Below the pieces are notes generated by a model. That model ran no database searches and had not been told where the DNA came from. It saw nothing but the letters and a program-made list of their open reading frames with translations. A stretch of DNA of 64,000 nucleotides from Microbulbifer flavimaris (GTDB lineage Bacteria; Pseudomonadota; Gammaproteobacteria; Pseudomonadales; Cellvibrionaceae), in the NCBI RefSeq assembly GCF_001641755.2, contig NZ_LRFG02000004.1:248001-312000 (forward strand), written 5' to 3'. Both the position numbers and the translations under genes were made by a program. Shown here in pieces: positions 1 to 64,000 of the stretch. Each line of letters begins with the position of its first letter. The stretch's first letter is position 1.

Positions 1-1
1 G

Positions 2-217
2 ACGGCGCTGGATGCGCTGCGGGCCAGCGACGGGTTACTGGTGGTGGGCTCATCCCTGATGGTTTATTCCGGGTTCCGTTTCTGCCGCTATGCGCGCGAG
101 TGGGGCAAGCCCATCGCAACACTGAATCTCGGGCGGACCCGTGCCGACGGCATGACTGACCTGAAACTGCATGCCCGCATTGGCGAGACTCTCTCAGCGG
201 CACTGGCGCAGCTATAA
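2..217 (+). CDS. Sir2-family NAD-dependent protein deacetylase, C-terminal fragment
   Basis: Only the last 71 codons lie in the window; the gene begins upstream. The reading frame contains LLVVGSSLMVYSGFRF followed by KPIATLNLGRTRADG, which is the typical C-terminal Rossmann part of sirtuins: the GSS loop that contacts NAD and the 'N-x-G/T' strand after it. Sirtuins remove acyl groups from lysines using NAD in the cytoplasm. The catalytic His and zinc Cys residues would be outside the window, so activity cannot be judged. It ends at a TAA, 61 bases before the end of the convergent amidohydrolase gene. Confidence 0.8.
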   Translation, partial: TALDALRASDGLLVVGSSLMVYSGFRFCRYAREWGKPIATLNLGRTRADGMTDLKLHARIGETLSAALAQL

Positions 218-278
218 ACGCCGGCCCAACCCCGGGACCCACCCAATGCCCTCCGTGCTCTGAGCGCCGGTTGTCACG

Positions 279-2018
279 CTAGCGTGCCGGCAGAAAAGCA
301 CCGAAACCGGCTTCACTGCCCAACTCCGGTTGCAGCGCTTCATCCCGCACTGCCACGCGGCCGTTGATGACCACATGCCTGACGATGCCCGGGTTGCGGT
401 TCACCAGCCGTTGCAGGCCGAAGTTTTCCATTTCGGCCCAGTGCACCTGCTCCAGATCCTGGCTCAGCCCGCTGGGATCCAGCACAACCAGGTCGGCGCG
501 ATCCCCCTCGCGGATTTTGCCGGCGCCCACACCAAACCAGTCGGCCTGATCCCCGGTGAGGCGCCAGACCGCCTGCTCCATCGACATGATCGGCCGACCT
601 TCGTCGATAGATTCCTGCACCAGCTTCAGCAGGCGCAGGGGCAGGTTATAGAAGGCCATGTTTCGGATATGGGCGCCGGCATCACTGAAGGTGATCAGGG
701 CGTGGCGGTCCCGCACCATTTTGCGCAGGACATTCTTGCGGTGGTTGGCGACGGTGGTGTACCAGCGCAGGCGGGTGCCGTATTCCACTACCAGGTCCAG
801 GAACAGGTCCACCACGTGGATGCCCCGTTCCGCTGCTACCTCGGCAAAGTTCCTGCCGACCAGGCTTTTGTCGGGGCAGCCGATAATCTGTGCGTCACCA
901 AAATCCCGCTGCCAGACCCGCGGGCTGAGTTTCTCGCCATAGAAGCGCCGAAACTCCCGCCGGTACTGCTCATCCTGCAGTAGCTCATTGCGCGCCACCG
1001 CGTCTTTCAGATCCAGCGCCATTTCGCCGGCACCAAATTCCTCGAAGAACACCACATCGATGCCGTCGGCATACACGGTAAATGGTGTCGGCAGCACCTG
1101 CCAGCGGAAGCTGCCGCGCAGGGCATTGGTCACTCTGGACGTCAACCGGGTGAGTAAATTCAGGTAGGCACTGCCCTTCAGGTCCATCTGGCTGATGAGC
1201 GTAGTTTTCAGCGGCCGCCGCAACCAGCCGATGCACTCACGCATGTACTGGGTAATCTGCAGCGGGCGGGCGGCATCCGGTGCACCCTGATGAACACGAT
1301 TGTACTTGCGCACAAGGCGGTTCAGGCGCGACACCTCACGCCAGTGGGCATAAGTACTGGGCAGGCTCTTGGACCACTCGCGCTCGCCATCGACCTTGTC
1401 CCACTTGAGGCACATGGTGGAAAGACCGAGAAAGCCGCACTGCAGCGCCTCGGCCAGCTGGGCTTCCATTGCTTGTAGTTCAGCCTCGGTGGGCCGCACA
1501 TTGCGATCCGTGGCCCGGCTCAGCCCCATGACACTGGCGCGCAGGTCACTGTGGCCCAGCAGGCTGATCACGTTGGGGCCCAGTGGCAGGGTAGCGAGGT
1601 GGTCGATCCACTCACGGGGCGAATGCCAGGACTTTTTCTCACGCAAGATTGGCAGCACTTTTTCCCGCGGTACGGTTTCCACCCGAGTGAAGATATCCGA
1701 GGCGTCCTCCGCCTCGCTGCACACCATGCTCAGGGAACAGCTGCCCACAAGCACCGTCGTCACACCGTGGCGAACCGATTCCGACAGGCTGGGGCTGACC
1801 AGCAGTTCTGCATCGTAGTGAGTGTGGGTATCCAGAAAGCCGGGCATCACCCATTGATCGCGGGCGTCGATGACCTCTCTCGCCTCACTGTGGTCAATCG
1901 TCTCCGCGGTCACCCGGGCAATGCGGCCATCCTTGATCGCGATATTTTGCACCGATGACGGCGCACCGGTGCCATCGAAGTATCGGCCACTCTCAATCAA
2001 CACATCGTACTGTGCCAT
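279..2018 (-). CDS. N-acyl-D-amino-acid deacylase-type amidohydrolase
   Basis: A 579-residue metal-dependent amidohydrolase. The N-terminal beta-sandwich (MAQYDVLIESGRYFDGTG) is followed by the metal-binding HxH motif in PGFLDTHTHYDAELL (around residue 65), a TIM-barrel core, a late Asp in ITFSDAGAH, and the C-terminal sandwich segment IREGDRADLVVLDP. This order and length fit the D-aminoacylase / N-acyl-D-glutamate deacylase group, which hydrolyses N-acyl-D-amino acids. The exact substrate cannot be read from sequence. The ATG at 2018 has GGTAGG upstream. No signal peptide is seen, so it is cytoplasmic. It stands alone between a convergent sirtuin gene and a repeat-bearing gap. Confidence 0.85.
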   Translation of the reverse strand: MAQYDVLIESGRYFDGTGAPSSVQNIAIKDGRIARVTAETIDHSEAREVIDARDQWVMPGFLDTHTHYDAELLVSPSLSESVRHGVTTVLVGSCSLSMVCSEAEDASDIFTRVETVPREKVLPILREKKSWHSPREWIDHLATLPLGPNVISLLGHSDLRASVMGLSRATDRNVRPTEAELQAMEAQLAEALQCGFLGLSTMCLKWDKVDGEREWSKSLPSTYAHWREVSRLNRLVRKYNRVHQGAPDAARPLQITQYMRECIGWLRRPLKTTLISQMDLKGSAYLNLLTRLTSRVTNALRGSFRWQVLPTPFTVYADGIDVVFFEEFGAGEMALDLKDAVARNELLQDEQYRREFRRFYGEKLSPRVWQRDFGDAQIIGCPDKSLVGRNFAEVAAERGIHVVDLFLDLVVEYGTRLRWYTTVANHRKNVLRKMVRDRHALITFSDAGAHIRNMAFYNLPLRLLKLVQESIDEGRPIMSMEQAVWRLTGDQADWFGVGAGKIREGDRADLVVLDPSGLSQDLEQVHWAEMENFGLQRLVNRNPGIVRHVVINGRVAVRDEALQPELGSEAGFGAFLPAR

Positions 2019-2376
2019 GGGTGCCTACCACGCAGTATTCGTTATTGTTTGTCGCTCAGCAGTCAGATTAAGAGGTTTCGACGGTGGGGAACAGAGATAA
2101 AAGCTGCCACTCTCCCCGACCAATCCTGCCGCAGGGTGCCAAGCGTGCCATATGAGGGTGTCCAACCGGACAAGAAAGAGGCAATGTTGCCATCCCGTCA
2201 GGCTGCTACCAATGTTCCGCAGTCAGAATTTAAGACAGTGTACAGGGAACAACGTTTCGAACCGTCGGGCACAGGACGTACCCGACGGGGCTCCACGGAC
2301 GGATTCATGCGTTTTTGAAATGCCGGTCCAGGCAAGCTCTGTCGCCATTACTGGTATCCGGGCCCGGAGCGGACCG
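2019..2376. other. Intergenic region with one copy of a dispersed palindromic repeat
   Basis: This 358-base gap lies upstream of the amidohydrolase and downstream of yghU. The part nearest 2376 holds a palindromic repeat unit (2262-2330) described separately. The rest contains no convincing ORF or RNA gene. It must carry the amidohydrolase promoter on the minus strand, but I cannot point to clear -35/-10 boxes. Confidence 0.5.
2262..2330 (+). repeat. Dispersed palindromic (REP-like) repeat, copy A
   Basis: CCGTCGGG (2262-2269) and CCCGACGG (2281-2288) form an 8-bp perfect inverted repeat. It is followed by a tail reading GGATTCATGCGTTTTTGAA. The same arrangement, a CCGTCGG hairpin followed by GGACGTATTCATGCGTTTTCG, occurs at 45917-46020, and a reverse-oriented relative lies at 46145-46236. 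The unit sits just downstream of the yghU stop, a usual place for REP-like elements. Confidence 0.6.
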
Positions 2377-3258
2377 TCAGCTATCGCCCCCGTTTCTCTC
2401 CAGCTTGTCCTGGGTGCGGGTTTCGAAATCGCTGGCATCGTGGCGCTCGTGCAGCTGGGAGCTGGGCTCGCCCCAGGTGCGATTGACCATGCGCCCGCGC
2501 TGTACCGCCGGCCGCTGGGCTATCTCGTCGGTCCAGCGAATCACGTTCTTGTAGGTGTGCGCCTCGATGAATTCGGCTGCGTCGTAAACCTTGTCCTTCA
2601 CCAATGCCCCATACCAGGGCCAGATGGCCATATCGGCAATGGTGTACTCGTGGCCGGCGATAAACTGGTGCTCCGCCAGCTGCCGGTCCAGCACGTCCAG
2701 CTGCCGTTTGATCTCCATGGTGTAGCGGTTGATGGGGTACTCGTACTTCTCCGGCGCGTAAGCGTAGAAGTGACCAAAGCCGCCACCCAGCAGCGGCGCG
2801 GCGCCCATCTGCCAGAAGAGCCAGTTCAGGGTCTCGGTGCGCTGTTCCGGGGTATGGGGCAGGAAGGCGCCGAACTTTTCCGCCAGGTAGAGCAGAATCG
2901 AGCCGGACTCGAACACCCGTATCGGCGGATGCGTGCTGCGGTCCACCATGGCCGGAATCTTGGAGTTGGGGTTCGCCTTCACGAAACCACTGCCGAACTG
3001 CTCCCCCTCGGTGATATCGATCAGGTGTGCGTCGTATTCGGCCCCTTCGTGCCCCAGAGCCAGTAGTTCTTCGAGCATCACCGTGACTTTGACACCATTG
3101 GGTGTGGCCAGGGAATAGAGCTGCAGGGGGTGCTTGCCCACCGGCAGATCTTTGTCATGGGTCGGACCGGCGACGGGCCGGTTGATGTTGGCAAATTTAC
3201 CGCCGCTGTCCTTGTCCCACTTCCACACCTTTGGTGGCGTATAACTATCATCTGACAT
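2377..3258 (-). CDS. yghU: YghU-type glutathione transferase / disulfide-bond reductase
   Basis: A 293-residue cytoplasmic protein of the nu-class GST (YghU/YfcG) group, which binds glutathione and acts on disulfides or organic peroxides. The start MSDDSYTPPKVWKWDKDSGGKFANINRPVAGPTH is the characteristic YghU extension before the thioredoxin-like domain (LQLYSLATPNGVKVTVMLEELL). NPNSKIPAMVD contains the cis-Pro and ESGSILLYLAEK the E-S pair that holds the gamma-glutamyl group. The helical C-terminal domain follows (IADMAIWPWYGAL). The ATG at 3258 has CGGAG upstream. The gene appears monocistronic. Confidence 0.93.
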   Translation of the reverse strand: MSDDSYTPPKVWKWDKDSGGKFANINRPVAGPTHDKDLPVGKHPLQLYSLATPNGVKVTVMLEELLALGHEGAEYDAHLIDITEGEQFGSGFVKANPNSKIPAMVDRSTHPPIRVFESGSILLYLAEKFGAFLPHTPEQRTETLNWLFWQMGAAPLLGGGFGHFYAYAPEKYEYPINRYTMEIKRQLDVLDRQLAEHQFIAGHEYTIADMAIWPWYGALVKDKVYDAAEFIEAHTYKNVIRWTDEIAQRPAVQRGRMVNRTWGEPSSQLHERHDASDFETRTQDKLERNGGDS

Positions 3259-3396
3259 TTCGATGACTCCGAGGATCGATGAATGTCTGGCATCCTACGC
3301 TGATCGGGTACCAGTGGCTCAGTTTAATTTGAAAACTCAGCGGCTGCACTCCTTCAACCATATCATCCGGGCGCTCCTCGGAGGTTATCCGCTTTA

Positions 3397-3858
3397 CTAG
3401 CCGCTAGCTGCGTCCTTTCCGGGCAGACTACTATTCCAGATATCCCGGTGCATTTTCCAGCCTGTGCTGGTTTTCTTCCATGTCACCAGGTATTTGCCGT
3501 CATCGAGAAGACCACCGTCAGGGCCGATCACTTTTGCACGACCGATTTCCACCGCAGTATCGCCCAGGCTCTCGACATTCTGGGTACTGAGCTCTACCCG
3601 AATACCGGCGTCCATCATCCCGCCGAACACCTGGCGCACTGCAGCTCTTCCCTCCAGCACCCCGGCATTGGGAGGAAGCAATCGGGTGTCTTCTGTATAC
3701 ATTTTTGCGAGCTTTTCAATATCTCCATCTTTAAAAGCTCCCATCCACTGCGTATTAGCCTGCTCAATTTCAGCCCGAACGTCTGCACCGGAATTTTCCT
3801 TCGGCGCACCACAGGCAGACAGAACAATTCCCAGAATTACTATCGCAAACAACCTCAT
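3397..3858 (-). CDS. SnoaL/NTF2-like (DUF4440-type) lipoprotein
   Basis: A 153-residue small exported protein. An upstream extension of the same frame is open, but the ATG at 3858 has GGAGGA in front of it and starts a clean lipoprotein signal, MRLFAIVILGIVLSACG, with the lipid-accepting Cys at residue 16. The mature part reads ADVRAEIEQANTQWMGAFKDGDIEKLAKMYTEDTRLLPPNAGVLEG, typical of the DUF4440/SnoaL-like NTF2 fold, a cone-shaped fold used by many small enzymes and binding proteins. The ligand is unknown. It probably sits on the periplasmic side of a membrane. Confidence 0.8.
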   Translation of the reverse strand: MRLFAIVILGIVLSACGAPKENSGADVRAEIEQANTQWMGAFKDGDIEKLAKMYTEDTRLLPPNAGVLEGRAAVRQVFGGMMDAGIRVELSTQNVESLGDTAVEIGRAKVIGPDGGLLDDGKYLVTWKKTSTGWKMHRDIWNSSLPGKDAASG

Positions 3859-4168
3859 AATCACTCCTCCATTGAATGAATAACCAAGGTTTAGCTCATC
3901 ACCATCGATGATTCTTATGACTGCAGATCCCGACATCCTCATCACAGGCATTGTCTGCAGAGAACATGATTGAAAAAATTCAATTAGCAGCGCATGACAA
4001 CATATCCCCCAGCCACCGACAACCCAACGGTAATCCGCTGTAATGGCGCAATGACACTACCGCCAAAGAGTCATCTGATATACGGAAAAGCGGAAATATC
4101 CAGATCAAGAAAACACGGGTAAACTTCGGCCCGATCACGCCAGGGACAACAAAGAACAGGAGAGTCGA

Positions 4169-5308
4169 ATGCAGTATTTCGAGGGACTGAGACGCGTGCC
4201 GGGCCTGCCCAATGGTCGCGCCGCCTACAGTGATCGCATGGCCTATATCGGCGCGGAGCTGTCGCGACTCGTGTACGAGCCCTTTACACCCGATGCGAAC
4301 CTCACGGCACTGTTACAGCAGCTCGGCAAAGCGAGCAGTGACATTGAGCGCAGGCAGTTGCTCTCTGCATGGAGCGCACGGCTGCAAAGCGGACACTGCG
4401 GCCTGGAGACCGGTATTCGCCAGATACTGATCGAGCATCATTTCGAGCCCATCAATTTTTACGATGTCAGCGAAACCCAGGCTTTATTGGCAAAGATGGA
4501 TCTCGCCGGCCGCCCGGTGCTGGTGCTTTGTTTTCGCGGCACCGAGATGAATGCCTGGGATATTGTTACCGACCTGAAGTTTTCCCTGGAGCCTTTCGGT
4601 GAGCGCGGACGGGTGCACCGGGGCTTTCGGGAAGCCTTTGAGCGGGTGCGGGCCTCGATCGAAACCGATCTGCGCAAACAGGGCCAATTGCCATTGTTTA
4701 TTTTCGGCCACAGCCTCGGTGGCGCTCTGGCCCAGATCTGCACCAAGGAACTGAACCACCGGGGCAACGGCGCCACTTACGTTTACGGCACTCCGCGTAC
4801 CGGCGACCGCGCCTATTTCGAGCGAGTGAAGACCCCGATCTACCGCCTGGAGATTGGTGGCGACCCGGTCCCGCTGGTGCCCTTCGGGCACGGCCTCGGC
4901 CCAATACTCGCCCTTATGCGGTTGGTCCCGCTGAACGGCACCCTGCAGCTGGCCCGCTGGTTGCGGCGCAGAGTGCTGGGTTACAGCCATACCGGCTTTC
5001 GCGTCTTTATTCGCCATGCGCCCAACGAGCCGGATGAGCACAACCTGGGCTTTCGCAAAATGCAGGTGTCCTTCTCCGGCAATATCTTCTGGCGGGTACA
5101 ACATATCTGGCGGGCCTGGCTGAGCGCTTTGCCAAATCCGCGCCAGATAACTGGCTTCCACTCCATCCGCCTCTACAGCGAGATGCTGCGCGCCCATATG
5201 CTGCGGCGCAACCTGGAGGATTTGTTGCCGGAAGCAGAGCAAGCCCCCGGGCGACGTTCAGTGGCACCGGCCAATGCAGCAGCCATCGAGGAGTCGGAAC
5301 CCGCCTGA
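4169..5308 (+). CDS. Class 3 (alpha/beta hydrolase) lipase family protein
   Basis: A 379-residue protein with the lipase_3 core. VLCFRGTEMNAWDIVTDLKF holds the oxyanion-loop region and FIFGHSLGGALAQICT the nucleophile elbow (GHSLG) with the catalytic Ser. A downstream Asp (IGGDPVPLVP) and His candidates (FGHGLG, GYSHTG) could complete the triad. The family hydrolyses glycerol esters. No signal peptide is evident, so it is probably cytoplasmic or peripherally membrane-bound. The ATG at 4169 has AACAGGAGAG upstream. The last 40 residues are low-complexity and likely disordered. Confidence 0.85.
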   Translation: MQYFEGLRRVPGLPNGRAAYSDRMAYIGAELSRLVYEPFTPDANLTALLQQLGKASSDIERRQLLSAWSARLQSGHCGLETGIRQILIEHHFEPINFYDVSETQALLAKMDLAGRPVLVLCFRGTEMNAWDIVTDLKFSLEPFGERGRVHRGFREAFERVRASIETDLRKQGQLPLFIFGHSLGGALAQICTKELNHRGNGATYVYGTPRTGDRAYFERVKTPIYRLEIGGDPVPLVPFGHGLGPILALMRLVPLNGTLQLARWLRRRVLGYSHTGFRVFIRHAPNEPDEHNLGFRKMQVSFSGNIFWRVQHIWRAWLSALPNPRQITGFHSIRLYSEMLRAHMLRRNLEDLLPEAEQAPGRRSVAPANAAAIEESEPA

Positions 5309-5523
5309 CGCCCCGCCCGCCGGCCCCACCAATGCAGGGGCGGCGTGTTGAACCCCTTCTGCGAGTCACCGATAATAGCGCCCGGCCGGGCAGACCCCGC
5401 CCGGCAGGCCCCGCCGGGAGCGGGTGCTAGGCTGTTTCAGGCGCTCTTTTTCCGGCAGCGGGTACGATTGTTTCCCGCGCCGCCGCTGTACTGCCGAGCC
5501 GCGAGGCCCAAACCGGACCACTT

Positions 5524-6099
5524 ATGACCGAATTCGCCGTCATCCTGCTCAGTACCATCCTCGTCAACAACTATGTGTTGGTGCAGTTCCTGGGCCTGTG
5601 TCCGTTTATGGGGGTTTCCAACAAGCTGGAAACCGCCGTGGGCATGGCTGGCGCCACCACTTTTGTGCTGACCCTGGCTTCCATCTGCTCCTACCTGGTC
5701 AACACCTACCTGCTGGAACCCAACGGCATCGAATACCTGCGCACCATCTCCTTTATCATGGTGATTGCCGTGGTGGTGCAGTTCGCGCGCATGTTCATCG
5801 AGAAGACCAGCCCGCTGATGCACCGGGTGCTGGGGGTCTTCCTGCCGCTGATCACCACCAATTGTGCGGTGCTGGGCGTGGCCCTGCAGAACACCATCAA
5901 GGCCCACAATTTTGTCCAGTCGACCCTGTATGGTTTCGGCGCGGCGGTGGGTTTCTCCCTGGTGCTGATCCTGTTCTCCGCCATTCGCGAGCGCCTGTTT
6001 GCCGCCGATGTGCCGACGCCATTCCGCGGCGCCGCTATCGGTATGATTACCGCCGGCCTGATGTCCCTGGCCTTTATGGGCTTCAGCGGACTGGTATAG
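5524..6099 (+). CDS. rsxA: Electron transport complex subunit RsxA (RnfA)
   Basis: A 191-residue inner-membrane subunit of the Rnf/Rsx complex, which moves electrons between NADH and ferredoxin-type carriers coupled to ion flow. In enterobacteria it also keeps SoxR reduced. Six hydrophobic helices are visible; [25 protein letters not shown] and [15 protein letters not shown] are the family signatures, including the Cys residues that hold the Fe-S centre shared with RsxE. First gene of rsxABCDGE; rsxB begins 12 bases after its stop. Confidence 0.97.
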
Positions 6100-6111
6100 G
6101 GAGGGCGCACG

Positions 6112-6729
6112 ATGCTGGAATGGTTTGCTGCAATCTCGACCCCGCTGATGGTACTGGGCGGCATGGCCCTGGCCTTTGGCGCCCTGCTGGGCTTTGCGGC
6201 AGTGCGCTTTCGCGTCGAGGGCGACCCACTGGTTGAGCAGGTGGATGCCCTGTTGCCCCAGACCCAGTGCGGCCAGTGCGGCTACCCGGGCTGCCGCCCC
6301 TACGCCGAGGCCATCGTCAACGGCGACACCATCAACAAGTGCCCCCCCGGCGGCCAGGCGACTATCAACGAGCTGGCCAACCTGCTGGATATGGAGCCGA
6401 TGCCGCTGGACGCCGAGCACGGCGTGGAAGACGTCAAGAAAGTGGCATTTATCCGCGAGGCGGAGTGCATCGGCTGCACCAAGTGCATCCAGGCCTGCCC
6501 GGTGGATGCCATCGTCGGTGCGGCCAAGTATATGCATACCGTGATCGTGGACGAGTGCACCGGCTGCGACCTGTGCGTCGAACCATGCCCGGTGGACTGT
6601 ATCGATATGGTGCCTCTGGAAACTTCCCTGCAGGACTGGCACCCGGAAATCCCGGAGGACGGGGTGAAGCTGATCGCTTCCGACCGGCGTGATATTGCCC
6701 GCAGCGACAACAAGAGGGACGCAGCTTGA
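6112..6729 (+). CDS. rsxB: Electron transport complex subunit RsxB (RnfB)
   Basis: A 205-residue iron-sulfur subunit. An N-terminal membrane anchor ([21 protein letters not shown]) is followed by the 4Fe-4S domain [19 protein letters not shown]. Two bacterial ferredoxin motifs come next ([14 protein letters not shown] and [14 protein letters not shown]), giving three [4Fe-4S] clusters facing the cytoplasm. It passes electrons within the complex. The stop overlaps the TTG start of rsxC (TTGA), suggesting translational coupling. Confidence 0.97.
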
Positions 6730-8906
6730 GCCCTGAACAGGAAACCACCCAGCGGAACGACCGTCGCAGCAGTGCCGAAGAGCGCCGCGCCGCCCGCGAG
6801 GCGCAACTGATCGCCAGCGAGCACCAGCGCGCGCTGAAACCAAATGATTTCCCCGGCGGCATTCACCCGCCGGAGAACAAGCACCAGTCCACCGGCGAAC
6901 CCATCGGCACCATTCCCCTGGCCGAGAACCTGTTTGTGCCACTGGTGCAGCATGTGGGCACCACCGCGTTGCCGCTGGTCAAGCTGGGGGACCGGGTGCT
7001 GAAAGGCCAGAAGATCGGCGAAGCGGACGGACTGATCAGTTGCGCCGTGCACGCCCCGAGCTCGGGCACAGTGGTTGCCCTGGAACCGGTCCCGGTGCCC
7101 CACCCTTCCGCCATGCCGGTAGACGGCGTCGTCATCCGCACCGACGGCAAGGAGGAGTGGTGCGAGCTGCAGCCATGCGAGGATTTCCGCAAAGTGGCGC
7201 CGGTGGATTTGCTGGAGAAGATCCGCGAGTGCGGCATTGCCGGGATGGGTGGTGCGGGCTTCCCCACCGCCGTGAAACTGGATCCCCACAGCGGTACCGA
7301 GATCGACACGCTGATCATCAACGGCACCGAGTGCGAGCCGTACATTACCGCCGATGATATGCAGATGCGCGAGCGCGCCCCGGAGATCATTGCCGGGGTC
7401 GAAATCCTCGCCTATGTCCTCGGCGAACCCGAGCGAGTGCTGATCGGTATCGAAGACAATAAGCCGGAAGCCATCGAGGCCATGCGCAAGGCCGCCGAGG
7501 GCACCCGCTTCGATATTGTTGTCTACCCGACCAAGTACCCGTCCGGTGGCGAAAAGCAGCTGATCCAGATCCTCACCGGCCGCGAGGTTCCCAACAAGGG
7601 GCTGCCCGCCAATGTGGGCATCATCTGCCACAACACCGGCACTGCCCGCGCCGTCTACCGTGCGGTGCGGTTCGGCGAGCCGATGATCAGCCGCGTCACC
7701 ACCGTGGTTGGCGAGGCGCTGGAACGACAGCGCAACATCGACGTGCCGCTCGGCACCCCCATCCGCCACATACTCAAACATCACGGCGCGCACCGCGGCC
7801 TGATGCAGCGGATCATTCACGGCGGCCCGATGATGGGCTTTACGCTCGAGGACGACAGCGCGCCGGTGATCAAAACCACCACCTGTATCCTGGTACCCAC
7901 CGACAAGGAATTGCCGCCTCCGCCGCCGGCACAGGCCTGTATCCGCTGTGGTTTCTGTGCCGAGGTATGCCCGGCATCCCTGCTGCCGCAACAGCTGTAC
8001 TGGTATGCCCGCATCGAGGATCGGGAAAAACTGCAGGCCTACAACCTGTTCGACTGCATCGAGTGCGGTGCCTGTTCCTACGTCTGCCCCAGCAGCATTC
8101 CGCTGGTGCAGTACTACCGCGCCGCCAAGGGCGATATCCGTATCGCGGAAGAGGAAAAGGAAAAGTCCGATCGCGCCCGGGAGCGCTTCGAGTTCCGCAA
8201 GCTGCGCCTGGAAAAAGCCGAACAGGAAAAAGAAGCCAAGCGCAAAGCGCGCCGCGAGGCCGCCGAGCAGGCCCGCAAGCAGCGGGAACAAAACGCCGAG
8301 GCGCCGGAAGCAAAAGCCGCCAAGCAGGAGGCGGACGTGGTGGCCGCCGCCCTGGCGCGGGTCAAGGCCAAGCAGGCCTCCCCGGAACAGCAACTGGCCA
8401 GGGCACAGCGCTCCCTGACCAGCGCCGAGCATCGTGTCGAGCGCCTGCAGGGCAAACTCGCCGAAGCCCCCGAGGATCAGCGGGACCAGCTGGCGGCACA
8501 ACTCAAGGCAGCCCAGATCAAGGCCGACGAGGCCAGGCAGAAACTGGCCAGGGCCGAGGACGCCGCCCGCAAGAGCCCCTCGCCCCCTTCAGCCGTGGAT
8601 GACGCCGCCGATGTGCAGAGCGGCACCGCCGCGCCGGTGCCCGGGGCCAGCAAGGACAAGGCACAGAGTGCCATCGAGCGGGCCAAAGCCGCTGCGGCAG
8701 CCCGGGCCAGCATGAGCGATGAAGACAAGCTTGCAGCGGAACTGGAGGCCCTGAAAGCGCGGGTCGCCAAGGCGGAGGCACGATTGCAGAAGGCTCGCGA
8801 CGAAGACGACGCTAATGTGGATGCTTTCGCCACCGCGCTGGAGAAAATGCAGAGCAAACTGGAACAGAAAATGCGCGAGCAGAATGATCACGGCGGGGAA
8901 AACTGA
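6726..8906 (+). CDS. rsxC: Electron transport complex subunit RsxC (RnfC)
   Basis: A 726-residue subunit that takes NADH and FMN. Residues about 35-450 are the RnfC core: [11 protein letters not shown], a barrel-sandwich part, the nucleotide-binding [16 protein letters not shown] with [10 protein letters not shown], and two ferredoxin motifs ([31 protein letters not shown]). The remaining 250 residues are Ala/Lys/Glu/Gln-rich and coiled-coil-like ([10 protein letters not shown]-type repeats), a variable tail also found in other gammaproteobacterial RsxC proteins. The start is a TTG overlapping the rsxB stop; no ATG lies before the conserved core. Confidence 0.95.
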
Positions 8907-9958
8907 TGGCCCTGATGCGCATGTCCTCCCCCCACGCCCGTGCCGGCGACCGTACTGCCCAGGTCATGCTGCAGGTGGCGGTGGCCGCCATCCCCGGCGT
9001 GCTGGCACTGGTGGTGTATTTCGGCATCGGCGTGCTGATCAACATCGCCCTCTGTACCGTTACCGCCCTGCTGTGCGAGGCGGGCGTCATGAAGTTGCGC
9101 GGGCGCCCGGTGGCTTTCTACCTGAAAGACTACAGTGCCTTCGTCACCGCCCTGCTGCTGGGTATCGCCCTGCCGCCCTACTGTGCCTGGTGGCTGCCCG
9201 TGGTGGGGAGCGCTGCGGCCATTATCCTTTCCAAGCAACTCTATGGCGGCATCGGCTACAACCCGTTCAACCCGGCGATGGTGGGCTACGTGGTATTGCT
9301 GATCAGCTTCCCGGTGGAGATGACCCGCTGGGTCGGCCCCGGCGAACTGATCATGGGCTCACCGAGTTTCAGTGAGGCCTTTGCGCTGGTGTTCGGTAAC
9401 TACAGCATCGACGGCTTCACCCGCGCCACACCACTGGAGATTGTGCGGCTGAATCAGTCGGTGCTGCTGTCTCAACTCTACGAAGCCGAGCCCATGCTGG
9501 CACAGGGCAATATCGCCGGCTTCGGCTGGGAGGCGGTCAATGCGGGCTTCCTGGTGGGCGGCCTCTACCTGCTCTATCGCGGCTTCATCACCTGGCACGC
9601 ACCAGTGGGTATGCTGGCGGCCATAACAGTCCTGTCGCTCCTTTTTTACGATAGCGGCAGCAGCCTGAGTGAGGGCTCACCAATCCTGCACCTCTTCTCC
9701 GGCGCCACCATGCTGGGAGCCTTCTTTATCATCACCGATCCGGTGAGCGGCGCCACCAGTAATAAAGGGCGGCTGATCTTCGGCATCGGCGTCGGCATCA
9801 TTACCTATATCATCCGCGCCTGGGGCAGCTACCCCGATGCCGTTGCCTTTGCCGTGCTGCTGATGAACTTTGCCGCGCCCACCATCGACAACTACACCCT
9901 GCCGCGCACCTACGGCCACAAGGCGCCGCGCAAGGCCACCGATGTGGAGGAGCAGTGA
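8906..9958 (+). CDS. rsxD: Electron transport complex subunit RsxD (RnfD)
   Basis: A 350-residue membrane subunit with about nine hydrophobic helices. The Thr of RATPLEIV (residue 175) matches the site where the family carries covalent FMN, and FFIITDPVSGATSNKGR is a conserved loop. It overlaps the rsxC stop by one base (TGATG) and overlaps rsxG in the same way, so the operon is tightly coupled. Confidence 0.96.
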   Translation: MALMRMSSPHARAGDRTAQVMLQVAVAAIPGVLALVVYFGIGVLINIALCTVTALLCEAGVMKLRGRPVAFYLKDYSAFVTALLLGIALPPYCAWWLPVVGSAAAIILSKQLYGGIGYNPFNPAMVGYVVLLISFPVEMTRWVGPGELIMGSPSFSEAFALVFGNYSIDGFTRATPLEIVRLNQSVLLSQLYEAEPMLAQGNIAGFGWEAVNAGFLVGGLYLLYRGFITWHAPVGMLAAITVLSLLFYDSGSSLSEGSPILHLFSGATMLGAFFIITDPVSGATSNKGRLIFGIGVGIITYIIRAWGSYPDAVAFAVLLMNFAAPTIDNYTLPRTYGHKAPRKATDVEEQ

Positions 9959-10644
9959 TGCTGAAGCGCTCCATCACCACCAATGCCGTGGTACTCACCC
10001 TGTTCGCACTGGTCACCGCCGGCACCCTGGCGGTGACCCAGATCACCACCAAGGAGCCCATCGAGCGCGCCATTCGCAAGGCCGAAGCCCGCGCGCTGCT
10101 GGAGATCATCCCGCTGGACCGCCACAGCAACGACCTGCTGGTGGACACCTACCCGATCCCGAAAAGCTACTGGAACCAGCTGGGCCTGAAACAGGGCGGT
10201 GATATCAATCTGGCGCGGGAGGAAGACGGCACCATCACGGCAGTGATCATCCCCAGCGTGACCTACGAGGGCTATGGCGGGCCAATCTCATTGCTGGTAG
10301 GCGTGAACCGGGACGGTACCGTCGCCGGTGTTCGTGTGACCGAGCACACCGAGACCCCGGGTCTGGGCGACAAAATAGAAATCAAAAAGAGCGACTGGAT
10401 TACCACCTTCAACGGCAAGTCGCTGCAGAACCCGCCCGCGGCACAGTGGGAAGTACAGAAAGATGGCGGCGCCTTCGACCAGTTCTCCGGCGCCACCATT
10501 ACGCCCAGGGCCATCGTCAACCAGGTGCAGTCGGTGCTGGAGTTCGTTATCTCCCACAAGGAATCGCTTTTCTCGGCCCCCGTCTCCAAGCGGGCCGTTG
10601 AGGTAGAGCAGCCAGAAGCGGAAACCCGGACACAGGAGCAGTAG
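9958..10644 (+). CDS. rsxG: Electron transport complex subunit RsxG (RnfG)
   Basis: A 228-residue subunit with one N-terminal membrane helix ([20 protein letters not shown]) and a periplasmic FMN-binding domain. [15 protein letters not shown] carries the SGAT motif whose Thr (about residue 180) receives FMN through a phosphoester bond by ApbE. I chose the ATG at 9958, which overlaps the rsxD stop as TGATG; a GTG one codon earlier is also possible. Confidence 0.95.
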
Positions 10645-10646
10645 TC

Positions 10647-11360
10647 ATGGCCACTCCCAGCTACGGCGAGATCAGTCGCAACGGCCTCTGGAACAACAAC
10701 CCGGCCCTGGTACAGCTGCTCGGGCTGTGCCCGCTGCTCGCGGTCACCGGCACCGTGGTCAACGCCATCGGCCTGGGGCTGGCCACCATTGCCGTACTCA
10801 CCTGCTCCAACCTGGCGGTGTCACTGGTCCGTCACCAGATGCCGGATACAGTGCGACTGCCCGCTTCGGTGATGATCATCGCTACCTTCGTCACCTGCAC
10901 GGAACTGCTGATGAAGGCCTTTACCTACGAGCTGTACCTGGTACTGGGCATTTTTATTCCGCTGATCGTCACCAACTGCGCCATCCTCGGTCGTGCGGAC
11001 GCCTTCGCCAGCAAAAACCCGGTGCTGCCGTCGATCGTGGACGGCTTCACCATGGGGCTGGGCTTCACTGCCGTGCTGATCACCATCGGCGCAGTGCGCG
11101 AGGTGCTGGGACAGGGCACCCTGTTTGCGGATATGGACCTGCTGCTGGGCCCCATGGCTGCCGACTGGGGCATCAATGTACTGGGTGCAAATTACCCCGG
11201 CTTCCTGGTCGCAGTGCTGCCCCCCGGCGCCTTCCTGGTCACCGGCCTGCTGATCGCCGCCAAGAATGCCATTGATGCGGGTATCGAGCGCCGGCGCAGC
11301 CAGCAGGTGAAAATCGTGCCCGGTGCCAAGCGGGTGCGCACCACCGGCAAGATTACCTGA
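10647..11360 (+). CDS. rsxE: Electron transport complex subunit RsxE (RnfE)
   Basis: A 237-residue membrane protein homologous to Rsx[28 protein letters not shown] and [19 protein letters not shown] mirror the RsxA signatures, again with the Cys residues of the shared Fe-S centre. Last gene of the operon, two bases after the rsxG stop, with AGGAG in front. The nth gene that follows rsxE in many gammaproteobacteria is absent here; a TetR regulator gene follows instead. Confidence 0.96.
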
Positions 11361-11487
11361 GCAGAGGCGGGACCCAGCCCTGCCCTGGGCTCTTTCCCCA
11401 GGGCTTTCCCACCGTTTTCCCACCAACCGCCTCGCCTGCTGTAATGGCGCGTAATGGATTTGGCGCGTTTCTTCACCAGGCTCACCT

Positions 11488-11518
11488 AGTTATTCAGGCC
11501 CATTCCGCTAGAATAACT
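11488..11518. promoter_or_regulatory. Inverted repeat upstream of the TetR gene, possible operator 1
   Basis: AGTTATTC (11488-11495) and GAATAACT (11511-11518) are perfect 8-bp arms separated by 15 bases. The arm centres are 23 bp apart, about two helix turns, a geometry suited to a dimeric repressor. It lies 92 bases before the chosen TetR start. Function is inferred from position only. Confidence 0.45.
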
Positions 11519-11528
11519 CCCCCCGCAC

Positions 11529-11553
11529 GCGGCACTGGCGTGCCAGTTGCCGC
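11529..11553. promoter_or_regulatory. Inverted repeat upstream of the TetR gene, possible operator 2
   Basis: ACTGGCGTGCCAGT (11534-11547) is a perfect 6-bp palindrome around GT. The flanks GCGGC and GCCGC extend the symmetry with one unpaired T. It begins 10 bases after the first inverted repeat and 57 bases before the TetR gene. Compact palindromes of this size are typical TetR-family operators; autoregulation is an inference. Confidence 0.45.
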
Positions 11554-11609
11554 CAAGCCATGACTGCGTGTCCAAGCCCTCAGCGAACAATAACAACAGG
11601 GATCCAACC

Positions 11610-12317
11610 ATGACCACCGAGACTGGAGTGCCAGAACTCGTCTACCAGGGCCGCCGCGCCCAGCGTGCCGACAGCCGCCAGCGCCGCAGGGCCATCCTAG
11701 AGGCCACACTGCGCCTGATCGTCAAGGAAGGTATCCGCGGTATCCGCCACCGCGCCGTCGCCCGCGAGGCATCGGTGCCACTGGCCGCCACCACCTACTA
11801 TTTCAAAGACCTGAACGACCTGATCAGCGACGCCTTCACTTACTTCGTGGAACAGGGCCTCGAGCACACGCGCCGCCTCCAGCAGGACAGCTTCGCCGCC
11901 GCGCGTAAACTGAGCGAGGAGGAGCGCAGCTCGGAGGCCGGCCGCAAGCTCCTGACCCAGCAGCTGACCCGCTTTATCCTCTCCCACGTGCGCTCACAGG
12001 CCGGCAACCGGGATTTCCGCCTGATCGAACTGGCCTTCCGCAACGAGGCCCTGCGCAACGAACAACTGACCCGGGCCATCCGCATGGCCAACCAGGCGGC
12101 GGAATCCATGATCCGGGAGTTTTTCGAACTGCTGGATCTGGCCGACTCCCGGGCCGCCGCCCAGATCGTGCATGGCACCATCCTGCACCTTGAGTATCAA
12201 ATTCTTTGCGGTGCCGTGGCCATCGACTCACCACTGCTGGAGCGCACCGTCACCATGATGATCCGGGGATTGATCCCCGCCACAACCAGCGCCGCGCAAC
12301 CAGTCACACTCGACTGA
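11610..12317 (+). CDS. TetR/AcrR family transcriptional regulator
   Basis: A 235-residue regulator. The start at 11610 (GGGAT upstream) is preferred over an open extension to 11547 because it puts the DNA-binding domain near the N-terminus and leaves the palindromes non-coding. Residues about 20-65 are the TetR helix-turn-helix (RAILEATLRLIVKEGIRGIRHRAVAREASV followed by TYYFKDLNDLI). The C-terminal half is all-helical and would bind a ligand and dimerise. Two inverted repeats lie just upstream. The regulated genes are unknown; rsx upstream and the transglycosylases downstream are candidates. Confidence 0.9.
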   Translation: MTTETGVPELVYQGRRAQRADSRQRRRAILEATLRLIVKEGIRGIRHRAVAREASVPLAATTYYFKDLNDLISDAFTYFVEQGLEHTRRLQQDSFAAARKLSEEERSSEAGRKLLTQQLTRFILSHVRSQAGNRDFRLIELAFRNEALRNEQLTRAIRMANQAAESMIREFFELLDLADSRAAAQIVHGTILHLEYQILCGAVAIDSPLLERTVTMMIRGLIPATTSAAQPVTLD

Positions 12318-12430
12318 GACGCAACAGGTTTCCAGCCTCGCGCGGTTTTGCGAGCCTTCTGTTCTCGCACACACCCATTACCGCGACAGGCTAGGCTGAA
12401 GGTAACGTTGTCTGGGAACGTGCTTCAGCA

Positions 12431-14680
12431 GTGACAAAGCGCCAACTCCTCTTACTGCCCCTGATTGCCGCCCTGTTGCTCACAGTGGGCGGTTGTGACC
12501 GGCCGCAAACCCGGCAGCAACCGGAGGTTGAGGTTGCCGACCCGATACCTGCCGGCGACCCGGCGGGGCCGGCTGTGGGCACCCTGGGTGGTCGCGAGGT
12601 CACACCGCTGGAGCTTTTCGACAACTACACCGAAACCGGGGACCTGCCGGCGATCAAAGAGCGTGGCAAGCTACGCCTGCTGGTGGACCCCAGCCGCACA
12701 GCCGCACTCCCTCGCCAGGCCACCCAGCAGGATGTGGAGATCGATCAGGCCCGCCATATGGCCCAGCGCCTGGGATTGGAACTGCTGGTCTTACAGGTGG
12801 AAACATTTGATGAGTTGATCGAGCGCCTGAACGCCGGTGAGGGTGATCTCATCGCCAACAACCTGCTCATCACTGAGGAGCGGCGCCAGTTGGTGGACTT
12901 CTCCGAGCCTACCGCCGAAACACGGATAGTGCTTGTTTCTGCGGCGGGCACCGCCGATGTGCGGGAAGGAGAAAAGCTAGAAGGAAAAACTCTGGTGGTC
13001 ACCCGGGGAACGGCCTTCGAGCCCGTGGCACGCAAGTTCGCCGATGCACACCCGGGACTTAAAGTAGAAGTCCAGGACACTAACTACATCGATCTGCTGA
13101 TGGATGTGGCCGATGGCAAAGCAGACTTCACCATCGTCGACCAACTGGCCCTGGAGCTGGCCCAGCAATTCCGCGACGATCTCAAAACCAACTCTGAGTT
13201 TCCCCAAGAGCAGCAGCTGGCGTGGGCCATTCGCAAGAATTCCCCAGAACTACTGCAGGCCATCAATAAGCAGGTGCGGGAGATCCGCCTCACCCAGCCG
13301 GGTCGGCGCTCCATAGGGGATCTGGCAGATATACAAAAGCGGGGCGTACTGCGCGCCGTCACCCGAAACCACCCGGGCACCTACTTTATGTGGCGCGGTC
13401 AGATCCTCGGCTTTGAATTCAACCTGCTGGAAAATTTTGCCAACTCCCTGGGCGTGCGCCTGGACATCATCGTGGCGGAAAAACAGGAAGACTTCGTCCG
13501 CATGCTGCGCGATGGTGACGTGGATATCTCTGCGAGCCTTCTGGCAATCACCAAGAGCCGCCAGGCCGCGGATATGGCCTTTTCAAACCCCTATCTGGAG
13601 AGTACGCCCGGTATCGTCGCGCGGGAGGATGACAAGCTCTCCAGCATCCAGGATCTCGCCGGTCGCACGGTGTGTGTCCGCGCAGCCAGCAGCCAGTTCG
13701 AGGCTGCTCAGGAACTGAAGAAAGAGATCCCTGCGATCAAGTTGGAAGAAGTCCCCGGTGAACTGGATATCCAGCAAGTCATCGACAGGGTTGCGGAGGA
13801 GGAATGTGACCTCGCCATCGCCGACGAGATTTCTGTCAGGCTGGAGCAGGCATGGCGGGAAGGGATCGCATTCGCCCTGGCGCTGCCGCGGGATAAGAGC
13901 CGCTACGCCTGGATGGTGCGCAAATCCAATCCGGAGTTGCTCAAGGCCATCAATGACTTCTTTGCCAAACCATCCACCGACGACAAGTTGCCTGAGCTCT
14001 ATGAGCGCTACTTTAACAATCCCAAGCGCAGCCGCACAGAGATCGAGGAACTGGGCCGCAAGGGGGAGATCTCCCCTTTTGATGACATCGTGCGACGCTA
14101 TGCGGAAAAGTTCGGTTTCGATTGGCGGCCGATTGTGGCCCAGATGTACCAGGAGAGTAATTTCGATCCAAAGGCCAAGTCCTGGGTGGGCGCCCGCGGC
14201 CTGATGCAGGTGATGCCCGATACCGGCAAGCAGGTTGGGGAAACGGACCTTTTCGGCCCGGAGGCCAGTATTCGCGCCGGTATCAAGTACATGCGCTGGT
14301 TGCACGACAAGTTTGATGACAAAGGCATCAACCCGGAAAACCAGCTGTGGTTCACCCTCGCCTCTTACAATGCCGGTCTCGGCCATGTGTACGATGCCCA
14401 GGATCTGGCAGAAGAGAAAGGCTGGGACCGCAGAGTCTGGTTCGAAAATGTAGAGCGCGCCCTGTTGCTTCTCTCGGAACCCGAGTTTTACCAGCACGCG
14501 CGCTATGGCTATGCACGGGGGCAGGAACCGATGGATTATGTGCGCAAGATTGAGGCACGCTTCCGCCACTTTGTCGCCCTGCTGGATGCCTTACAGAGAG
14601 AGCAGGCGGACACATCAGCGGTGGGTATTCCTCCCCCCATGACCGCCAACTGGCAAAGTCGAAAGATCAGCTCCAGCTGA
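12431..14680 (+). CDS. MltF-type lipoprotein lytic transglycosylase with two solute-binding domains (paralogue 1)
   Basis: A 749-residue lipoprotein (GTG start; LLLTVGGC lipobox, Cys at about residue 23). Residues about 60-290 and 295-530 are two successive SBP_bac_3-like domains; each begins with an 'I-K/Q-x-R-G-x-L-R' segment (AIKERGKLRLLVD, DIQKRGVLRAVTR). The SLT domain (about 540-735) has YQESNFDP with the catalytic Glu, GARGLMQVMPDTG and ASYNAGLGHVYDA. Enzymes of this family cleave peptidoglycan to 1,6-anhydro-MurNAc products at the outer membrane. E. coli MltF is 518 residues with one such domain, so this protein has a duplication. A second paralogue follows 53 bases downstream. Confidence 0.9.
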   Translation: MTKRQLLLLPLIAALLLTVGGCDRPQTRQQPEVEVADPIPAGDPAGPAVGTLGGREVTPLELFDNYTETGDLPAIKERGKLRLLVDPSRTAALPRQATQQDVEIDQARHMAQRLGLELLVLQVETFDELIERLNAGEGDLIANNLLITEERRQLVDFSEPTAETRIVLVSAAGTADVREGEKLEGKTLVVTRGTAFEPVARKFADAHPGLKVEVQDTNYIDLLMDVADGKADFTIVDQLALELAQQFRDDLKTNSEFPQEQQLAWAIRKNSPELLQAINKQVREIRLTQPGRRSIGDLADIQKRGVLRAVTRNHPGTYFMWRGQILGFEFNLLENFANSLGVRLDIIVAEKQEDFVRMLRDGDVDISASLLAITKSRQAADMAFSNPYLESTPGIVAREDDKLSSIQDLAGRTVCVRAASSQFEAAQELKKEIPAIKLEEVPGELDIQQVIDRVAEEECDLAIADEISVRLEQAWREGIAFALALPRDKSRYAWMVRKSNPELLKAINDFFAKPSTDDKLPELYERYFNNPKRSRTEIEELGRKGEISPFDDIVRRYAEKFGFDWRPIVAQMYQESNFDPKAKSWVGARGLMQVMPDTGKQVGETDLFGPEASIRAGIKYMRWLHDKFDDKGINPENQLWFTLASYNAGLGHVYDAQDLAEEKGWDRRVWFENVERALLLLSEPEFYQHARYGYARGQEPMDYVRKIEARFRHFVALLDALQREQADTSAVGIPPPMTANWQSRKISSS

Positions 14681-14733
14681 TCTGTGACTAGACTGTAATT
14701 TATCCGTCAATCCCAGCGGCACCGGGAGAACCC

Positions 14734-17379
14734 ATGACGCAGCGCCCGAAAACAACCATATCCCTTGCCCTTCTCTGCTTGCTGATATTCGCCAGCGGCT
14801 GTGATCGAGAGCAAAACAGCGCCCCGCCTTCCGAGGGCACCGCTGCACAAGCTCCGCAAACTGAAAGTTCGGCGACGCCCGAGGACGGCGAAGAGGCTGC
14901 AACAAACGAGAGTGGCAATGCCGAGAGTGCTAAAGCAGAGAGCCGCCAGAAGCGCAGCGAAAGTACCCCGACTACCGATCCCAACAGAGAATCCGGCAAG
15001 CAGGGCGATACAAGCAAAGATGGTGACAACACGGTAGCGGAAAGCTCTGAGAAGGAAACCGCCGCCGGGAAAAAAGGTGAAGCTGCCACAGCAGAAACTG
15101 GCCCAGCGGCCAACGCCAACGAGGGCGATGACACCGATGCGGAAGCTGATCCGGGCTTTTTCGACCGGTTCCTGGGGCGGGCGGCCAAAAAAGATGACAC
15201 TCGCCCCGAGGCTGCCTGGGCACCAGACACCACCGGCGAGTACCCGATCGGCGCCTTCAAAAACTACACCGAAACCGGTGATCTGGACGCGATCAAGAAG
15301 AGGGGCAAGCTGCGAATCCTGGTCGACATCAGCAACACCGACTCCCTGCACCGAGCCGCAACACTTCAAGATATCGAGATCGAGCGGGCCAAGCGCAAGG
15401 CTGAGTTTCTTGGACTGGAGCCGGTCGTACTCTACGTAGACAGATATGAGCAGCTCATCCCCTTTCTCAATGAGGGCAAAGGGGATGTGATCGCCAATCA
15501 TATGGCCATCACCGAGGAGCGCCTGCAGGAGATTGATTTTTCCATCCCGCTTGGCATGACGCGTTACCTGCTGCTCACGCGAAAGGAAACGCCGGACGTC
15601 ACAGAAAGTGACGACCTGAAGGGTAAAACTGTCTACGTCACCCGCGGCACGCACTTTGAAGACATTGCCAAACAAAAAATGCCCGAGTATCCAGGCGCAA
15701 AAGTCAAAGTCGTGGACACCAACTACATCACATTGGCGGAGCATGTATCGCTGGGGAGAATCGATTACACCATCATTCCAGAGAATGCCTTCGACCTAAT
15801 TTCCCAGTATCGCGACAATCTTAAAGCCAACATCCTCGGGGATGTGGAACGCCCGATGGCATGGGGAATCCGCAAGAACTCCCCCATGCTCAAGGAAGAA
15901 ATGGATAAGGCCGTGCGGCATTTTCAGCTGACCAAACTGAACGAGCGGTTTGTCGGGGACCTGGACGGCATCAAGGAGCGCGGCGTTCTGCGCGCCGTTA
16001 CCCGCAACCATCCCGGCACCTACTTCATGTGGAAAGGCCGGGTGATGGGCTACGAGTATGAGCTGCTGAAGAAATTTGCCCAACAACTGGATGTACGGTT
16101 GGAAATGATAGTCGCACCGACACACAAAGAGCTGTTTACCATGGTGCGCGACGGCAAGGCGGATGTTGCCGCCAGCCTGTTATCCGCGACGGAAAAGCGG
16201 GATGAGGCCGGCATGGATTTTGGCCCTGCTTATATGAAAGAAGCCGTTGGAATTGTCGGGCGACCGGATGACAAGATTGAAAACATCGAAGACCTGAATG
16301 GTCGCACTATCCATTTATTGCGCTCGAGCAGCCAATTTGACATCGTGATGGAGCTACTTGAGAAAAGCCCCGAGTTGAAGAAAATCAACTTTGACATTGA
16401 ATTAGTTCCCGAGGAGCTGACTATCCCCCAGATTCTCGACAAAGTTGCAGACGGGGAGTATGACCTCACCATTGCCGATGATATCACTGTGCGCCTTGAG
16501 CACCACTGGCGAGATGACATCGTCAATCTATACGATCTCAAGATCGAGGAAAATATTTATGCCTGGATGGTGCGGGAGAGCAGCCCACAGCTATTGGAAT
16601 CCATTAATGAATTTTTCAATGACCCGAAAATCGTGAAACTGCGGGAAACCTTGTTCCATAAATATTTTGACGAACCCAAGCGCACGCGGGAAGAAATCAA
16701 GAGCCTGAGCGAAAAAGGCGAGATCTCCCCCTACGACAAGCTGGTAAAGAAATACGCAGAGCAATATGACTTCGACTGGCGCCTGATCGTCGCACAGATG
16801 TTCCAGGAGAGTTCCTTCAACCCCAAGGCCAAGTCCTGGGTGGGCGCCCGAGGACTGATGCAGGTGATGCCCGATACCGGCAAGCAGGTGGGTGAACACA
16901 AGGACCTGTTTGACCCGGAAACCAGTGTCAGGGCCGGAATGAAATACCTGGAGTGGCTGCATCGCAAGTTCGAGGACAAGGGCATCAGCCCGGAAAACAT
17001 GATGTGGTTCACCCTCGCCTCTTACAACGCGGGCCTCGGCCACGTTTACGATGCGCAGGACCTGGCCGAGCAGAAGGGCTGGGATCGCAATGTCTGGTTC
17101 GACAATGTCGAAAAAGCCATGCTGCTGCTCTCCGAGAAAAAGTACTACTCCAAGGCCCGCTACGGCTATGCCCGTGGCCGCGAACCCTACGACTACGTAC
17201 GCAAGATCTCCCAGCGCTTTCGCACCTATGCTGCACTGCTTGAGGCCTACGAGCAGCAAAGGGAAGTTGGTGCTCTCACCTGCCGCACTCTACCAGCCTG
17301 GCTGGCGGGCAATCTCAACAGCTGTCGCGGTATCCTGCCGGAGCTGACGGCAACGCCGCAATTGGCCCGGCACCCGTAA
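14734..17379 (+). CDS. MltF-type lipoprotein lytic transglycosylase with two solute-binding domains (paralogue 2)
   Basis: An 881-residue paralogue of the preceding gene with the same layout. The lipobox is IFASGC (Cys at about residue 23). A long acidic, Ser/Glu/Ala-rich spacer (about 24-150) would reach away from the membrane. Two SBP_bac_3-like domains (starting near DAIKKRGKLRILVD and GIKERGVLRAVTR) precede an SLT domain with FQESSFNP, GARGLMQVMPDTG and ASYNAGLGHVYDA. The spacer is the main difference from paralogue 1. The SLT regions are nearly identical even at DNA level over short stretches. Likely co-transcribed with paralogue 1. Confidence 0.9.
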   Translation: MTQRPKTTISLALLCLLIFASGCDREQNSAPPSEGTAAQAPQTESSATPEDGEEAATNESGNAESAKAESRQKRSESTPTTDPNRESGKQGDTSKDGDNTVAESSEKETAAGKKGEAATAETGPAANANEGDDTDAEADPGFFDRFLGRAAKKDDTRPEAAWAPDTTGEYPIGAFKNYTETGDLDAIKKRGKLRILVDISNTDSLHRAATLQDIEIERAKRKAEFLGLEPVVLYVDRYEQLIPFLNEGKGDVIANHMAITEERLQEIDFSIPLGMTRYLLLTRKETPDVTESDDLKGKTVYVTRGTHFEDIAKQKMPEYPGAKVKVVDTNYITLAEHVSLGRIDYTIIPENAFDLISQYRDNLKANILGDVERPMAWGIRKNSPMLKEEMDKAVRHFQLTKLNERFVGDLDGIKERGVLRAVTRNHPGTYFMWKGRVMGYEYELLKKFAQQLDVRLEMIVAPTHKELFTMVRDGKADVAASLLSATEKRDEAGMDFGPAYMKEAVGIVGRPDDKIENIEDLNGRTIHLLRSSSQFDIVMELLEKSPELKKINFDIELVPEELTIPQILDKVADGEYDLTIADDITVRLEHHWRDDIVNLYDLKIEENIYAWMVRESSPQLLESINEFFNDPKIVKLRETLFHKYFDEPKRTREEIKSLSEKGEISPYDKLVKKYAEQYDFDWRLIVAQMFQESSFNPKAKSWVGARGLMQVMPDTGKQVGEHKDLFDPETSVRAGMKYLEWLHRKFEDKGISPENMMWFTLASYNAGLGHVYDAQDLAEQKGWDRNVWFDNVEKAMLLLSEKKYYSKARYGYARGREPYDYVRKISQRFRTYAALLEAYEQQREVGALTCRTLPAWLAGNLNSCRGILPELTATPQLARHP

Positions 17380-17392
17380 ACAGAGCGGCATA

Positions 17393-17421
17393 AAAAAACC
17401 GGCGGGTTTCGCCGCCGGTTT
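17393..17421. terminator. Bidirectional intrinsic terminator
   Basis: AAACCGGCGG (17396-17405), a 6-base loop and CCGCCGGTTT (17412-17421) form a 10-bp stem between two convergent genes. On the minus strand it is followed by seven T residues, a strong terminator for the cytochrome gene; on the plus strand the T run is short. Confidence 0.8.
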
Positions 17422-17450
17422 CTGGGTCAGTTTTTACAGTGCCTGCGAGA

Positions 17451-18602
17451 TCAGGAACAGCTGCCCGGCATACTCGCCACCCACTCGCGTAGCAGCGCCG
17501 TGCCCTCATCGTGTTCGAGACTTCGACCCAGCTCCGGCATCATGGCACCCGGGTTGGTGGTCTCTACGCGGAAGTTGAGGATGGACTCCTCCGGCTCACC
17601 GGGAACGATCGCGAACAGGCGGTTGCCGCTACCGGTACCCGCTGCCACCGGCGGCTTGCACAGGCCCAGCTTGCGCCGATCCTGTTCCAGATGGTGGAGC
17701 ATCAGGCCGGAAGTATCTGCCGGGCCAGCCGGGTTGTGGCAGTGGCCGCAATTGATATCCAGGTAGCTGCGGGCCCGCTCTTCCAATGATGCCGTCTCAT
17801 CCTTGAAGTTTACGTTCTTCGGAATCGCCGCAAACTCGGGCAGACCACTCAGGTAGCCGACCTGCTGCCAGTGCAACAGCTGGTTCTCCGCGCCAGTGGC
17901 ATAGGCATAGTCCTTGTTCAGGTGCCGCGCACGGGGTCCGAGCGGCATGATGGCCTTCTCGGTGTGATTGTCCGCGTGACAACCGGCACACTGGTTGGCA
18001 TCGGGTACGACGTAAGTGAAACTGGTGTTCTCACCGCTTGCGCTCGCCAGTTGCAGGCGGGTTGCATCCCCGGCAATTTCCAGCACGGCGTCCGTCTGCT
18101 CTGCATTCCAGACATACGGTAGCGCCTGCCAACCGTCTGCGCGCTTCACCAGCACACGGGTTTCCATCAGGCGCACGTTTTCCAGGTCCAGCGCTTCACC
18201 GGTTTTTCCCGCCACATAATCACGGCTGTAATCGTCCGTGCGCAGCACCGCAGCCTGTGCACCCACCGCATCCTTCGGATAGTAGAAAGTTTTGGTGATT
18301 ACCGTGCCCACGGGGTAATCAAAGTTTTCATCCCCATATGCGGCAGTTGTACCAGCCGGCATCCAGACCGTGCGCAGCTTGTGCGCGTAATCGGTAAACA
18401 GGGCCGTATTCAAATCGTAAGGAATCACGCCATCGTTGAGGGACAGCTCTCCATCAATTGCCTCGACCACGTGCCAGTCACTGAGGCTTTCCGGAACGGC
18501 GTCGCGCTCGAATACCGTGACCTGCTCTCTCGGTGCGTCGCAGCCGCCAAGGGCGGCCGCGAACAGAGGGGCCAGCACCGCGCCCCACAACTTCTTATGC
18601 AT
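17451..18602 (-). CDS. SO2930-family diheme c-type cytochrome lipoprotein
   Basis: A 383-residue exported cytochrome. The ATG at 18602 overlaps the end of the upstream beta-helix gene by eight bases and opens a lipoprotein signal (MHKKLWGAVLAPLFAAALGGC). Two CxxCH heme motifs are seen, QCAGCHADN and NCGHCHNPAG. Upstream text such as DLNTALFTDYAHKLRTVWMP and TKTFYYP is characteristic of the SO2930/HNE_0200 group. Members of this group are commonly encoded next to a beta-helix protein, as here. The electron partner and substrate are not known. Confidence 0.88.
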   Translation of the reverse strand: MHKKLWGAVLAPLFAAALGGCDAPREQVTVFERDAVPESLSDWHVVEAIDGELSLNDGVIPYDLNTALFTDYAHKLRTVWMPAGTTAAYGDENFDYPVGTVITKTFYYPKDAVGAQAAVLRTDDYSRDYVAGKTGEALDLENVRLMETRVLVKRADGWQALPYVWNAEQTDAVLEIAGDATRLQLASASGENTSFTYVVPDANQCAGCHADNHTEKAIMPLGPRARHLNKDYAYATGAENQLLHWQQVGYLSGLPEFAAIPKNVNFKDETASLEERARSYLDINCGHCHNPAGPADTSGLMLHHLEQDRRKLGLCKPPVAAGTGSGNRLFAIVPGEPEESILNFRVETTNPGAMMPELGRSLEHDEGTALLREWVASMPGSCS

Positions 18603-19887
18603 CTTCGGCCTCGAGCTTTGCCATCTTGCTATCGGCAGGCTTGTCAAAATCCAGCACGATTTGCGGCAGCTTCTCCAGGGAGCACTGGTGCGCAGCGATG
18701 TCGGTGGAGATGTTCTTGAAGTCGTTGGAGGCGTCGATATTGATAATACCGGCATCGCCATTATCGATGCACAGCTTCAGGGAGTCCGGCAATTTGCCAT
18801 CCACGAGCTTTTGTTCATTGACCACACCATCCCACAGGATGTCCGGCAGGCTGCCGCTGAGGCCGAACTTGGCCAGCTTGAGCGCCTTCAGCTCAAGGTG
18901 GTCCGGAGACTCGCCACCACCAGTGAACTGGTTGTTGTAGATGTAGATACCTTCCGGATACGGATCGAAAGCGTCCTGGGTGGACTTGTCGGAGTAGTAA
19001 CCGGCGGTGTAGTAACTGCTGACGATCACATTCGCGGTATCGTTATCGGCGATTTCGTTGTTGAAAATCTCCACGTAGTCGTTGGAGTTGATCACGATAC
19101 CGGAGCCCGCCGGCACCGCGGCTACCGGGGTGCCCTCGTGACCGAAGTTCTCGGTATTGTTCTCAAATACCTTGTTGTCATACACGCGAGTGCTGTGACC
19201 CGGCTGCGGCAGGTTGGGCATATTGAAGACCAGAATGCCACCGGTATTGTTGGTCGCCACATTGTCGTAGACATCGGCACCGATGGTATTTTCGATCTCG
19301 ATACCGGCCACATTGTACTCGGCGCGGTTGTTGCGCACGATCACGTTCTGGGACTGGCCCACATAGATACCGGCGTCAGACGCACCGATGGCCACGGTGC
19401 CTTCCACCAGGGTGTTCTTGGTCTGTACCGGGTAGATACCGTAAGCACCGTTCTCCGTGGCGGGGCCATTAGTCCACTCGACTCGGATATTGCGGATGAT
19501 GATGTTCTCACCCTCATTGACCTTCAGCGCATCACCGATGGTGTCCTCGATGGCGAGGTCCTCGATAGTGAAGTCACTGGCATTGACCAGCAGGCCTTCC
19601 GCGCCCTGGATCTGGTCCTTGAAGGAGAGAATGGTCTTGTCCATGCCGGCACCGCGGATGGTCACACCATCGACGTTCAGGGAGAGACTGCGGTTGATGG
19701 AGAATGTGCCTGCGGGGAGCTCGATCACGTCGCCGGACTTGGCGGAGATCAACCGCTTCAGCAGGTCCTTCTGGAAATCTGCAGCTTGCTCCTGGCCGGC
19801 GGCATCCGCCTTGGTTTCGGGCTTCTCGGAGCAGCCTGCGGCCAGCAGTGCCGCCAGTACCATGCTCAGGTACGCAGAGTTCTTCAT
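18595..19887 (-). CDS. Parallel beta-helix repeat lipoprotein, partner of the diheme cytochrome
   Basis: A 430-residue lipoprotein (LAALLAAGCSEK lipobox) built of right-handed beta-helix turns. Repeats such as VIVRNNRAEYNVAGIEIENT, ADVYDNVATNNTGGILVFN and VEIFNNEIADNDTANVIV run through residues about 60-330, the pattern of pectate-lyase-like/NosD folds. No catalytic set could be identified. Its stop overlaps the start of the diheme cytochrome gene, so the two are translationally coupled and probably act together on the cell surface or in the periplasm. The first gene of the two-gene operon. Confidence 0.88.
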   Translation of the reverse strand: MKNSAYLSMVLAALLAAGCSEKPETKADAAGQEQAADFQKDLLKRLISAKSGDVIELPAGTFSINRSLSLNVDGVTIRGAGMDKTILSFKDQIQGAEGLLVNASDFTIEDLAIEDTIGDALKVNEGENIIIRNIRVEWTNGPATENGAYGIYPVQTKNTLVEGTVAIGASDAGIYVGQSQNVIVRNNRAEYNVAGIEIENTIGADVYDNVATNNTGGILVFNMPNLPQPGHSTRVYDNKVFENNTENFGHEGTPVAAVPAGSGIVINSNDYVEIFNNEIADNDTANVIVSSYYTAGYYSDKSTQDAFDPYPEGIYIYNNQFTGGGESPDHLELKALKLAKFGLSGSLPDILWDGVVNEQKLVDGKLPDSLKLCIDNGDAGIINIDASNDFKNISTDIAAHQCSLEKLPQIVLDFDKPADSKMAKLEAEDA

Positions 19888-20111
19888 GAGGTTGTCCTTT
19901 TATTGGAGTTATTTGTTCATCTGCCAGGCACCTGCAGGGGTGAAGCGGCACCTAAGCTGTACGTTTGTACCAATTTGCAAGCCAAGAGAATGAACTGGCT
20001 GCCAGCGGCCAGATATTATCCAATCCCCGCCCCGCCGGCAAGGCACCTTTCTTGCCGGCGCTCGTCAGCCGCGGTAGTGTCGTGAGCGAAAGCAGATAAA
20101 AACGGAATCCC

Positions 20112-20741
20112 ATGCGTATTCGTTTAATGACTCTCGCCACGATTGCTTGCCTCGGCGCCATGCCGGGGGCATCTGCCAAGGAGACCCTGGAGGTCCTGAT
20201 CACCACCCCGGACGGGCAGCGGCACCAGTCCCTGCAGGAGCTGGGCAAGGCATTTGATGTTTATGACTCTGGGGCTATTGCGGGTCCCAGCAGCGTGCGC
20301 GAGTACAGCGCCATCCGTTGCGACAGCGCCTGGGGGGCAATCAAGTACCGTGTCCCCCTGGCCAGTGGCCCCGGCTATCGATTACAGGCCGAAGGCGAGC
20401 AGCTGCGCCTGCAACTGTTGCAGCACTCGGTAGTGAGCGAAGACGTCAACATCGCCGCGATGGAGGTGCACTGCTTTGACCTGGGGCCCAAAGCAGTAAC
20501 ACACGCGCTCGGCGAGGTAACGCTGAAGCGGGACAATGCCCAGTCACAGCGCCTCCAGCTTGCCAGCGGCTATATGCTGGAGTTCCGCTATCACCCTGAC
20601 GGCAGCGACATGATGACGGGCGAAGGTATCGGGGTAAGCGCGGAGGCTGCCGCAGAGGGCACTGAGGGCACTGAGGGTGCAGTAAGCGGCGAAGCCTCCC
20701 GGCAAGCCGACTCCGGCACGGCCACCAGAGAAGAGGGATAG
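20112..20741 (+). CDS. Secreted protein of unknown function
   Basis: A 209-residue protein not recognised. The N-terminus MRIRLMTLATIACLGAMPGASAKE is a Sec signal peptide with an ASA cleavage site. Two cysteines in the mature part (IRCDSAW, EVHCFDL) could form a disulfide. The C-terminal 40 residues are Glu/Gly/Ala/Thr-rich with a repeated EGTEGTEG tract and are likely disordered. Probably periplasmic. It converges with the Yip1 gene across a short gap holding a GC-rich imperfect hairpin. Confidence 0.65.
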   Translation: MRIRLMTLATIACLGAMPGASAKETLEVLITTPDGQRHQSLQELGKAFDVYDSGAIAGPSSVREYSAIRCDSAWGAIKYRVPLASGPGYRLQAEGEQLRLQLLQHSVVSEDVNIAAMEVHCFDLGPKAVTHALGEVTLKRDNAQSQRLQLASGYMLEFRYHPDGSDMMTGEGIGVSAEAAAEGTEGTEGAVSGEASRQADSGTATREEG

Positions 20742-20798
20742 GGTCCAGGGCCGGGTGCCGAGGGGAAACACCCCGGCCCCGCCTGCCCTGTCACGGCA

Positions 20799-21395
20799 CT
20801 AGTGGAATACCGGTGCCGACACAAAACTCCAGAACAGCACCGTACCCACCATCACCATCACGACAACCACCAGAGACACCGTGACAATGGCGCTGGCAAA
20901 CAGGAAGCCACGCTCCTCAGAAACGCCCATGACAATCGGGATCCCGAGGTAGAGCAGATATACCGCATAGGCAACCGCCAGGGTCGCCAGCAAGATATCC
21001 AGCCACAGGATGGGATAGAAACCGGCCGCGCCGGCGAGAAAAATCGGGGTCGCGGTGAATCCGGCGATCACCATGCCCTTCATGGGATAAGTTTCGGCAC
21101 CATAGGTTTTCGCCATCCAGTGGATGAAGTAACCGATGGCAACGACGGCAATCACCATGGTGCAGTAAAACACCGCAACCAGGGAAAGCGCGCTATCGCG
21201 GGTGATGCGGCGGGTGTCACCCTCGCCGATGGACCAGCCGACCTCGGTCGTACCGAAATACCAGGCCAGCGCCGGCAACAGCGCCAACACGATGACATAG
21301 GGGATCTGGCGGCGAAGACTCTTTTCCGACAGATTTCCGATTAGCTGCCACTGCCTGCGCGGCTGTACCAGCAGTCCGAACATATGGCTCAACAT
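20799..21395 (-). CDS. Yip1-family inner-membrane protein
   Basis: A 198-residue protein with a short N-terminal segment (MLSHMFGLLVQPRRQWQLI) and five hydrophobic helices: IPYVIVLALLPALAWYFG, SLVAVFYCTMVIAVVAIGYFI, PMKGMVIAGFTATPIFLAG, WLDILLATLAVAYAVYLLYLG and ASAIVTVSLVVVVMVMVG. This arrangement and the PRxxW start match bacterial Yip1-domain proteins. Their biochemical role is not established. It stands alone. Confidence 0.8.
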   Translation of the reverse strand: MLSHMFGLLVQPRRQWQLIGNLSEKSLRRQIPYVIVLALLPALAWYFGTTEVGWSIGEGDTRRITRDSALSLVAVFYCTMVIAVVAIGYFIHWMAKTYGAETYPMKGMVIAGFTATPIFLAGAAGFYPILWLDILLATLAVAYAVYLLYLGIPIVMGVSEERGFLFASAIVTVSLVVVVMVMVGTVLFWSFVSAPVFH

Positions 21396-21713
21396 CCTGT
21401 TTTCCTCACGCTTCGCGAGGAACTGCGGGCGAGACCTGTTTGCTCAAATTGATCTGGATACTGCGTGTCAAAGTGAGGAATACCACTGCGGCCATTCCCG
21501 AAGTTCCAGCTTTTTCTTATTTTGCTCTTTCAGCTTGTAGCAGTGTGGTCGCGCAAGTCAACGCACTTTCGGGTTTTGGCGCATTTGATTTCATTGGCGT
21601 TTCCACGGGAAACAGTTTTCAGGCGCCAGATGCTACCGATCAACCCGATCGATAGCACTTGTGAAAAAATGAAGGGAACATGGCGGGCACATTCTCGATG
21701 CGCCGCCGGGGGG

Positions 21714-22781
21714 TCAATCCACGCTGGCGATGTTTACGGGAACCATCCAGCCAAAGGGGTCTGCCGCGCGGCCTTCCTGGATATCCAGCAGCGCACAGCG
21801 CAGGCTCTCCGCCACCGGTCCCGGCGCCGCGGAAAGTTCATAGAGCCCGTCACCGTCACCGAGCACACTGATGGGACTGATGATTGCCGCAGTGCCGCAG
21901 GCAAAGGCCTCACTACAGGTGCCAGAGCGGACCAGCGCCAGCAGGTCGTCGATGTCGATTTGCCGCTCGTGCACCGTATAGCCCTTCTCCCGGGCCAGCG
22001 TCAGCAGGGAATCGCGGGTGACTCCCTCGAGAATCGCCCCGTTCAGGGCCGGGGTGTGGAGCTCACCATCCATCACCGCAAAGAAATTCATGCCCGAGAG
22101 CTCGTCCACCGTGTGGCGGTTGCCCGGGTTCAGCCACAGGGACTGGTCGAAACCGCGCTTTTTCAGCCGCGCGATACTCTGCAGGGAAGCCGCGTAATTG
22201 CCGCCAACTTTGGCATCCCCAGTACCGCCGACCGCTGCCCGCGCATCCTCGCGCTCCACCCACACGCGCATATTGCCGGCGTGATAGGCCTCGGAGGGGC
22301 TGGCAATGACATAGAACTCGTAGGAGGTGCTGGCGGACACGGATAGATCCGGCTGGGTGCCGATCAGGAAAGGACGCAGATAGAGAGACTCACCGCTGTT
22401 GGCCGGAACCAGGTTGGCACAGTAGGCGGTCACGCTTTTCACGCCGTCCATAAACAGGGTCTCCGGCACCGGGGGCATGCACAGCCGCTGGGCTGAATAT
22501 GCCATCCGCCGGGCATTGCGCTCCGGCCGGAACAGGCCGATACCATCCGCTGTCCGGTAGGCTTTCATCCCCTCGAAGCAGGACTGGGCGTAATGCAACA
22601 CCTTGGCCGCCGGGTCTAGGGCCAGCGGTGCATAGGGGAGCAGCTCACCCCCACTCCAGACACCGTCCTGGCAGGTGGCGCGAAACATTACCGGCGCCAT
22701 CACAGTGCCAAATCCCAGCTTTTCCGGCACTTCAAATCCCCGAAGACTCGCCGCCACGGCGGGATCAATGGATACCGTCAC
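21714..22781 (-). CDS. ilvE: Branched-chain amino acid aminotransferase
   Basis: A 355-residue PLP enzyme of fold type IV that interconverts Leu/Ile/Val and their 2-oxo acids with glutamate. FGTVMAPVMFRATCQDGVWSGGEL, LHYAQSCFEGMKAYR and YLRPFLIGTQPDL are signatures of the longer, eukaryote-like (about 350-residue) BCAT subgroup. The PLP Lys lies in VGGNYAASLQSIARLKKRG, in which the first Gly pair begins the conserved segment. GTAAIISPISVLGDGDG is the phosphate-binding end. It starts at a GTG with GGAGAG upstream. Monocistronic, preceded by a long non-coding stretch. Confidence 0.92.
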   Translation of the reverse strand: MTVSIDPAVAASLRGFEVPEKLGFGTVMAPVMFRATCQDGVWSGGELLPYAPLALDPAAKVLHYAQSCFEGMKAYRTADGIGLFRPERNARRMAYSAQRLCMPPVPETLFMDGVKSVTAYCANLVPANSGESLYLRPFLIGTQPDLSVSASTSYEFYVIASPSEAYHAGNMRVWVEREDARAAVGGTGDAKVGGNYAASLQSIARLKKRGFDQSLWLNPGNRHTVDELSGMNFFAVMDGELHTPALNGAILEGVTRDSLLTLAREKGYTVHERQIDIDDLLALVRSGTCSEAFACGTAAIISPISVLGDGDGLYELSAAPGPVAESLRCALLDIQEGRAADPFGWMVPVNIASVD

Positions 22782-23426
22782 CTCAACTCTCCTCTTTATC
22801 GTCTGCGGTGATTATGGCGCTTGCCGGCCCTCTGTCCAAATATTTCCACCACGCTGCCGGCGCAAGGCGCATCAGGATTGACCCCAAGCTCCTTCTATTA
22901 GGATGAATATCTCGACATGGATGATTCACTAATTACGGTCACCAACTTTACAGGCCGGCCGAGACTGCGACTTGTACGGAGATGCCAATTTATTAACCTG
23001 AACACAAAAATTTTGGCACGTATTTCCTAATATCGATGCCAACAGCTGCATTGCGGGAGGTCGAACTGCTAAACCGATTGGGGGGTTAGCAACGTAATCG
23101 ATCCTGTAGGAAAAAATCGCCCGCTAAGAAGAATTCCAAAGCCGAGATGGCGGGCCAAGAATGTCCGGTTGGCTATACTGATTTGGCAAGGCGCCGAATA
23201 ACAGGCACAGGGCGCCAACACGGGCTGCGGCGCAGTAATCAACTTTTCGCCGCACTCGGCTCCGGATCTAACTCACTCCGGGCACTGTCAGGGACTGAGA
23301 GAACCACACTTCAGGGAGAGAAAATCTGCACGGCGCCAGCGCTAAAGCAGAGTTAAGTGCTCGACTCCTGGCCGCAGAAGCCGCGGGGACGGGTGAAGCA
23401 AAACATGGAACAGAAGTGGTTCAATC
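22782..23426. other. Long intergenic region without a recognisable gene
   Basis: This 645-base gap separates two divergent genes and is more AT-rich than its surroundings. It must hold the ilvE promoter (minus strand) and the promoter of the large plus-strand cluster. A weak hairpin is seen near 23070-23090 (GCTAAaCC ... GGTTAGC). A 69-codon open frame at 23147-23356 has no ribosome binding site and no recognisable product. No tRNA or known riboswitch pattern was found. Confidence 0.5.
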
Positions 23427-24728
23427 GTGACACAGACAGAAATCAGCAAAGACATTGCTATCGGCTTGATGTTTACAGCCACAGCTCTGCTGTGTGGCAA
23501 CGCCTGCGCGGATGTCGGCGACACACCCGCGACAGAATCCAGCGCTCCACCTCCCGCCTATCTCGAAGCGGCATCCAAACCCTTGCAGCTGGCAAAGCGA
23601 CAGTTGCGCCCCTCCGAAATCGTCGACAACTATCGCGAGCAGATTGAGGAAATGGAGGCCCTGCACGGCGCCTATGGCGCCGGACTTGATGAGCAGCTGG
23701 TGGGACTGGCGACTGCACTTCAGCGCAACGGCGCCCACCAAGAGGCTATCAGCGAGTTCCGTCGCGCCATGCTCATCAACCGGGTCAATGAGGGGCTCTA
23801 TTCCCTGAACCAGGTGCCCATGATCGAGCGCATGATTGAGAGCCAGATTGCACTCAATCAATGGGAAGACGCCAACGACAACCAGCAGTACCTCTACTGG
23901 CTGCACGCGCGCAATTTCGGGGAAAGTGATCCCCGCATGCTGCCCGTGATCGATAACCTCAGCCGCTGGCACCTGCAGGCTTACAAAGAGGAGAAAGGTG
24001 GCACCCTGTTCGAGCACCTGATCAGTGCCACCGACCTTTACAGCCTGGCAGTGGATATCATTACGCAGAACTTCGGCGCCAATGACCTGCGCCTTGTGGA
24101 GGCGCTGCGTGGTCTCAAGGCCACCAATTACTATCTCGCCACCTACAAGGGCGAACCGCAGCAGCCGGTTGTCATCAATACCAATTTCGGCGGCGGTCCC
24201 GACATGGAAGCTGCCCAGCGCACAAAGCTGGATCATTATCGCCTCAACAGCTTCAGCTCCGGCAAGCAGGCCATCGCCCGGATAGTGGATGTCTATCAGA
24301 AAAACCCCCAGTCCCCCCCGGCCGCTTCCGCAAAAGCCAAGGTGGAACTCGGCGACTGGTATATGATGTTTAACAAGTGGCATTCGGCCAGGAAGACTTA
24401 CGGAGAGGCCTACCAGGCACTCTGGGACAACGGTGCTACCAATCGGGAAATCGACGCCATATTTGGCCGGCCTGCAGCACTACCGGCACTGCCAATGCTC
24501 GATGCCGATCAGCCGGGGCTGGCGGAATCCTATGTGACCGTTTCCTACGACGTGACTGCTTTCGGCAAGGTGCGCAACATCAAGATACTGAACGCCCAGC
24601 CATCGGATAGCGTCAGTATGCGCTCCCGCGTTCGCAATGTACTGAAACGTGCAAAATTCCGCCCACGCTTTGCAAATGGCGAACCGGTGGAAACCAGCGG
24701 CATCGTGCAGCGGTTCGTATTCGACTGA
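23427..24728 (+). CDS. Periplasmic TPR-like protein with C-terminal TonB domain
   Basis: A 433-residue protein (GTG start). The N-terminus (IAIGLMFTATALLCGNACADV) looks like a signal peptide, although it has little positive charge; an internal ATG at 23469 is an alternative start. Residues about 60-330 are helical and TPR-like (LVGLATALQRNGAHQEAISEFRRAM, KVELGDWYMMFNKWHSARKTYGEAY). The last 80 residues (VTVSYDVTAFGKVRNIKIL, LKRAKFRPRFANGEPV) match the TonB C-terminal fold, which binds partner proteins in the periplasm. Unlike classical TonB, no persistent membrane anchor or Pro-rich rod is seen. First gene of the 23-39 kb cluster. Confidence 0.72.
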   Translation: MTQTEISKDIAIGLMFTATALLCGNACADVGDTPATESSAPPPAYLEAASKPLQLAKRQLRPSEIVDNYREQIEEMEALHGAYGAGLDEQLVGLATALQRNGAHQEAISEFRRAMLINRVNEGLYSLNQVPMIERMIESQIALNQWEDANDNQQYLYWLHARNFGESDPRMLPVIDNLSRWHLQAYKEEKGGTLFEHLISATDLYSLAVDIITQNFGANDLRLVEALRGLKATNYYLATYKGEPQQPVVINTNFGGGPDMEAAQRTKLDHYRLNSFSSGKQAIARIVDVYQKNPQSPPAASAKAKVELGDWYMMFNKWHSARKTYGEAYQALWDNGATNREIDAIFGRPAALPALPMLDADQPGLAESYVTVSYDVTAFGKVRNIKILNAQPSDSVSMRSRVRNVLKRAKFRPRFANGEPVETSGIVQRFVFD

Positions 24729-24828
24729 CAACAATAGAAAGCGATTTTGACGCCCATTCACGGCAGCGACCAAACCCAGGATAACAGGCGCTGTCGAAGA
24801 GAGCAGGACGCATAATCGACCAGACTCA

Positions 24829-24847
24829 GGCCGGGCTCTGCCCGGCC
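24829..24847 (+). other. Perfect GC-rich hairpin between cluster genes
   Basis: GGCCGGGC, loop TCT, GCCCGGCC: an 8-bp perfect stem 100 bases after the TonB-C gene and about 100 before the next start. No T run follows, so it is more likely an mRNA stability or processing element than a full terminator. Confidence 0.5.
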
Positions 24848-24948
24848 CTGTGCACTGTGAAGTGGCGTGTAAGCCCTTTTCCGGGGACCGCGCCAGACGC
24901 TCACGCACGACATCGGCCCGGGCCAGTCCCGGGACTCAGGAGAGAACA

Positions 24949-26187
24949 ATGACTCTACGGATAGCGGTACGAAACTCGGAACAACACGCTCTGGGCTGGC
25001 GCACTCTCGCTTCGGCCATTGTGCTGAGCGCAGTCATCAGTGGCTGTAAAACCCAGCAGACGCAGCAGCAGCCACCGGCGCAGCCCTCGCAGTCACAGTC
25101 CTCCCCCAGCTCGTCGTCACAGTCGCAGTCGCAATCACAATCCAGCTCCAGCAGCTCCTCCTCGAGCCGCAGCCAGAGCCAACCCCAGACTGCCAGCAGT
25201 GGCATGCCGCCCAGCAGCTCTTCCAGCTCACCGAGCCAGAGCATGCCCAGCAGCAGCGACAGCCGCACCAATACCAGCATGCCAACCATTGAGTCGGGCA
25301 GCGAAGCCAGCCGCGAGGCGAGCACCGCCTCCAGCAGCGGACAGGAACAGAGCCGCCAGCAGAGCTCGGCCGGTGACTCCATGCCGGATCCGACCGCTCG
25401 CAACGACCAGCCATCCTCGCCGGTCTACAGCGAGTCGGATGAGCGTCCGGAGGAGAGCAATATGCCCCCGGACCCCTCCACTAACAGCGAGGGAGAGCCA
25501 CCGGAGGAAATCGATTTTTCCGAGGAGGAGCAGACCGCGTCCTCTTCCAGCAGCTCTTCCAGTAGCAGTAGCTCTTCCAGTAGCAGCTCTGCCAGCAGCG
25601 CCTCCAGCAGCAGCGCCTCATCGGCGAGCAGCGCAGCCAGCGCTTCCGCCCCGAGCGGCTCACCCGCAAGCGGCGGCAGCCCCGCCCGCGGTGGCAGCGC
25701 CCCCAATGAGGCACCAGCGACAGCGGCCCAGCGGGTGGAACAGCTGGAAGGGGAGTTTGAAGCCACCATGGCCAGCTACGACGGCATGATCCTGCGTGAG
25801 CGGGATTATGTCCGTAACCGCCCCGCCTCTGAGGAGGAAACGGAGGAGATGGATGAGCCACCCCCCGGCGAGTCCCTGGAGGACCTGATCGAGTCCGCCG
25901 AGGCGGAGATACCACCCCCTCCCGGTGGCGGTGGCAGTGAGGGCGGCGGCCCGGAGCAGAACAATTCCAGCGGCCAGGCTACCGGTCCGGGTATGCCCAC
26001 CGCAGGCCGCAAGGGCGAATACGATCACGGTGGCAGCGCACCGGTGGTACCCGCCGACATTCCCAAAGGGGATGACGACGATGTGGTGGCGCGGCAAATT
26101 CGTGAGGCCGCCATGCGGGAATCGGACCCGGAGCTTCGTGAGAAGCTGTGGGAGGAATATCGGAAATACAAAAAAGCGCAGAAGTAG
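24949..26187 (+). CDS. Serine-rich low-complexity lipoprotein
   Basis: A 412-residue protein. The ATG at 24949 is preferred over an upstream frame extension because of the AGGAGAG in front of it and the signal it begins. The lipobox is AVISGC (Cys 33). Residues about 35-260 are almost entirely Ser with Gln, Pro, Ala and Glu, including one run of 18 serines, and must be disordered or extended. The C-terminus is a distinct acidic/basic helical module ending DDDDVVARQIREAAMRESDP and ELREKLWEEYRKYKK, which looks like the functional part. The protein may act as a long flexible tether from a membrane to a partner. The next gene starts 17 bases after the stop. Confidence 0.75.
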   Translation: MTLRIAVRNSEQHALGWRTLASAIVLSAVISGCKTQQTQQQPPAQPSQSQSSPSSSSQSQSQSQSSSSSSSSSRSQSQPQTASSGMPPSSSSSSPSQSMPSSSDSRTNTSMPTIESGSEASREASTASSSGQEQSRQQSSAGDSMPDPTARNDQPSSPVYSESDERPEESNMPPDPSTNSEGEPPEEIDFSEEEQTASSSSSSSSSSSSSSSSSASSASSSSASSASSAASASAPSGSPASGGSPARGGSAPNEAPATAAQRVEQLEGEFEATMASYDGMILRERDYVRNRPASEEETEEMDEPPPGESLEDLIESAEAEIPPPPGGGGSEGGGPEQNNSSGQATGPGMPTAGRKGEYDHGGSAPVVPADIPKGDDDDVVARQIREAAMRESDPELREKLWEEYRKYKKAQK

Positions 26188-26204
26188 TCGCGGAGGGACC
26201 CCCA

Positions 26205-27428
26205 ATGCAGTCACTGAACGCCAGCCTATTTCACACCGGCTTCGCCCGCACCGTCAGCCGCGCCATGGCGCTGCTGGCTGCCCTGGCACTGGTGGGCTGC
26301 GCCTCCACGGAGGTGCGCACCACGGCCTATACCCCTCTGACAGTCGAGGATGCCGCCATCGCCGAGGACCGGCTGCTGGACGTTGGCATTGTCCAGTTTG
26401 ACCCGGGGCTCGACACTGCCGAAGTCAACGAAGAGGAGCTGGTATTTCCAGAGCTGCGCCAGGCGGAATCCCGCTATATTGCCGTGACCCTGTCGGAGTC
26501 ACTGCAGTCAAGCCAGGGCTGGGGCGCAGTGCGGGTAATTCCCAGCCAGCGCACCAACATCGACGTCACCGTTTCCGGCCGCATCCTGCAGTCTGACGGC
26601 GAGACTCTCACCCTGGAAGTGACCGTGACGGACTCTCGCGGCCAGCGCTGGTTCACCAAAGAGTACAGCGAGAAAGCATCGCACTATGCCTACGATCGCA
26701 AACACCCCACCGAGGGCGACGCTTTTCAGGGCCTGTACAACAAGATCGCCAACGACATGCTGGTTTACCGCCAGCAACTCTCGGACCAGTACATTGCCGA
26801 ACTGCGCACCATTTCCGAGATGAAATTTGCCCGCAGTTTTTCACCGGATGCGTTCTCTCGCTACCTCACCCGCAGTGAAGACGGCATCTACCAGCTCAAT
26901 GCCCTGCCCGCCGAAAACGACCCGATGCTGCAGCGTGTGCGTCGCATCCGCGAGCGGGACTACCTGTTTGTGGACACCCTGCAGGGCTACTACGGCACCT
27001 TCGTCAAATCCATGGAGGAGCCCTACCAGGAGTGGCGGGCACTGAGCTTTGAGGAAGTTCAGCAGATGCGTGAGCTCAAGCGCAAGGCCCGCAACCACAC
27101 CATCATGGGGGCAGCGGCCATCGTCGGCGGTATCGCTGCGGCCGGTGCAGGCGGCGGTGCAGCGCGCCAGGCCGCCAATGTGGCGGTTGCCGGGGGCGGT
27201 TACCTGGTAAAGAGTGGCTTTGACCGGCGCAGCGAAGCGAAGATGCACATTGAAGCCCTGCAGGAGCTGGGAGATTCCATGCAGGCGGAAGTGGAGCCGC
27301 AGATCGTCGAGCTGGAAGACCGCACAGTGACACTGAGCGGAACGGTCGAGAACCAGTACCGCCAGTGGCGCGAGCTCCTGAGAGAGATTTACGAAGCGGA
27401 AACCGGCGGAATGGACGGCAGTATCTGA
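26205..27428 (+). CDS. Lipoprotein of unknown function with glycine-zipper segment
   Basis: A 407-residue lipoprotein not recognised as a named family. The ATG at 26205 with CGGAGGG upstream is chosen over a longer frame that overlaps the preceding gene; the lipobox is ALALVGC. The first 200 residues resemble small outer-membrane-type beta domains (YIAVTLSESLQSSQGWGAVRV, VTVSGRILQSDGETLTLEV). Around residue 300 a Gly/Ala-rich hydrophobic stretch (TIMGAAAIVGGIAAAGAGGG) resembles a glycine zipper that can insert in membranes. The C-terminal 60 residues are a charged helix. Part of the cluster; probably outer-membrane associated. Confidence 0.7.
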   Translation: MQSLNASLFHTGFARTVSRAMALLAALALVGCASTEVRTTAYTPLTVEDAAIAEDRLLDVGIVQFDPGLDTAEVNEEELVFPELRQAESRYIAVTLSESLQSSQGWGAVRVIPSQRTNIDVTVSGRILQSDGETLTLEVTVTDSRGQRWFTKEYSEKASHYAYDRKHPTEGDAFQGLYNKIANDMLVYRQQLSDQYIAELRTISEMKFARSFSPDAFSRYLTRSEDGIYQLNALPAENDPMLQRVRRIRERDYLFVDTLQGYYGTFVKSMEEPYQEWRALSFEEVQQMRELKRKARNHTIMGAAAIVGGIAAAGAGGGAARQAANVAVAGGGYLVKSGFDRRSEAKMHIEALQELGDSMQAEVEPQIVELEDRTVTLSGTVENQYRQWRELLREIYEAETGGMDGSI

Positions 27429-27494
27429 AATGCGGAGCGGAGGCATGCCTTCGCTCTACCCCCGGAACAATAACCACGACATTGCGGAATCACT

Positions 27495-29063
27495 ATGCAA
27501 CACCGCGACCAGAATCCGGACGATAAGGGCGTTATCCGCCCCGCAGACTTCAGTTTTGGCGGCTCTGAAACAGCTGAGAGCACCGCGCAACCGAAAAACA
27601 GCACGACGAAAAGCAAAGATAGCAGCCGGGATTTCCGCCCTGTTCTTATTGGCTCCGTGCTGGCCTTTGGCCTGGTAGGCGTCTTCTGGCTCCTACCCCA
27701 GGCAGTGGAAAAACCCAAAGTTCAGCGCCCTGTTGCCTCGACGGAGGCAACGCAGGAACCCACCACAGGCGCAAAGCCGTCCCCCATCAAGGCTTCACCT
27801 TTCAGCGATGCAGAGATTGCGCAGCAGCGCCGGGAAGTGCAGAAGGTACTGCAGGAGATTCTTGCACTTCAGGAAGAGTTGCGCGAACGCCAGGTCGATG
27901 TGTGGGCGGCCGAGGATTTCGGCAGCGCGCGGGGTATCGCCGAGGAAGCCGATGTCATCTACCGCCAGCGGAAGTTCATGCAGGCGCTGGAGAAATATCG
28001 GGCCTCCCTGGCCGCCCTGCAGGAAATCCGGGAAAGCATTCCCGAGCGTATTGAAAAACACCTGGCGGAAGGAAACGATGCCCTGGATCGAGGGGATGCC
28101 GAGGGTGCACATCACGCATTCGACCTGGTGCTCACCATCTCCGAGGATCATCCCCGCGGTGTCAAAGGCAAGGCCCGGGCGGAAAAGCTGCCCGAGGCCT
28201 GGCAGCATTTTTCCCGTGGCAAGCAAGCATTCGCCGAGCAGGATCTGGACACCGCCCGCGACGCCCTGCGCCAATCCCTGGCTGTAGACGGCGAGATCCG
28301 CCCGGCCAAGGTATTGCTGCCCCAGGTGCTTTCTGCCATCAAAGACCGGGACTACAGCGAGGCGATGTCAGCGGGTTACGCAGCCATTGGTGACGGGGAC
28401 TTCTCTGCAGCGCTTGAGGCATTCCAGAGCGCACAGAAACTGAAACCGAACGAAGAGGATCCTGCGCTCGGCATTCAGCAGGCCAAAAGCGGCCTGACCC
28501 AGACCCGCATCGATCGCCTTTTTGCTCAGGCGCGCCAGCAGGAGACTTCGGAAGAGTGGCACGCGGCGGTGAAAAGCTATGACAAGCTTCTGGCAATGGA
28601 TAAGAGCCTGGTTTCGGCCATCACCGGCAAGGCAAGGGCCCAGGCCCGGGCCGAGCTGGACGATCGTTTACAGGAACTGCTGAATGACCGGCTGTCCCTT
28701 AGCGGCAGTCAACGCAATCAGTATGCTCGCACCGTACTCAAGGATGCCCGCGCCATTAATGCGGAGTCACCCAGGCTTCAGGGGCAGATAGAGTCTCTGG
28801 AGACCGCGCTTACCCAGGCGGTAATCCCGGTTCCGGTCAAGCTGCAGTCCGACGCCACAACCCAGGTGACCATCTATCACGTAGGCCGGCTGGGTAACTT
28901 CAACGAGCGGGAAATCCCCCTCAAGCCGGGCCGCTATACCGCCGTCGGGACCCGTGCCGGTTACCGGGATGTGCGGCGCGAATTTACCGTAGTGCCGGGG
29001 GAGGAGCCGCCGGTGGTTGTCATCCGGTGTGCAGAAAAAATAAACAGCGCCAATAACAGTTGA
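27495..29063 (+). CDS. Single-span membrane protein with periplasmic TPR-like domain
   Basis: A 522-residue protein. An N-terminal 48-residue cytoplasmic tail is followed by one membrane helix (PVLIGSVLAFGLVGVFWLLP, about 49-68). A coiled coil (AQQRREVQKVLQEILALQEELRERQ split over residues 110-140) comes next, then helical repeats (EKYRASLAALQEIRES, AWQHFSRGKQAFAEQDLDTARDALRQSL, AAIGDGDFSAALEAFQSAQKL). The C-terminal 90 residues are beta-rich and PEGA-like (VQLQSDATTQVTIYHVG-type strand, PGRYTAVGTRAGYRDVRREF). Likely an inner-membrane scaffold reaching into the periplasm. Part of the cluster. Confidence 0.72.
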   Translation: MQHRDQNPDDKGVIRPADFSFGGSETAESTAQPKNSTTKSKDSSRDFRPVLIGSVLAFGLVGVFWLLPQAVEKPKVQRPVASTEATQEPTTGAKPSPIKASPFSDAEIAQQRREVQKVLQEILALQEELRERQVDVWAAEDFGSARGIAEEADVIYRQRKFMQALEKYRASLAALQEIRESIPERIEKHLAEGNDALDRGDAEGAHHAFDLVLTISEDHPRGVKGKARAEKLPEAWQHFSRGKQAFAEQDLDTARDALRQSLAVDGEIRPAKVLLPQVLSAIKDRDYSEAMSAGYAAIGDGDFSAALEAFQSAQKLKPNEEDPALGIQQAKSGLTQTRIDRLFAQARQQETSEEWHAAVKSYDKLLAMDKSLVSAITGKARAQARAELDDRLQELLNDRLSLSGSQRNQYARTVLKDARAINAESPRLQGQIESLETALTQAVIPVPVKLQSDATTQVTIYHVGRLGNFNEREIPLKPGRYTAVGTRAGYRDVRREFTVVPGEEPPVVVIRCAEKINSANNS

Positions 29064-29383
29064 GCCAAAGAACCGTCGCCCGAAATTCCGATCCAATGAC
29101 CAGGTCACTGTTCATTCGCTGAGGTTGCAGTCTGCTGACAACCCGCCAGCTCTGAGTCAGGACCGGGAATTATTGCAACTCAAAGCTGAACCGATCGGCG
29201 ACGCCAGTATCCGCAAAAAGATGTTTTTTGCGCCAAAGAATCAGGCGACCGCCATGCCTGTCAGGGTTGCGGGCTAAGCTGTTATGCACGGAAGAAGAAG
29301 TGCCAATACGTGAGGCCTGAGTGCGGCGATGGCCGCCGCCATTGCGATAATTCAGATAAGTGCGCAGTAACAGGAAGGCATAA
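29064..29383. other. Intergenic gap inside the cluster
   Basis: 320 bases without a credible ORF. An AT-rich inverted repeat, CGCAAAAA with TTTTTGCG near 29211-29232, forms a hairpin of about 8 bp. The gap may hold an internal promoter for the PEGA/FGE gene and its downstream neighbours, but no clear -35/-10 pair was recognised. Confidence 0.4.
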
Positions 29384-31474
29384 ATGACAGCGAAGGAAGC
29401 GGTACCTGTCCGTGATGGCGATCGCGCGGACGAAGACTTTTCGGTAATCCAGCCCACTGGCTTCACTCCCGTGCAGGTGGAAGACCGCGCGCGGCAACTA
29501 CTGCTTTCGCCCCGCGCACTCATCATTGCCGGCAGTATGCTTTTCGGCCTGCTGATTCTCGTTTACCTCCTGGTGGCCCGTTCCCTCATTTTTGAAACCC
29601 AGCCCGCCGATGCCAATGTGCAGGTCAGCGGCTTTGCCATTCCGCTTGGCGACGGGCACCTGGTGCTGCCCGGTAACTATGAATACACAGTGAGCGCCAC
29701 CGGCTATCTGCCAAAGAGCGGTGACGTGTCGGTATCCGGGGATAAAAACAGCCGCTACGCGGTGACACTCGAGCGGCTGCCGGGGCACCTCCAGGTAGTG
29801 AGCGACCCTCCGGTACCCGTGCGCGTCCTAATCGACGGCGCCGAAGTGGAGAGCGATGGCGGGCTGGCACGAAACATTCCCGCGGGCCGCAAGCGCGTCA
29901 CCGTGCTCACCGATCGCTACCTGCCATTTACCCGCGAGGTCGATATCCAGGGTCTGGATAACACCCAGCGCCTCCAGGCCAAGTTGCGCCCTGCCTGGGC
30001 CGACGTGCGCATCAGCAGCAACCCGCCCGGTGCGACGGTAACAGTCGAGGGAGAAGTCCTGGGAACCACACCGCTGACCGCAGAACTGATCCAGGGTGAT
30101 CGCATCGTGGAAATCTCCAAGCCCCAGCACAAGACTGCAAAGGTCCCGGTTGCAGTGACCGCTGGGGTAGACCAGGCCCTGACCCCGGTAGATCTTGCAG
30201 CAGCGGACGGCATCCTGCGCCTCGCCAGCACCCCGACTGGCGCCAGCGTCACGGTAAACGGTGAATTCCGCGGCCGCACGCCAATGGATGTGGAGCTGGA
30301 ACCGGGTACCACTCACCAGGTGCGCCTGTTCAAGGACGGCTACTCGGCAATAGAGCGGAGTATCGATATCACCGCTGGTGTCGAGCGGGAACTCAGCGTC
30401 GACCTCTCCGCAGTGTTCGGCAAGGTTCGCGTCACCAGCAGCCCATCCAACGCGGAGGTTTATATCGACGGGCGGCTGGCAGGTGCCGCGGGAGAGACCT
30501 TTACCCTGCCCGCCCGCAGTCATCGCATCGTGGTGCGCAAGGAGGGTTTCGAGGACTACGAAACCACCGTTGTGCCCAGTGCCAAGTTGGAACAGAGTAT
30601 CCGCGCGGTGCTGCTTACTGCGGAGGAGGCTCGCTGGAGCCAGGTACCGGCGGAAGTCACCCACGGGGCCGGAGGCCGCATGCTGCTGATGCGCCCCAAC
30701 GCCCAGTTCACCATGGGTTCTTCGCGACGGGAACAGGGGCGCCGCGCCAATGAAGTCATGCGCCAGATTGCCCTCACCCGCCCCTTTTACCTGGGTACCA
30801 CCGAGGTGACCAATCGCGAGTTTCGCCGCTACCAGCGCATGCACACTTCCAGTCATGTGAACGGGGTCAGCCTCGACAATGACAACCTGCCGGTGGTGAA
30901 CATCAGCTGGGCGGATGCCGCCATGTTCTGCAACTGGCTCAGCGAGCGCGACGGGTTGCGGCCGGTCTATCGCACCGAAGGCAATCGGGTTGTGGGCTTT
31001 GACGCCAGCGCCAACGGCTATCGGATGCCCACCGAGGCCGAGTGGGCCTGGGCTGCCCGCTACGAGGGTGGCAGCATGAAAAAATTCCCCTGGGGCGACG
31101 AACTGCCAGTGCGAAAAAATTCGGGCAACTTCGCCGATAACAATGCCGCCCAGCTGGTTCCCGCCGTGCTGCGCACCTATACCGATCGCTACGCCGCTAC
31201 GGCTCCCGTGGCCAGCTACCAGCCCAATTCACTGGGTATCTATGACCTGGGCGGCAATGTCTCGGAATGGATTCACGACCTGTACACCATCGGCACCGGT
31301 CTCTCCCTGCGTCGGGAGGAAAACCCGGTCGGTCCCCAGGACGGCGACTACCACGTGATCCGCGGCTCCAGCTGGCGCCACGCCGGACTGACCGAACTGC
31401 GCCTGTCTTACCGGGATTACGGTGCCGAGCCACGCAATGATGTGGGCTTTCGCCTGGCGCGCTGGGTGAACTAG
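29384..31474 (+). CDS. Membrane-anchored PEGA-repeat protein with C-terminal FGE/SUMF1-like domain
   Basis: A 696-residue protein: cytoplasmic tail (1-43), membrane helix (ALIIAGSMLFGLLILVYLL, 44-66), then about five PEGA-like beta repeats to residue 410 (for example VRISSNPPGATVTVEGEVLG, LASTPTGASVTVNGEFRGRT, VRVTSSPSNAEVYIDGRLAG). From about 426 to the end comes a formylglycine-generating-enzyme-like domain (FYLGTTEVTNREFRRYQ, NISWADAAMFCNWLSE, YRMPTEAEWAWAARY, GIYDLGGNVSEWI, NDVGFRLARW). The catalytic Cys pair expected between the RGxSW and GFR motifs is missing, so it is probably a structural or binding domain, not a sulfatase activator. AGGAAGG precedes the start. Confidence 0.85.
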   Translation: MTAKEAVPVRDGDRADEDFSVIQPTGFTPVQVEDRARQLLLSPRALIIAGSMLFGLLILVYLLVARSLIFETQPADANVQVSGFAIPLGDGHLVLPGNYEYTVSATGYLPKSGDVSVSGDKNSRYAVTLERLPGHLQVVSDPPVPVRVLIDGAEVESDGGLARNIPAGRKRVTVLTDRYLPFTREVDIQGLDNTQRLQAKLRPAWADVRISSNPPGATVTVEGEVLGTTPLTAELIQGDRIVEISKPQHKTAKVPVAVTAGVDQALTPVDLAAADGILRLASTPTGASVTVNGEFRGRTPMDVELEPGTTHQVRLFKDGYSAIERSIDITAGVERELSVDLSAVFGKVRVTSSPSNAEVYIDGRLAGAAGETFTLPARSHRIVVRKEGFEDYETTVVPSAKLEQSIRAVLLTAEEARWSQVPAEVTHGAGGRMLLMRPNAQFTMGSSRREQGRRANEVMRQIALTRPFYLGTTEVTNREFRRYQRMHTSSHVNGVSLDNDNLPVVNISWADAAMFCNWLSERDGLRPVYRTEGNRVVGFDASANGYRMPTEAEWAWAARYEGGSMKKFPWGDELPVRKNSGNFADNNAAQLVPAVLRTYTDRYAATAPVASYQPNSLGIYDLGGNVSEWIHDLYTIGTGLSLRREENPVGPQDGDYHVIRGSSWRHAGLTELRLSYRDYGAEPRNDVGFRLARWVN

Positions 31475-31483
31475 GAGACGAGC

Positions 31484-31801
31484 ATGAAACGCCATCAGAG
31501 CGAAGAAAAAACAATCGATCAGGTCCATGCACGCACCGCCTCGGCTGCGTTTCCAGCGGTTACCGCTTTACTCGCTGCCCTTCTGCTGTCTATCGGCTTA
31601 GCCGTCTCGAGTGGATTGGCGATCGGCCAGGAGGCCACCGAGAATGAGGAGGAGCAGGAAGAGCCTGTGCAGGTGGCCCAGGTAGAAGAAAAGGCCAGCG
31701 AGGACGGCAGCGCTCAAAGCGGCAGTGACAACGCCGATGAGTACGAAGCCTCCGAAGAGATCTCAGAGGATCTGTCGGTTTCATTCCCGGTGGACATTTA
31801 A
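31484..31801 (+). CDS. Small exported acidic protein
   Basis: A 105-residue protein not recognised. One hydrophobic segment (AVTALLAALLLSIGLAVSSGLAIG, about 25-48), probably a signal peptide or anchor, is followed by a strongly acidic tail of about 55 residues (ENEEEQEEPVQVAQVEEKASED). It begins nine bases after the PEGA/FGE stop with AGGAGA in front and is surely co-expressed with it. It could be a small accessory subunit of the membrane assembly. Confidence 0.65.
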   Translation: MKRHQSEEKTIDQVHARTASAAFPAVTALLAALLLSIGLAVSSGLAIGQEATENEEEQEEPVQVAQVEEKASEDGSAQSGSDNADEYEASEEISEDLSVSFPVDI

Positions 31802-31901
31802 GTCCGGGCTCTCGTTGGCCAGAGTTGAGCCTCAAGCGACAAATAGAATCTGCAGGGGCCGGCGCCCGTCGGGCCGCCCCGGTAACTGAGCGAGAAGCAC
31901 T

Positions 31902-32696
31902 ATGAAATTCAAGTCGTCCGATTTTATCTTCCAGCTGTTTGCCCTGCTGGCAGCGGTGATCCTGGTACATGCGGTGTATGTGGCCATCATTCGCCCCAAT
32001 GCCGATGCGCTGATCGAAGAGCAGCTGGCGCGTGAGGCAGCCGGTGAAACCTACGTCCAGCAGCGCTCACTCTACATCGTGATGCGCGACTACGAGCAGG
32101 AGGCCTGCTTTGTGCTGATGCTCTGGGCCATGGCCATCATGGGGCTCAAGGCGCAGCGCAGCATGCGTGAGCGGCGACTGCTGGACAAGGCACTGCTCAA
32201 TGTCAGTGAGGGCACGCCCATCCTGCCTGAGGACGCGCGCGACCTCTCACGCCCCATTCAGGCTCTGCCGGAGGAGGAACGCAACTACCTGTTGCCGCGC
32301 GCGCTACTCACCGCCCTGCAGCGATTTGCGTCCACCAAGAACGTGGCGGCAGTGTCCAATTCCGTGAAGGAAGTCTGCGAGACCGAGGGGGATCGACTGG
32401 ATTCCGAACTGGCCATGGTCCGGTACATTACCTGGGCCATCCCCTCGATCGGTTTTATCGGCACGGTGCGCGGTATCGGCGAGGCACTATCGCAGGCTCA
32501 CCGCGCAGTCGAGGGTGATATCGCCGGCGTGACCGTCAGTCTCGGTGTGGCCTTCAACTCTACTTTCATCGCCCTGGTGATCAGCATCGTGATCATGTTC
32601 TTCACCCACCAGCTGCAGCTGATGCAGGAGCGGCTGGTACTGGACACACAGAATTACTGCGACAACAACCTGCTGCGCTTTCTGAAAGTCAGTTAA
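31902..32696 (+). CDS. MotA/TolQ/ExbB-family proton channel-like protein
   Basis: A 264-residue inner-membrane protein. TM1 is about residues 8-30 (FIFQLFALLAAVILVHAVYV) and TM2 about 68-84 (ACFVLMLWAMAIMGLK). A cytoplasmic domain with helices (85-172) precedes TM3 (ITWAIPSIGFIGTVRGIGEA, 176-195) and TM4 (VTVSLGVAFNSTFIALVISI, 210-236). The 'P-x-x-G-x-x-G-T-V-x-G-I' stretch is the hallmark of the ExbB/TolQ family. Such proteins form pentamers around two B subunits and let protons through to drive motion. The B-subunit candidates are the two vWA genes two and three positions downstream. Confidence 0.9.
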   Translation: MKFKSSDFIFQLFALLAAVILVHAVYVAIIRPNADALIEEQLAREAAGETYVQQRSLYIVMRDYEQEACFVLMLWAMAIMGLKAQRSMRERRLLDKALLNVSEGTPILPEDARDLSRPIQALPEEERNYLLPRALLTALQRFASTKNVAAVSNSVKEVCETEGDRLDSELAMVRYITWAIPSIGFIGTVRGIGEALSQAHRAVEGDIAGVTVSLGVAFNSTFIALVISIVIMFFTHQLQLMQERLVLDTQNYCDNNLLRFLKVS

Positions 32697-32793
32697 CGGG
32701 TCGCAGGCAAAAAGAAAACGTTGAGCAAAACAGCGCTTCGCCACGGCGCCAATCCCTCGCTCCGGGGCGGTACAGTGAAAAGAGGAATACCCT

Positions 32794-34098
32794 ATGGGAC
32801 AAGGTGTCCTTGAAATCAATGACTGCGGGCTGCGGGTATTTACCGGCACCGATGAGATTCTGGAAAGTCCGGGAATGGCGGTCGTGGAGCCCCACAAGAT
32901 TCTGGTCGGGACCGCAGCCCTGATGCGCGCGCGCTGCCACCCCACCCAGGTCAACAACCAGTTCTGGCGGCGCCTCAGCCTCGAAAGCCTGAAATCGGAA
33001 AATGCCCGCTGCCGGCATCACGCGGACCTGGCCTACTGCCATCTCCAGGAAGTAGCCGACCACTGCGACCTGCCGGAAAAGCTGGCGCTGGCGGTGCCCG
33101 GCAATTTCAGCCGTGAACAGCTCGCCCTGCTGCTGGGCATCATCAAGGAGAGCCCCATCAACGCCGTCGGGCTGGTGGATGCCGCCACGGCCTGTATCAG
33201 TTCCGTTGCCCCCCGCGGCGTGCACCTGCACGTGGAACTGCAACGACAGCAGACTCTGGTGAGCCGCGTCGCCGTGCACGAACAGGCGGTGCTGGATATC
33301 GCAGAGACCGTCAACGATGCCGGGCTGCAGCACTTCCAGGATGCCTGGGCCCGGGTGTTCACCGACGCCTTCATTATGCAGTGTCGCTTCGACCCGATGC
33401 ACTCGGCCGAGGCGGAGCAGCAGCTCTATGACCTGATGCCCCAATGGATCAATCGCGCCATGCGAGGCGGTGAGGTCATGGCCGAAATGGAAGACCGTAC
33501 CGCGAAGGTCACCCTGCGCCAGCTACAGGACGCCAGCACCCCGATACTGTCCCGCGTGCGGGCCCTGATCGAAAACCTGTCGGAATCCACCAGTGTCGTG
33601 TTCGTCTCACACCGCTGGGCGGAGATTCCCGCTGGAGCGCAACTTGCGGAACGCATTCACCTGTTGCCCCACAACTGTATTGCGCAGGCGGTCGCAGGCC
33701 GCTGGGAGCAGGTTTACAGCACTGCCGAGGCCCTGCCCCTGGTCAACGCACTCGACGCCGCGCCTCCCAGCGAGGTGGCAGTGCAGGTCAACAGCGCCGC
33801 AGAAGCGGCGGCTACCCACCTGCTGTTCGGCCACCGGGCACTGGCAGCACAGCAGCCACTGTTTGTCAGCTGGCAAGAAGGCAGACTCAATATCACCCCC
33901 ACGCCCCCGGAACACCCCGCTGGCACCGTCACCAGCCATGCAGGCCGCCTGGCACTGCGTGTCGATGCCGGCGCGCGCCTGATGCTGAACGGGCAGGAGA
34001 TCTCCACACCGGTCAACCTTGCCGCCGGAGACAGGATCGGGGTACCGGATCTGGAAGACGTGATTACCGCAATCAGCGTGGAGCGTTATGGCGCGTAG
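32794..34098 (+). CDS. Degenerate Hsp70/actin-fold protein
   Basis: A 434-residue cytoplasmic protein. Its order of segments resembles an Hsp70/MreB-type nucleotide-binding domain: a first strand pair (GVLEINDCGLRVFTG), the LALAVPGNFSREQLALLLGI / INAVGLVDAATACISS segment (compare the Hsp70 'VPAYF...NEPTAAAL' region), and a strand where Hsp70 has DLGGGT but here reads HVELQRQQT. Loss of the phosphate-binding glycines suggests it does not hydrolyse ATP normally. The last 60 residues (RLMLNGQEISTPVNLAAGDR) resemble an FHA-like strand end. Its stop overlaps the next vWA gene by 11 bases. The assignment to this fold is by pattern only. Confidence 0.6.
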   Translation: MGQGVLEINDCGLRVFTGTDEILESPGMAVVEPHKILVGTAALMRARCHPTQVNNQFWRRLSLESLKSENARCRHHADLAYCHLQEVADHCDLPEKLALAVPGNFSREQLALLLGIIKESPINAVGLVDAATACISSVAPRGVHLHVELQRQQTLVSRVAVHEQAVLDIAETVNDAGLQHFQDAWARVFTDAFIMQCRFDPMHSAEAEQQLYDLMPQWINRAMRGGEVMAEMEDRTAKVTLRQLQDASTPILSRVRALIENLSESTSVVFVSHRWAEIPAGAQLAERIHLLPHNCIAQAVAGRWEQVYSTAEALPLVNALDAAPPSEVAVQVNSAAEAAATHLLFGHRALAAQQPLFVSWQEGRLNITPTPPEHPAGTVTSHAGRLALRVDAGARLMLNGQEISTPVNLAAGDRIGVPDLEDVITAISVERYGA

Positions 34099-35170
34099 AA
34101 AAAGGCGTTTTTCCGCCTTCAGCCTGTCGTTTCTCGACATCATGTCCTGCGGTTTCGGGGCCGTGGCGCTGATCTTTTTGATCATCAAGCACGGCTCCGA
34201 CCAGGACATTCAGGCAGAAAACCAGGACCTCGCCGCCGAGGTCAACCTGCTGCAGGAAGAAGTGGAGTTTGGCCGCGAGCATCTGGTGCTGGCGCGCAAC
34301 ACCCTCGACGTCACCAGCGACGAACTCGCAGAGGCCCAGGGGCTGGCCAGGCGGATCATGGAGCAGATCGACGAGGTCAAAGGCAATATCGCCGAGATCG
34401 ACAGCAATACCGAAGAGCAGGACATCAAACGCCTGCAGGAAAAGCTCAAGAAACTCGAGCAGGCCAAGAAAGAACTGGAGGCCGAAAACAAGAAACTGGG
34501 CAATAACGTGCGCAAATTTGTCGGCGATGGCGATCGACAGTATCTCACCGGCCTGCGACTTGGCGGCGACCGTATCCTGATCCTGCTGGATGCCTCCGCC
34601 AGCATGCTCGGCGACGAGCTGATCAAGGTTATCCGTACCCGCAATATGTCATCACGGGTGAAGCGCGAGACCGGCAAATGGCGTCGCTCCGTCAATACGG
34701 TTTCATGGCTTACCTCCCAGTTCCCACAGGACAGCCAGTACCAGATCTTCACCTTCAATACCGGTTTCCGTTCCGCCATACCCGGCACAGAGAGTCGCTG
34801 GCTGAATGTCGATGACCGGGATCAACTGGACCAGGCCATCAAGGAGCTGGACAAGGTGGTCCCTGAAAATGGCACCAGCCTTGAGCGGGTCTTCAACGCC
34901 ATCAATGGCATGAGCCCGCTGCCGGACAACATCATCCTGATCACCGATGGCTTGCCAACACAGGGCATGAAGGCACCCCGGGGCAACACCATTTCCGGCA
35001 AAAAGCGCCTCGACCTGTTCAAGCGGGCGGTCAAAGTGCTGCCGAAAAACGTGCCGGTGAATGTAATTCTGGCACCGATGGAGGGCGACCCCTACGCCGC
35101 CAGTGAATTCTGGAAGCTTGCCATGGAAACCCAGGGCTCCTTCCTGGCACCCTCGAGGGACTGGCCATGA
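34088..35170 (+). CDS. vWA-domain protein with ExbD/MotB-like N-terminal membrane helix (1)
   Basis: A 360-residue protein. A basic N-terminus (MARRKRRF) leads into one membrane helix FSLSFLDIMSCGFGAVALIF with Asp17 at its start, the same place as the essential Asp of ExbD/TolR/MotB. A coiled coil runs from about 38 to 140. The vWA domain (about 160-350) has a complete MIDAS: DASAS (168-172), Thr263 in NGTSLERV and Asp287 in ITDGLPTQG, so it can bind a metal ion and a ligand protein. By topology the vWA domain would be periplasmic. It overlaps both neighbours (11 bp and 4 bp ATGA). Confidence 0.88.
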   Translation: MARRKRRFSAFSLSFLDIMSCGFGAVALIFLIIKHGSDQDIQAENQDLAAEVNLLQEEVEFGREHLVLARNTLDVTSDELAEAQGLARRIMEQIDEVKGNIAEIDSNTEEQDIKRLQEKLKKLEQAKKELEAENKKLGNNVRKFVGDGDRQYLTGLRLGGDRILILLDASASMLGDELIKVIRTRNMSSRVKRETGKWRRSVNTVSWLTSQFPQDSQYQIFTFNTGFRSAIPGTESRWLNVDDRDQLDQAIKELDKVVPENGTSLERVFNAINGMSPLPDNIILITDGLPTQGMKAPRGNTISGKKRLDLFKRAVKVLPKNVPVNVILAPMEGDPYAASEFWKLAMETQGSFLAPSRDWP

Positions 35171-36171
35171 GACGTAATCGCAACAAAAGACAACAGGAAG
35201 AATTCAGCATCTCCTTTCTCGATGTCATCTGCTGTGGCTTCGGCGCCATCGTGCTGCTGCTGATGATTGCCAAGACTGTCGAGCCCATCGTCCTGGAAGA
35301 GGCAGAGCTGGACCTGGACGGACAGGTGGAAGACCTGCAGGACCAACTGGCAGAGATCCGCGGTGAGACCACCGTGCTCAACCGGGACCTCAATGCCAAG
35401 CGGGAACAGCTGGATATCGAGCGCCAGCGCATCGCCATTCTCAAAGGGGAGCTGGAAACCCTGCAGGCCCAGTTCGCACGCAAGACCGAAGGGGAGTCGG
35501 AAGAGGGCAAGATCCGCGGTGAGCTCACCGTCGCACTGCAGTCGATGACTGCGGAAATGCGTCGCTTGCTGGGCGAAAACTATCAGCGCAAGAACAATGT
35601 TATCGGCGGTATTCCCGTCGACAGCGAATACATCCTGTTCATCATCGACACCTCCGGCAGTATGTTTAATTACGGCTGGGACCGGATGATGAACGAGATG
35701 GTCAACACCCTGAACCTGTATCCCAACGTGAAGGGCATCCAGGTGATGAACGACATGGGGGACTACATGTTCTCCAACTACCGCAATAAATGGATCCCCG
35801 ACACCCCCGGGCGCCGGGACGCCATCCTGAAAAGGTTGCGGTCCTGGAACCCGTTCAGTAACTCCAGCCCGGTGGAGGGCATTCAGAAAGCGGTGCGCAG
35901 CTTCTATGACCCGAACAAGAAGATCAGTATTTACGTTCTCGGGGATGAGTTTACCGGCAAGTCGATCCGCAGGGTCATGCTGGCAGTGGATCGCGTCAAT
36001 GCACAGCACGGTGAGGACAAGCGCAATGTGCGTATTCACGCCATCGGCTTCCCGATCCAGTTCTCGCGCCCCCCACACCTGCAGACCACCGGTCTACGCT
36101 TTGCAGCATTGATGCGGGAATTGACCTATCGCAATGGCGGTACGTTCGTCGGTCTCAACGATTTCCGCTAG
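35167..36171 (+). CDS. vWA-domain protein with ExbD/MotB-like N-terminal membrane helix (2)
   Basis: A 334-residue paralogue of the previous protein. The motif FSISFLDVICCGFGAIVLLL (13-32) has Asp19 in the equivalent place. A coiled coil (about 40-140) leads to a vWA domain with MIDAS DTSGS (161-165), Ser/Thr in NSSPVEGIQ and Asp260 in VLGDEF. It starts within the stop of the first vWA gene (ATGA). Two different vWA subunits could form the B-subunit pair of a 5:2 motor with the MotA-like protein. Function is inferred. Confidence 0.88.
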   Translation: MRRNRNKRQQEEFSISFLDVICCGFGAIVLLLMIAKTVEPIVLEEAELDLDGQVEDLQDQLAEIRGETTVLNRDLNAKREQLDIERQRIAILKGELETLQAQFARKTEGESEEGKIRGELTVALQSMTAEMRRLLGENYQRKNNVIGGIPVDSEYILFIIDTSGSMFNYGWDRMMNEMVNTLNLYPNVKGIQVMNDMGDYMFSNYRNKWIPDTPGRRDAILKRLRSWNPFSNSSPVEGIQKAVRSFYDPNKKISIYVLGDEFTGKSIRRVMLAVDRVNAQHGEDKRNVRIHAIGFPIQFSRPPHLQTTGLRFAALMRELTYRNGGTFVGLNDFR

Positions 36172-36196
36172 CAGAGAGCCAGCCCAGGAGCTGATT

Positions 36197-36886
36197 ATGG
36201 CTAACAGACAGAAAGGATTTCTCTCGATGATGCGACTCGCCGCCGCATCCGCAGCCCTATTGCTTGGCGCCTGCTCTCACACTGTCCAGGTGGATGGCGA
36301 GTTCCCACAGCCAGTGGGGCCGCAGCATCCGCTGACGGTCGGCGTTTACCTGAGTGAAGGCTTCCGTGAATTCACTTATCACGAGGACAGCGAAGACCGG
36401 GACGAGTGGAATATCAGTACCGGTCGGGCGCAGGAAAACCTGTTCGAGACCGTACTCGGCTCCATGTTTGCGGAAACCATACCGCTGGGCCAGTACCCCG
36501 CCAATCTTCCCAGCGATGTGGAGCTGGTCATCGTACCGGAGGTCCGCGAACTGCAATTCACCATGCCCCGTGAGACCCGGGTGAATATTTTCGAGGTGTG
36601 GATCAAGTACGACATGCACGCCTATGCCCCTAACGGTGACTCCGTGGCCAGCTGGGTAATCACCGCCTACGGTAAGACTCCGACGGCTTTCCTCAAATCC
36701 CGCGAGGCCGCCCTGGCCCAGGCGATCAATGTCGCCCTTCGGGATGCGGGGGCCACGCTCTACACCGGCTTTGCCAAGGTGCCCGAGCTGCAGGCGCTGC
36801 TTGCGGACAAACGCCGGGCGATTTCTCTCGAGAAGATCCCGTCGCCGACGGATACCGCCAGTGCGGTGGATACGCCGGTGGAATAG
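36197..36886 (+). CDS. Lipoprotein of unknown function in the vWA cluster
   Basis: A 229-residue lipoprotein. The ATG at 36197 (AGGAG upstream) starts a signal with lipobox ALLLGAC. The mature part has beta/alpha alternation (LTVGVYLSEGFREFTYHED, VELVIVPEVRELQFTMPRE, FEVWIKYDMHAYAPNGDSV), similar to small outer-membrane assembly lipoproteins that adopt a TolB-N/LptE-like fold, but no named family was recognised. The gene follows the second vWA gene by 25 bases. Confidence 0.65.
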   Translation: MANRQKGFLSMMRLAAASAALLLGACSHTVQVDGEFPQPVGPQHPLTVGVYLSEGFREFTYHEDSEDRDEWNISTGRAQENLFETVLGSMFAETIPLGQYPANLPSDVELVIVPEVRELQFTMPRETRVNIFEVWIKYDMHAYAPNGDSVASWVITAYGKTPTAFLKSREAALAQAINVALRDAGATLYTGFAKVPELQALLADKRRAISLEKIPSPTDTASAVDTPVE

Positions 36887-36900
36887 CGTGCAGCGAATTT

Positions 36901-36930
36901 GCGCACTGCGAAATCATTTGCGCAGTGCGC
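36901..36930 (+). other. Perfect hairpin between two lipoprotein genes
   Basis: GCGCACTGCG (36901-36910), a 10-base loop and CGCAGTGCGC (36921-36930) make a perfect 10-bp stem 14 bases after the stop of the preceding gene. There is no T run, so it is probably an mRNA processing or stability element that sets different expression of the genes on each side. Confidence 0.55.
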
Positions 36931-37014
36931 CTGTGCCGGCAGGGATGCAGTCGCCGGCACCACAGCCCCCTGGCGATACCGCTGCGGGGGCAGACCAATT
37001 GACAGGAGGTTGTT

Positions 37015-37683
37015 GTGGTTAGAGCTCTTTTTGGTTTTGCGCTGGTACTGCTCAGCGGCTGTACCACCGTGGTCATCGATGAATACCGTCGCAGCGATGG
37101 CGAGCTGGCCAAAGGGGACAGCGTCGTCATCCTCGGTCGCAGACATTCCAGCGATTACGAGACGGAACCGGACCTGATTGACTGCGTTGGCAAACAGTTG
37201 CACAACCCCGATGCCGGCCTGAATATCATCCCGGAGCAGCAGTTCGTAGACGCCATGTATCCCTGGTTCGAACCACGCACAGCGCCCATGCACCTGCGCT
37301 CCCTGGATCGGGTCATGAAAAATGACGAGTTGCGGCAGCGGCTTGAGGCCTACGGGGTGAAATACATCATCTGGATCGATGGCTCCACCGAGACTACCGC
37401 CAGCGCCGGCTCCATTGGCTGCTCCATCGGCACCGGTGGTGCGGGCTGTTTCGGCTTTGGTACCTGGGACAAGGAATCTGACTACGAGGCCTCGGTCTGG
37501 GACTTCCGCGATCAGGAGCTCTCCGGCAAGCTCAGCGCCGATGCCAAGGGCACTTCGTATATGCCGGCCATTGTCGTACCGATTCCGCTGATCGCCCGGG
37601 TTCAGAACAACGCCTGCAAGGGTATGGCCCTTCAACTGCAGGAGTTTCTGCTGCCCTCGCAGACAACAAAGCAAAAATCCTAG
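37015..37683 (+). CDS. Lipoprotein of unknown function
   Basis: A 222-residue lipoprotein starting at a GTG with ACAGGAGG seven bases upstream; lipobox VLLSGC. The mature part opens with KGDSVVILGRRHSSDYETEP and contains VKYIIWIDGSTETTASAG, then a Gly/Cys-rich stretch (GCSIGTGGAGCFGFGTWDKE), and a strand region ending in a conserved-looking NNACKGMALQLQEFL. The alternation resembles peptidoglycan- or polysaccharide-associated lipoproteins, but no family was recognised. The protease gene follows 15 bases later. Confidence 0.65.
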   Translation: MVRALFGFALVLLSGCTTVVIDEYRRSDGELAKGDSVVILGRRHSSDYETEPDLIDCVGKQLHNPDAGLNIIPEQQFVDAMYPWFEPRTAPMHLRSLDRVMKNDELRQRLEAYGVKYIIWIDGSTETTASAGSIGCSIGTGGAGCFGFGTWDKESDYEASVWDFRDQELSGKLSADAKGTSYMPAIVVPIPLIARVQNNACKGMALQLQEFLLPSQTTKQKS

Positions 37684-37698
37684 GGAGGCAAAGGATCG

Positions 37699-39150
37699 AT
37701 GCATACTTTCAATAAAATACTCATCGCTGCCCTCATCGCAACCACTGCCGGTTGCGCCTTCAATCCGGCCACCAACCGACCGGACCTGGTGCTGATGTCC
37801 GAGGAAAAGGAGATCAATATCGGCAAGGAAATGCATGAAAAACTGGTTGCCAGCACACCGATTTACAGAGACCCGGTTCTGACCGCCTATGTGGAGCATG
37901 TGGGGCAGAAAATTGCCAAGGCCAGTGACCGTCCCGACCTGAATTACACCTTTACCATCATCGATAGCCAGGACATCAACGCCTTCGCCCTGCCCGGTGG
38001 CTACATCTATATCAATCGGGGGCTACTGACATACATGCGCTCTGAGGCCGAGATGGCCGCCGTACTGGCACACGAGGTTGCCCATGTGACGGCCCGTCAT
38101 GCCGTACGCCAGAAAACGGCGGCGACCGGTGCCGGTGTCGCCTCCGTATTATCAGTACTGGTGACCGGTAGTGGTGTCGTCGGTGATGTGGCCAACCTCT
38201 GGAGTACAGCGGCAGTCAAAGGCTACGGCCGCGACATGGAACTGGAGGCGGACCGCTTCGGCGCCCAGTACATGTACAACGCCGGCTACGATCCACAGGC
38301 AATGATCAATGTGATCGGGATCCTCAAGGACCAGGAAACCTTCGCCCGCCGCAAGGCCCGGCTCGAAGGGAAAAAACCACAGACCTACCACGGTGTCTTC
38401 TCCACCCACCCCCGCAACGATATCCGCCTGCAGGAAGTGGTGGCTGCGGCAGGGAAACTGCCCGAGGACAAGAAAATCACCAAGGTGGAATACTACCGGG
38501 AGAAAACCGAGGGCCTCGTCTACGGCCGGAATGCGCAGCAGACCGAGAAAAACCGCTACAACCATACCCGCCTTGGATTTTCCCTGCTTTTCCCCGAGGG
38601 CTGGAAGGTGGAAAACCAGCGTTCGGCCATCGTCGGAACGGCGCCGGACAGCAGTGCCACCATCACCATCAAGGTCGCCAAGCGCAACGGCAACCAGCCC
38701 GCGGATATGGCTCTGCGGGAAGTCTACGATGTGCGCGAACTGGAGCAGGATGAAGCGCTCAGCCAGTACAGGCTGGTGGGCCATACCGGCAAGCTTCCAT
38801 CCGCCAGCGCCGAGCGCCCGGACCGGGTCGCCGTGCTCTATTACGGTAGCCGCCAGTACATGCTCGAGGGCAAGGTCCAGGGCGAGCTCTCGGACAAGGA
38901 GGCCCAGGAGCAGTACGACAACCTCTTCCTCACCAGCATTCGCAGCTTTCGCCCACTGCGCAGGACCGATGTCATGCAGCCGGATATCAAGCGGGTGAAG
39001 TATGTTCAAGCCAATGAAAAGACCACCTTTTCGTCATTGGCGCGACATATGGATATCGGTGAATATGCAGAGGAACAGCTGCGCCTGTTGAATGGCTACT
39101 ATCCACGGGGTGAACCCAAGCCCGGCGAGTGGATCAAGATTGTGCAGTGA
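37699..39150 (+). CDS. M48-family metalloprotease lipoprotein (BepA-like)
   Basis: A 483-residue zinc protease. Lipobox ATTAGC (Cys19). The zinc site is HEVAH (125-129) with the third ligand Glu183 in MELEADRFGAQYM. FALPGGYIYINRGLL precedes it, as in BepA/LoiP. The fold is a periplasmic M48 peptidase attached to the outer membrane, where relatives degrade misassembled outer-membrane proteins. Instead of TPRs the C-terminal half has a domain with LGFSLLFPEGWKVENQ and a LysM-like end (ANEKTTFSSLARHMDIG, YPRGEPKPGEWIKIV) that may bind peptidoglycan. Last gene of the cluster. Confidence 0.88.
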   Translation: MHTFNKILIAALIATTAGCAFNPATNRPDLVLMSEEKEINIGKEMHEKLVASTPIYRDPVLTAYVEHVGQKIAKASDRPDLNYTFTIIDSQDINAFALPGGYIYINRGLLTYMRSEAEMAAVLAHEVAHVTARHAVRQKTAATGAGVASVLSVLVTGSGVVGDVANLWSTAAVKGYGRDMELEADRFGAQYMYNAGYDPQAMINVIGILKDQETFARRKARLEGKKPQTYHGVFSTHPRNDIRLQEVVAAAGKLPEDKKITKVEYYREKTEGLVYGRNAQQTEKNRYNHTRLGFSLLFPEGWKVENQRSAIVGTAPDSSATITIKVAKRNGNQPADMALREVYDVRELEQDEALSQYRLVGHTGKLPSASAERPDRVAVLYYGSRQYMLEGKVQGELSDKEAQEQYDNLFLTSIRSFRPLRRTDVMQPDIKRVKYVQANEKTTFSSLARHMDIGEYAEEQLRLLNGYYPRGEPKPGEWIKIVQ

Positions 39151-39153
39151 TTG

Positions 39154-39182
39154 GTCCGGCGGCCGACACCAGGCCGCCAGAC
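39154..39182 (+). terminator. Hairpin closing the cluster
   Basis: GTC-c-GGCGGCC, loop GACACCA, GGCCGCC-a-GAC directly after the M48 gene stop. The stem is strong but the following bases (TTAGCAAC) are only weakly T-rich, so termination may be partial. Confidence 0.45.
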
Positions 39183-39265
39183 TTAGCAACAATTGGTTAC
39201 GGAGGTTTTCCAGAGGTAGAAGTTAATACAGACATTCGATGTCAATAAAAATAAAGGAGAGTGCT

Positions 39266-40897
39266 ATGAACGGCCTGATGATGGGAACGCAACTCACCCT
39301 GACCGGTGTCATGCGTCACGCGCAACAGAACTTCCCCAATAGTGAAATCGTCTCGGTCACCGCCGACAACCCGTGTCACCGCTACTGTTATCGCGATGCC
39401 TTCGAGCGCATCGGCCAGCTTGCCAATGCGCTGCAGGCCCTGGGCGCCCAGCCCGGAGACCGGATCGGCACCCTCGCCTGGAACGATTACCGGCACTTTG
39501 AGCTCTACTATGCCACCTCCTGTAGCGGCCTGGTCTGCCACACCATCAACCCGCGCCTATTCGCCGAGCAGATCGTCTACATCATCGAACATGCGGAAGA
39601 TCGCTGGCTGTTTATCGACCCGATGTTTGTGCCCCTGCTCGAGGCCCTTTCCGACCAGCTCACATCGGTCAAAGGCTATATCCTGCTGACCGACAGCGCC
39701 CATATGCCGGACACGACGCTGCCGAACGTGCACTGCTACGAGACCCTGATCGAATCGCAGCCCACCACTTTTGACTGGCCGGAGCTGGATGAGCAGAGCG
39801 CTGCCGCACTCTGTTATACCTCTGGCACCACCGGCAACCCGAAAGGCGTGCTCTACTCTCACCGCGCCATGGTGCTGCATACCTACGGTGTTCTGCTGCC
39901 CAGCGTTTTCAACCTGCAGCAGCACGAAGCCGTCCTGCCGGTGGTCCCCATGTTTCACGTCAACGCCTGGTCTATTCCCTATGCGGTGCCGGCAGTGGGG
40001 GCCAAGCTGGTCTTCCCCGGCCCGAAAATGGCAGATGGGGAGACACTGAGCAAATTGATGAACGCCGAGGGCGTCACCATTGCCGCTGGCGTCCCCACCG
40101 TGTGGATGGCACTGCTCAACTACCTGCGCGAGAACAATGAAACGCTCTCCACCCTGAACCGGGTGGTAGTGGGAGGCTCCGCCTGCCCCTGGAACATCAT
40201 GGAGGAATTCGAGCAACGGCACGGTGTCTACACCCATCACGCCTGGGGCATGACAGAGATGAGCCCCCTGGGCACCTACAACAGCCGTGTGCAAGAAGAC
40301 CTGCCAGCGGAGGAGGCCCGCTCCCTGCGCCTGAAGCAGGGGGTGGCCGCTTACGGGGTCGAAATGCGCATCGTCGACGATCAGGGCAATGAACTGCCCC
40401 GCGATGGTGTCGCTTTTGGCGCTCTGCAGGTTCGCGGCCCATGGGTATGTGAACGCTATTTCAAGGCCGAGGAATCCGCCCTCACACCCGACGGCTGGTT
40501 TGATACCGGCGATGTGGCCACCATCGATCCCAAGGGCTACCTGGGCATTACTGACCGCACCAAGGATGTAATCAAGTCCGGCGGCGAGTGGATCTCCTCT
40601 ATCGAGCTGGAAAATATCGCCATGGCCCAGCCCGGTGTCGCCGAGGCCGCAGTTGTCGGGGTGCCCCATGAGAAATGGAGTGAGCGCCCACTACTGGTCG
40701 TCACACCGAAAGTCGGGGCCCAGCTGGACGGGGACACCCTGCTCAGCGCCTTTGACGGCAAGGTCGCCAAGTGGTGGATTCCGGATGACTGTGTCGTGGT
40801 CGACGAGATCCCGCATACGGCAACGGGTAAAATCAGCAAGAAGGATCTGCGCCAGCAGTTTGCTGAACACCGCTGGCCCCAGGCCGCCACCATCTAG
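39266..40897 (+). CDS. Acyl-CoA synthetase (AMP-forming fatty-acid CoA ligase)
   Basis: A 543-residue ANL-superfamily enzyme that activates a carboxylic acid to acyl-AMP and then the CoA thioester. The ATG at 39266 is chosen because AAAGGAG lies just before it; a longer start at 39239 lacks this. The P-loop is LCYTSGTTGNPKGVLYSHRA; further motifs are HHAWGMTEMSPLG, GWFDTGDVATID and KDVIKSGGEWISSIELE, and PHTATGKISKKDLR holds the catalytic Lys near the end. The group resembles medium/long-chain ligases used in beta-oxidation. Chain-length specificity cannot be read here. Confidence 0.93.
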   Translation: MNGLMMGTQLTLTGVMRHAQQNFPNSEIVSVTADNPCHRYCYRDAFERIGQLANALQALGAQPGDRIGTLAWNDYRHFELYYATSCSGLVCHTINPRLFAEQIVYIIEHAEDRWLFIDPMFVPLLEALSDQLTSVKGYILLTDSAHMPDTTLPNVHCYETLIESQPTTFDWPELDEQSAAALCYTSGTTGNPKGVLYSHRAMVLHTYGVLLPSVFNLQQHEAVLPVVPMFHVNAWSIPYAVPAVGAKLVFPGPKMADGETLSKLMNAEGVTIAAGVPTVWMALLNYLRENNETLSTLNRVVVGGSACPWNIMEEFEQRHGVYTHHAWGMTEMSPLGTYNSRVQEDLPAEEARSLRLKQGVAAYGVEMRIVDDQGNELPRDGVAFGALQVRGPWVCERYFKAEESALTPDGWFDTGDVATIDPKGYLGITDRTKDVIKSGGEWISSIELENIAMAQPGVAEAAVVGVPHEKWSERPLLVVTPKVGAQLDGDTLLSAFDGKVAKWWIPDDCVVVDEIPHTATGKISKKDLRQQFAEHRWPQAATI

Positions 40898-40911
40898 CGC
40901 TGGCCCAGGAA

Positions 40912-40936
40912 AAAGCCGGGCCCCGGGCCCGGCTTT
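40912..40936 (+). terminator. Intrinsic terminator-like hairpin
   Basis: AAAGCCGGGCCC and GGGCCCGGCTTT, with one unpaired C between them, follow the acyl-CoA synthetase stop by 14 bases. The stem is very stable; the T run is only three bases. Confidence 0.6.
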
Positions 40937-40997
40937 AACAGTTCTCTTCATCTCTTTCTGGTATAAGCGGGACACCAGCAGCCGCACCGGAACAGCC

Positions 40998-42110
40998 ATG
41001 TTGCCCAATCCCCTCTTTCTCTCTCTTTGCCTGGCACTCGTCCTGACGGGACCAGTGACGGCCACTGCCGGACCGGTCGAGCCCCTGGTTATTGCCCACC
41101 GCGGCGCATCCGGCTATTTGCCAGAACATACCCTTGAGGCAAAAGCGCTGGCTTATGGCATGCGGCCGGACTTTATCGAGCAGGATCTGGTATTGAGCAA
41201 GGACGGCCACCTGATCGTCATGCACGATATCTACCTGGATGAAGTTACCGATGTCGCCGAACGATTTCCCGGACGGGCACGGCAGGACGGGCACTTCTAC
41301 ACGATCGACTTCAATCTGCCGGAACTGAAACAACTGCGGGTGACGGAGGCCTTTCGCCGGCGGGGAGATCAGTTCGAACAAAAATATCCCGATCGCTTCC
41401 CGCTGTGGAAGTCGAGCTTCCAACTCTCGACATTCGAAGAGGAAATCGAACTGATTCAGGGGCTCAACCAGTCCCTGGGCTATGACATCGGCATTTACCC
41501 GGAGATCAAGAAACCCTGGTTTCACCACCGTGAGGGCCGGGATATTGCCCTGCGGACACTGCAAGTCCTCAAGCAATACGGCTACCACAGCCGAAAACAG
41601 AAGGTATTCTTGCAGAGCTTTGATCCTGAAGAGTTGCAGCGCATCGATCGTGAGCTGATGCCGAAGATGGATATGGACCTGCCGCTGGTACAGCTCATGG
41701 CCGAGACCAGCTGGGGCGAAAAACAGGTGGAGAGAAATGGTTTCCTGGTCAATTACAGCTACGACTGGATGCAGGAAGCTGGTGGCCTGCAGAGAATCAG
41801 CCGTTATGCCGATGCGATTGGCCCCTGGGCCGTCATGCTGCTACAGAAAAACAACGATGGCGTCCAAGCCAGCCCCCTGCGCCAGCGGGCGAAAGAGCAG
41901 GGGCTTCCGATACATGCCTTCACTTTTCGTGCCGATACACTCCCGCAGGGAATAGAGGGGTTAAAGAGCTTCGAGGCCCTGCTGACCCTGTTTGTTGGTG
42001 AACTTGCAATCGAAGGTCTGTTCACCGATCACCCGGACAAGGTGCGGGCTTTTCTCCGCCGCCATCGACAGCCTGCCGCCAGCGAGACCACGCCCGCACC
42101 CAGCTCCTGA
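40998..42110 (+). CDS. glpQ: Glycerophosphodiester phosphodiesterase (periplasmic, GlpQ type)
   Basis: A 370-residue exported enzyme that splits glycerophosphodiesters into glycerol-3-phosphate and an alcohol. The start at 40998 opens a Sec signal (LFLSLCLALVLTGPVTATAG). The GDPD motif is VIAHRGASGYLPEHTLEAK, followed by FIEQDLVLSKDGHLIVMHD with the metal-binding Glu and Asp and the catalytic His. DIGIYPEIKKPWFH and FLQSFDPEEL continue the pattern of GlpQ. An open frame upstream of the chosen start runs into the acyl-CoA synthetase gene and is not used. Confidence 0.92.
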   Translation: MLPNPLFLSLCLALVLTGPVTATAGPVEPLVIAHRGASGYLPEHTLEAKALAYGMRPDFIEQDLVLSKDGHLIVMHDIYLDEVTDVAERFPGRARQDGHFYTIDFNLPELKQLRVTEAFRRRGDQFEQKYPDRFPLWKSSFQLSTFEEEIELIQGLNQSLGYDIGIYPEIKKPWFHHREGRDIALRTLQVLKQYGYHSRKQKVFLQSFDPEELQRIDRELMPKMDMDLPLVQLMAETSWGEKQVERNGFLVNYSYDWMQEAGGLQRISRYADAIGPWAVMLLQKNNDGVQASPLRQRAKEQGLPIHAFTFRADTLPQGIEGLKSFEALLTLFVGELAIEGLFTDHPDKVRAFLRRHRQPAASETTPAPSS

Positions 42111-42284
42111 CACCTGCCATGAGGCCTGCCTGTGGCGGCGCCTCACGCAGGGGTACTGCCTCCGCGAGCCCCCTACGGGCTGATAACTATACTGAAGCGG
42201 CACGATGATTGCTGACGTAAGGACTCGCTGAGGCGCGACCAATACTACAGACCGCCAACCCGGGTATCGCGGGCAAGGCTCCCC

Positions 42285-42671
42285 ATGATGGAAACTGAAC
42301 TGCAGTCACTTATACAGTCCACCAACGCCCTTGTGGAACTTGCAGGCTTTGCGATCGAGGTTTTTGGTGTCCTGGTGATGATCGTCGCTACCGTTCATTC
42401 CACCATCCATTTCCTGAAAATCCGCGCGACTGTCAGCCATGAGGAATCCTACACGCGCTACCGCCAGAACCTCGGTCGCGGCATTATCCTCGGGCTGGAG
42501 TTTCTGATAGCGGGCGATATTGTCAGGACCGTCATCGTCGCTCAGACCCTGGAGAACGTTGGCATCCTGGCGGTGATTGTTTTTATTCGCACCTTCCTCG
42601 GTATCACCCTGCACCTGGAGGTGGAGGGACGCTGGCCCTGGCAAAGCCGTTCGCAACCACCGGTAAAGTAA
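42285..42671 (+). CDS. DUF1622-family small membrane protein
   Basis: A 128-residue inner-membrane protein with three hydrophobic helices (LVELAGFAIEVFGVLVMIVAT, ILGLEFLIAGDIVRTVIV, GILAVIVFIRTFLGITLHLE) and the conserved link RYRQNLGRGIILGLEFLIAGD of the DUF1622 family. No biochemical function is known. AAGG precedes the ATG ATG pair. Apparently monocistronic. Confidence 0.85.
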   Translation: MMETELQSLIQSTNALVELAGFAIEVFGVLVMIVATVHSTIHFLKIRATVSHEESYTRYRQNLGRGIILGLEFLIAGDIVRTVIVAQTLENVGILAVIVFIRTFLGITLHLEVEGRWPWQSRSQPPVK

Positions 42672-42811
42672 CCACTCACCAGCCAAAACGAGACCCCTAC
42701 CCTCGCAAGGCTGACAACAGAAAGCGACGGGAAGATACCGACCCCGGTTGCAGCCACGTGGGCGCACGGCAACAATGGCCCCGTCCTCGCCGCGCAATAA
42801 GCCGAAAACGG

Positions 42812-43750
42812 GTGCGTCGTGGCAAAAGGGAAATAAGCAACCATTCAAGGGAAACAGTCATCACCCAGTCATACCAGGCCCGGCGACCTCTTGCCCTGAC
42901 AGCACTTGCCATGTGCGCCTTTGCCGGCAATTCACTGCTCTGCCGCGCTGCGCTGGCAAACACCACGATCGACCCGGCCAGCTTTACCGCGATTCGTCTC
43001 GCCTCCGGGGCCGCGTTTCTCTCCCTGCTGGTTGCATGGCAGCGGAAAAGCATATCCGGTGCCGGCAGCTGGTGCTCCGCCACCCTGCTATTTCTGTACG
43101 CGGCGGCCTTTTCCTATGCGTATATCAGCCTCTCTGCGGCGACCGGGGCATTACTGCTGTTCGGCGCTGTGCAGATCACCATGATCGGCGTTGGTTTCAG
43201 TCGCGGTGAGCGACTGACTGCGGGGCAGGTGACAGGTGCGGCGCTCGCCCTAGCCGGGCTGATTGGCCTGCTACTGCCCGGCATCACCGCTCCGGAGCCT
43301 CTCGGGGCGATGCTGATGGTCGCGGCCGGAATTGCCTGGGGTGGTTATTCTCTTCGCGGCCGCCACGCTACTGATGCCACCCTGGCTACCACCGGCAATT
43401 TTATCCGTACCCTGCCCCTGGCCGCCCTGCTGATGTTGCTGGCATCCGGTAGCCTCTCCATTGACGCCACTGGCACACTGCTCGCTATCGCATCTGGTGC
43501 TCTGGCCTCAGGTCTCGGCTATGCACTCTGGTATGCAGCATTGCCCTACTTACGTGCCAGCAGTGCTGCCACCGTGCAGTTGAGCGTACCCGTCATCACC
43601 GCACTTGCCGGCGCGCTGTTATTGTCCGAACCTATTTCCCTGCGACTGGCAATTGCCTCCATCGTGACTCTGGGTGGCATCGCCATGGTGATTCACTATG
43701 GCCGCGCCCGATCGATTCCAAACACGGAGCCACCGCAGAACGACAAATAA
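42812..43750 (+). CDS. EamA/DMT-family transporter
   Basis: A 312-residue membrane protein with ten hydrophobic helices arranged as two EamA halves. The first half starts [21 protein letters not shown] / [21 protein letters not shown]; the second is [22 protein letters not shown] with the closing [23 protein letters not shown]. Such proteins export amino acids or other small metabolites. The start is uncertain: the GTG at 42812 is one choice; the next ATG (42908) would cut into the first helix, and a GTG at 42758 would add a very basic tail. Confidence 0.82.
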
Positions 43751-43823
43751 CGCTGACGCGATATGCCACATCGCAACAGCGCGCCCCCGGTTTCATTCAA
43801 TCCACAACCACGGAGAGCAAATT

Positions 43824-44144
43824 TTGCTGAAAACCACTACCAGCACGGTCGAGGGACAGGAAGTCCGGGAGTATCTGGGCGTCGTCGTGGGAGAGGCCAT
43901 TCTCGGCGCCAATGTCTTCAAAGATATCTTCGGCTCCATCCGCGACATCGTCGGCGGACGCTCCGGATCCTATGAAAAGGAGATGGCACGGGCCAGGGAT
44001 CTGGCTTTCGCCGACATGGAGGAGAGCGCCAGGTCCATGGGCGCCAATGCCATTATCGGCATCGATATCGATTACGAGGTAGTCGGGGCCCAGGGGGCGA
44101 TGATGATGGTCAGTGTCAGCGGTACCGCCGTTCGGCTGCGCTGA
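43824..44144 (+). CDS. YbjQ-family (UPF0145) protein
   Basis: A 106-residue cytoplasmic protein. The TTG at 43824 has CGGAGAG upstream and starts right at the family's first strand ([21 protein letters not shown]). [32 protein letters not shown] and [20 protein letters not shown] are the conserved YbjQ segments. The family forms pentamers and has been proposed to bind metals, but its role is not settled. Probably monocistronic. Confidence 0.88.
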
Positions 44145-44254
44145 ATGCTTTGTGCGCCACTGGCGGAGTGCGGTGATTGGTATAGGCTAAATAAAGCGAT
44201 GTGTTGGACGCACCGACACCCTGCAAACGACAACAATTTGTTGAGGAGGCCGCC

Positions 44255-44488
44255 ATGCAATGCCCATCCTGCAAGGACGTCAGCTTAGTAAATGCAGAAC
44301 GTGAGGCAATCGAGATCGATTACTGCCCCAACTGTCACGGAATCTGGCTTGACCGTGGTGAATTGGACAAAATCATCGAGCGCTCTGTCAGCGACGCAAT
44401 GGGCCCCGGCGCCGCCCACCGCGAGCAACACGTCCAGAAGCCCCACAAGCAGAAGCGTAACTTGATTACTGAACTGTTCGATTTCTGA
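44255..44488 (+). CDS. Zinc-ribbon (TFIIB-type) small protein
   Basis: A 77-residue protein. The ATG at 44255 has GAGGAGG upstream. CPSCKDVSL and YCPNCHGIWLDRGEL form a four-Cys zinc ribbon of the zf-TFIIB family, followed by a helix (LDKIIERSVSDAM) and a His/Lys-rich tail (HREQHVQKPHKQKRN) that could also bind metal. Its target is unknown. Confidence 0.88.
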   Translation: MQCPSCKDVSLVNAEREAIEIDYCPNCHGIWLDRGELDKIIERSVSDAMGPGAAHREQHVQKPHKQKRNLITELFDF

Positions 44489-44583
44489 CAGCAGACTGGA
44501 TCGGGGCTGGCAATCCGGGCTGGCCCATCGCCCTGATTTGCCGATATATTATCGAGATGAAAGCAAAATCATAAGGGGCAGCC

Positions 44584-44928
44584 ATGGAACCTGATCGCAC
44601 GCACTTTCTCTCTGAGGTGGAAGCGAGACTGCTCCGGCTTTTTTCCGCCTCCAAAAGCGGTTACCGCACCTCGCCGCAGGAACGCCACCGACTGGAGGGA
44701 TTCATGCAGGCAGGCGTGTTCCTTGGCTTGACCGACAACGCGGCGCTGGAAGCATTGATGGAACAATGCCACCAGGCGGTGTTCAACAAGAGCATCGCCG
44801 AGCGCAGGGCGGAAAATCCGCTCAACGCCAGCTATGAACGCATCGATTACAGCCCCTACGAGCAGCCCGCCTATACACGACGTCAAGGCCGCAGGACGCG
44901 GCAAAAAGAATCCCAGGAGGCCGGCTGA
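44584..44928 (+). CDS. Hypothetical cytoplasmic protein
   Basis: A 114-residue protein not recognised. The first 70 residues are helical (HFLSEVEARLLRLFSASKSG, RHRLEGFMQAGVFLGLTDNA, ALEALMEQCHQAVFNKSIAER), and the last 30 are basic and likely disordered. No signal peptide or cysteine pair. It lies between the zinc-ribbon gene and the convergent hydratase gene, with GGGGCAGCC before the ATG. Confidence 0.6.
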   Translation: MEPDRTHFLSEVEARLLRLFSASKSGYRTSPQERHRLEGFMQAGVFLGLTDNAALEALMEQCHQAVFNKSIAERRAENPLNASYERIDYSPYEQPAYTRRQGRRTRQKESQEAG

Positions 44929-44952
44929 AACCGGCCGGGCAAAACGCAGCGA

Positions 44953-45732
44953 TTACTCGAACCGGGAAAAGTCCGCGGGCCGCTTTTCCATAAACGCGGT
45001 CGCCGCTTCCTTGAACTCATCTGAGCCCAGGCGCTTCTGGAAGTGCAGCGCCTCCTCCTGAATCACCTGCGAGCCCGCATCCCGGGTTCCCGCACGCAAC
45101 AGGCGCTTGGTCAGTCGTACCGCTTCCGGTGCCTTGGTGGCCAGCTCCGCTGCGGCCAGCCGCGCCTGCGTCAGCACCTCATCGGCCGGTAACGCGGCAT
45201 TGCAGAGCCCCAACGTCACCGCTTCCCCGGCATCAAACTTTTTGCCCAGCAGCAACAACTCCGAGGCACGGGCATGGCCCATGATACGGGGTATGAAAAA
45301 GCTGGAGCCGTATTCCGGGCACAGCCCCAGATCGACAAACGGCATCTTGAACATGGCGTCGTCACCGGCAAATGCCAGATCGCAGTGCAGCAGCATGGTG
45401 GTGCCGATACCCACGGCGGGACCGTTGATTGCAGCCACAACCGGCTTGGGGAAGTTGTACAGCGCCACCATGAATTGGAAGACCGGAGACTCTTCGTTGG
45501 ATGCAGAACCACCAAGGAAATCCATCAGGTCGTTGCCACTGGTAAACACACCCTCTGCACCAGTGATGATCACGACACGCACCTCGGCATTGTCGGCGGC
45601 ACTGTTCAGGAGTTCTGCCATAGCGGAATACATGGCCATGGTCAGCGCATTCTTACGGTCGGGGCGGTTGATGGTGATCTCCAGCACGCGATCGGTCAAT
45701 TGCGCCTGGATCTCTGCACATGAGCTCTGCAT
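44953..45732 (-). CDS. Enoyl-CoA hydratase/isomerase family protein
   Basis: A 259-residue crotonase-fold enzyme. The ATG at 45732 has GGAGAGG upstream and starts at the family's N-terminus (ITINRPDRKNALTMAMYSAM). EVRVVIITGAEGVFTSGNDL forms the first oxyanion-hole region, and PVVAAINGPAVGIGTTMLLHCDLAFA the CoA-binding helix. The Glu pair of true hydratases is not clearly present at FVDLGLCPEYGSSFFIPRIM, so it may be an isomerase-like member (ECI type). The role is in fatty-acid or related acyl-CoA metabolism. Confidence 0.88.
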   Translation of the reverse strand: MQSSCAEIQAQLTDRVLEITINRPDRKNALTMAMYSAMAELLNSAADNAEVRVVIITGAEGVFTSGNDLMDFLGGSASNEESPVFQFMVALYNFPKPVVAAINGPAVGIGTTMLLHCDLAFAGDDAMFKMPFVDLGLCPEYGSSFFIPRIMGHARASELLLLGKKFDAGEAVTLGLCNAALPADEVLTQARLAAAELATKAPEAVRLTKRLLRAGTRDAGSQVIQEEALHFQKRLGSDEFKEAATAFMEKRPADFSRFE

Positions 45733-45916
45733 GGGCCTCTCCGGATGATTCGATAGGAAGGCGGGTGTGCCAACAGGCTGAAGCGCCGCCGTGGATAGCC
45801 CCATGGTAGCGGCTCTGACTGGTATTGGCAGTTCCGAATCGCTCAGATTGGGTGACACCCCTTAACTTCAGCCAGACCATGGCCAACTACAGGGCAAAGC
45901 AGTCGGAATTGCAGGT

Positions 45917-46020
45917 AAAGCGCTGGGACGAGTCATTCGAAACCGTCGGTGCCAGGGACGGCACCGACGGAGCTACAGGGACGTATTCATGCGTTTTCGA
46001 ATGACTCGTCCCAGTGCTTT
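45917..46020 (+). repeat. Dispersed palindromic repeat, copy B (nested inverted repeats)
   Basis: Outer arms of 26 bp (45917-45942 and 45995-46020, one mismatch) contain the perfect 20-bp pair at 45923-45942 and 45995-46014, core GACGAGTCATTCGAAA. Inside lies a second perfect inverted repeat, CCGTCGGTGCC (45943-45953) and GGCACCGACGG (45960-45970), then GGACGTATTCATGCG. The inner hairpin and tail match copy A (2262-2330). Confidence 0.8.
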
Positions 46021-46065
46021 GCCGCCACTCAGGCTGCAACTTGCGCAGCACCACACCCAGCATAG

Positions 46066-46088
46066 AGAAAAGGCGCCCGAAGGCGCCT
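46066..46088 (-). terminator. UUCG-loop intrinsic terminator, minus strand
   Basis: Read on the minus strand this is AGGCGCC-TTCG-GGCGCCT followed by TTTTC: a 7-bp GC-rich stem with the very stable UUCG tetraloop and a short T run. It lies about 200 bases beyond the stop of the deiminase-like gene and would end that operon, after the repeat copy C. Confidence 0.7.
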
Positions 46089-46144
46089 CAGATCATTGCC
46101 AAACCCACCTTCACCCTGTTGCTGAGTCGGGTGGCGGCAATGCA

Positions 46145-46236
46145 CCAGGGTGGGCATTTCGAAACGCTGTGAATACGTCCCTGTACGCTCCGTCGGCGAC
46201 GTCCCTGTCGCCGACGGTTTGAAATACCCACCCTGG
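46145..46236 (-). repeat. Dispersed palindromic repeat, copy C (reverse orientation)
   Basis: Outer arms are CCAGGGTGGGCATTTCGAAAC (46145-46165; 21 bp, inner part) and GTTTGAAATACCCACCCTGG (46217-46236), with one mismatch and one indel. The inner repeat is CCGTCGGCGAC (46190-46200), 6-base loop, GTCGCCGACGG (46207-46217). On the minus strand it carries TACAGGGACGTATTCA, shared with copy B. Confidence 0.8.
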
Positions 46237-46292
46237 CACCTCGCCTTCGCTTCTCGCTAAGAGTTTGCTGAATGAAGCGAGGCCCACGTTAT

Positions 46293-47210
46293 TTACTTGC
46301 CGACAAAGTCCCTGCGCAGCGGCTGGCACATGCAGTGCACACCACCGCCGCCCGGCGTGATCATGGAAATATCCGGATCGATCACCTCCAGGCCATGGGC
46401 GCGACATTTCTCTGCCAGGCCCTTGTTGGCCTTTGGCAGCATCACCCGGTCGTTACCCAGCGCCACCACGTTGACGCCCAGCTCCAGTACCTGCGGGAAG
46501 GGAATATCGATGATTTCGATATTGCGATCACGGAACCACTGCACCAGCTCGGGCTCAACCGCGTCAATACAGATCGCAGCGAGCTTCTCCGCCAGCATCG
46601 CGACCATCACGTCGATGTGCAGGAAGAAGGGATCGAACTGGTAGCCTTTCACCTCCCAGCCTTCCTTCTCGATCCAGCCCTTCATCTGCTCGAAGCCCTG
46701 CGGGCTGGTGCGCTCACCGGAATAGCCGCACAGGATGACGCCCGGCTCCAGCACCATGAAATCGCCACCCTCCAGGGAACCGGCGGTGATGATGTCGTAC
46801 AGCGGAATATCCAGCTCCATGTACTTTTTCACGATGGGTGCCCACTCACCGCGGCGCCACGGGCTGTACATCTGTGTCACGATCGGGCCCCAGGGCGTCA
46901 TTACCGAGGAGTCGCGGCCATAAATTTGATACGGCAGCGTGCTGTCAGCGGGAATCAGGTGCGTGTTCACCCCGGCGTGACGATAGGCGTCAAGCATCTC
47001 TGCATGCTGGGCCGCCGCGACCTTGTGATCAAACTTCATACCCAGGCGCACCGCACGGCGCGAGCTGGAATTACCGGTGCGCCAGCTATAGTTGTCCACC
47101 GGCCCAATCAACACTTCCCGCAGCGGACCGTACTCGGAGTCCATGCCCCACTTTTCCAGAGGCTTGGTGCCACCGTTGTCTTCGCGGCGACGCATGACAA
47201 ATTCGCTCAT
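46293..47210 (-). CDS. Amidinotransferase/deiminase-fold (pentein) enzyme
   Basis: A 305-residue cytoplasmic protein of the guanidino-group-modifying (pentein) superfamily, which includes arginine deiminase, DDAH and amidinotransferases. Visible motifs are YGPLREVLIGP, EGGDFMVLEPGVILCG (substrate carboxylates), FFLHIDVMVAML with the catalytic His, and the C-terminal GGGGVHCMCQPLRRDF with the nucleophilic Cys. The substrate cannot be decided from sequence. It lies 72 bases downstream of an N-carbamoyl amino-acid hydrolase gene on the same strand, so hydrolysis of a guanidino compound to a ureido compound is the likely chemistry (inference). Confidence 0.82.
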   Translation of the reverse strand: MSEFVMRRREDNGGTKPLEKWGMDSEYGPLREVLIGPVDNYSWRTGNSSSRRAVRLGMKFDHKVAAAQHAEMLDAYRHAGVNTHLIPADSTLPYQIYGRDSSVMTPWGPIVTQMYSPWRRGEWAPIVKKYMELDIPLYDIITAGSLEGGDFMVLEPGVILCGYSGERTSPQGFEQMKGWIEKEGWEVKGYQFDPFFLHIDVMVAMLAEKLAAICIDAVEPELVQWFRDRNIEIIDIPFPQVLELGVNVVALGNDRVMLPKANKGLAEKCRAHGLEVIDPDISMITPGGGGVHCMCQPLRRDFVGK

Positions 47211-47282
47211 GACTTCACTTCCAATAGTTGCTTGTCCGGCAGCTCGTCAGGTTGCCGGCCGTATCTCGTTTTATGGTGAGGA

Positions 47283-48530
47283 TCAGCTGGCAATGCCCGC
47301 GCGATCCAGCATGGCCTGCAGCAGCACGTTACCGCCCGCCTCCAGGTGCTCTGCTTCCGCTGACTCCGCCTCATTGTGAGAGAGCCCTCCGGCACAGGGC
47401 ACGAAAATCATCGAGACGGGCGCCACCCGGGAGACATAAACGGAATCGTGACCGGCACCGGAAACCATTTTCCGGTGACTGTAGCCAAGCGCGTTAACCG
47501 CCTTGTCCACCGCGGCAATACAATCCTCGTTGAAGGCCACCGGCGGGGAGTGCCATTCGTCACGCACCTCGATGGTGGTGCCCGTGGCCTGCTGAACTTC
47601 TTCTACTACCCGGTGCAGGCTCTGGTGCAGATGCTCCAGCCCTTCCGGCTGCGGGTGGCGTAGATCCAGGGCCAGCACTACTTTTTCCGGCACGGTGTTG
47701 CGGCTGCCGGGCTCCGCGCGCAGGTCACCGCAGGTCATGCGGGCGTCCTCGCTAAATGTTTTTACTTCGGCATAAAGTTTCTGGCACAGCAGGGACATCG
47801 CCTGCACCGGATCGCGGCGATCCTCCATCGGGGTCGGGCCCGCGTGACAGGGGGTGCCGTGGAAGGTCACGTCGTACCAGCGGATGCCCTGTACACCGGT
47901 CACTACTCCGATCACCTGCTCCTGCTTTTCCAGGATCGGGCCCTGCTCGATATGGGCCTCGAAGGCCGCCGTGATCGGCTTCGGCTCTGCGGGCATATCG
48001 CCCAGGTAGCCAATACGCTCCAGCTCGTTGCCGATGGTTTTGCCCTCTTTGTCGGCACGACCGTGACCATACTCGAGGCTGAATTCGCCCGCCCACACAC
48101 CAGAACCGATCATGGCCGGTGAGAAACGCGCGCCCTCCTCGTTGGTCCATACCACGACTTCGAGCGGCGCCCTGGTCGTAACCTTGTTCTGCTCCAGGGT
48201 ACGGAGTACCTCCAGACCCGCCAGCACGCCATAGACTCCGTCAAACTTGCCGCCGGTGGGCTGGGTATCCAAGTGAGAACCGGTGATGACCGGGGGCAAA
48301 TCCTCGCTTCCGGCACGGCGGGCAAAGATATTGCCCATACGGTCTACGCGAATTTCGCAACCGATCTCGCGGCACCAGCGTGCAAACAGGTCACGCCCCT
48401 GCTTGTCCTCGTCAGTCAGCGCCTGACGGTTGCAGCCACCGGCCGGGGTACCGCCGATCTGGGCCATCTCCATCAGGCTATCCCACAGGCGGGTGCCGTC
48501 GATGCGCAGGTTTTCTACTGTGTTTTCCAT
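47283..48530 (-). CDS. M20-family Zn-dependent N-carbamoyl-L-amino-acid hydrolase (allantoate amidohydrolase type)
   Basis: A 415-residue binuclear zinc amidohydrolase. The ATG at 48530 is chosen over an open frame extending into the divergent promoter. Motifs: GSHLDTQPTGGKFDGVYGVL (first zinc ligands), VVWTNEEGARFSPAM (catalytic Glu pair), EAHIEQGPILEK, GAGHDSVYVSRVAPVSMIFVP and GGLSHNEAE (last His). Such enzymes split N-carbamoyl amino acids or ureido compounds to amine, CO2 and NH3. It is read away from tryptophan 2,3-dioxygenase and upstream of the deiminase-like gene. Confidence 0.88.
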   Translation of the reverse strand: MENTVENLRIDGTRLWDSLMEMAQIGGTPAGGCNRQALTDEDKQGRDLFARWCREIGCEIRVDRMGNIFARRAGSEDLPPVITGSHLDTQPTGGKFDGVYGVLAGLEVLRTLEQNKVTTRAPLEVVVWTNEEGARFSPAMIGSGVWAGEFSLEYGHGRADKEGKTIGNELERIGYLGDMPAEPKPITAAFEAHIEQGPILEKQEQVIGVVTGVQGIRWYDVTFHGTPCHAGPTPMEDRRDPVQAMSLLCQKLYAEVKTFSEDARMTCGDLRAEPGSRNTVPEKVVLALDLRHPQPEGLEHLHQSLHRVVEEVQQATGTTIEVRDEWHSPPVAFNEDCIAAVDKAVNALGYSHRKMVSGAGHDSVYVSRVAPVSMIFVPCAGGLSHNEAESAEAEHLEAGGNVLLQAMLDRAGIAS

Positions 48531-48586
48531 TCGATAGGCTCCGGACCTTATAATGCCGCCAATATTAAGCTTTTTTCCGCAATTTA

Positions 48587-48639
48587 AGTTTTGATCCGCG
48601 CCCCGCAAAGTGCGCATTATTTTGCGGCTGGTCAAAACT
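48587..48639. promoter_or_regulatory. Nested inverted repeats in a divergent promoter region
   Basis: In the 129 bases between divergent genes, AGTTTTGA (48587-48594) pairs with TCAAAACT (48632-48639), and inside it CCGCAAA (48603-48609) pairs with TTTGCGG (48621-48627). Both are perfect. The position between the hydrolase operon and kynA suggests a shared operator. A TATAAT lies at 48549-48554. The regulator is unknown. Confidence 0.4.
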
Positions 48640-48659
48640 CAACCAGGTGTTCTCATTTC

Positions 48660-49442
48660 ATGACCGTTACGTACAGTTCTTACCTCAAGGTCGACGAGTT
48701 GCTCAAGTGCCAGCACCCCCTCTCCGAGGGCCCGGAGCACGATGAATTGCTGTTTATCACCATTCACCAGAGCTACGAGCTGTGGTTCAAGCAGCTGCTG
48801 CACGAACTCGACTTCCTGATCCGCCTGTTCAACCAGGGTGAACAGAACCGGGCCCTGCACACACTGAAGCGGGTGGACGCCATCTATCGCACCCTGATTC
48901 AGCAGGTGGACATCCTCGAGACCCTGACGCCTCTGGAATTCATGTCATTCCGTGATCGGCTCTCCACCGCCAGCGGCTTCCAGTCCTACCAGTTCCGTGA
49001 GCTGGAGTTCCTCTACGGCGCCAAAGACGCAAAGAAGCTGGAAAATTACCCGGCGGGCTCCGAGCATCACCAGCGACTGCAAAAGCGCCTGGAGAGCCCC
49101 ACCCTCTGGGACGCCTTCCTGAAATTCCTCGCCGGCCAGGGGCACGAGATCCCGGGCAATGTGCTCAACCGGGACTATACTCAGGTCGCCGAGCCCTCAA
49201 AGGCGGTCCAGCATGTGCTGATCGACATCTACCGCAACGATCCGCTGGTGAGCGAAATCTGCGAGGCTCTGGTGGACATCGATACGTCATTGCAGCAGTG
49301 GCGCTACCGGCACGTGAAGATGGTGGAAAGAACCATCGGCAGCAAGATGGGTACTGGCGGTTCCACCGGTGTTGGCTACCTGCAGAGCACCCTGTTCCGC
49401 CCCGTATTCCCCGATTTGTGGGCGATTCGCTCCGAATTCTGA
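48660..49442 (+). CDS. kynA: Tryptophan 2,3-dioxygenase
   Basis: A 260-residue heme enzyme that opens the indole ring of L-tryptophan to N-formylkynurenine, the first step of the kynurenine pathway. The ATG at 48660 starts at the family's first helix (TYSSYLKVDELLKCQHP). Signatures: LLFITIHQSYELWFKQLLHE with the heme-site His, FMSFRDRLSTASGFQSYQFRELEFLYG, WRYRHVKMVERTIGSKMGTG and GYLQSTLFRPVFPDLW. Other pathway genes (kynB, kynU) are not in the window. It ends at a strong terminator. Confidence 0.97.
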   Translation: MTVTYSSYLKVDELLKCQHPLSEGPEHDELLFITIHQSYELWFKQLLHELDFLIRLFNQGEQNRALHTLKRVDAIYRTLIQQVDILETLTPLEFMSFRDRLSTASGFQSYQFRELEFLYGAKDAKKLENYPAGSEHHQRLQKRLESPTLWDAFLKFLAGQGHEIPGNVLNRDYTQVAEPSKAVQHVLIDIYRNDPLVSEICEALVDIDTSLQQWRYRHVKMVERTIGSKMGTGGSTGVGYLQSTLFRPVFPDLWAIRSEF

Positions 49443-49486
49443 TGCGGAAGTCAGCCGGGGCCGCTGCGGCCCCTTCAAACAGGCAT

Positions 49487-49516
49487 AAAAAAAGCCAGCT
49501 TGAAGCTGGCTTTTTT
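49487..49516. terminator. Bidirectional intrinsic terminator
   Basis: Seven A residues, GCCAGCTT, one base, AAGCTGGC, six T residues between convergent kynA and the exbD-like gene. The A/T tracts on both sides make it work in either direction. Confidence 0.9.
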
Positions 49517-49539
49517 GTTCGCCGGGGGCGAAGCGAAGA

Positions 49540-49962
49540 TTACTCTTCGAAAGGCACCAGGGAAACCTGGATCCCCGGGCTCACCTCTTGCGCAGCATCG
49601 GCGATCTGCACATAGGTGTCCGCGCTGGACTTGTTGTGCGCGCGCACAATGACGATCGCCTGCGGGTTTTCCGCGTAAAGCTGGGCGATACGGGCCCGTA
49701 CTGCGCGGGTATCGATACGGCTCTGGGCCATAAAGATCTCGTCGTTGGCGTTGACGGTCAGCAGAATATTCTGCTTGTCGGGATCCGGCGGAATTTCAGT
49801 CTGCTTGTCCGGATCCGGCACGTTGACATCCAGCGCCTTCTCCTTAACAAAGGAAGCCGTCACGATAAAGAAGATCAGCATGATGAACACAACGTCCAGC
49901 ATGGGCGTCAGGTCGATGTCGGCCTTTTCCTCTTCTACGGCCTTACCGCGTCGTCTACTCAT
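49540..49962 (-). CDS. ExbD/TolR-family biopolymer transport protein (orphan)
   Basis: A 140-residue protein with a basic N-terminus, one membrane helix DIDLTPMLDVVFIMLIFFIV with the proton-carrying Asp23, and a periplasmic domain (ILLTVNANDEIFMAQSRIDT, QAIVIVRAHNKSSADTYVQI) typical of ExbD/TolR. ExbD normally works with ExbB to energise TonB; no exbB is adjacent here. Nearest ion-channel-like gene is the MotA/ExbB-like one at 31.9 kb. Monocistronic, between kynA and mgsA. Confidence 0.9.
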   Translation of the reverse strand: MSRRRGKAVEEEKADIDLTPMLDVVFIMLIFFIVTASFVKEKALDVNVPDPDKQTEIPPDPDKQNILLTVNANDEIFMAQSRIDTRAVRARIAQLYAENPQAIVIVRAHNKSSADTYVQIADAAQEVSPGIQVSLVPFEE

Positions 49963-50149
49963 AAAACACCGTACAGTTATCTAATGCGAATGGCGCCGGA
50001 TTGACCGGTCTAATCAGGTGGGCAAGATTGCCGCGAAATTGCCCGCTTTGCAAGTGAAACCTGTCAAACGGAACAATCCCCCTTATAAATCAAGAAGTTA
50101 CAAGGGCCTAGCCTCGCACTGCTCACTATTTAGGCAGGCGCCAGGCATG

Positions 50150-50602
50150 CTAGCGACCCGCCAGGTAGCCCGCATAATCCGGCACCGGCCGGTCGAAGTC
50201 ACTGCCCATCAGGGTCGACTGGATCATCATATCGGCACTGGCGGAGTTGCAGGCGACCGGGATGTTCCACACCGCAGCGATGCGCAGCAGCGCCTTGACG
50301 TCCGGATCATGGGGCATGGGCTCAAAGGGGTCCCAGAAAAAGACCAGCAGGTCAATCCGGCCCTCTGCGATCTGGGCGCCGATCTGCTGGTCACCTCCCA
50401 GTGGACCGCTCAACAACTTCTCAACCTCGAGACCCGTGGCTGCCTCCAACCGGGTCCCCGTGGTACCGGTCCCCAGCAAGCGGTGCTGTTGCAGCAGCGG
50501 CTTGTGGCGACTGCACCATTCAATCAGGTCACCTTTACGGTTGTCGTGGGCCACCAGCGCGACGCGCTTACTGGCCGGTATGGTTTTTGAGATGAACTGC
50601 AT
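50150..50602 (-). CDS. mgsA: Methylglyoxal synthase
   Basis: A 150-residue cytoplasmic enzyme that converts dihydroxyacetone phosphate to methylglyoxal and phosphate. The start at 50602 has GGGGAG before it. Signatures: RVALVAHDNRKGDLIEWC, LLGTGTTGTRLEAATGL (phosphate-binding), LSGPLGGDQQIGAQIAEG, and LLVFFWDPFEPMPHDPDVKA with the catalytic Asp. Length matches E. coli MgsA (152). Confidence 0.97.
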   Translation of the reverse strand: MQFISKTIPASKRVALVAHDNRKGDLIEWCSRHKPLLQQHRLLGTGTTGTRLEAATGLEVEKLLSGPLGGDQQIGAQIAEGRIDLLVFFWDPFEPMPHDPDVKALLRIAAVWNIPVACNSASADMMIQSTLMGSDFDRPVPDYAGYLAGR

Positions 50603-50845
50603 GGACTCCCCGTTAGGCATCAGGCCTGCTCAATATTGCCCTATTGATGCAGTTTCCCCCGGCGATGACAAGCGCCCCCCGGGGGAGGAGCGACCGGGCG
50701 GACCTTATTAGCGCCTGACAGCGCCGGGCAGCCCCGTCCATCTCAGAGCCACGAGACGCCCCGCCAGCGACAGATACTGCGCTGCCCGGGCGCCGCCTTT
50801 ATAATGGAGCGAACAGTAACCCCTATAAAGAAGTAAGGAATCACG

Positions 50846-51241
50846 ATGAGTGTTGGAGCCTGGGAACCCGAGCAACCGACGACTGCCAAGGCGGAAATCG
50901 ATCGCGAACAACTGCAACGCTTCATTTCGGCAGTGGAGTCCGGAAAATCTCTGCACGACGCCCTGGCCGCCGAGGACCGCTCGGCCTCACAGCTGATTCG
51001 CCTTCCCGTTCAGCACTGGCTGGACGAGAGTGAAGCCTGGCAGGAGTCAGAGATCTGGCAACTGATCCGCTTCTTCACCCTCGCTGAGGCACAACTGCCG
51101 GGGTGGGACGCCGGGGCAGAATCTGCGGTTATTCCCCTTGCCAAAGCCCTGCGTCGCCGGCAGCAGCCACTGAACAAAGAACAGCTGCTGTGGATACGAC
51201 AGAACTCCGACAATCGCTATCTTCCCTACGGCCCCCTTTGA
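50846..51241 (+). CDS. Hypothetical helical protein
   Basis: A 131-residue cytoplasmic protein not recognised. It is mostly helical, with aromatic residues clustered in HWLDESEAWQESEIWQLIRF and an end DKRYLPYGPL-like tail (SDNRYLPYGPL). AAGTAAGGA precedes the ATG. It converges with the membrane thioredoxin-fold-like gene. No partner or function is suggested by the neighbours. Confidence 0.6.
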   Translation: MSVGAWEPEQPTTAKAEIDREQLQRFISAVESGKSLHDALAAEDRSASQLIRLPVQHWLDESEAWQESEIWQLIRFFTLAEAQLPGWDAGAESAVIPLAKALRRRQQPLNKEQLLWIRQNSDNRYLPYGPL

Positions 51242-51270
51242 GTGCTCCCTGATAGCGCCGGGCAGGACGC

Positions 51271-52158
51271 TCAGTCCTCGAGGCGCGAAACCTGCCCACA
51301 GAGAAACTCCCCGCTACCGGGCATGCGATAGTTCGTCGGCAGGTGACGCCAGACCACATAGCCTTCGTCGTCCAGCAGCCAGGCGCTGGGACGACAGGCT
51401 GCACCACTACGTGGTGCCCGCATCCCCAGCAAGCGACCCGACAGGCGCAGCCAGATTGGCACTCCCGCCGGTGCAATAAAGGCGGTATTGGCCGTCTCAG
51501 TCGGCGCCAGCTGCAGCACCTGCGGCTCACTGTCGCCCGGCCACAAATGGTGCCAGTGCTCCGGCTGCTCGGTACTCACCAGCACCAGCTCCACATCACT
51601 CTTTTTCAGTCCCGGCAGGGCATGCGCCAATTGAACGACCTGCGCGCGGCTGTCTGCACAGAAAGTCCCGCGCAGCATCACCAGCAGATAACCGCCCTTC
51701 CCGTCGCTAGCCTCATCAGTATCGTCGGCTTGGCTTTTCCCGGCCAGGTCCGCAATTGGCCAGGTCTGGCTACCACTCAATGACAGTGGTGGAAACAGCT
51801 GATCCAGAGGCGGCATCGGCGGGTGACTGACGGCGCTCCAGTGAAACAGGTAGACGAGCACGATAAAAAGGTTATAGATGGTGAGCTGCATCGGCAGGCT
51901 CTGTTCACTCGCGGTCAACAGCGCTATTCCCAGCCCCACCAGTAACATTGCAAAAGCTTTCGGCTCCCACTGCTCACCGGCAAACTGCCCCGACCTGAAA
52001 AAGCGTAACACCATCCACACAGGCATTGCCCAGGCATTGATGAGTACCCCGAACCAGGCAAATTCACCGCTGGTAAAATATTGATAAAGCGCCCAAATGC
52101 CGCATCCCCACAGCCAAATAAAAGCTGCGAAAGTAAAAAATCCCTTAATCCTGGTCAT
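51271..52158 (-). CDS. Membrane protein with C-terminal thioredoxin-fold-like domain
   Basis: A 295-residue protein. Four hydrophobic helices occupy about residues 8-115 (TFAAFIWLWGCGIWALYQYF, FGVLINAWAMPVWMVLRFF, AFAMLLVGLGIALLTAS, LTIYNLFIVLVYLFHWSAV). The remainder resembles an AhpC/TSA-type thioredoxin fold: YLLVMLRGTFCADSRAQVVQLAHAL has a Cys where peroxiredoxins keep their active-site Cys, and DVELVLVSTEQPEH is a likely central strand. A second Cys occurs in RSGAACRPSAWLLDDEG. It may be a membrane-tethered thiol protein. Substrate unknown. Confidence 0.6.
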   Translation of the reverse strand: MTRIKGFFTFAAFIWLWGCGIWALYQYFTSGEFAWFGVLINAWAMPVWMVLRFFRSGQFAGEQWEPKAFAMLLVGLGIALLTASEQSLPMQLTIYNLFIVLVYLFHWSAVSHPPMPPLDQLFPPLSLSGSQTWPIADLAGKSQADDTDEASDGKGGYLLVMLRGTFCADSRAQVVQLAHALPGLKKSDVELVLVSTEQPEHWHHLWPGDSEPQVLQLAPTETANTAFIAPAGVPIWLRLSGRLLGMRAPRSGAACRPSAWLLDDEGYVVWRHLPTNYRMPGSGEFLCGQVSRLED

Positions 52159-52288
52159 AGACTGGCAAAAATACCCTGAAAAACTTGCAATTGAGTATAT
52201 AAATAAGCTGCAATTAGCGCGATGTTTTCTGTGCTTCGATTATTTTTCTTTTCATAGTTACAACAATACTTAAAGACAGGGATATTTT

Positions 52289-53092
52289 ATGGCTGCAAAG
52301 AAAAAGGCCACTGCCAAAAAGGCTGCGGCGAAGGTAAGCCCCATTGCTAAGCTGGAAGCTGAACTCAGCAAGCTGAAAGGCCAGCTGGAGAAAGCCCGCG
52401 AGAAACAGGAAAAAGACGCGGCCAAGAGCGCCGACAAGCTGGCAAAGGATGCCGCCAAAGCTGCGGATAAAGCCAAGAAGGCAGCAGCCAAGGTAAAAGC
52501 TACCCGCGCGAAGAAGAAGACTCCGGCTCAGCAGCGCCAGCTGAAGTCCGCTGTGACTGCTGCCAACGCAGCTAAAAAAGCTGCCGACAATGCCAAGGCC
52601 GCGGCCAAGGAAGCAAAAGAACAGCTTGCCACTATCAAGGCCGACAACAAGCTGGCGGCCAAAGTCGCCAAGTCAATTGCCAAGGAAGAGGCAGCCGTAG
52701 CCAAGAAACTGGCGGCCGAGGCCAAGAAGAAGGCCGCTGCCGAAGCCAAGAAGGCTGCCGCTGCCGCCAAGAAGAAGGCCGCTGCAGAGAAGAAGAAAGC
52801 TGCCGCTGCTGCCAAGAAGAAAGCCGCCGCAGAGAAGAAGAAAGCTGCTGCTGCTAAGAAAAAGGCCGCTGCCGCTGCCAAGAAAGCCAAGGCAAAGGCC
52901 AAGAAGGCAACTGCCAAGAAGAAGCCCGGCCGGCCAAAGAAAGCGGCCACCAAGACTGGCGCCAAGAAATCTCCGGGTCGCCCGAAGAAGGCAGCCACCA
53001 AGACCAAGGCCAAGAAGTCTCCAGGTCGCCCGAAGAAAGCTGCAGCCAAGAAGACCGCTGCCCGCCGCGGCCGCCCGCCGAAGGCGAAGTAA
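52289..53092 (+). CDS. Histone H1/AlgP-like DNA-binding protein
   Basis: A 267-residue, extremely Lys/Ala-rich protein. Residues about 20-75 are a coiled-coil-like start (IAKLEAELSKLKGQLEKARE). A long AKKKAAAEKKKAAAAAKKK-type repeat fills 130-215, and the tail has four AT-hook-like motifs (PGRPKK three times and RRGRPPK). This matches bacterial histone H1-like proteins such as AlgP of Pseudomonas, which bind DNA without sequence specificity. The repeated gene sequence may change length by slippage. AGGGATATTTT precedes the ATG; a strong terminator follows. Confidence 0.82.
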   Translation: MAAKKKATAKKAAAKVSPIAKLEAELSKLKGQLEKAREKQEKDAAKSADKLAKDAAKAADKAKKAAAKVKATRAKKKTPAQQRQLKSAVTAANAAKKAADNAKAAAKEAKEQLATIKADNKLAAKVAKSIAKEEAAVAKKLAAEAKKKAAAEAKKAAAAAKKKAAAEKKKAAAAAKKKAAAEKKKAAAAKKKAAAAAKKAKAKAKKATAKKKPGRPKKAATKTGAKKSPGRPKKAATKTKAKKSPGRPKKAAAKKTAARRGRPPKAK

Positions 53093-53138
53093 GCTGTCGG
53101 AACCGGGGGGCGGAAGCTCCCCAGTCCCGCATCGCGTC

Positions 53139-53165
53139 AAACCCCGGCTTTTGCCGGGGTTTTTC
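53139..53165 (+). terminator. Intrinsic terminator
   Basis: AAACCCCGGC, loop TTTT, GCCGGGGTTTTT: 10-bp stem with a T run, 46 bases after the histone-like gene. Confidence 0.9.
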
Positions 53166-53223
53166 GTTGTTCACGAGTTTGCTGAACGCCGGGCCAATAA
53201 CAGCCGCGGCACGCAATCAATGT

Positions 53224-54147
53224 TCAGGGTGAATTGAGCTGCAGCCCCGCGATGCTGTGGTCCCGGGCCAGCTCCAGCACACAATCGGCGCGACCGGGCA
53301 TCTCCTTGAGCAGGTTGCGGGTAATCCGCTCGTAGTGCTGCACGAAACGCTCGATCTCCGCATCCGACATTCCCCCCCCCTTGGATGCGCGAAGCTGGTG
53401 CTCCTGCTGCGTGCGCCAGGCCACCACACAATCCATATCAGGAACTTTCAACATCACCAGTATGTCGAGCCTGGCAAATAATTGCCGGTAAGGCCCCTGC
53501 AGCTGGCGGTTGATATAGTCTCGCCAGCGGCCATCCGCATCCTCGCAGCGCTCGAGCCGATTGATAGGCTCTTCCCCCTCCTGCCAGGGTGTGGCTCCCA
53601 CGCACCACCCCTCGAAAAGGAGGATATCGACAGGACCATGATGGCTACTCCAGGAGTTCACCGGCACGCGGTCATCCGTGGATTTGTCGAAGCGGGGAAT
53701 CCGGGTGTTATCGGCACCGGCGCTATGGCAGAGTCGCTCGATAGTCTCGATACCCAGCGCCACATCGTGAGTGCCGGGCACGCCGCGGGTTGCGAGCAAG
53801 GGATGCACGCGCTGCGCCAGTTGCAGTCGATCGGCACGGGTGAGGTAAATATCGTCCAGGGAGAAACCGGCACTGCGAATCCCCATATGTGTCCATACCA
53901 GATTCAGGAATGCGGTCAGCGTCGACTTGCCCGAGCCCTGGCCTCCACACAGGCCCACGACCAGCGTGCGCCCGTCCTCTCGCTGGTCAGCGAGCCATAC
54001 GGCGAGCGGCAGCAGGTAGTTGTCGATGCCCTGATGGAACGCGGGCGGCAATTGCCGCTCCGCCACAAAGTCGGTGATAGGTGCCGCCAGGGTTTTCCGA
54101 AGTGCACTCGCCCGCTCCCGGGTTGCCTGCGGCCAGCTGGATGTCAT
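53224..54147 (-). CDS. Glycerate-kinase-like P-loop kinase (GLYK / UMP-kinase-like family)
   Basis: A 307-residue cytoplasmic P-loop kinase. The ATG at 54147 has AAAGGGAG upstream. The P-loop is VVGLCGGQGSGKSTLTAFL, followed by SAGFSLDDIYLTRADRLQLA, GTHDVALGIETIERL and ILLFEGWCVGATP. These are the marks of plant-type D-glycerate 3-kinase and its bacterial relatives, which phosphorylate D-glycerate. The activity of the bacterial members is not uniformly proven, so the substrate is uncertain. It follows the RND operon on the same strand, 160 bases away. Confidence 0.82.
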   Translation of the reverse strand: MTSSWPQATRERASALRKTLAAPITDFVAERQLPPAFHQGIDNYLLPLAVWLADQREDGRTLVVGLCGGQGSGKSTLTAFLNLVWTHMGIRSAGFSLDDIYLTRADRLQLAQRVHPLLATRGVPGTHDVALGIETIERLCHSAGADNTRIPRFDKSTDDRVPVNSWSSHHGPVDILLFEGWCVGATPWQEGEEPINRLERCEDADGRWRDYINRQLQGPYRQLFARLDILVMLKVPDMDCVVAWRTQQEHQLRASKGGGMSDAEIERFVQHYERITRNLLKEMPGRADCVLELARDHSIAGLQLNSP

Positions 54148-54306
54148 TGCCACTCCCTTTCCAATGGTCCCGCCCAGTAAAAACTTCCTCAAGGACTCGG
54201 GGCCACCGGCTTTCACCAGGTATACACTACCTCGGCTCCTCCCGCCGCCCCGGAGCATTGAAAGAAATGCACTTTCCGTTCCAGCCCTGTGAACGGGGAC
54301 TGAGTA

Positions 54307-57300
54307 TCAACCCTCCCCCCACTGCGCGCCACGGATTCTGGGTGGCAGCAGACCGCTGAAGAGCTCCCGCACCCGGCCCGGTAGCACCAGCATGACCGGC
54401 GTAACCACCAGTGTCAGCACCGTGGAGAAGGTCAGGCCATAGACGATGGCGCTGGCCAGTTTGACCCAGAACGATGCGACTACCCCGCCAATGACCACCT
54501 CGCGGCCGACCATATCCACGCTGACGCCCAGAGCGAGGGGCAGCAGGCCGAGTATGGTGGTTGCCGTGGTGAGAAACACCGGTCGCAGCCGCTGTGCGGA
54601 GGCTTTTACCGCAGCGGCCGCGGAAGAGAGAGTCGGCTCACTCTTGCGCACGTAGTTGTAGGTATCGATCAGAACAATGTTGTTGTTCACTACGATACCC
54701 GCCAGCGCCACAATGCCCACACCGGTCATGATCACACTGAATGTGCTCTGGGTAATCAACAGCCCCAGCATCACACCAAGGGTCGACATCACCACCGACG
54801 ACAGGATCAGTAGTGACTGGTAGAAACTGTTGAACTGGGTCACCAGAAGGATGTACATCAGAAACAGCGACAGCAGGAAGGCGATGGCCAGGAAGCTCAG
54901 AGATTCATTTTGCTCCTCATCAGCACCGCGGAACAGCAGCTCCACCCGACTGTCCACCGGGTTTTCTGCCAGCCAGGCACGGATCTCTCGCACCTTGTCA
55001 TCCGGCAAAACACCCTCCTGAGCATCCGCCTTGACCTGCATGCGGGTAATGCCATCAATACGCTCAATCTTGTCTACCTTTGGATGGGCCTCGGTACGGA
55101 CAAAGCTGCTGACAGGCACGGCACCGCCGGCGGTGTTGACTTTCAACTGGTCCAGTGCGGCGATGCCCCGGGCAGTCTCGGGGTAGCGGATACGGATATC
55201 CACTTCCTCGTCGCTATCATCAGGGCGATACTCAGCAACCCGCACGCCATTGGTAACCAGCTGCACTGCGCGCCCCACTTCGGTGAGATCAGCCCCGTAC
55301 AGCGCCGCCTTTGAGCGATCCACTTTCACCTCCCACTGGATTCCGGGTAGCGGCGCAGTGGTGGTGATATCCCGCAGGCCTTCAAACTGGTTTTCCAGCG
55401 CCCGATGCAGGCGTCGTGTCTCGGCCAGCAGTGCGTCGTAATCCTGCCCGCGCAACTCCAGGACAATGTCCTTACCGATGGGCGGTCCGCCCTCGAACTC
55501 GTTGGCGGTCACTTTGATGCCGGGGAAATGCGCGGTGCGTGCCCGCAGGTCCGCAAAGATATCGCCGCTGCGGCGCTCGCGTTCCTTGGCCGGGATCAAC
55601 TCAACCAGAATATTGGCAATCTGGTCCGGCGCGCGATCGCGGTTCCCGGACAGTCCACTGGTGCCGATGGCGGTATAGGCGACCCGCACTTCCGGCACCG
55701 CCAGGATCTCCCCCTCCACCTGGGCCACCAGCTCGCGTTTTTCCACCACGGACAGGTTGCCCTGGGCCCGTACTTCCACGTTGCCGTACTGTTCTTCGGT
55801 ATCGGTGAAGAACTCCACCCCGGCACCGAAACGGCCGAAACCGACAAAAATGCCGAACAGCAGAACCAGTGTGGTGGCGAAGGCCGTGATTGGCCGCTGC
55901 ACAACGGCCTTCAGCAGCCGCGCGTACCAACCGGTGATACCGGAAAGGGTTGTGGGTTCGCCGCTCTCCAGTTGCTTGAGATAGTCCTGTGCGGCCGTAT
56001 CGAGGCTGCCCTTGCCAAACAGGGATCCCAGTACCGGTGCAAAGAACAACGCGTAAAGCAATGAACCCGCCAGCACCGAGAATACCGTCACCGGTAGGTA
56101 ACGCATAAACTCACCGACCACACCCGGCCAGAACATGATGGGCAGGAAGGCTGCCAGCGTGGTGCCGGTGGACGCCAGCACTGGCCAGAACATACGCCGC
56201 ACCGACAGGGTATAGGCCACCCGCGCAGACATCCCCTCGGCCATTTTGCGGTCCGCATATTCGGTAATCACGATGGAGCCATCGATCAACATACCAAGCG
56301 CCAGCAGCATGCCGAACATCACCATGAAGTTGAACGAGTAACCCAGGTACCAGGTAATGATGGAACCGAACAACAGGGAAAACGGGATACCAAGCCCCAC
56401 CAGCATACCGGAGCGGAAACCCAGGGCAGCCACCACGATAATCATCACCAGCAGCATTGCGGTGAGGATATTGCCCTGCATTTCACTGACCATATCCCGC
56501 GCGAAGTTGGACTGGTCGAAAACGAAATTCAGCTCCACGCCACGTGGCAGGCTCTCGCGCTCAGCCAACACCACTTCCCGTACCGCGTCCGCCAGCTGCA
56601 CTGAGCTGGCGTCGTTGCGTTTCTCCACATTGATTGCCAGTCCCTGGCGACTGTTCACGCTGGTGTAGCTGGACGCGTCCTTGAAGGTACGGCGAATATC
56701 GGTCACATCCGAGAGCGTCACCACTCCGTCCTCGGAGGCCTTGATGGGGATGCCGTAGACGTCGCCGGCGGTCTCGATCAGCCCCGGCACCTTGACCGAG
56801 AAACGGCCACTCTCCATCTCCAGCTCACCGGCGGGAATCAGCAGGTTATTGCCGGTGATCGCGCTGATCAGCTGATTGCTGGTGATCTGGTAGTGCTCCA
56901 GGCGCACCGGATCGATGGTGGCTTCCACCACCTCCTCGCGGTTGCCCTGGATGTCGGCACTGAGCACCTCGGGAATATTCTCGATCTTGCGCTGCAGGAA
57001 CTGCGCGCTCTGTAGCAGTACCCGCTCGCCCAGCTGCTCGCCGGCAAGGGTGACAACGATAGCCGGGAAAGGCTGCGCTGCGGCCTCCTCGACGATCGGC
57101 TCATCCGCATCTCGCGGCAATTCGGCCTTGGCGCGATCCACCGCGTTGCGCACCTCATCCACCGCCTCATCCACATCGACGGCCGCATCGAATTCCACCA
57201 CTACGTACGCCAGCGACTCCCGTGCGGTGGCAATCGTTTCCACCACACCTTCGATGGAGCGGATTTCCTGCTCCAGGGGCCGAACCAGCAGGCGCACGCC

Positions 57301-57474
57301 GTCTTCGGGCGAGATGCCCTCGTGCCGCACCTGCACAATCACGAACGGCGGGTTCACTTCCGGGTTGGTCTCGATGGTCATCATGCTGCGGGCGACAATG
57401 CCGATCAGCACCACCAGCAGCATAAAACTGATGGTGCTGCGGGCCCTGTCTACCGCGGTCTGGAGTATTTTCAT
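54307..57474 (-). CDS. RND-family efflux transporter (HAE1/AcrB type)
   Basis: A 1055-residue inner-membrane pump with the standard plan: helix 1 (TISFMLLVVLIGIVARSMMT), a periplasmic porter domain, helices 2-6 including FVVMFGMLLALGMLIDGSIVITEYADRK with the family's Asp pair, a second porter domain and helices 7-12. Trimers expel drugs, metals or lipids using protons. The close relatives with RDREPD-like porter loops are uncharacterised, so the substrate is unknown. Its ATG overlaps the adaptor stop (ATGA). No outer-membrane factor gene is in the window. Confidence 0.93.
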   Translation of the reverse strand: MKILQTAVDRARSTISFMLLVVLIGIVARSMMTIETNPEVNPPFVIVQVRHEGISPEDGVRLLVRPLEQEIRSIEGVVETIATARESLAYVVVEFDAAVDVDEAVDEVRNAVDRAKAELPRDADEPIVEEAAAQPFPAIVVTLAGEQLGERVLLQSAQFLQRKIENIPEVLSADIQGNREEVVEATIDPVRLEHYQITSNQLISAITGNNLLIPAGELEMESGRFSVKVPGLIETAGDVYGIPIKASEDGVVTLSDVTDIRRTFKDASSYTSVNSRQGLAINVEKRNDASSVQLADAVREVVLAERESLPRGVELNFVFDQSNFARDMVSEMQGNILTAMLLVMIIVVAALGFRSGMLVGLGIPFSLLFGSIITWYLGYSFNFMVMFGMLLALGMLIDGSIVITEYADRKMAEGMSARVAYTLSVRRMFWPVLASTGTTLAAFLPIMFWPGVVGEFMRYLPVTVFSVLAGSLLYALFFAPVLGSLFGKGSLDTAAQDYLKQLESGEPTTLSGITGWYARLLKAVVQRPITAFATTLVLLFGIFVGFGRFGAGVEFFTDTEEQYGNVEVRAQGNLSVVEKRELVAQVEGEILAVPEVRVAYTAIGTSGLSGNRDRAPDQIANILVELIPAKERERRSGDIFADLRARTAHFPGIKVTANEFEGGPPIGKDIVLELRGQDYDALLAETRRLHRALENQFEGLRDITTTAPLPGIQWEVKVDRSKAALYGADLTEVGRAVQLVTNGVRVAEYRPDDSDEEVDIRIRYPETARGIAALDQLKVNTAGGAVPVSSFVRTEAHPKVDKIERIDGITRMQVKADAQEGVLPDDKVREIRAWLAENPVDSRVELLFRGADEEQNESLSFLAIAFLLSLFLMYILLVTQFNSFYQSLLILSSVVMSTLGVMLGLLITQSTFSVIMTGVGIVALAGIVVNNNIVLIDTYNYVRKSEPTLSSAAAAVKASAQRLRPVFLTTATTILGLLPLALGVSVDMVGREVVIGGVVASFWVKLASAIVYGLTFSTVLTLVVTPVMLVLPGRVRELFSGLLPPRIRGAQWGEG

Positions 57475-58664
57475 TGCGGTTCACCCTGCGCCGCTGCGCC
57501 GGAGTGCTCCGCCACGGGCTGGCCTTCCGCTACGTCACCTGCCTGACTCGGCGGCGGCAGGTCGCCAGCACCCTCCTCCATCTCCACCTGCACCCTTTCC
57601 CCTGCGGTGACATATTCCTGGCCGACAGTGATCAGGACCACCGGATTCGGCAGGCCGGTCACCCAGACTCCGGCGTCGCCATCGCCCACCAGCGTCACAT
57701 TGCGGAACTGCACCCGGTTTTCTTCATCCAGAATGCGCACACCCAGGTCGCCGCGATCGTCGAGGGTCAGCAGGGATGCATTGATCCGATGGGCATCCAC
57801 TTCACCAGTGGGCAGAGCCAGCTGGCCGCTGAGGCCGCCGCGCAACTCGCCGCCGCTGTTGTCCACCGCCACTTCCACCCGGTAGGCCCGGGTCACATCG
57901 TGCGCTTCCTGGCTCACGTAGCGCAATTCACCCTGAACCCGCTGCCCCTGGCGCAGCTGGGCACTGGCCGGTGCGCCGGGAATCAATTTACCCACCTGGG
58001 ACTCGGAGACTTCCCCGACCACCAGCACCGGGTCCAGGTCCAGCAGCGTGGCACACTGCTCTCCGCGGCGAATAAAGTCGCCGAGCTCCACTGCCCGGTG
58101 GTTCACCACCCCGTCGAAGGGGGCTGTGATTTCGAGATTCTCAACAGCTACGAGGGCACGTTTGTAGTCAGCCCGTGCATTGGCGAGGGCAACGGTGCGC
58201 TGGGCGATGTCCGTCTCCGACTGCAGGCCCTTTTGCCGCAGCTTCTGAGCGCCGGCATAGTCCAGCTCGGCCTTGCGCAGAGCCGCCTTCGCCTGCTCCA
58301 GACGCTCCGGGCGGTCTTCCGCCTCAATGCGACAGATAACATCACCCTGGCGCACCGCCCGCCCCTCGGCCACCGGCAACGAGGAGATGACACCATCCAG
58401 CTCCGCTCGCAGCTGTACCGTGCGATTGGCCTCGGTATGCCCGTTGACAACCACCCGGGTCGTATAAGGCTGCGCACGCAGGCGGCGCGCCTGCACCACC
58501 AGCGACTCGGCCCCGGCACTCGCCTCGCCCGCGCTGCGCTCGCTCTCCCCTCCGGTGTTGTCGGGTGAAATCACCCCACTGATCAGCCAAAGCAGGGCGA
58601 TCAGCGCCACGATGGTGGCGATTCGGTAATTTCGCTGTTGCCAGAAACTCGCAAAGACATTCAT
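57471..58664 (-). CDS. RND efflux periplasmic adaptor (membrane fusion protein)
   Basis: A 397-residue HlyD/AcrA-type adaptor. One N-terminal membrane helix (IATIVALIALLWLISGVI) is followed by the barrel-sandwich hybrid (VQLRAELDGVISSLPVAEGRAVRQGDVICRI), an alpha hairpin (KAALRKAELDYAGAQKLRQ), the second sandwich half (LEITAPFDGVVNHRAVELGDFI) and a beta barrel. It links the pump to an outer-membrane channel. Four copies of an octamer lie just upstream of its ATG and supply the only ribosome-binding-like sequence. Confidence 0.92.
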   Translation of the reverse strand: MNVFASFWQQRNYRIATIVALIALLWLISGVISPDNTGGESERSAGEASAGAESLVVQARRLRAQPYTTRVVVNGHTEANRTVQLRAELDGVISSLPVAEGRAVRQGDVICRIEAEDRPERLEQAKAALRKAELDYAGAQKLRQKGLQSETDIAQRTVALANARADYKRALVAVENLEITAPFDGVVNHRAVELGDFIRRGEQCATLLDLDPVLVVGEVSESQVGKLIPGAPASAQLRQGQRVQGELRYVSQEAHDVTRAYRVEVAVDNSGGELRGGLSGQLALPTGEVDAHRINASLLTLDDRGDLGVRILDEENRVQFRNVTLVGDGDAGVWVTGLPNPVVLITVGQEYVTAGERVQVEMEEGAGDLPPPSQAGDVAEGQPVAEHSGAAAQGEPQ

Positions 58665-58672
58665 AGGAGGGA

Positions 58673-58704
58673 AACCTTCAAACCTTCAAACCTTCAAACC
58701 TTCA
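58673..58704 (-). repeat. Octanucleotide tandem repeat upstream of the efflux operon
   Basis: Four perfect copies of AACCTTCA on the plus strand (TGAAGGTT on the coding minus strand), ending eight bases before the adaptor ATG. The GAAGG of the nearest copy is the only ribosome-binding-like sequence at a workable distance. Tandem repeats of this kind can change copy number by slipped pairing. Confidence 0.85.
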
Positions 58705-58880
58705 ATAGGACAGAGCATAAGCCTGTGCTGAATACGCGCAAACGCGAGCAGCAGATTGTAGCGCCGCATTGTGACCAGCGCCGTTGACAAATGCTAACTG
58801 AAACCGAAATCGGTAAAGATTTGCAGGGGCTGAGGGGCCGGACAGACGGCCCCCGGGAAGATCAGGGGAAGGGTGACCGA

Positions 58881-59582
58881 TCAGGAGAGCATGGACTCGA
58901 GGAAATCCGACATATCTGACTTTTCGTCCACCAGGTCACCACTGCCGAATTCGGCGTTCCAATCCAGCAGGATCCGGGCAAGGGCGCGGGCCTGGTCCGC
59001 CAGGGCCAGCAGCTCGTCCCGGCTGTTCTTTGGCCCGGTGTACAGCTTCAGCTTTCGATGGCTGTTGGCCAGTTCGTGGGAGGGGTACTTGGAACGGTAG
59101 ACCTCCAGCTTCCAGCGCAACGAATGCACCATATTGCGGTAGAACACCAGCTTGGTGGGCAGGTGCAGGAGGGAGAAGTCCTCCAGGTCAGCGAACAGGG
59201 TGCAGTCCACCCCCAACACCTGTGTGTCACGGCTGGTGGGTGCGGCGACCACATCGGCACTGCGGGGCTCTGCCAGCAGCATGGCCAGGTCCCCGAAAAG
59301 CTCACCCGGGCGAATAGTGGCCAGGGGACGACCGGCGGTACCACCGTCCACCGACGCCACGTGCACCTGCAGGTCCCCCCGCAACAGGAAATAGACCCAC
59401 TGATCCACGTCTCCCACGCCCAGCAGCTTTTCTCCCGGTGCGAGGCTGGTGAGCTGGGATCGTTTCAGCAGCACATCATATTGCCACTCACTGCTGGCAC
59501 GAATGTCACGAAACAAATGAATGACATTTAACAGGCGGTCCACGGCATCCCGCGGATAGGCACTAAGCGGTGTAATTTCCAT
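58881..59582 (-). CDS. Cyclic-nucleotide-binding-domain protein without a DNA-binding domain
   Basis: A 233-residue cytoplasmic protein with a CRP-like cNMP-binding domain (about 25-150): LFRDIRASSEWQYDVLLKRSQ, VYFLLRGDLQVHVASVDGGT and RPGELFGDLAMLLAEPRSADVVA. GELFGDLAMLL keeps the phosphate-binding-cassette pattern with the family Glu. The rest is a helical tail (VHSLRWKLEVYRSKYPSHEL) with no helix-turn-helix. It may sense a cyclic nucleotide and act through protein contacts. It is upstream of the efflux operon on the same strand but 217 bases away. Confidence 0.85.
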   Translation of the reverse strand: MEITPLSAYPRDAVDRLLNVIHLFRDIRASSEWQYDVLLKRSQLTSLAPGEKLLGVGDVDQWVYFLLRGDLQVHVASVDGGTAGRPLATIRPGELFGDLAMLLAEPRSADVVAAPTSRDTQVLGVDCTLFADLEDFSLLHLPTKLVFYRNMVHSLRWKLEVYRSKYPSHELANSHRKLKLYTGPKNSRDELLALADQARALARILLDWNAEFGSGDLVDEKSDMSDFLESMLS

Positions 59583-59920
59583 CCGGTATTAATATCTTTA
59601 TCGTCGGTTGCGGCGATTGACCCGGTCCATCCCGAACGGTCAAATGCAAAAAAAGAGGTCCCCTAGCGGAATATTCTAGAGGCTGGGGGACAGCTGTCTT
59701 CCCTAGCTGCCGGCATTTTCAGAAAAACGAGACATTCTACCCATTCCAGGGTTGAACTACATTCCATTTACAGTAGAGTTAGGCAGTATCCAGATTTTTT
59801 AACCCCCAAACAGGGAGTTTAACGGACTTAAATCTGGTAGGCATACCTCGGGGGAGGGGGAATGCCAAAATTCTTATCCGCCGGAACATCCCGCCCGGAA
59901 TAAAAGAAACCCATAAAACC
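59583..59920. other. Intergenic region with predicted leader structure
   Basis: 338 bases between two divergent genes, with no credible ORF. Two inverted repeats may fold in the mRNA of the downstream TonB-like gene: GTCCCC (59658-59663) with GGGGAC (59686-59691), and CCAGATTT (59790-59797) with AAATCTGG (59830-59837). A G-rich tract (CTCGGGGGAGGGGG) lies at about 59849-59862. No known riboswitch pattern fits. Confidence 0.4.
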
Positions 59921-61105
59921 ATGAAACCGATAAAAATTCTCATCGCCCTCATGGTGTTTGCTACGGCCTTTTCTGCCCAAGCCGCACCTCTACTGAACGG
60001 ACTCGCGCTAGAGCAGCAATTCAATAAAGACCGCTACATCGCCGCAGTCTATTCCGACACCCTCGCAGACAGCGCAAGTGTTCTGCTGGACAACAACACC
60101 ACCCGCAAGCTGGAAGTGCGCGTCATTGCCGACGGCCTGTCCGCCCGCCGTTTCCGCAACCAGTGGATGGAAGGGATCGCCATCAACAACTCCGGCGATG
60201 TCCTCAGCGGCCAGGCCGAGAACATGGTGACCTTCGCCAACCTGTTCAAGGGCCGTCTTTATAAAGGCGACCAACTGAGTGTTGCCTTCAACGGCAACAG
60301 CGGTTTAACGACCGTTTCCCTGAACGGAGTCGAGCTGGGCCGGATTGCGGACCGCAATTTCTTCAACACCCTGCTGCGAGCCTGGGTGGGACCGGTACCT
60401 CCATCCACCGACTTCCGCGATGGGTTGCTGGCGAGCGGCGATGTGGACTCCAGCTTGCTGGGCAGCTATGAGCTACTGGAGCCGAGCCAGGAGAGGATCG
60501 CCGAGGCGACCTCAATGGCAGAAGCCCGGAGCGAGGTAGAAGCCCCGGCGCCGGAGCCGAGCAAACCGGCGGTCGCAGCAGCGCCGGCTGTGGACAAGCC
60601 GGCACCGTCCAAACCCAAACTCGATGCGGCGATACCGCCACCTTCACTGGCTTCGACTGGCAATACGGCTACACCGGCGGCCAGCAAGCCCGCGCCCAGC
60701 AAGCCAGCGCCCAGCACCCCTGTGGCCCAGCGCACCCCTCAGCCGCAACGTGCGCCGGCGGAACCGGAGTATGAAGAAGAGGAAGAGGCCCCGCTTACTG
60801 CAGATATGATTCTGGCCCGCCAGATCTACCACTCCATGTTGCTGCGCCACACCTACAAGTTCATTCGCTACCCCAAGCGCGCCCAGGAGCGCGGCCAGGA
60901 GGGCAGCGTGCGGCTGAACGTCTCCATCGACGGACAGGGCCGTATCCGGGATGTCCAGCCCGTGCAGGAATCCCGCTACGCCAGCCTCAACCGCGAGGCC
61001 CGCGAAGCCGTCGAGCGCGCCGGCCCCTACCCCGCCGCTCCGCCTCAGCTGGTGAAGGACACTTATCAGTTCACGGTGCCGATCACCTTCCGCCTACCGG
61101 ACTGA
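59921..61105 (+). CDS. Chalcone-isomerase-like domain fused to a TonB C-terminal domain
   Basis: A 394-residue exported protein. Signal peptide MKPIKILIALMVFATAFSAQAA with an AQA cleavage site. Residues about 23-185 match the bacterial chalcone-isomerase-like family (LLNGLALEQQFNKDRYIAAVY, FRNQWMEGIAINNSGDVLSG), which lacks enzyme activity in most bacteria. A Pro/Ala/Ser-rich linker (195-290) leads to the TonB C-terminal domain (about 300-394: YPKRAQERGQEGSVRLNVSID, QPVQESRYASLNREAREAV). The signal peptide would be removed, so no cytoplasmic anchor remains. Followed by an intrinsic terminator. Confidence 0.82.
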   Translation: MKPIKILIALMVFATAFSAQAAPLLNGLALEQQFNKDRYIAAVYSDTLADSASVLLDNNTTRKLEVRVIADGLSARRFRNQWMEGIAINNSGDVLSGQAENMVTFANLFKGRLYKGDQLSVAFNGNSGLTTVSLNGVELGRIADRNFFNTLLRAWVGPVPPSTDFRDGLLASGDVDSSLLGSYELLEPSQERIAEATSMAEARSEVEAPAPEPSKPAVAAAPAVDKPAPSKPKLDAAIPPPSLASTGNTATPAASKPAPSKPAPSTPVAQRTPQPQRAPAEPEYEEEEEAPLTADMILARQIYHSMLLRHTYKFIRYPKRAQERGQEGSVRLNVSIDGQGRIRDVQPVQESRYASLNREAREAVERAGPYPAAPPQLVKDTYQFTVPITFRLPD

Positions 61106-61128
61106 CCAGACACAGTCACCAGCCCCAG

Positions 61129-61153
61129 AACCCCCGCCTCCGCGGGGGTTTTT
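61129..61153 (+). terminator. Intrinsic terminator
   Basis: AACCCCCGC, loop CTCC, GCGGGGGTT plus T run, 24 bases after the CHI/TonB gene. Confidence 0.9.
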
Positions 61154-61278
61154 GTTTCCCCCGCATGGGTCAGCTCACCTCCCACGCCACACCACTCACC
61201 GCCCCCAGGTTGCCGATCTGTATCCGCTCCGCGTACTATCCGGGAGGACAATAATTCATCGAACAACGACGTATCGCT

Positions 61279-63354
61279 ATGAAAAAACTACTGCTACCCC
61301 TCGCCATCGCCGGTGTGATCGCCGGTTGCTCCAAGTCGGAAGCGCCGCAAATGGCAGACGACGCCAGCAAACCCGCCGCTGAGATGACCGAAACCGTGGC
61401 CAACGCTGAACTGGGATCCGGCATCGACCTGTCCGCCATGGACACCTCAGTGCGCCCGCAGGATGACTTCTTCTCTTACGTGAACGGCAACTGGATGAAG
61501 AACACAGAAATTCCAGCGGACAAGTCCCGCTGGGGTGTCTTTGACCAGCTTCGAGACACCAGCACCGAGCGCGTGAAGGCGCTGATCGAAGAGGCCGGCC
61601 AGCACGCAGAGACCACCGATGCCAAGAAAATCGGTGCGCTCTATAACAGCTTCATGAATGAAGAAAAGATCGAGCAGGTCGGCATGGAGGCTCTGGCCGA
61701 GGAGCTCGCCAAAGTCGATGCGATCTCCGACCTGAAGGAGCTGAGTGCTTATTTTGCCTACGCTGACAGCGTCGGTTACGACGCGCCTTTCGGTGTCTAT
61801 ATCAACCAGGATGTCAAAGACGTTGAGTCCTACACTGCCTACTTCACCCAGGCGGGTCTCGGACTCCCCGACCGCGACTACTATTTCGACGATAGTGAGC
61901 GCGGCCAGAAATTGCAGCAGGCTTACATGACCTTCCTGGTCAAGATGCAACAGATTGCCGGCCTCGCAGACGCTGAGACCATGGCTGAGAGCGTGTATGC
62001 ACTGGAGAAGCGACTGGCAGAGCATCAGTGGAACCGCGTCGACAATCGCGATCCGGACAAGACCTACAACAAGAAGTCCATTGAAGAACTGGCCGAGCTG
62101 ATGCCGGTCATCGACTGGGACATCTACCTGGAAAAGGGCCAGCTCAAGACACTGGATAACGTGATCGTCCGCCAGCCCGATTACCTTGCAGCAGCCAGCG
62201 AGATCGTCGGCGATACCGATCTGGCCACCTGGAAGCGTTACCTCAAGATCAAACTGCTGTCTTCCATGGCGCCCTACATGCACAGTGAGCTGGCACAGGC
62301 GAATTTCGATTTTTATGGCACCGCAGTGCGCGGCATTGAGGAAATGGAGCCTCGCTGGAAGCGCGGAGTGCGTTTCGTCAGCGGCACCGCCGGTGAACTG
62401 GTGGGCAAGCGCTATGTGGAAAAACACTTCCCGCCGGAAGCCAAGGCGCGCATGCTGGAACTGGTAAACAACCTGAAGGCCGCCTATCGCGACTCCATCG
62501 AATCCCTGACCTGGATGGGTGAGGAGACCCGGCAGCAGGCACTGGACAAGCTGGCCAACTTCACCACCAAGATCGGCTACCCGGACGAGTGGCGTGACTA
62601 CTCAGCGCTGCAAGTCTCTGCTGACGACCTGGTGGGCAATGTACTCGCGGGACGTGCCTTCGCCAACGACTATGACCGCAGCAAGCTTGGCAAGCCCATC
62701 GACCGCAGCGAATGGTTCATGCCGCCCCAGATCGTCAATGCCTATTACAACCCGCCGATGAACGAGATTGTATTCCCCGCGGCGATCCTGCAGCCGCCGT
62801 TTTTCAATCTGGAGGCAGATGATGCAGTCAACTATGGTGCCATCGGCGGCGTGATCGGCCATGAGATCGGCCACGGCTTCGATGACAAGGGCTCCAAGTA
62901 CGACGGCAAGGGTTACCTCAACAACTGGTGGACCGACAGTGACCGCAGCAACTTCGAACAGCTGACCGGCAAACTGGTAGCACAGTATGATGCGTTCGAG
63001 CCGCTTGAGGGCGAGCACATCAATGGCAAGCTGACCCTGGGTGAAAACATTGGCGACCTCTCCGGTCTCGGCATCGCCTACAAGGCCTACAAAATGTCCC
63101 TTGAAGGCAAGGAAGCTCCGGTGATCGACGGCTTTACCGGTGACCAGCGCGTATTCATGGGCTGGGCCCAGGTATGGCGCGGTAAATTCCGCGAGGATGC
63201 CCTGAGCACACAACTCAAGACAGGCCCCCACTCTCCGGGCGAGTACCGGGTGAAGGGTGTTGTGCCAAACATCGACGCTTTCTACTCGGCATTCGATGTG
63301 AAGGAAGGTGACGCGATGTACCTGCCGGAGGAAGAGCGTGTAGTGATCTGGTAA
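61279..63354 (+). CDS. M13-family (neprilysin-like) metallopeptidase lipoprotein
   Basis: A 691-residue periplasmic zinc peptidase. Lipobox AGVIAGC. The N-terminal part DLSAMDTSVRPQDDFFSYVNGNWMKNTEIPAD is the standard M13 start. The zinc site is HEIGH (residues 528-532) within GGVIGHEIGHGFDDKGSKYD; LGENIGDLSGL supplies the third ligand; NAYYNPPMNEIVFPAAILQ precedes them and the C-terminus ends near VVIW as usual. These peptidases cut short peptides on the outer face of membranes. Monocistronic; a strong terminator follows. Confidence 0.95.
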   Translation: MKKLLLPLAIAGVIAGCSKSEAPQMADDASKPAAEMTETVANAELGSGIDLSAMDTSVRPQDDFFSYVNGNWMKNTEIPADKSRWGVFDQLRDTSTERVKALIEEAGQHAETTDAKKIGALYNSFMNEEKIEQVGMEALAEELAKVDAISDLKELSAYFAYADSVGYDAPFGVYINQDVKDVESYTAYFTQAGLGLPDRDYYFDDSERGQKLQQAYMTFLVKMQQIAGLADAETMAESVYALEKRLAEHQWNRVDNRDPDKTYNKKSIEELAELMPVIDWDIYLEKGQLKTLDNVIVRQPDYLAAASEIVGDTDLATWKRYLKIKLLSSMAPYMHSELAQANFDFYGTAVRGIEEMEPRWKRGVRFVSGTAGELVGKRYVEKHFPPEAKARMLELVNNLKAAYRDSIESLTWMGEETRQQALDKLANFTTKIGYPDEWRDYSALQVSADDLVGNVLAGRAFANDYDRSKLGKPIDRSEWFMPPQIVNAYYNPPMNEIVFPAAILQPPFFNLEADDAVNYGAIGGVIGHEIGHGFDDKGSKYDGKGYLNNWWTDSDRSNFEQLTGKLVAQYDAFEPLEGEHINGKLTLGENIGDLSGLGIAYKAYKMSLEGKEAPVIDGFTGDQRVFMGWAQVWRGKFREDALSTQLKTGPHSPGEYRVKGVVPNIDAFYSAFDVKEGDAMYLPEEERVVIW

Positions 63355-63382
63355 ATCCGGTAGCTAGCGTCACAGCAAAAGT

Positions 63383-63414
63383 AAAAAAGCCCCGCTGCGC
63401 GGGGCTTTTTTTAT
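63383..63414 (+). terminator. Intrinsic terminator
   Basis: Six A residues, GCCCCGC, loop TGC, GCGGGGC, seven T residues, 28 bases after the M13 peptidase gene. Confidence 0.92.
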
Positions 63415-63461
63415 AATCCCTGTCCCGTCCTGAAATAGGTTGATACATTGAGGACCTATTG

Positions 63462-63851
63462 ATGGACGACTCTTCACATACCCCCTCAAAGCGCACCCAG
63501 CGCGATTACACCTTGGGCTTTAAATTGGCGGTGGTCAATGAGGTGGAAAAAGGCGACCTGACCTATAAGCAGGCCCAGGCCAAGTACGGCATCCAGGGGC
63601 GAAGTACCGTGCTGGTGTGGCTCCGGAAGCATGGTAAGTTGGACTGGACCCAAGCCAGGAGCTCACCAATGTCCAAGCAGTCAGAAACCCCGGCACAGAC
63701 CATCAAGCGACTCGAGCGGCAGCTCAAGGACGCTGAAGACCGCCAGTACCTGATGGAAAAGATGATGGAAATCATCGATCAGGAATATGGAGGGTCACTG
63801 CGAAAAAAGTATTTATCCGAGTTGCCCGACAGGCTCAAGCCCAAAAAGTAG
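63462..63851 (+). CDS. IS3-family transposase OrfA
   Basis: A 129-residue protein. A helix-turn-helix (YTLGFKLAVVNEVEKGDLTY, KQAQAKYGIQGRSTVLVWLR) is followed by a leucine-zipper-like coiled coil (IKRLERQLKDAEDRQYLMEK), the usual OrfA layout for binding the ends of the element. It ends CCC AAA AAG TAG. The run of A residues before the stop can act as a -1 slippery site to join OrfA to OrfB. Confidence 0.88.
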   Translation: MDDSSHTPSKRTQRDYTLGFKLAVVNEVEKGDLTYKQAQAKYGIQGRSTVLVWLRKHGKLDWTQARSSPMSKQSETPAQTIKRLERQLKDAEDRQYLMEKMMEIIDQEYGGSLRKKYLSELPDRLKPKK

Positions 63852-64000
63852 TGCCGTTAGCGCGCAGCTGTCGCCTTTATGGCATCAGTCCCCAGGCGAT
63901 CTATCAACGTCTCCAGCGCCATGCGCGGAGGCAGCAGACGCTGGCGCCAGTGGAAGACTGGGTACGGGAGGTCCGACGCCGCCTGCCACGCCTGGGGACT
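63851..64000 (+). CDS. IS3-family transposase OrfB, N-terminal fragment
   Basis: In the -1 frame relative to OrfA, an open frame starts with LARSCRLYGISPQAIYQRLQ, typical of the start of IS3-family OrfB before the DDE catalytic domain. It runs off the end of the window, so the catalytic residues cannot be seen. Expression would be through a frameshift at the A-rich stretch at the end of OrfA; the GTG at 63851 only marks where this frame opens. Confidence 0.75.
   Translation, partial: MPLARSCRLYGISPQAIYQRLQRHARRQQTLAPVEDWVREVRRRLPRLGT

Follow-up and report, generated by a model that had tools for sequence, protein, structure and literature searches.

Can a proton-channel protein of the MotA/TolQ/ExbB family take two vWA-domain proteins as its B subunits, and on what would such a motor pull? 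The question is raised by a locus of Microbulbifer flavimaris (NCBI RefSeq assembly GCF_001641755.2, contig NZ_LRFG02000004.1) lying within a stretch of 64,000 nucleotides (positions 248,001 to 312,000 of the forward strand), which we call the window; it belongs to contig C4, and the genome as a whole measures 3.64 Mb. An earlier note on this DNA had read the locus as a three-gene system in which two vWA paralogues form the B pair of a MotA-like channel. We find that the vWA pair probably does serve as B subunits, and we suggest, more tentatively, what the motor may grip.

Organization of the locus

A run of plus-strand genes extends from 24850 to 39150. Its members are listed here together with the lone classical ExbD gene of the window; helices, lipoboxes and signal peptides were assigned by eye or by simple hydropathy, with the lipoprotein sorting rule as general background.

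24850..26187, plus strand: lipoprotein with a low-complexity linker, putatively outer-membrane; start codon uncertain
26148..27428, plus strand: second lipoprotein, putatively outer-membrane; lipobox by eye
27495..29063, plus strand: TPR protein, membrane-anchored by eye; TPR_2 27.7 bits, cut-off 27
29384..31474, plus strand: PEGA-FGE protein, inner-membrane anchor by eye; PEGA 167 bits, FGE 154.8 bits
31484..31801, plus strand: small secreted protein; N-terminus hydrophobic, then a variable linker, ending in SEDLSVSFPVDI
31902..32696, plus strand: A subunit, MotA/TolQ/ExbB family, 264 aa; PF01618 53.4 bits
32794..34098, plus strand: Hsp70-like/FHA protein, 434 aa; predicted fold and profile matches
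34088..35170, plus strand: vWA1, proposed B subunit, 360 aa; basic tail, Asp17 helix, coiled coil, vWA domain
35167..36171, plus strand: vWA2, proposed second B subunit, 334 aa; basic tail, Asp19 helix, coiled coil, vWA domain
36134..36886, plus strand: downstream putative lipoprotein; lipobox by eye
37015..37683, plus strand: downstream putative lipoprotein; lipobox by eye
37699..39150, plus strand: M48-family protease, loosely associated; PF01435 130.9 bits
49540-49962, minus strand: ExbD, classical, lone copy in the window

The earlier note placed a MotA-like gene just upstream of the vWA genes. The family assignment stands, but the adjacency does not, as the gene for the 434-aa protein intervenes before vWA1; likewise, the three genes are indeed linked, but the unit does not stop there, the conserved operon comprising about ten genes. 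The ExbD gene that the note reported is real. The operon begins directly downstream of a gene (23427-24728) for a TPR protein whose TonB C-terminal-like domain scores just above cut-off. Elsewhere in the window (12431-17379), two adjacent genes each encode family-3 solute-binding and SLT transglycosylase domains.

Most of the comparisons across relatives that follow use the best 80 of 241 confirmed loci and are therefore tilted towards close relatives. For the counts of threonines, metal-site residues and helix conservation, rows containing X, or an ORF starting at the edge of a locus, were dropped, leaving 63 of 67 A, 73 of 79 vWA1 and 78 of 80 vWA2 rows.

The A subunit and the vWA helices

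The A protein passes the curated PF01618 cut-off of 22.9 bits and has, by eye, four hydrophobic segments. Thr188, Thr221, Pro181 and Arg190 are present in 64 of 64 rows drawn from the best 80 of 241 loci and the window. Both threonine columns recur in six further A-family proteins that this genome encodes (10 of 10 alignment rows), and we take these columns to be those of the ring-lining threonines of TolQ/ExbB. Mean conservation in helices 1, 2, 3 and 4 is 0.68, 0.78, 0.95 and 0.87. When the A-family profile was compared with PDB sequences, no match at E 0.01 was returned.

The vWA1 sequence includes FSLSFLDIMSCGFGA, and that of vWA2, following its basic tail, FSISFLDVICCGFGA. In both, as the earlier note had it, a basic tail precedes an N-terminal helix bearing an aspartate, at residues 17 and 19, respectively. 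This placement is more than chance, as the helix Asp occurs in every readable row from the best 80 of 241 loci and the window: 76 of 76 for vWA1 and 81 of 81 for vWA2. Of the 80 vWA1 rows (the window plus 79 loci), 75 were scored by a motif that did not fix the Asp position, each showing Asp there; one more (L172) has the Asp with an X nearby, and the remaining four are cut by a contig end and have no N-terminus. For vWA2, 80 rows were scored by motif and one (L140) by eye.

The helices themselves are unusually constant. Among the best 80 of 241 loci, their mean conservation is 0.85 (vWA1) and 0.83 (vWA2), near that of A-subunit helices 3 and 4 and about twice that of the plain anchors of the same operon (TPR protein, 0.44; PEGA-FGE protein, 0.42), which argues that the vWA helices are not mere anchors. 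When aligned with ExbD by hhalign, with the rows limited to those that span over 60% of each segment, they place Asp on Asp at weak probabilities of 13% and 20%; none of eight control segments exceeded 2.2%.

Outside the helix, vWA1 is recognized by two Pfam models barely above the cut-off of 27 (VWA_2, 27.3 bits; VWA_3, 27.4 bits). In vWA2 the Pfam vWA models fall under the cut-off, although the metal-site residues are still kept, and a search of its profile against the PDB returned coiled coils only. The Asp, Ser and Ser of the DxSxS motif and the distal Asp are present in 74 of 74 vWA1 rows and 79 of 79 vWA2 rows (from the best 80 of 241 loci). The Thr/Ser position of the site, read by eye, is Thr in 69 and Ser in 5 vWA1 rows, and Ser in 78 and Asn in 1 vWA2 row.

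Linkage of the A gene to the vWA pair

Among the best 80 of 241 loci, vWA1 accompanies vWA2 in 79 and the A gene does so in 67; where at least 3.5 kb of upstream sequence is available, both are found with vWA2 in 63 of 63, which bears out the co-occurrence of the three genes on which the earlier note's proposal depended. With eight A genes in 3.64 Mb, we estimate a chance of about 1% that one falls within 5 kb, to one side, of a position picked at random. A further 31 loci, from which L097 was excluded for lack of a vWA gene, include the A gene in 29. The two misses are L089, which ends at a contig end, and L082, where the A gene is absent from 18 kb and is found on another contig of its genome (370.5 bits). 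In one complete genome in which it is unlinked to the vWA genes (G250), the A gene is nevertheless there, on another contig. At L078 and L081, two of the 31, the A gene sits after vWA2, not before vWA1.

The genome that contains the window has eight A-family matches, of which six have ExbD close by; the A gene studied here has the vWA pair instead. The seventh A-family gene (L008, at C4:343608, outside the window) is a distant member of the MotA/ExbB family. The ORF after it looks, by eye, like a B subunit of the MotB/ZorB type, with an Asp helix and an OmpA-like end; Pfam returned nothing for the piece of this ORF that was read.

If the vWA proteins acted beside the ring, in the manner of TolA or TonB, a canonical ExbD, perhaps the one at 49540-49962, would have to supply the axle. 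The lone ExbD is conceivable as a partner of the A protein: it has no A gene close to it, and the nearest in the genome is the one studied here, about 17 kb away. TolA/TonB-like vWA transducers are also described by Williams-Jones et al. (2025; PMC12204202). Among the best 80 of 241 loci, however, ExbD occurs in only 2, about 9 kb off, and in 0 of the 31 further loci; 78 of 80 and 31 of 31 loci thus have no ExbD close to the operon, counts to be read with the incompleteness of many loci in mind. By eye, moreover, the vWA1 and vWA2 alignments contain no S-H-L-S pattern of the TolA/TonB type in their helices, which have the invariant Asp instead. We regard this arrangement as unlikely and, given the scarcity of ExbD at these loci, set the lone ExbD low as a missing B subunit.

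The Hsp70-like/FHA protein

The 434-aa protein encoded between the A subunit and vWA1 has, by eye, neither a signal peptide nor a membrane helix and is presumably cytoplasmic. Its AlphaFold2 model (pLDDT 93.4) has a fold like that of the Hsp70 nucleotide domain; Foldseek matched it to DnaK chains (best E 2.7e-15, with 9-14% identity among the matches listed), and profile matches in the PDB were to FHA and Hsp70 chains, weakly (E 0.006 to 1). When two members were scanned, only the L170 relative passed PF00498 in the FHA-like C-terminal part. The phosphate-loop glycines are, by eye, not kept, and the protein may therefore not use ATP.

A protein of this kind, typical of signaling or assembly, might lead one to see in the A and vWA proteins a sensor or an assembly scaffold, with no proton-driven motion and with the Asp playing a structural part. 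A scaffold, however, need not keep the Asp together with both of the threonines that align with TolQ/ExbB, and here all are kept. We consider this explanation quite improbable.

Conservation of the operon

Where about 10 kb of upstream sequence was available (55 loci of the best 80 of 241, with 25 of the 80 left out), gene order and strand are constant in 55 of 55, and these loci span many phyla or classes, going by record names. The two upstream lipoproteins are present in 53 (24850..26187) and 54 (26148..27428) of the 55, the TPR and PEGA-FGE proteins in 54 each, and the 434-aa protein in 53. Downstream, among the 62 of the best 80 of 241 loci with at least 5 kb, each putative lipoprotein (36134..36886 and 37015..37683) is found in 53, and the M48 protease in 44, a count in which the profile may have caught other M48 proteins. 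The gene for the 434-aa protein is missing from 11 of the 31 further loci and is thus accessory. Co-evolution gives no reason to set the A-vWA pair apart from the rest of the operon, since the distance trees are correlated to a similar degree for every gene (0.74 to 0.91).

Gene order by itself is no proof of a joint machine, and the Hsp70-like/FHA gene can be lost, as just noted, but an order and strand this constant over such a span make it highly improbable that these neighbors are functionally unrelated genes on a common operon.

The vWA2 of the window is 96% identical to that of a Microbulbifer guangxiensis relative. It was found in 24 of 25 genomes sampled from the genus, the one lacking it being 80% complete, and in 26 of 38 relatives in all. 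A class-wide sample (E 1e-5) gave 30 of 369 genomes, two of these through vWA1-like matches alone, and a phylum-wide sample (E 1e-20) gave 16 of 398. Among the record names of relatives are also Kiritimatiellia and Desulfobacterota-type bins; these come from metagenome assemblies and may have been misbinned.

Candidate partners in the envelope

In all 65 loci holding both flanking genes, the small secreted protein has a hydrophobic N-terminus and ends in [FYL]PxDI; its length, from a script-chosen start, ranges from 53 to 140 residues, and its middle is variable. As the 58 distinct coding strings indicate, it is the protein and not the DNA that is conserved. The [FYL]PxDI motif presets the Asp, but a test that left the position free found the penultimate residue to be Asp at 60 of 60 loci; by eye, the other five end in YPVDI. 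In other vWA systems the metal site binds an acidic ligand residue, and this C-terminus is a candidate ligand for the metal site of the vWA proteins. We found no paper that contains FPVDI as a word in the open-access literature searched.

The lipoprotein encoded at 24850..26187 has a Ser/Gly-rich linker and a helix-like, invariant C-terminal tail (DDDVVARQ...REKLWEEYRKYK) of acidic and basic character in a 21-row alignment, with 17 invariant residues near the end in the 21 rows. The lipoprotein at 26148..27428 is predicted to form long helices, and its N-terminal domain is faintly like LptE/TolB (model pLDDT 82.1; best Foldseek E 1.3e-3, with nothing at 1e-3 or better). A PDB sequence search with the first lipoprotein (the one with the faint fold matches) gave nothing below 0.4. 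In the PEGA-FGE protein, a C-terminal segment of the FGE-like domain, chosen by eye, is without Cys in 53 of 55 rows and has one Cys in the other two, which suggests that the enzyme function may have been lost. From sequence, the operon appears to encode a predicted trans-envelope cluster, in which we infer that the vWA domains may hold the small secreted protein, the tail of the 24850..26187 lipoprotein, or both.

Discussion

We think it probable that the locus encodes a proton-driven motor akin to MotAB, ExbBD and TolQR, in which the A protein is the ring, vWA1 and vWA2 together supply a two-helix axle, and the vWA ends grip the cell envelope. The linkage of the A gene to the vWA genes, the scarcity of ExbD, the invariant Asp, the conserved helix and the two threonines of the A protein all support the B-subunit assignment as a prediction, in keeping with the earlier note. 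Counted against it are the weak profile likeness of the vWA helices to ExbD, the tree correlations common to all operon genes, the PDB searches, which gave nothing for the A family at E 0.01 and coiled coils only for vWA2, and the lone ExbD of the window.

In such a motor, the A protein would form a ring, presumably in a 5:2 assembly, around the helices of vWA1 and vWA2. Protons would travel on Asp17 and Asp19 past the threonines of the ring, the helices would turn or shift (rotation being the movement we suspect), and the coiled coils would pass this motion to two periplasmic vWA domains. The metal sites of these domains could then engage an acidic envelope ligand, with a metal-dependent grip on partners from the same operon. 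A fuller proposal, possible but doubtful in our judgment, is that the B subunits of the 5:2 motor are metal-dependent grippers that hold, release or pull an acidic ligand, either the [FYL]PxDI terminus or the lipoprotein tail or both, so that proton flow at the inner membrane would tug on the outer membrane through a clutch set, in many species, by the cytoplasmic Hsp70-like/FHA protein.

Should the motor prove real, vWA domains would take their place next to peptidoglycan-binding and TonB-linked outputs at the working end of proton motors, and culturable marine bacteria, e.g., Microbulbifer and Pseudoalteromonas, would allow a direct test of the load on which these motors pull. For a motor so far predicted as two components, the operon offers partners that can be tested: a secreted peptide-like protein, a lipoprotein tether and the PEGA-FGE protein. 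Among these, the small secreted protein and the outer-membrane tether are fresh clues to the motor's possible load.

The earlier note knew of no described motor with vWA B subunits; the core idea, that of a vWA pair as motor B subunits, is in fact already in print. Williams-Jones et al. (2025; PMC12204202) describe vWA proteins that are tethered by a transmembrane helix and come as pairs of unlike members, in tight linkage with tolQ-like genes and without tolR or exbD alongside. They propose that such a pair, with its Asp-bearing transpore helix, is the dimeric partner of TolQ-like pentamers, and their AlphaFold3 models place the Asp inside the threonine ring. The operon studied here has in common with this TPH-vWA family the tolQ-like gene, the unlike vWA pair, the Asp helix, the threonine ring and the lack of tolR/exbD, the comparison with this family, which includes an Idiomarina example, being one of described features. 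The PEGA-FGE protein, the Hsp70-like/FHA protein, the lipoprotein tether and the FPxDI protein are unmentioned in the text of the section of that paper (section 8) in which the vWA pairs are set out. Within the open-access literature searched, we did not find the operon-level extension beyond the A-vWA core in print, and a search there for vWA-domain proteins in an operon with a proton channel family protein returned no paper.

Among known motors, ExbB-ExbD and TolQ-TolR share with this system the PF01618 domain, both threonine columns and a single B helix with its Asp close to the cytoplasmic side, but their B subunits have periplasmic domains of the ExbD fold, whereas here two different B subunits, of 360 and 334 aa, end in vWA domains. 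GldL-GldM, with GldK and GldJ in type IX secretion and gliding, likewise has a proton motor next to an envelope protein that is FGE-like. Here, the PEGA-FGE protein matches the TIGR03525 model of GldK at E 7.6e-34, and its 117.7 bits lie far under the cut-off of 350, so that it shares the domain and not membership in GldK. Zorya (ZorA-ZorB) has in common a MotA-like A subunit with a B subunit that is not ExbD, although ZorB is OmpA-like and the B subunits here are vWA proteins. The A protein matches the PADLOC ZorA model weakly (13.7 bits, E 0.0059), and this, together with some coiled-coil matches, was the best result of a PADLOC scan that gave no defense-system match of weight. A last parallel lies outside the bacteria. 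Rea1/midasin is an ATP-driven, force-producing machine of eukaryotes whose hold on its client depends on an acidic ligand residue at the metal site of a vWA domain; the grip that we propose for vWA1 and vWA2 would be akin to it, in a motor that is bacterial and that we suggest would be driven by protons.
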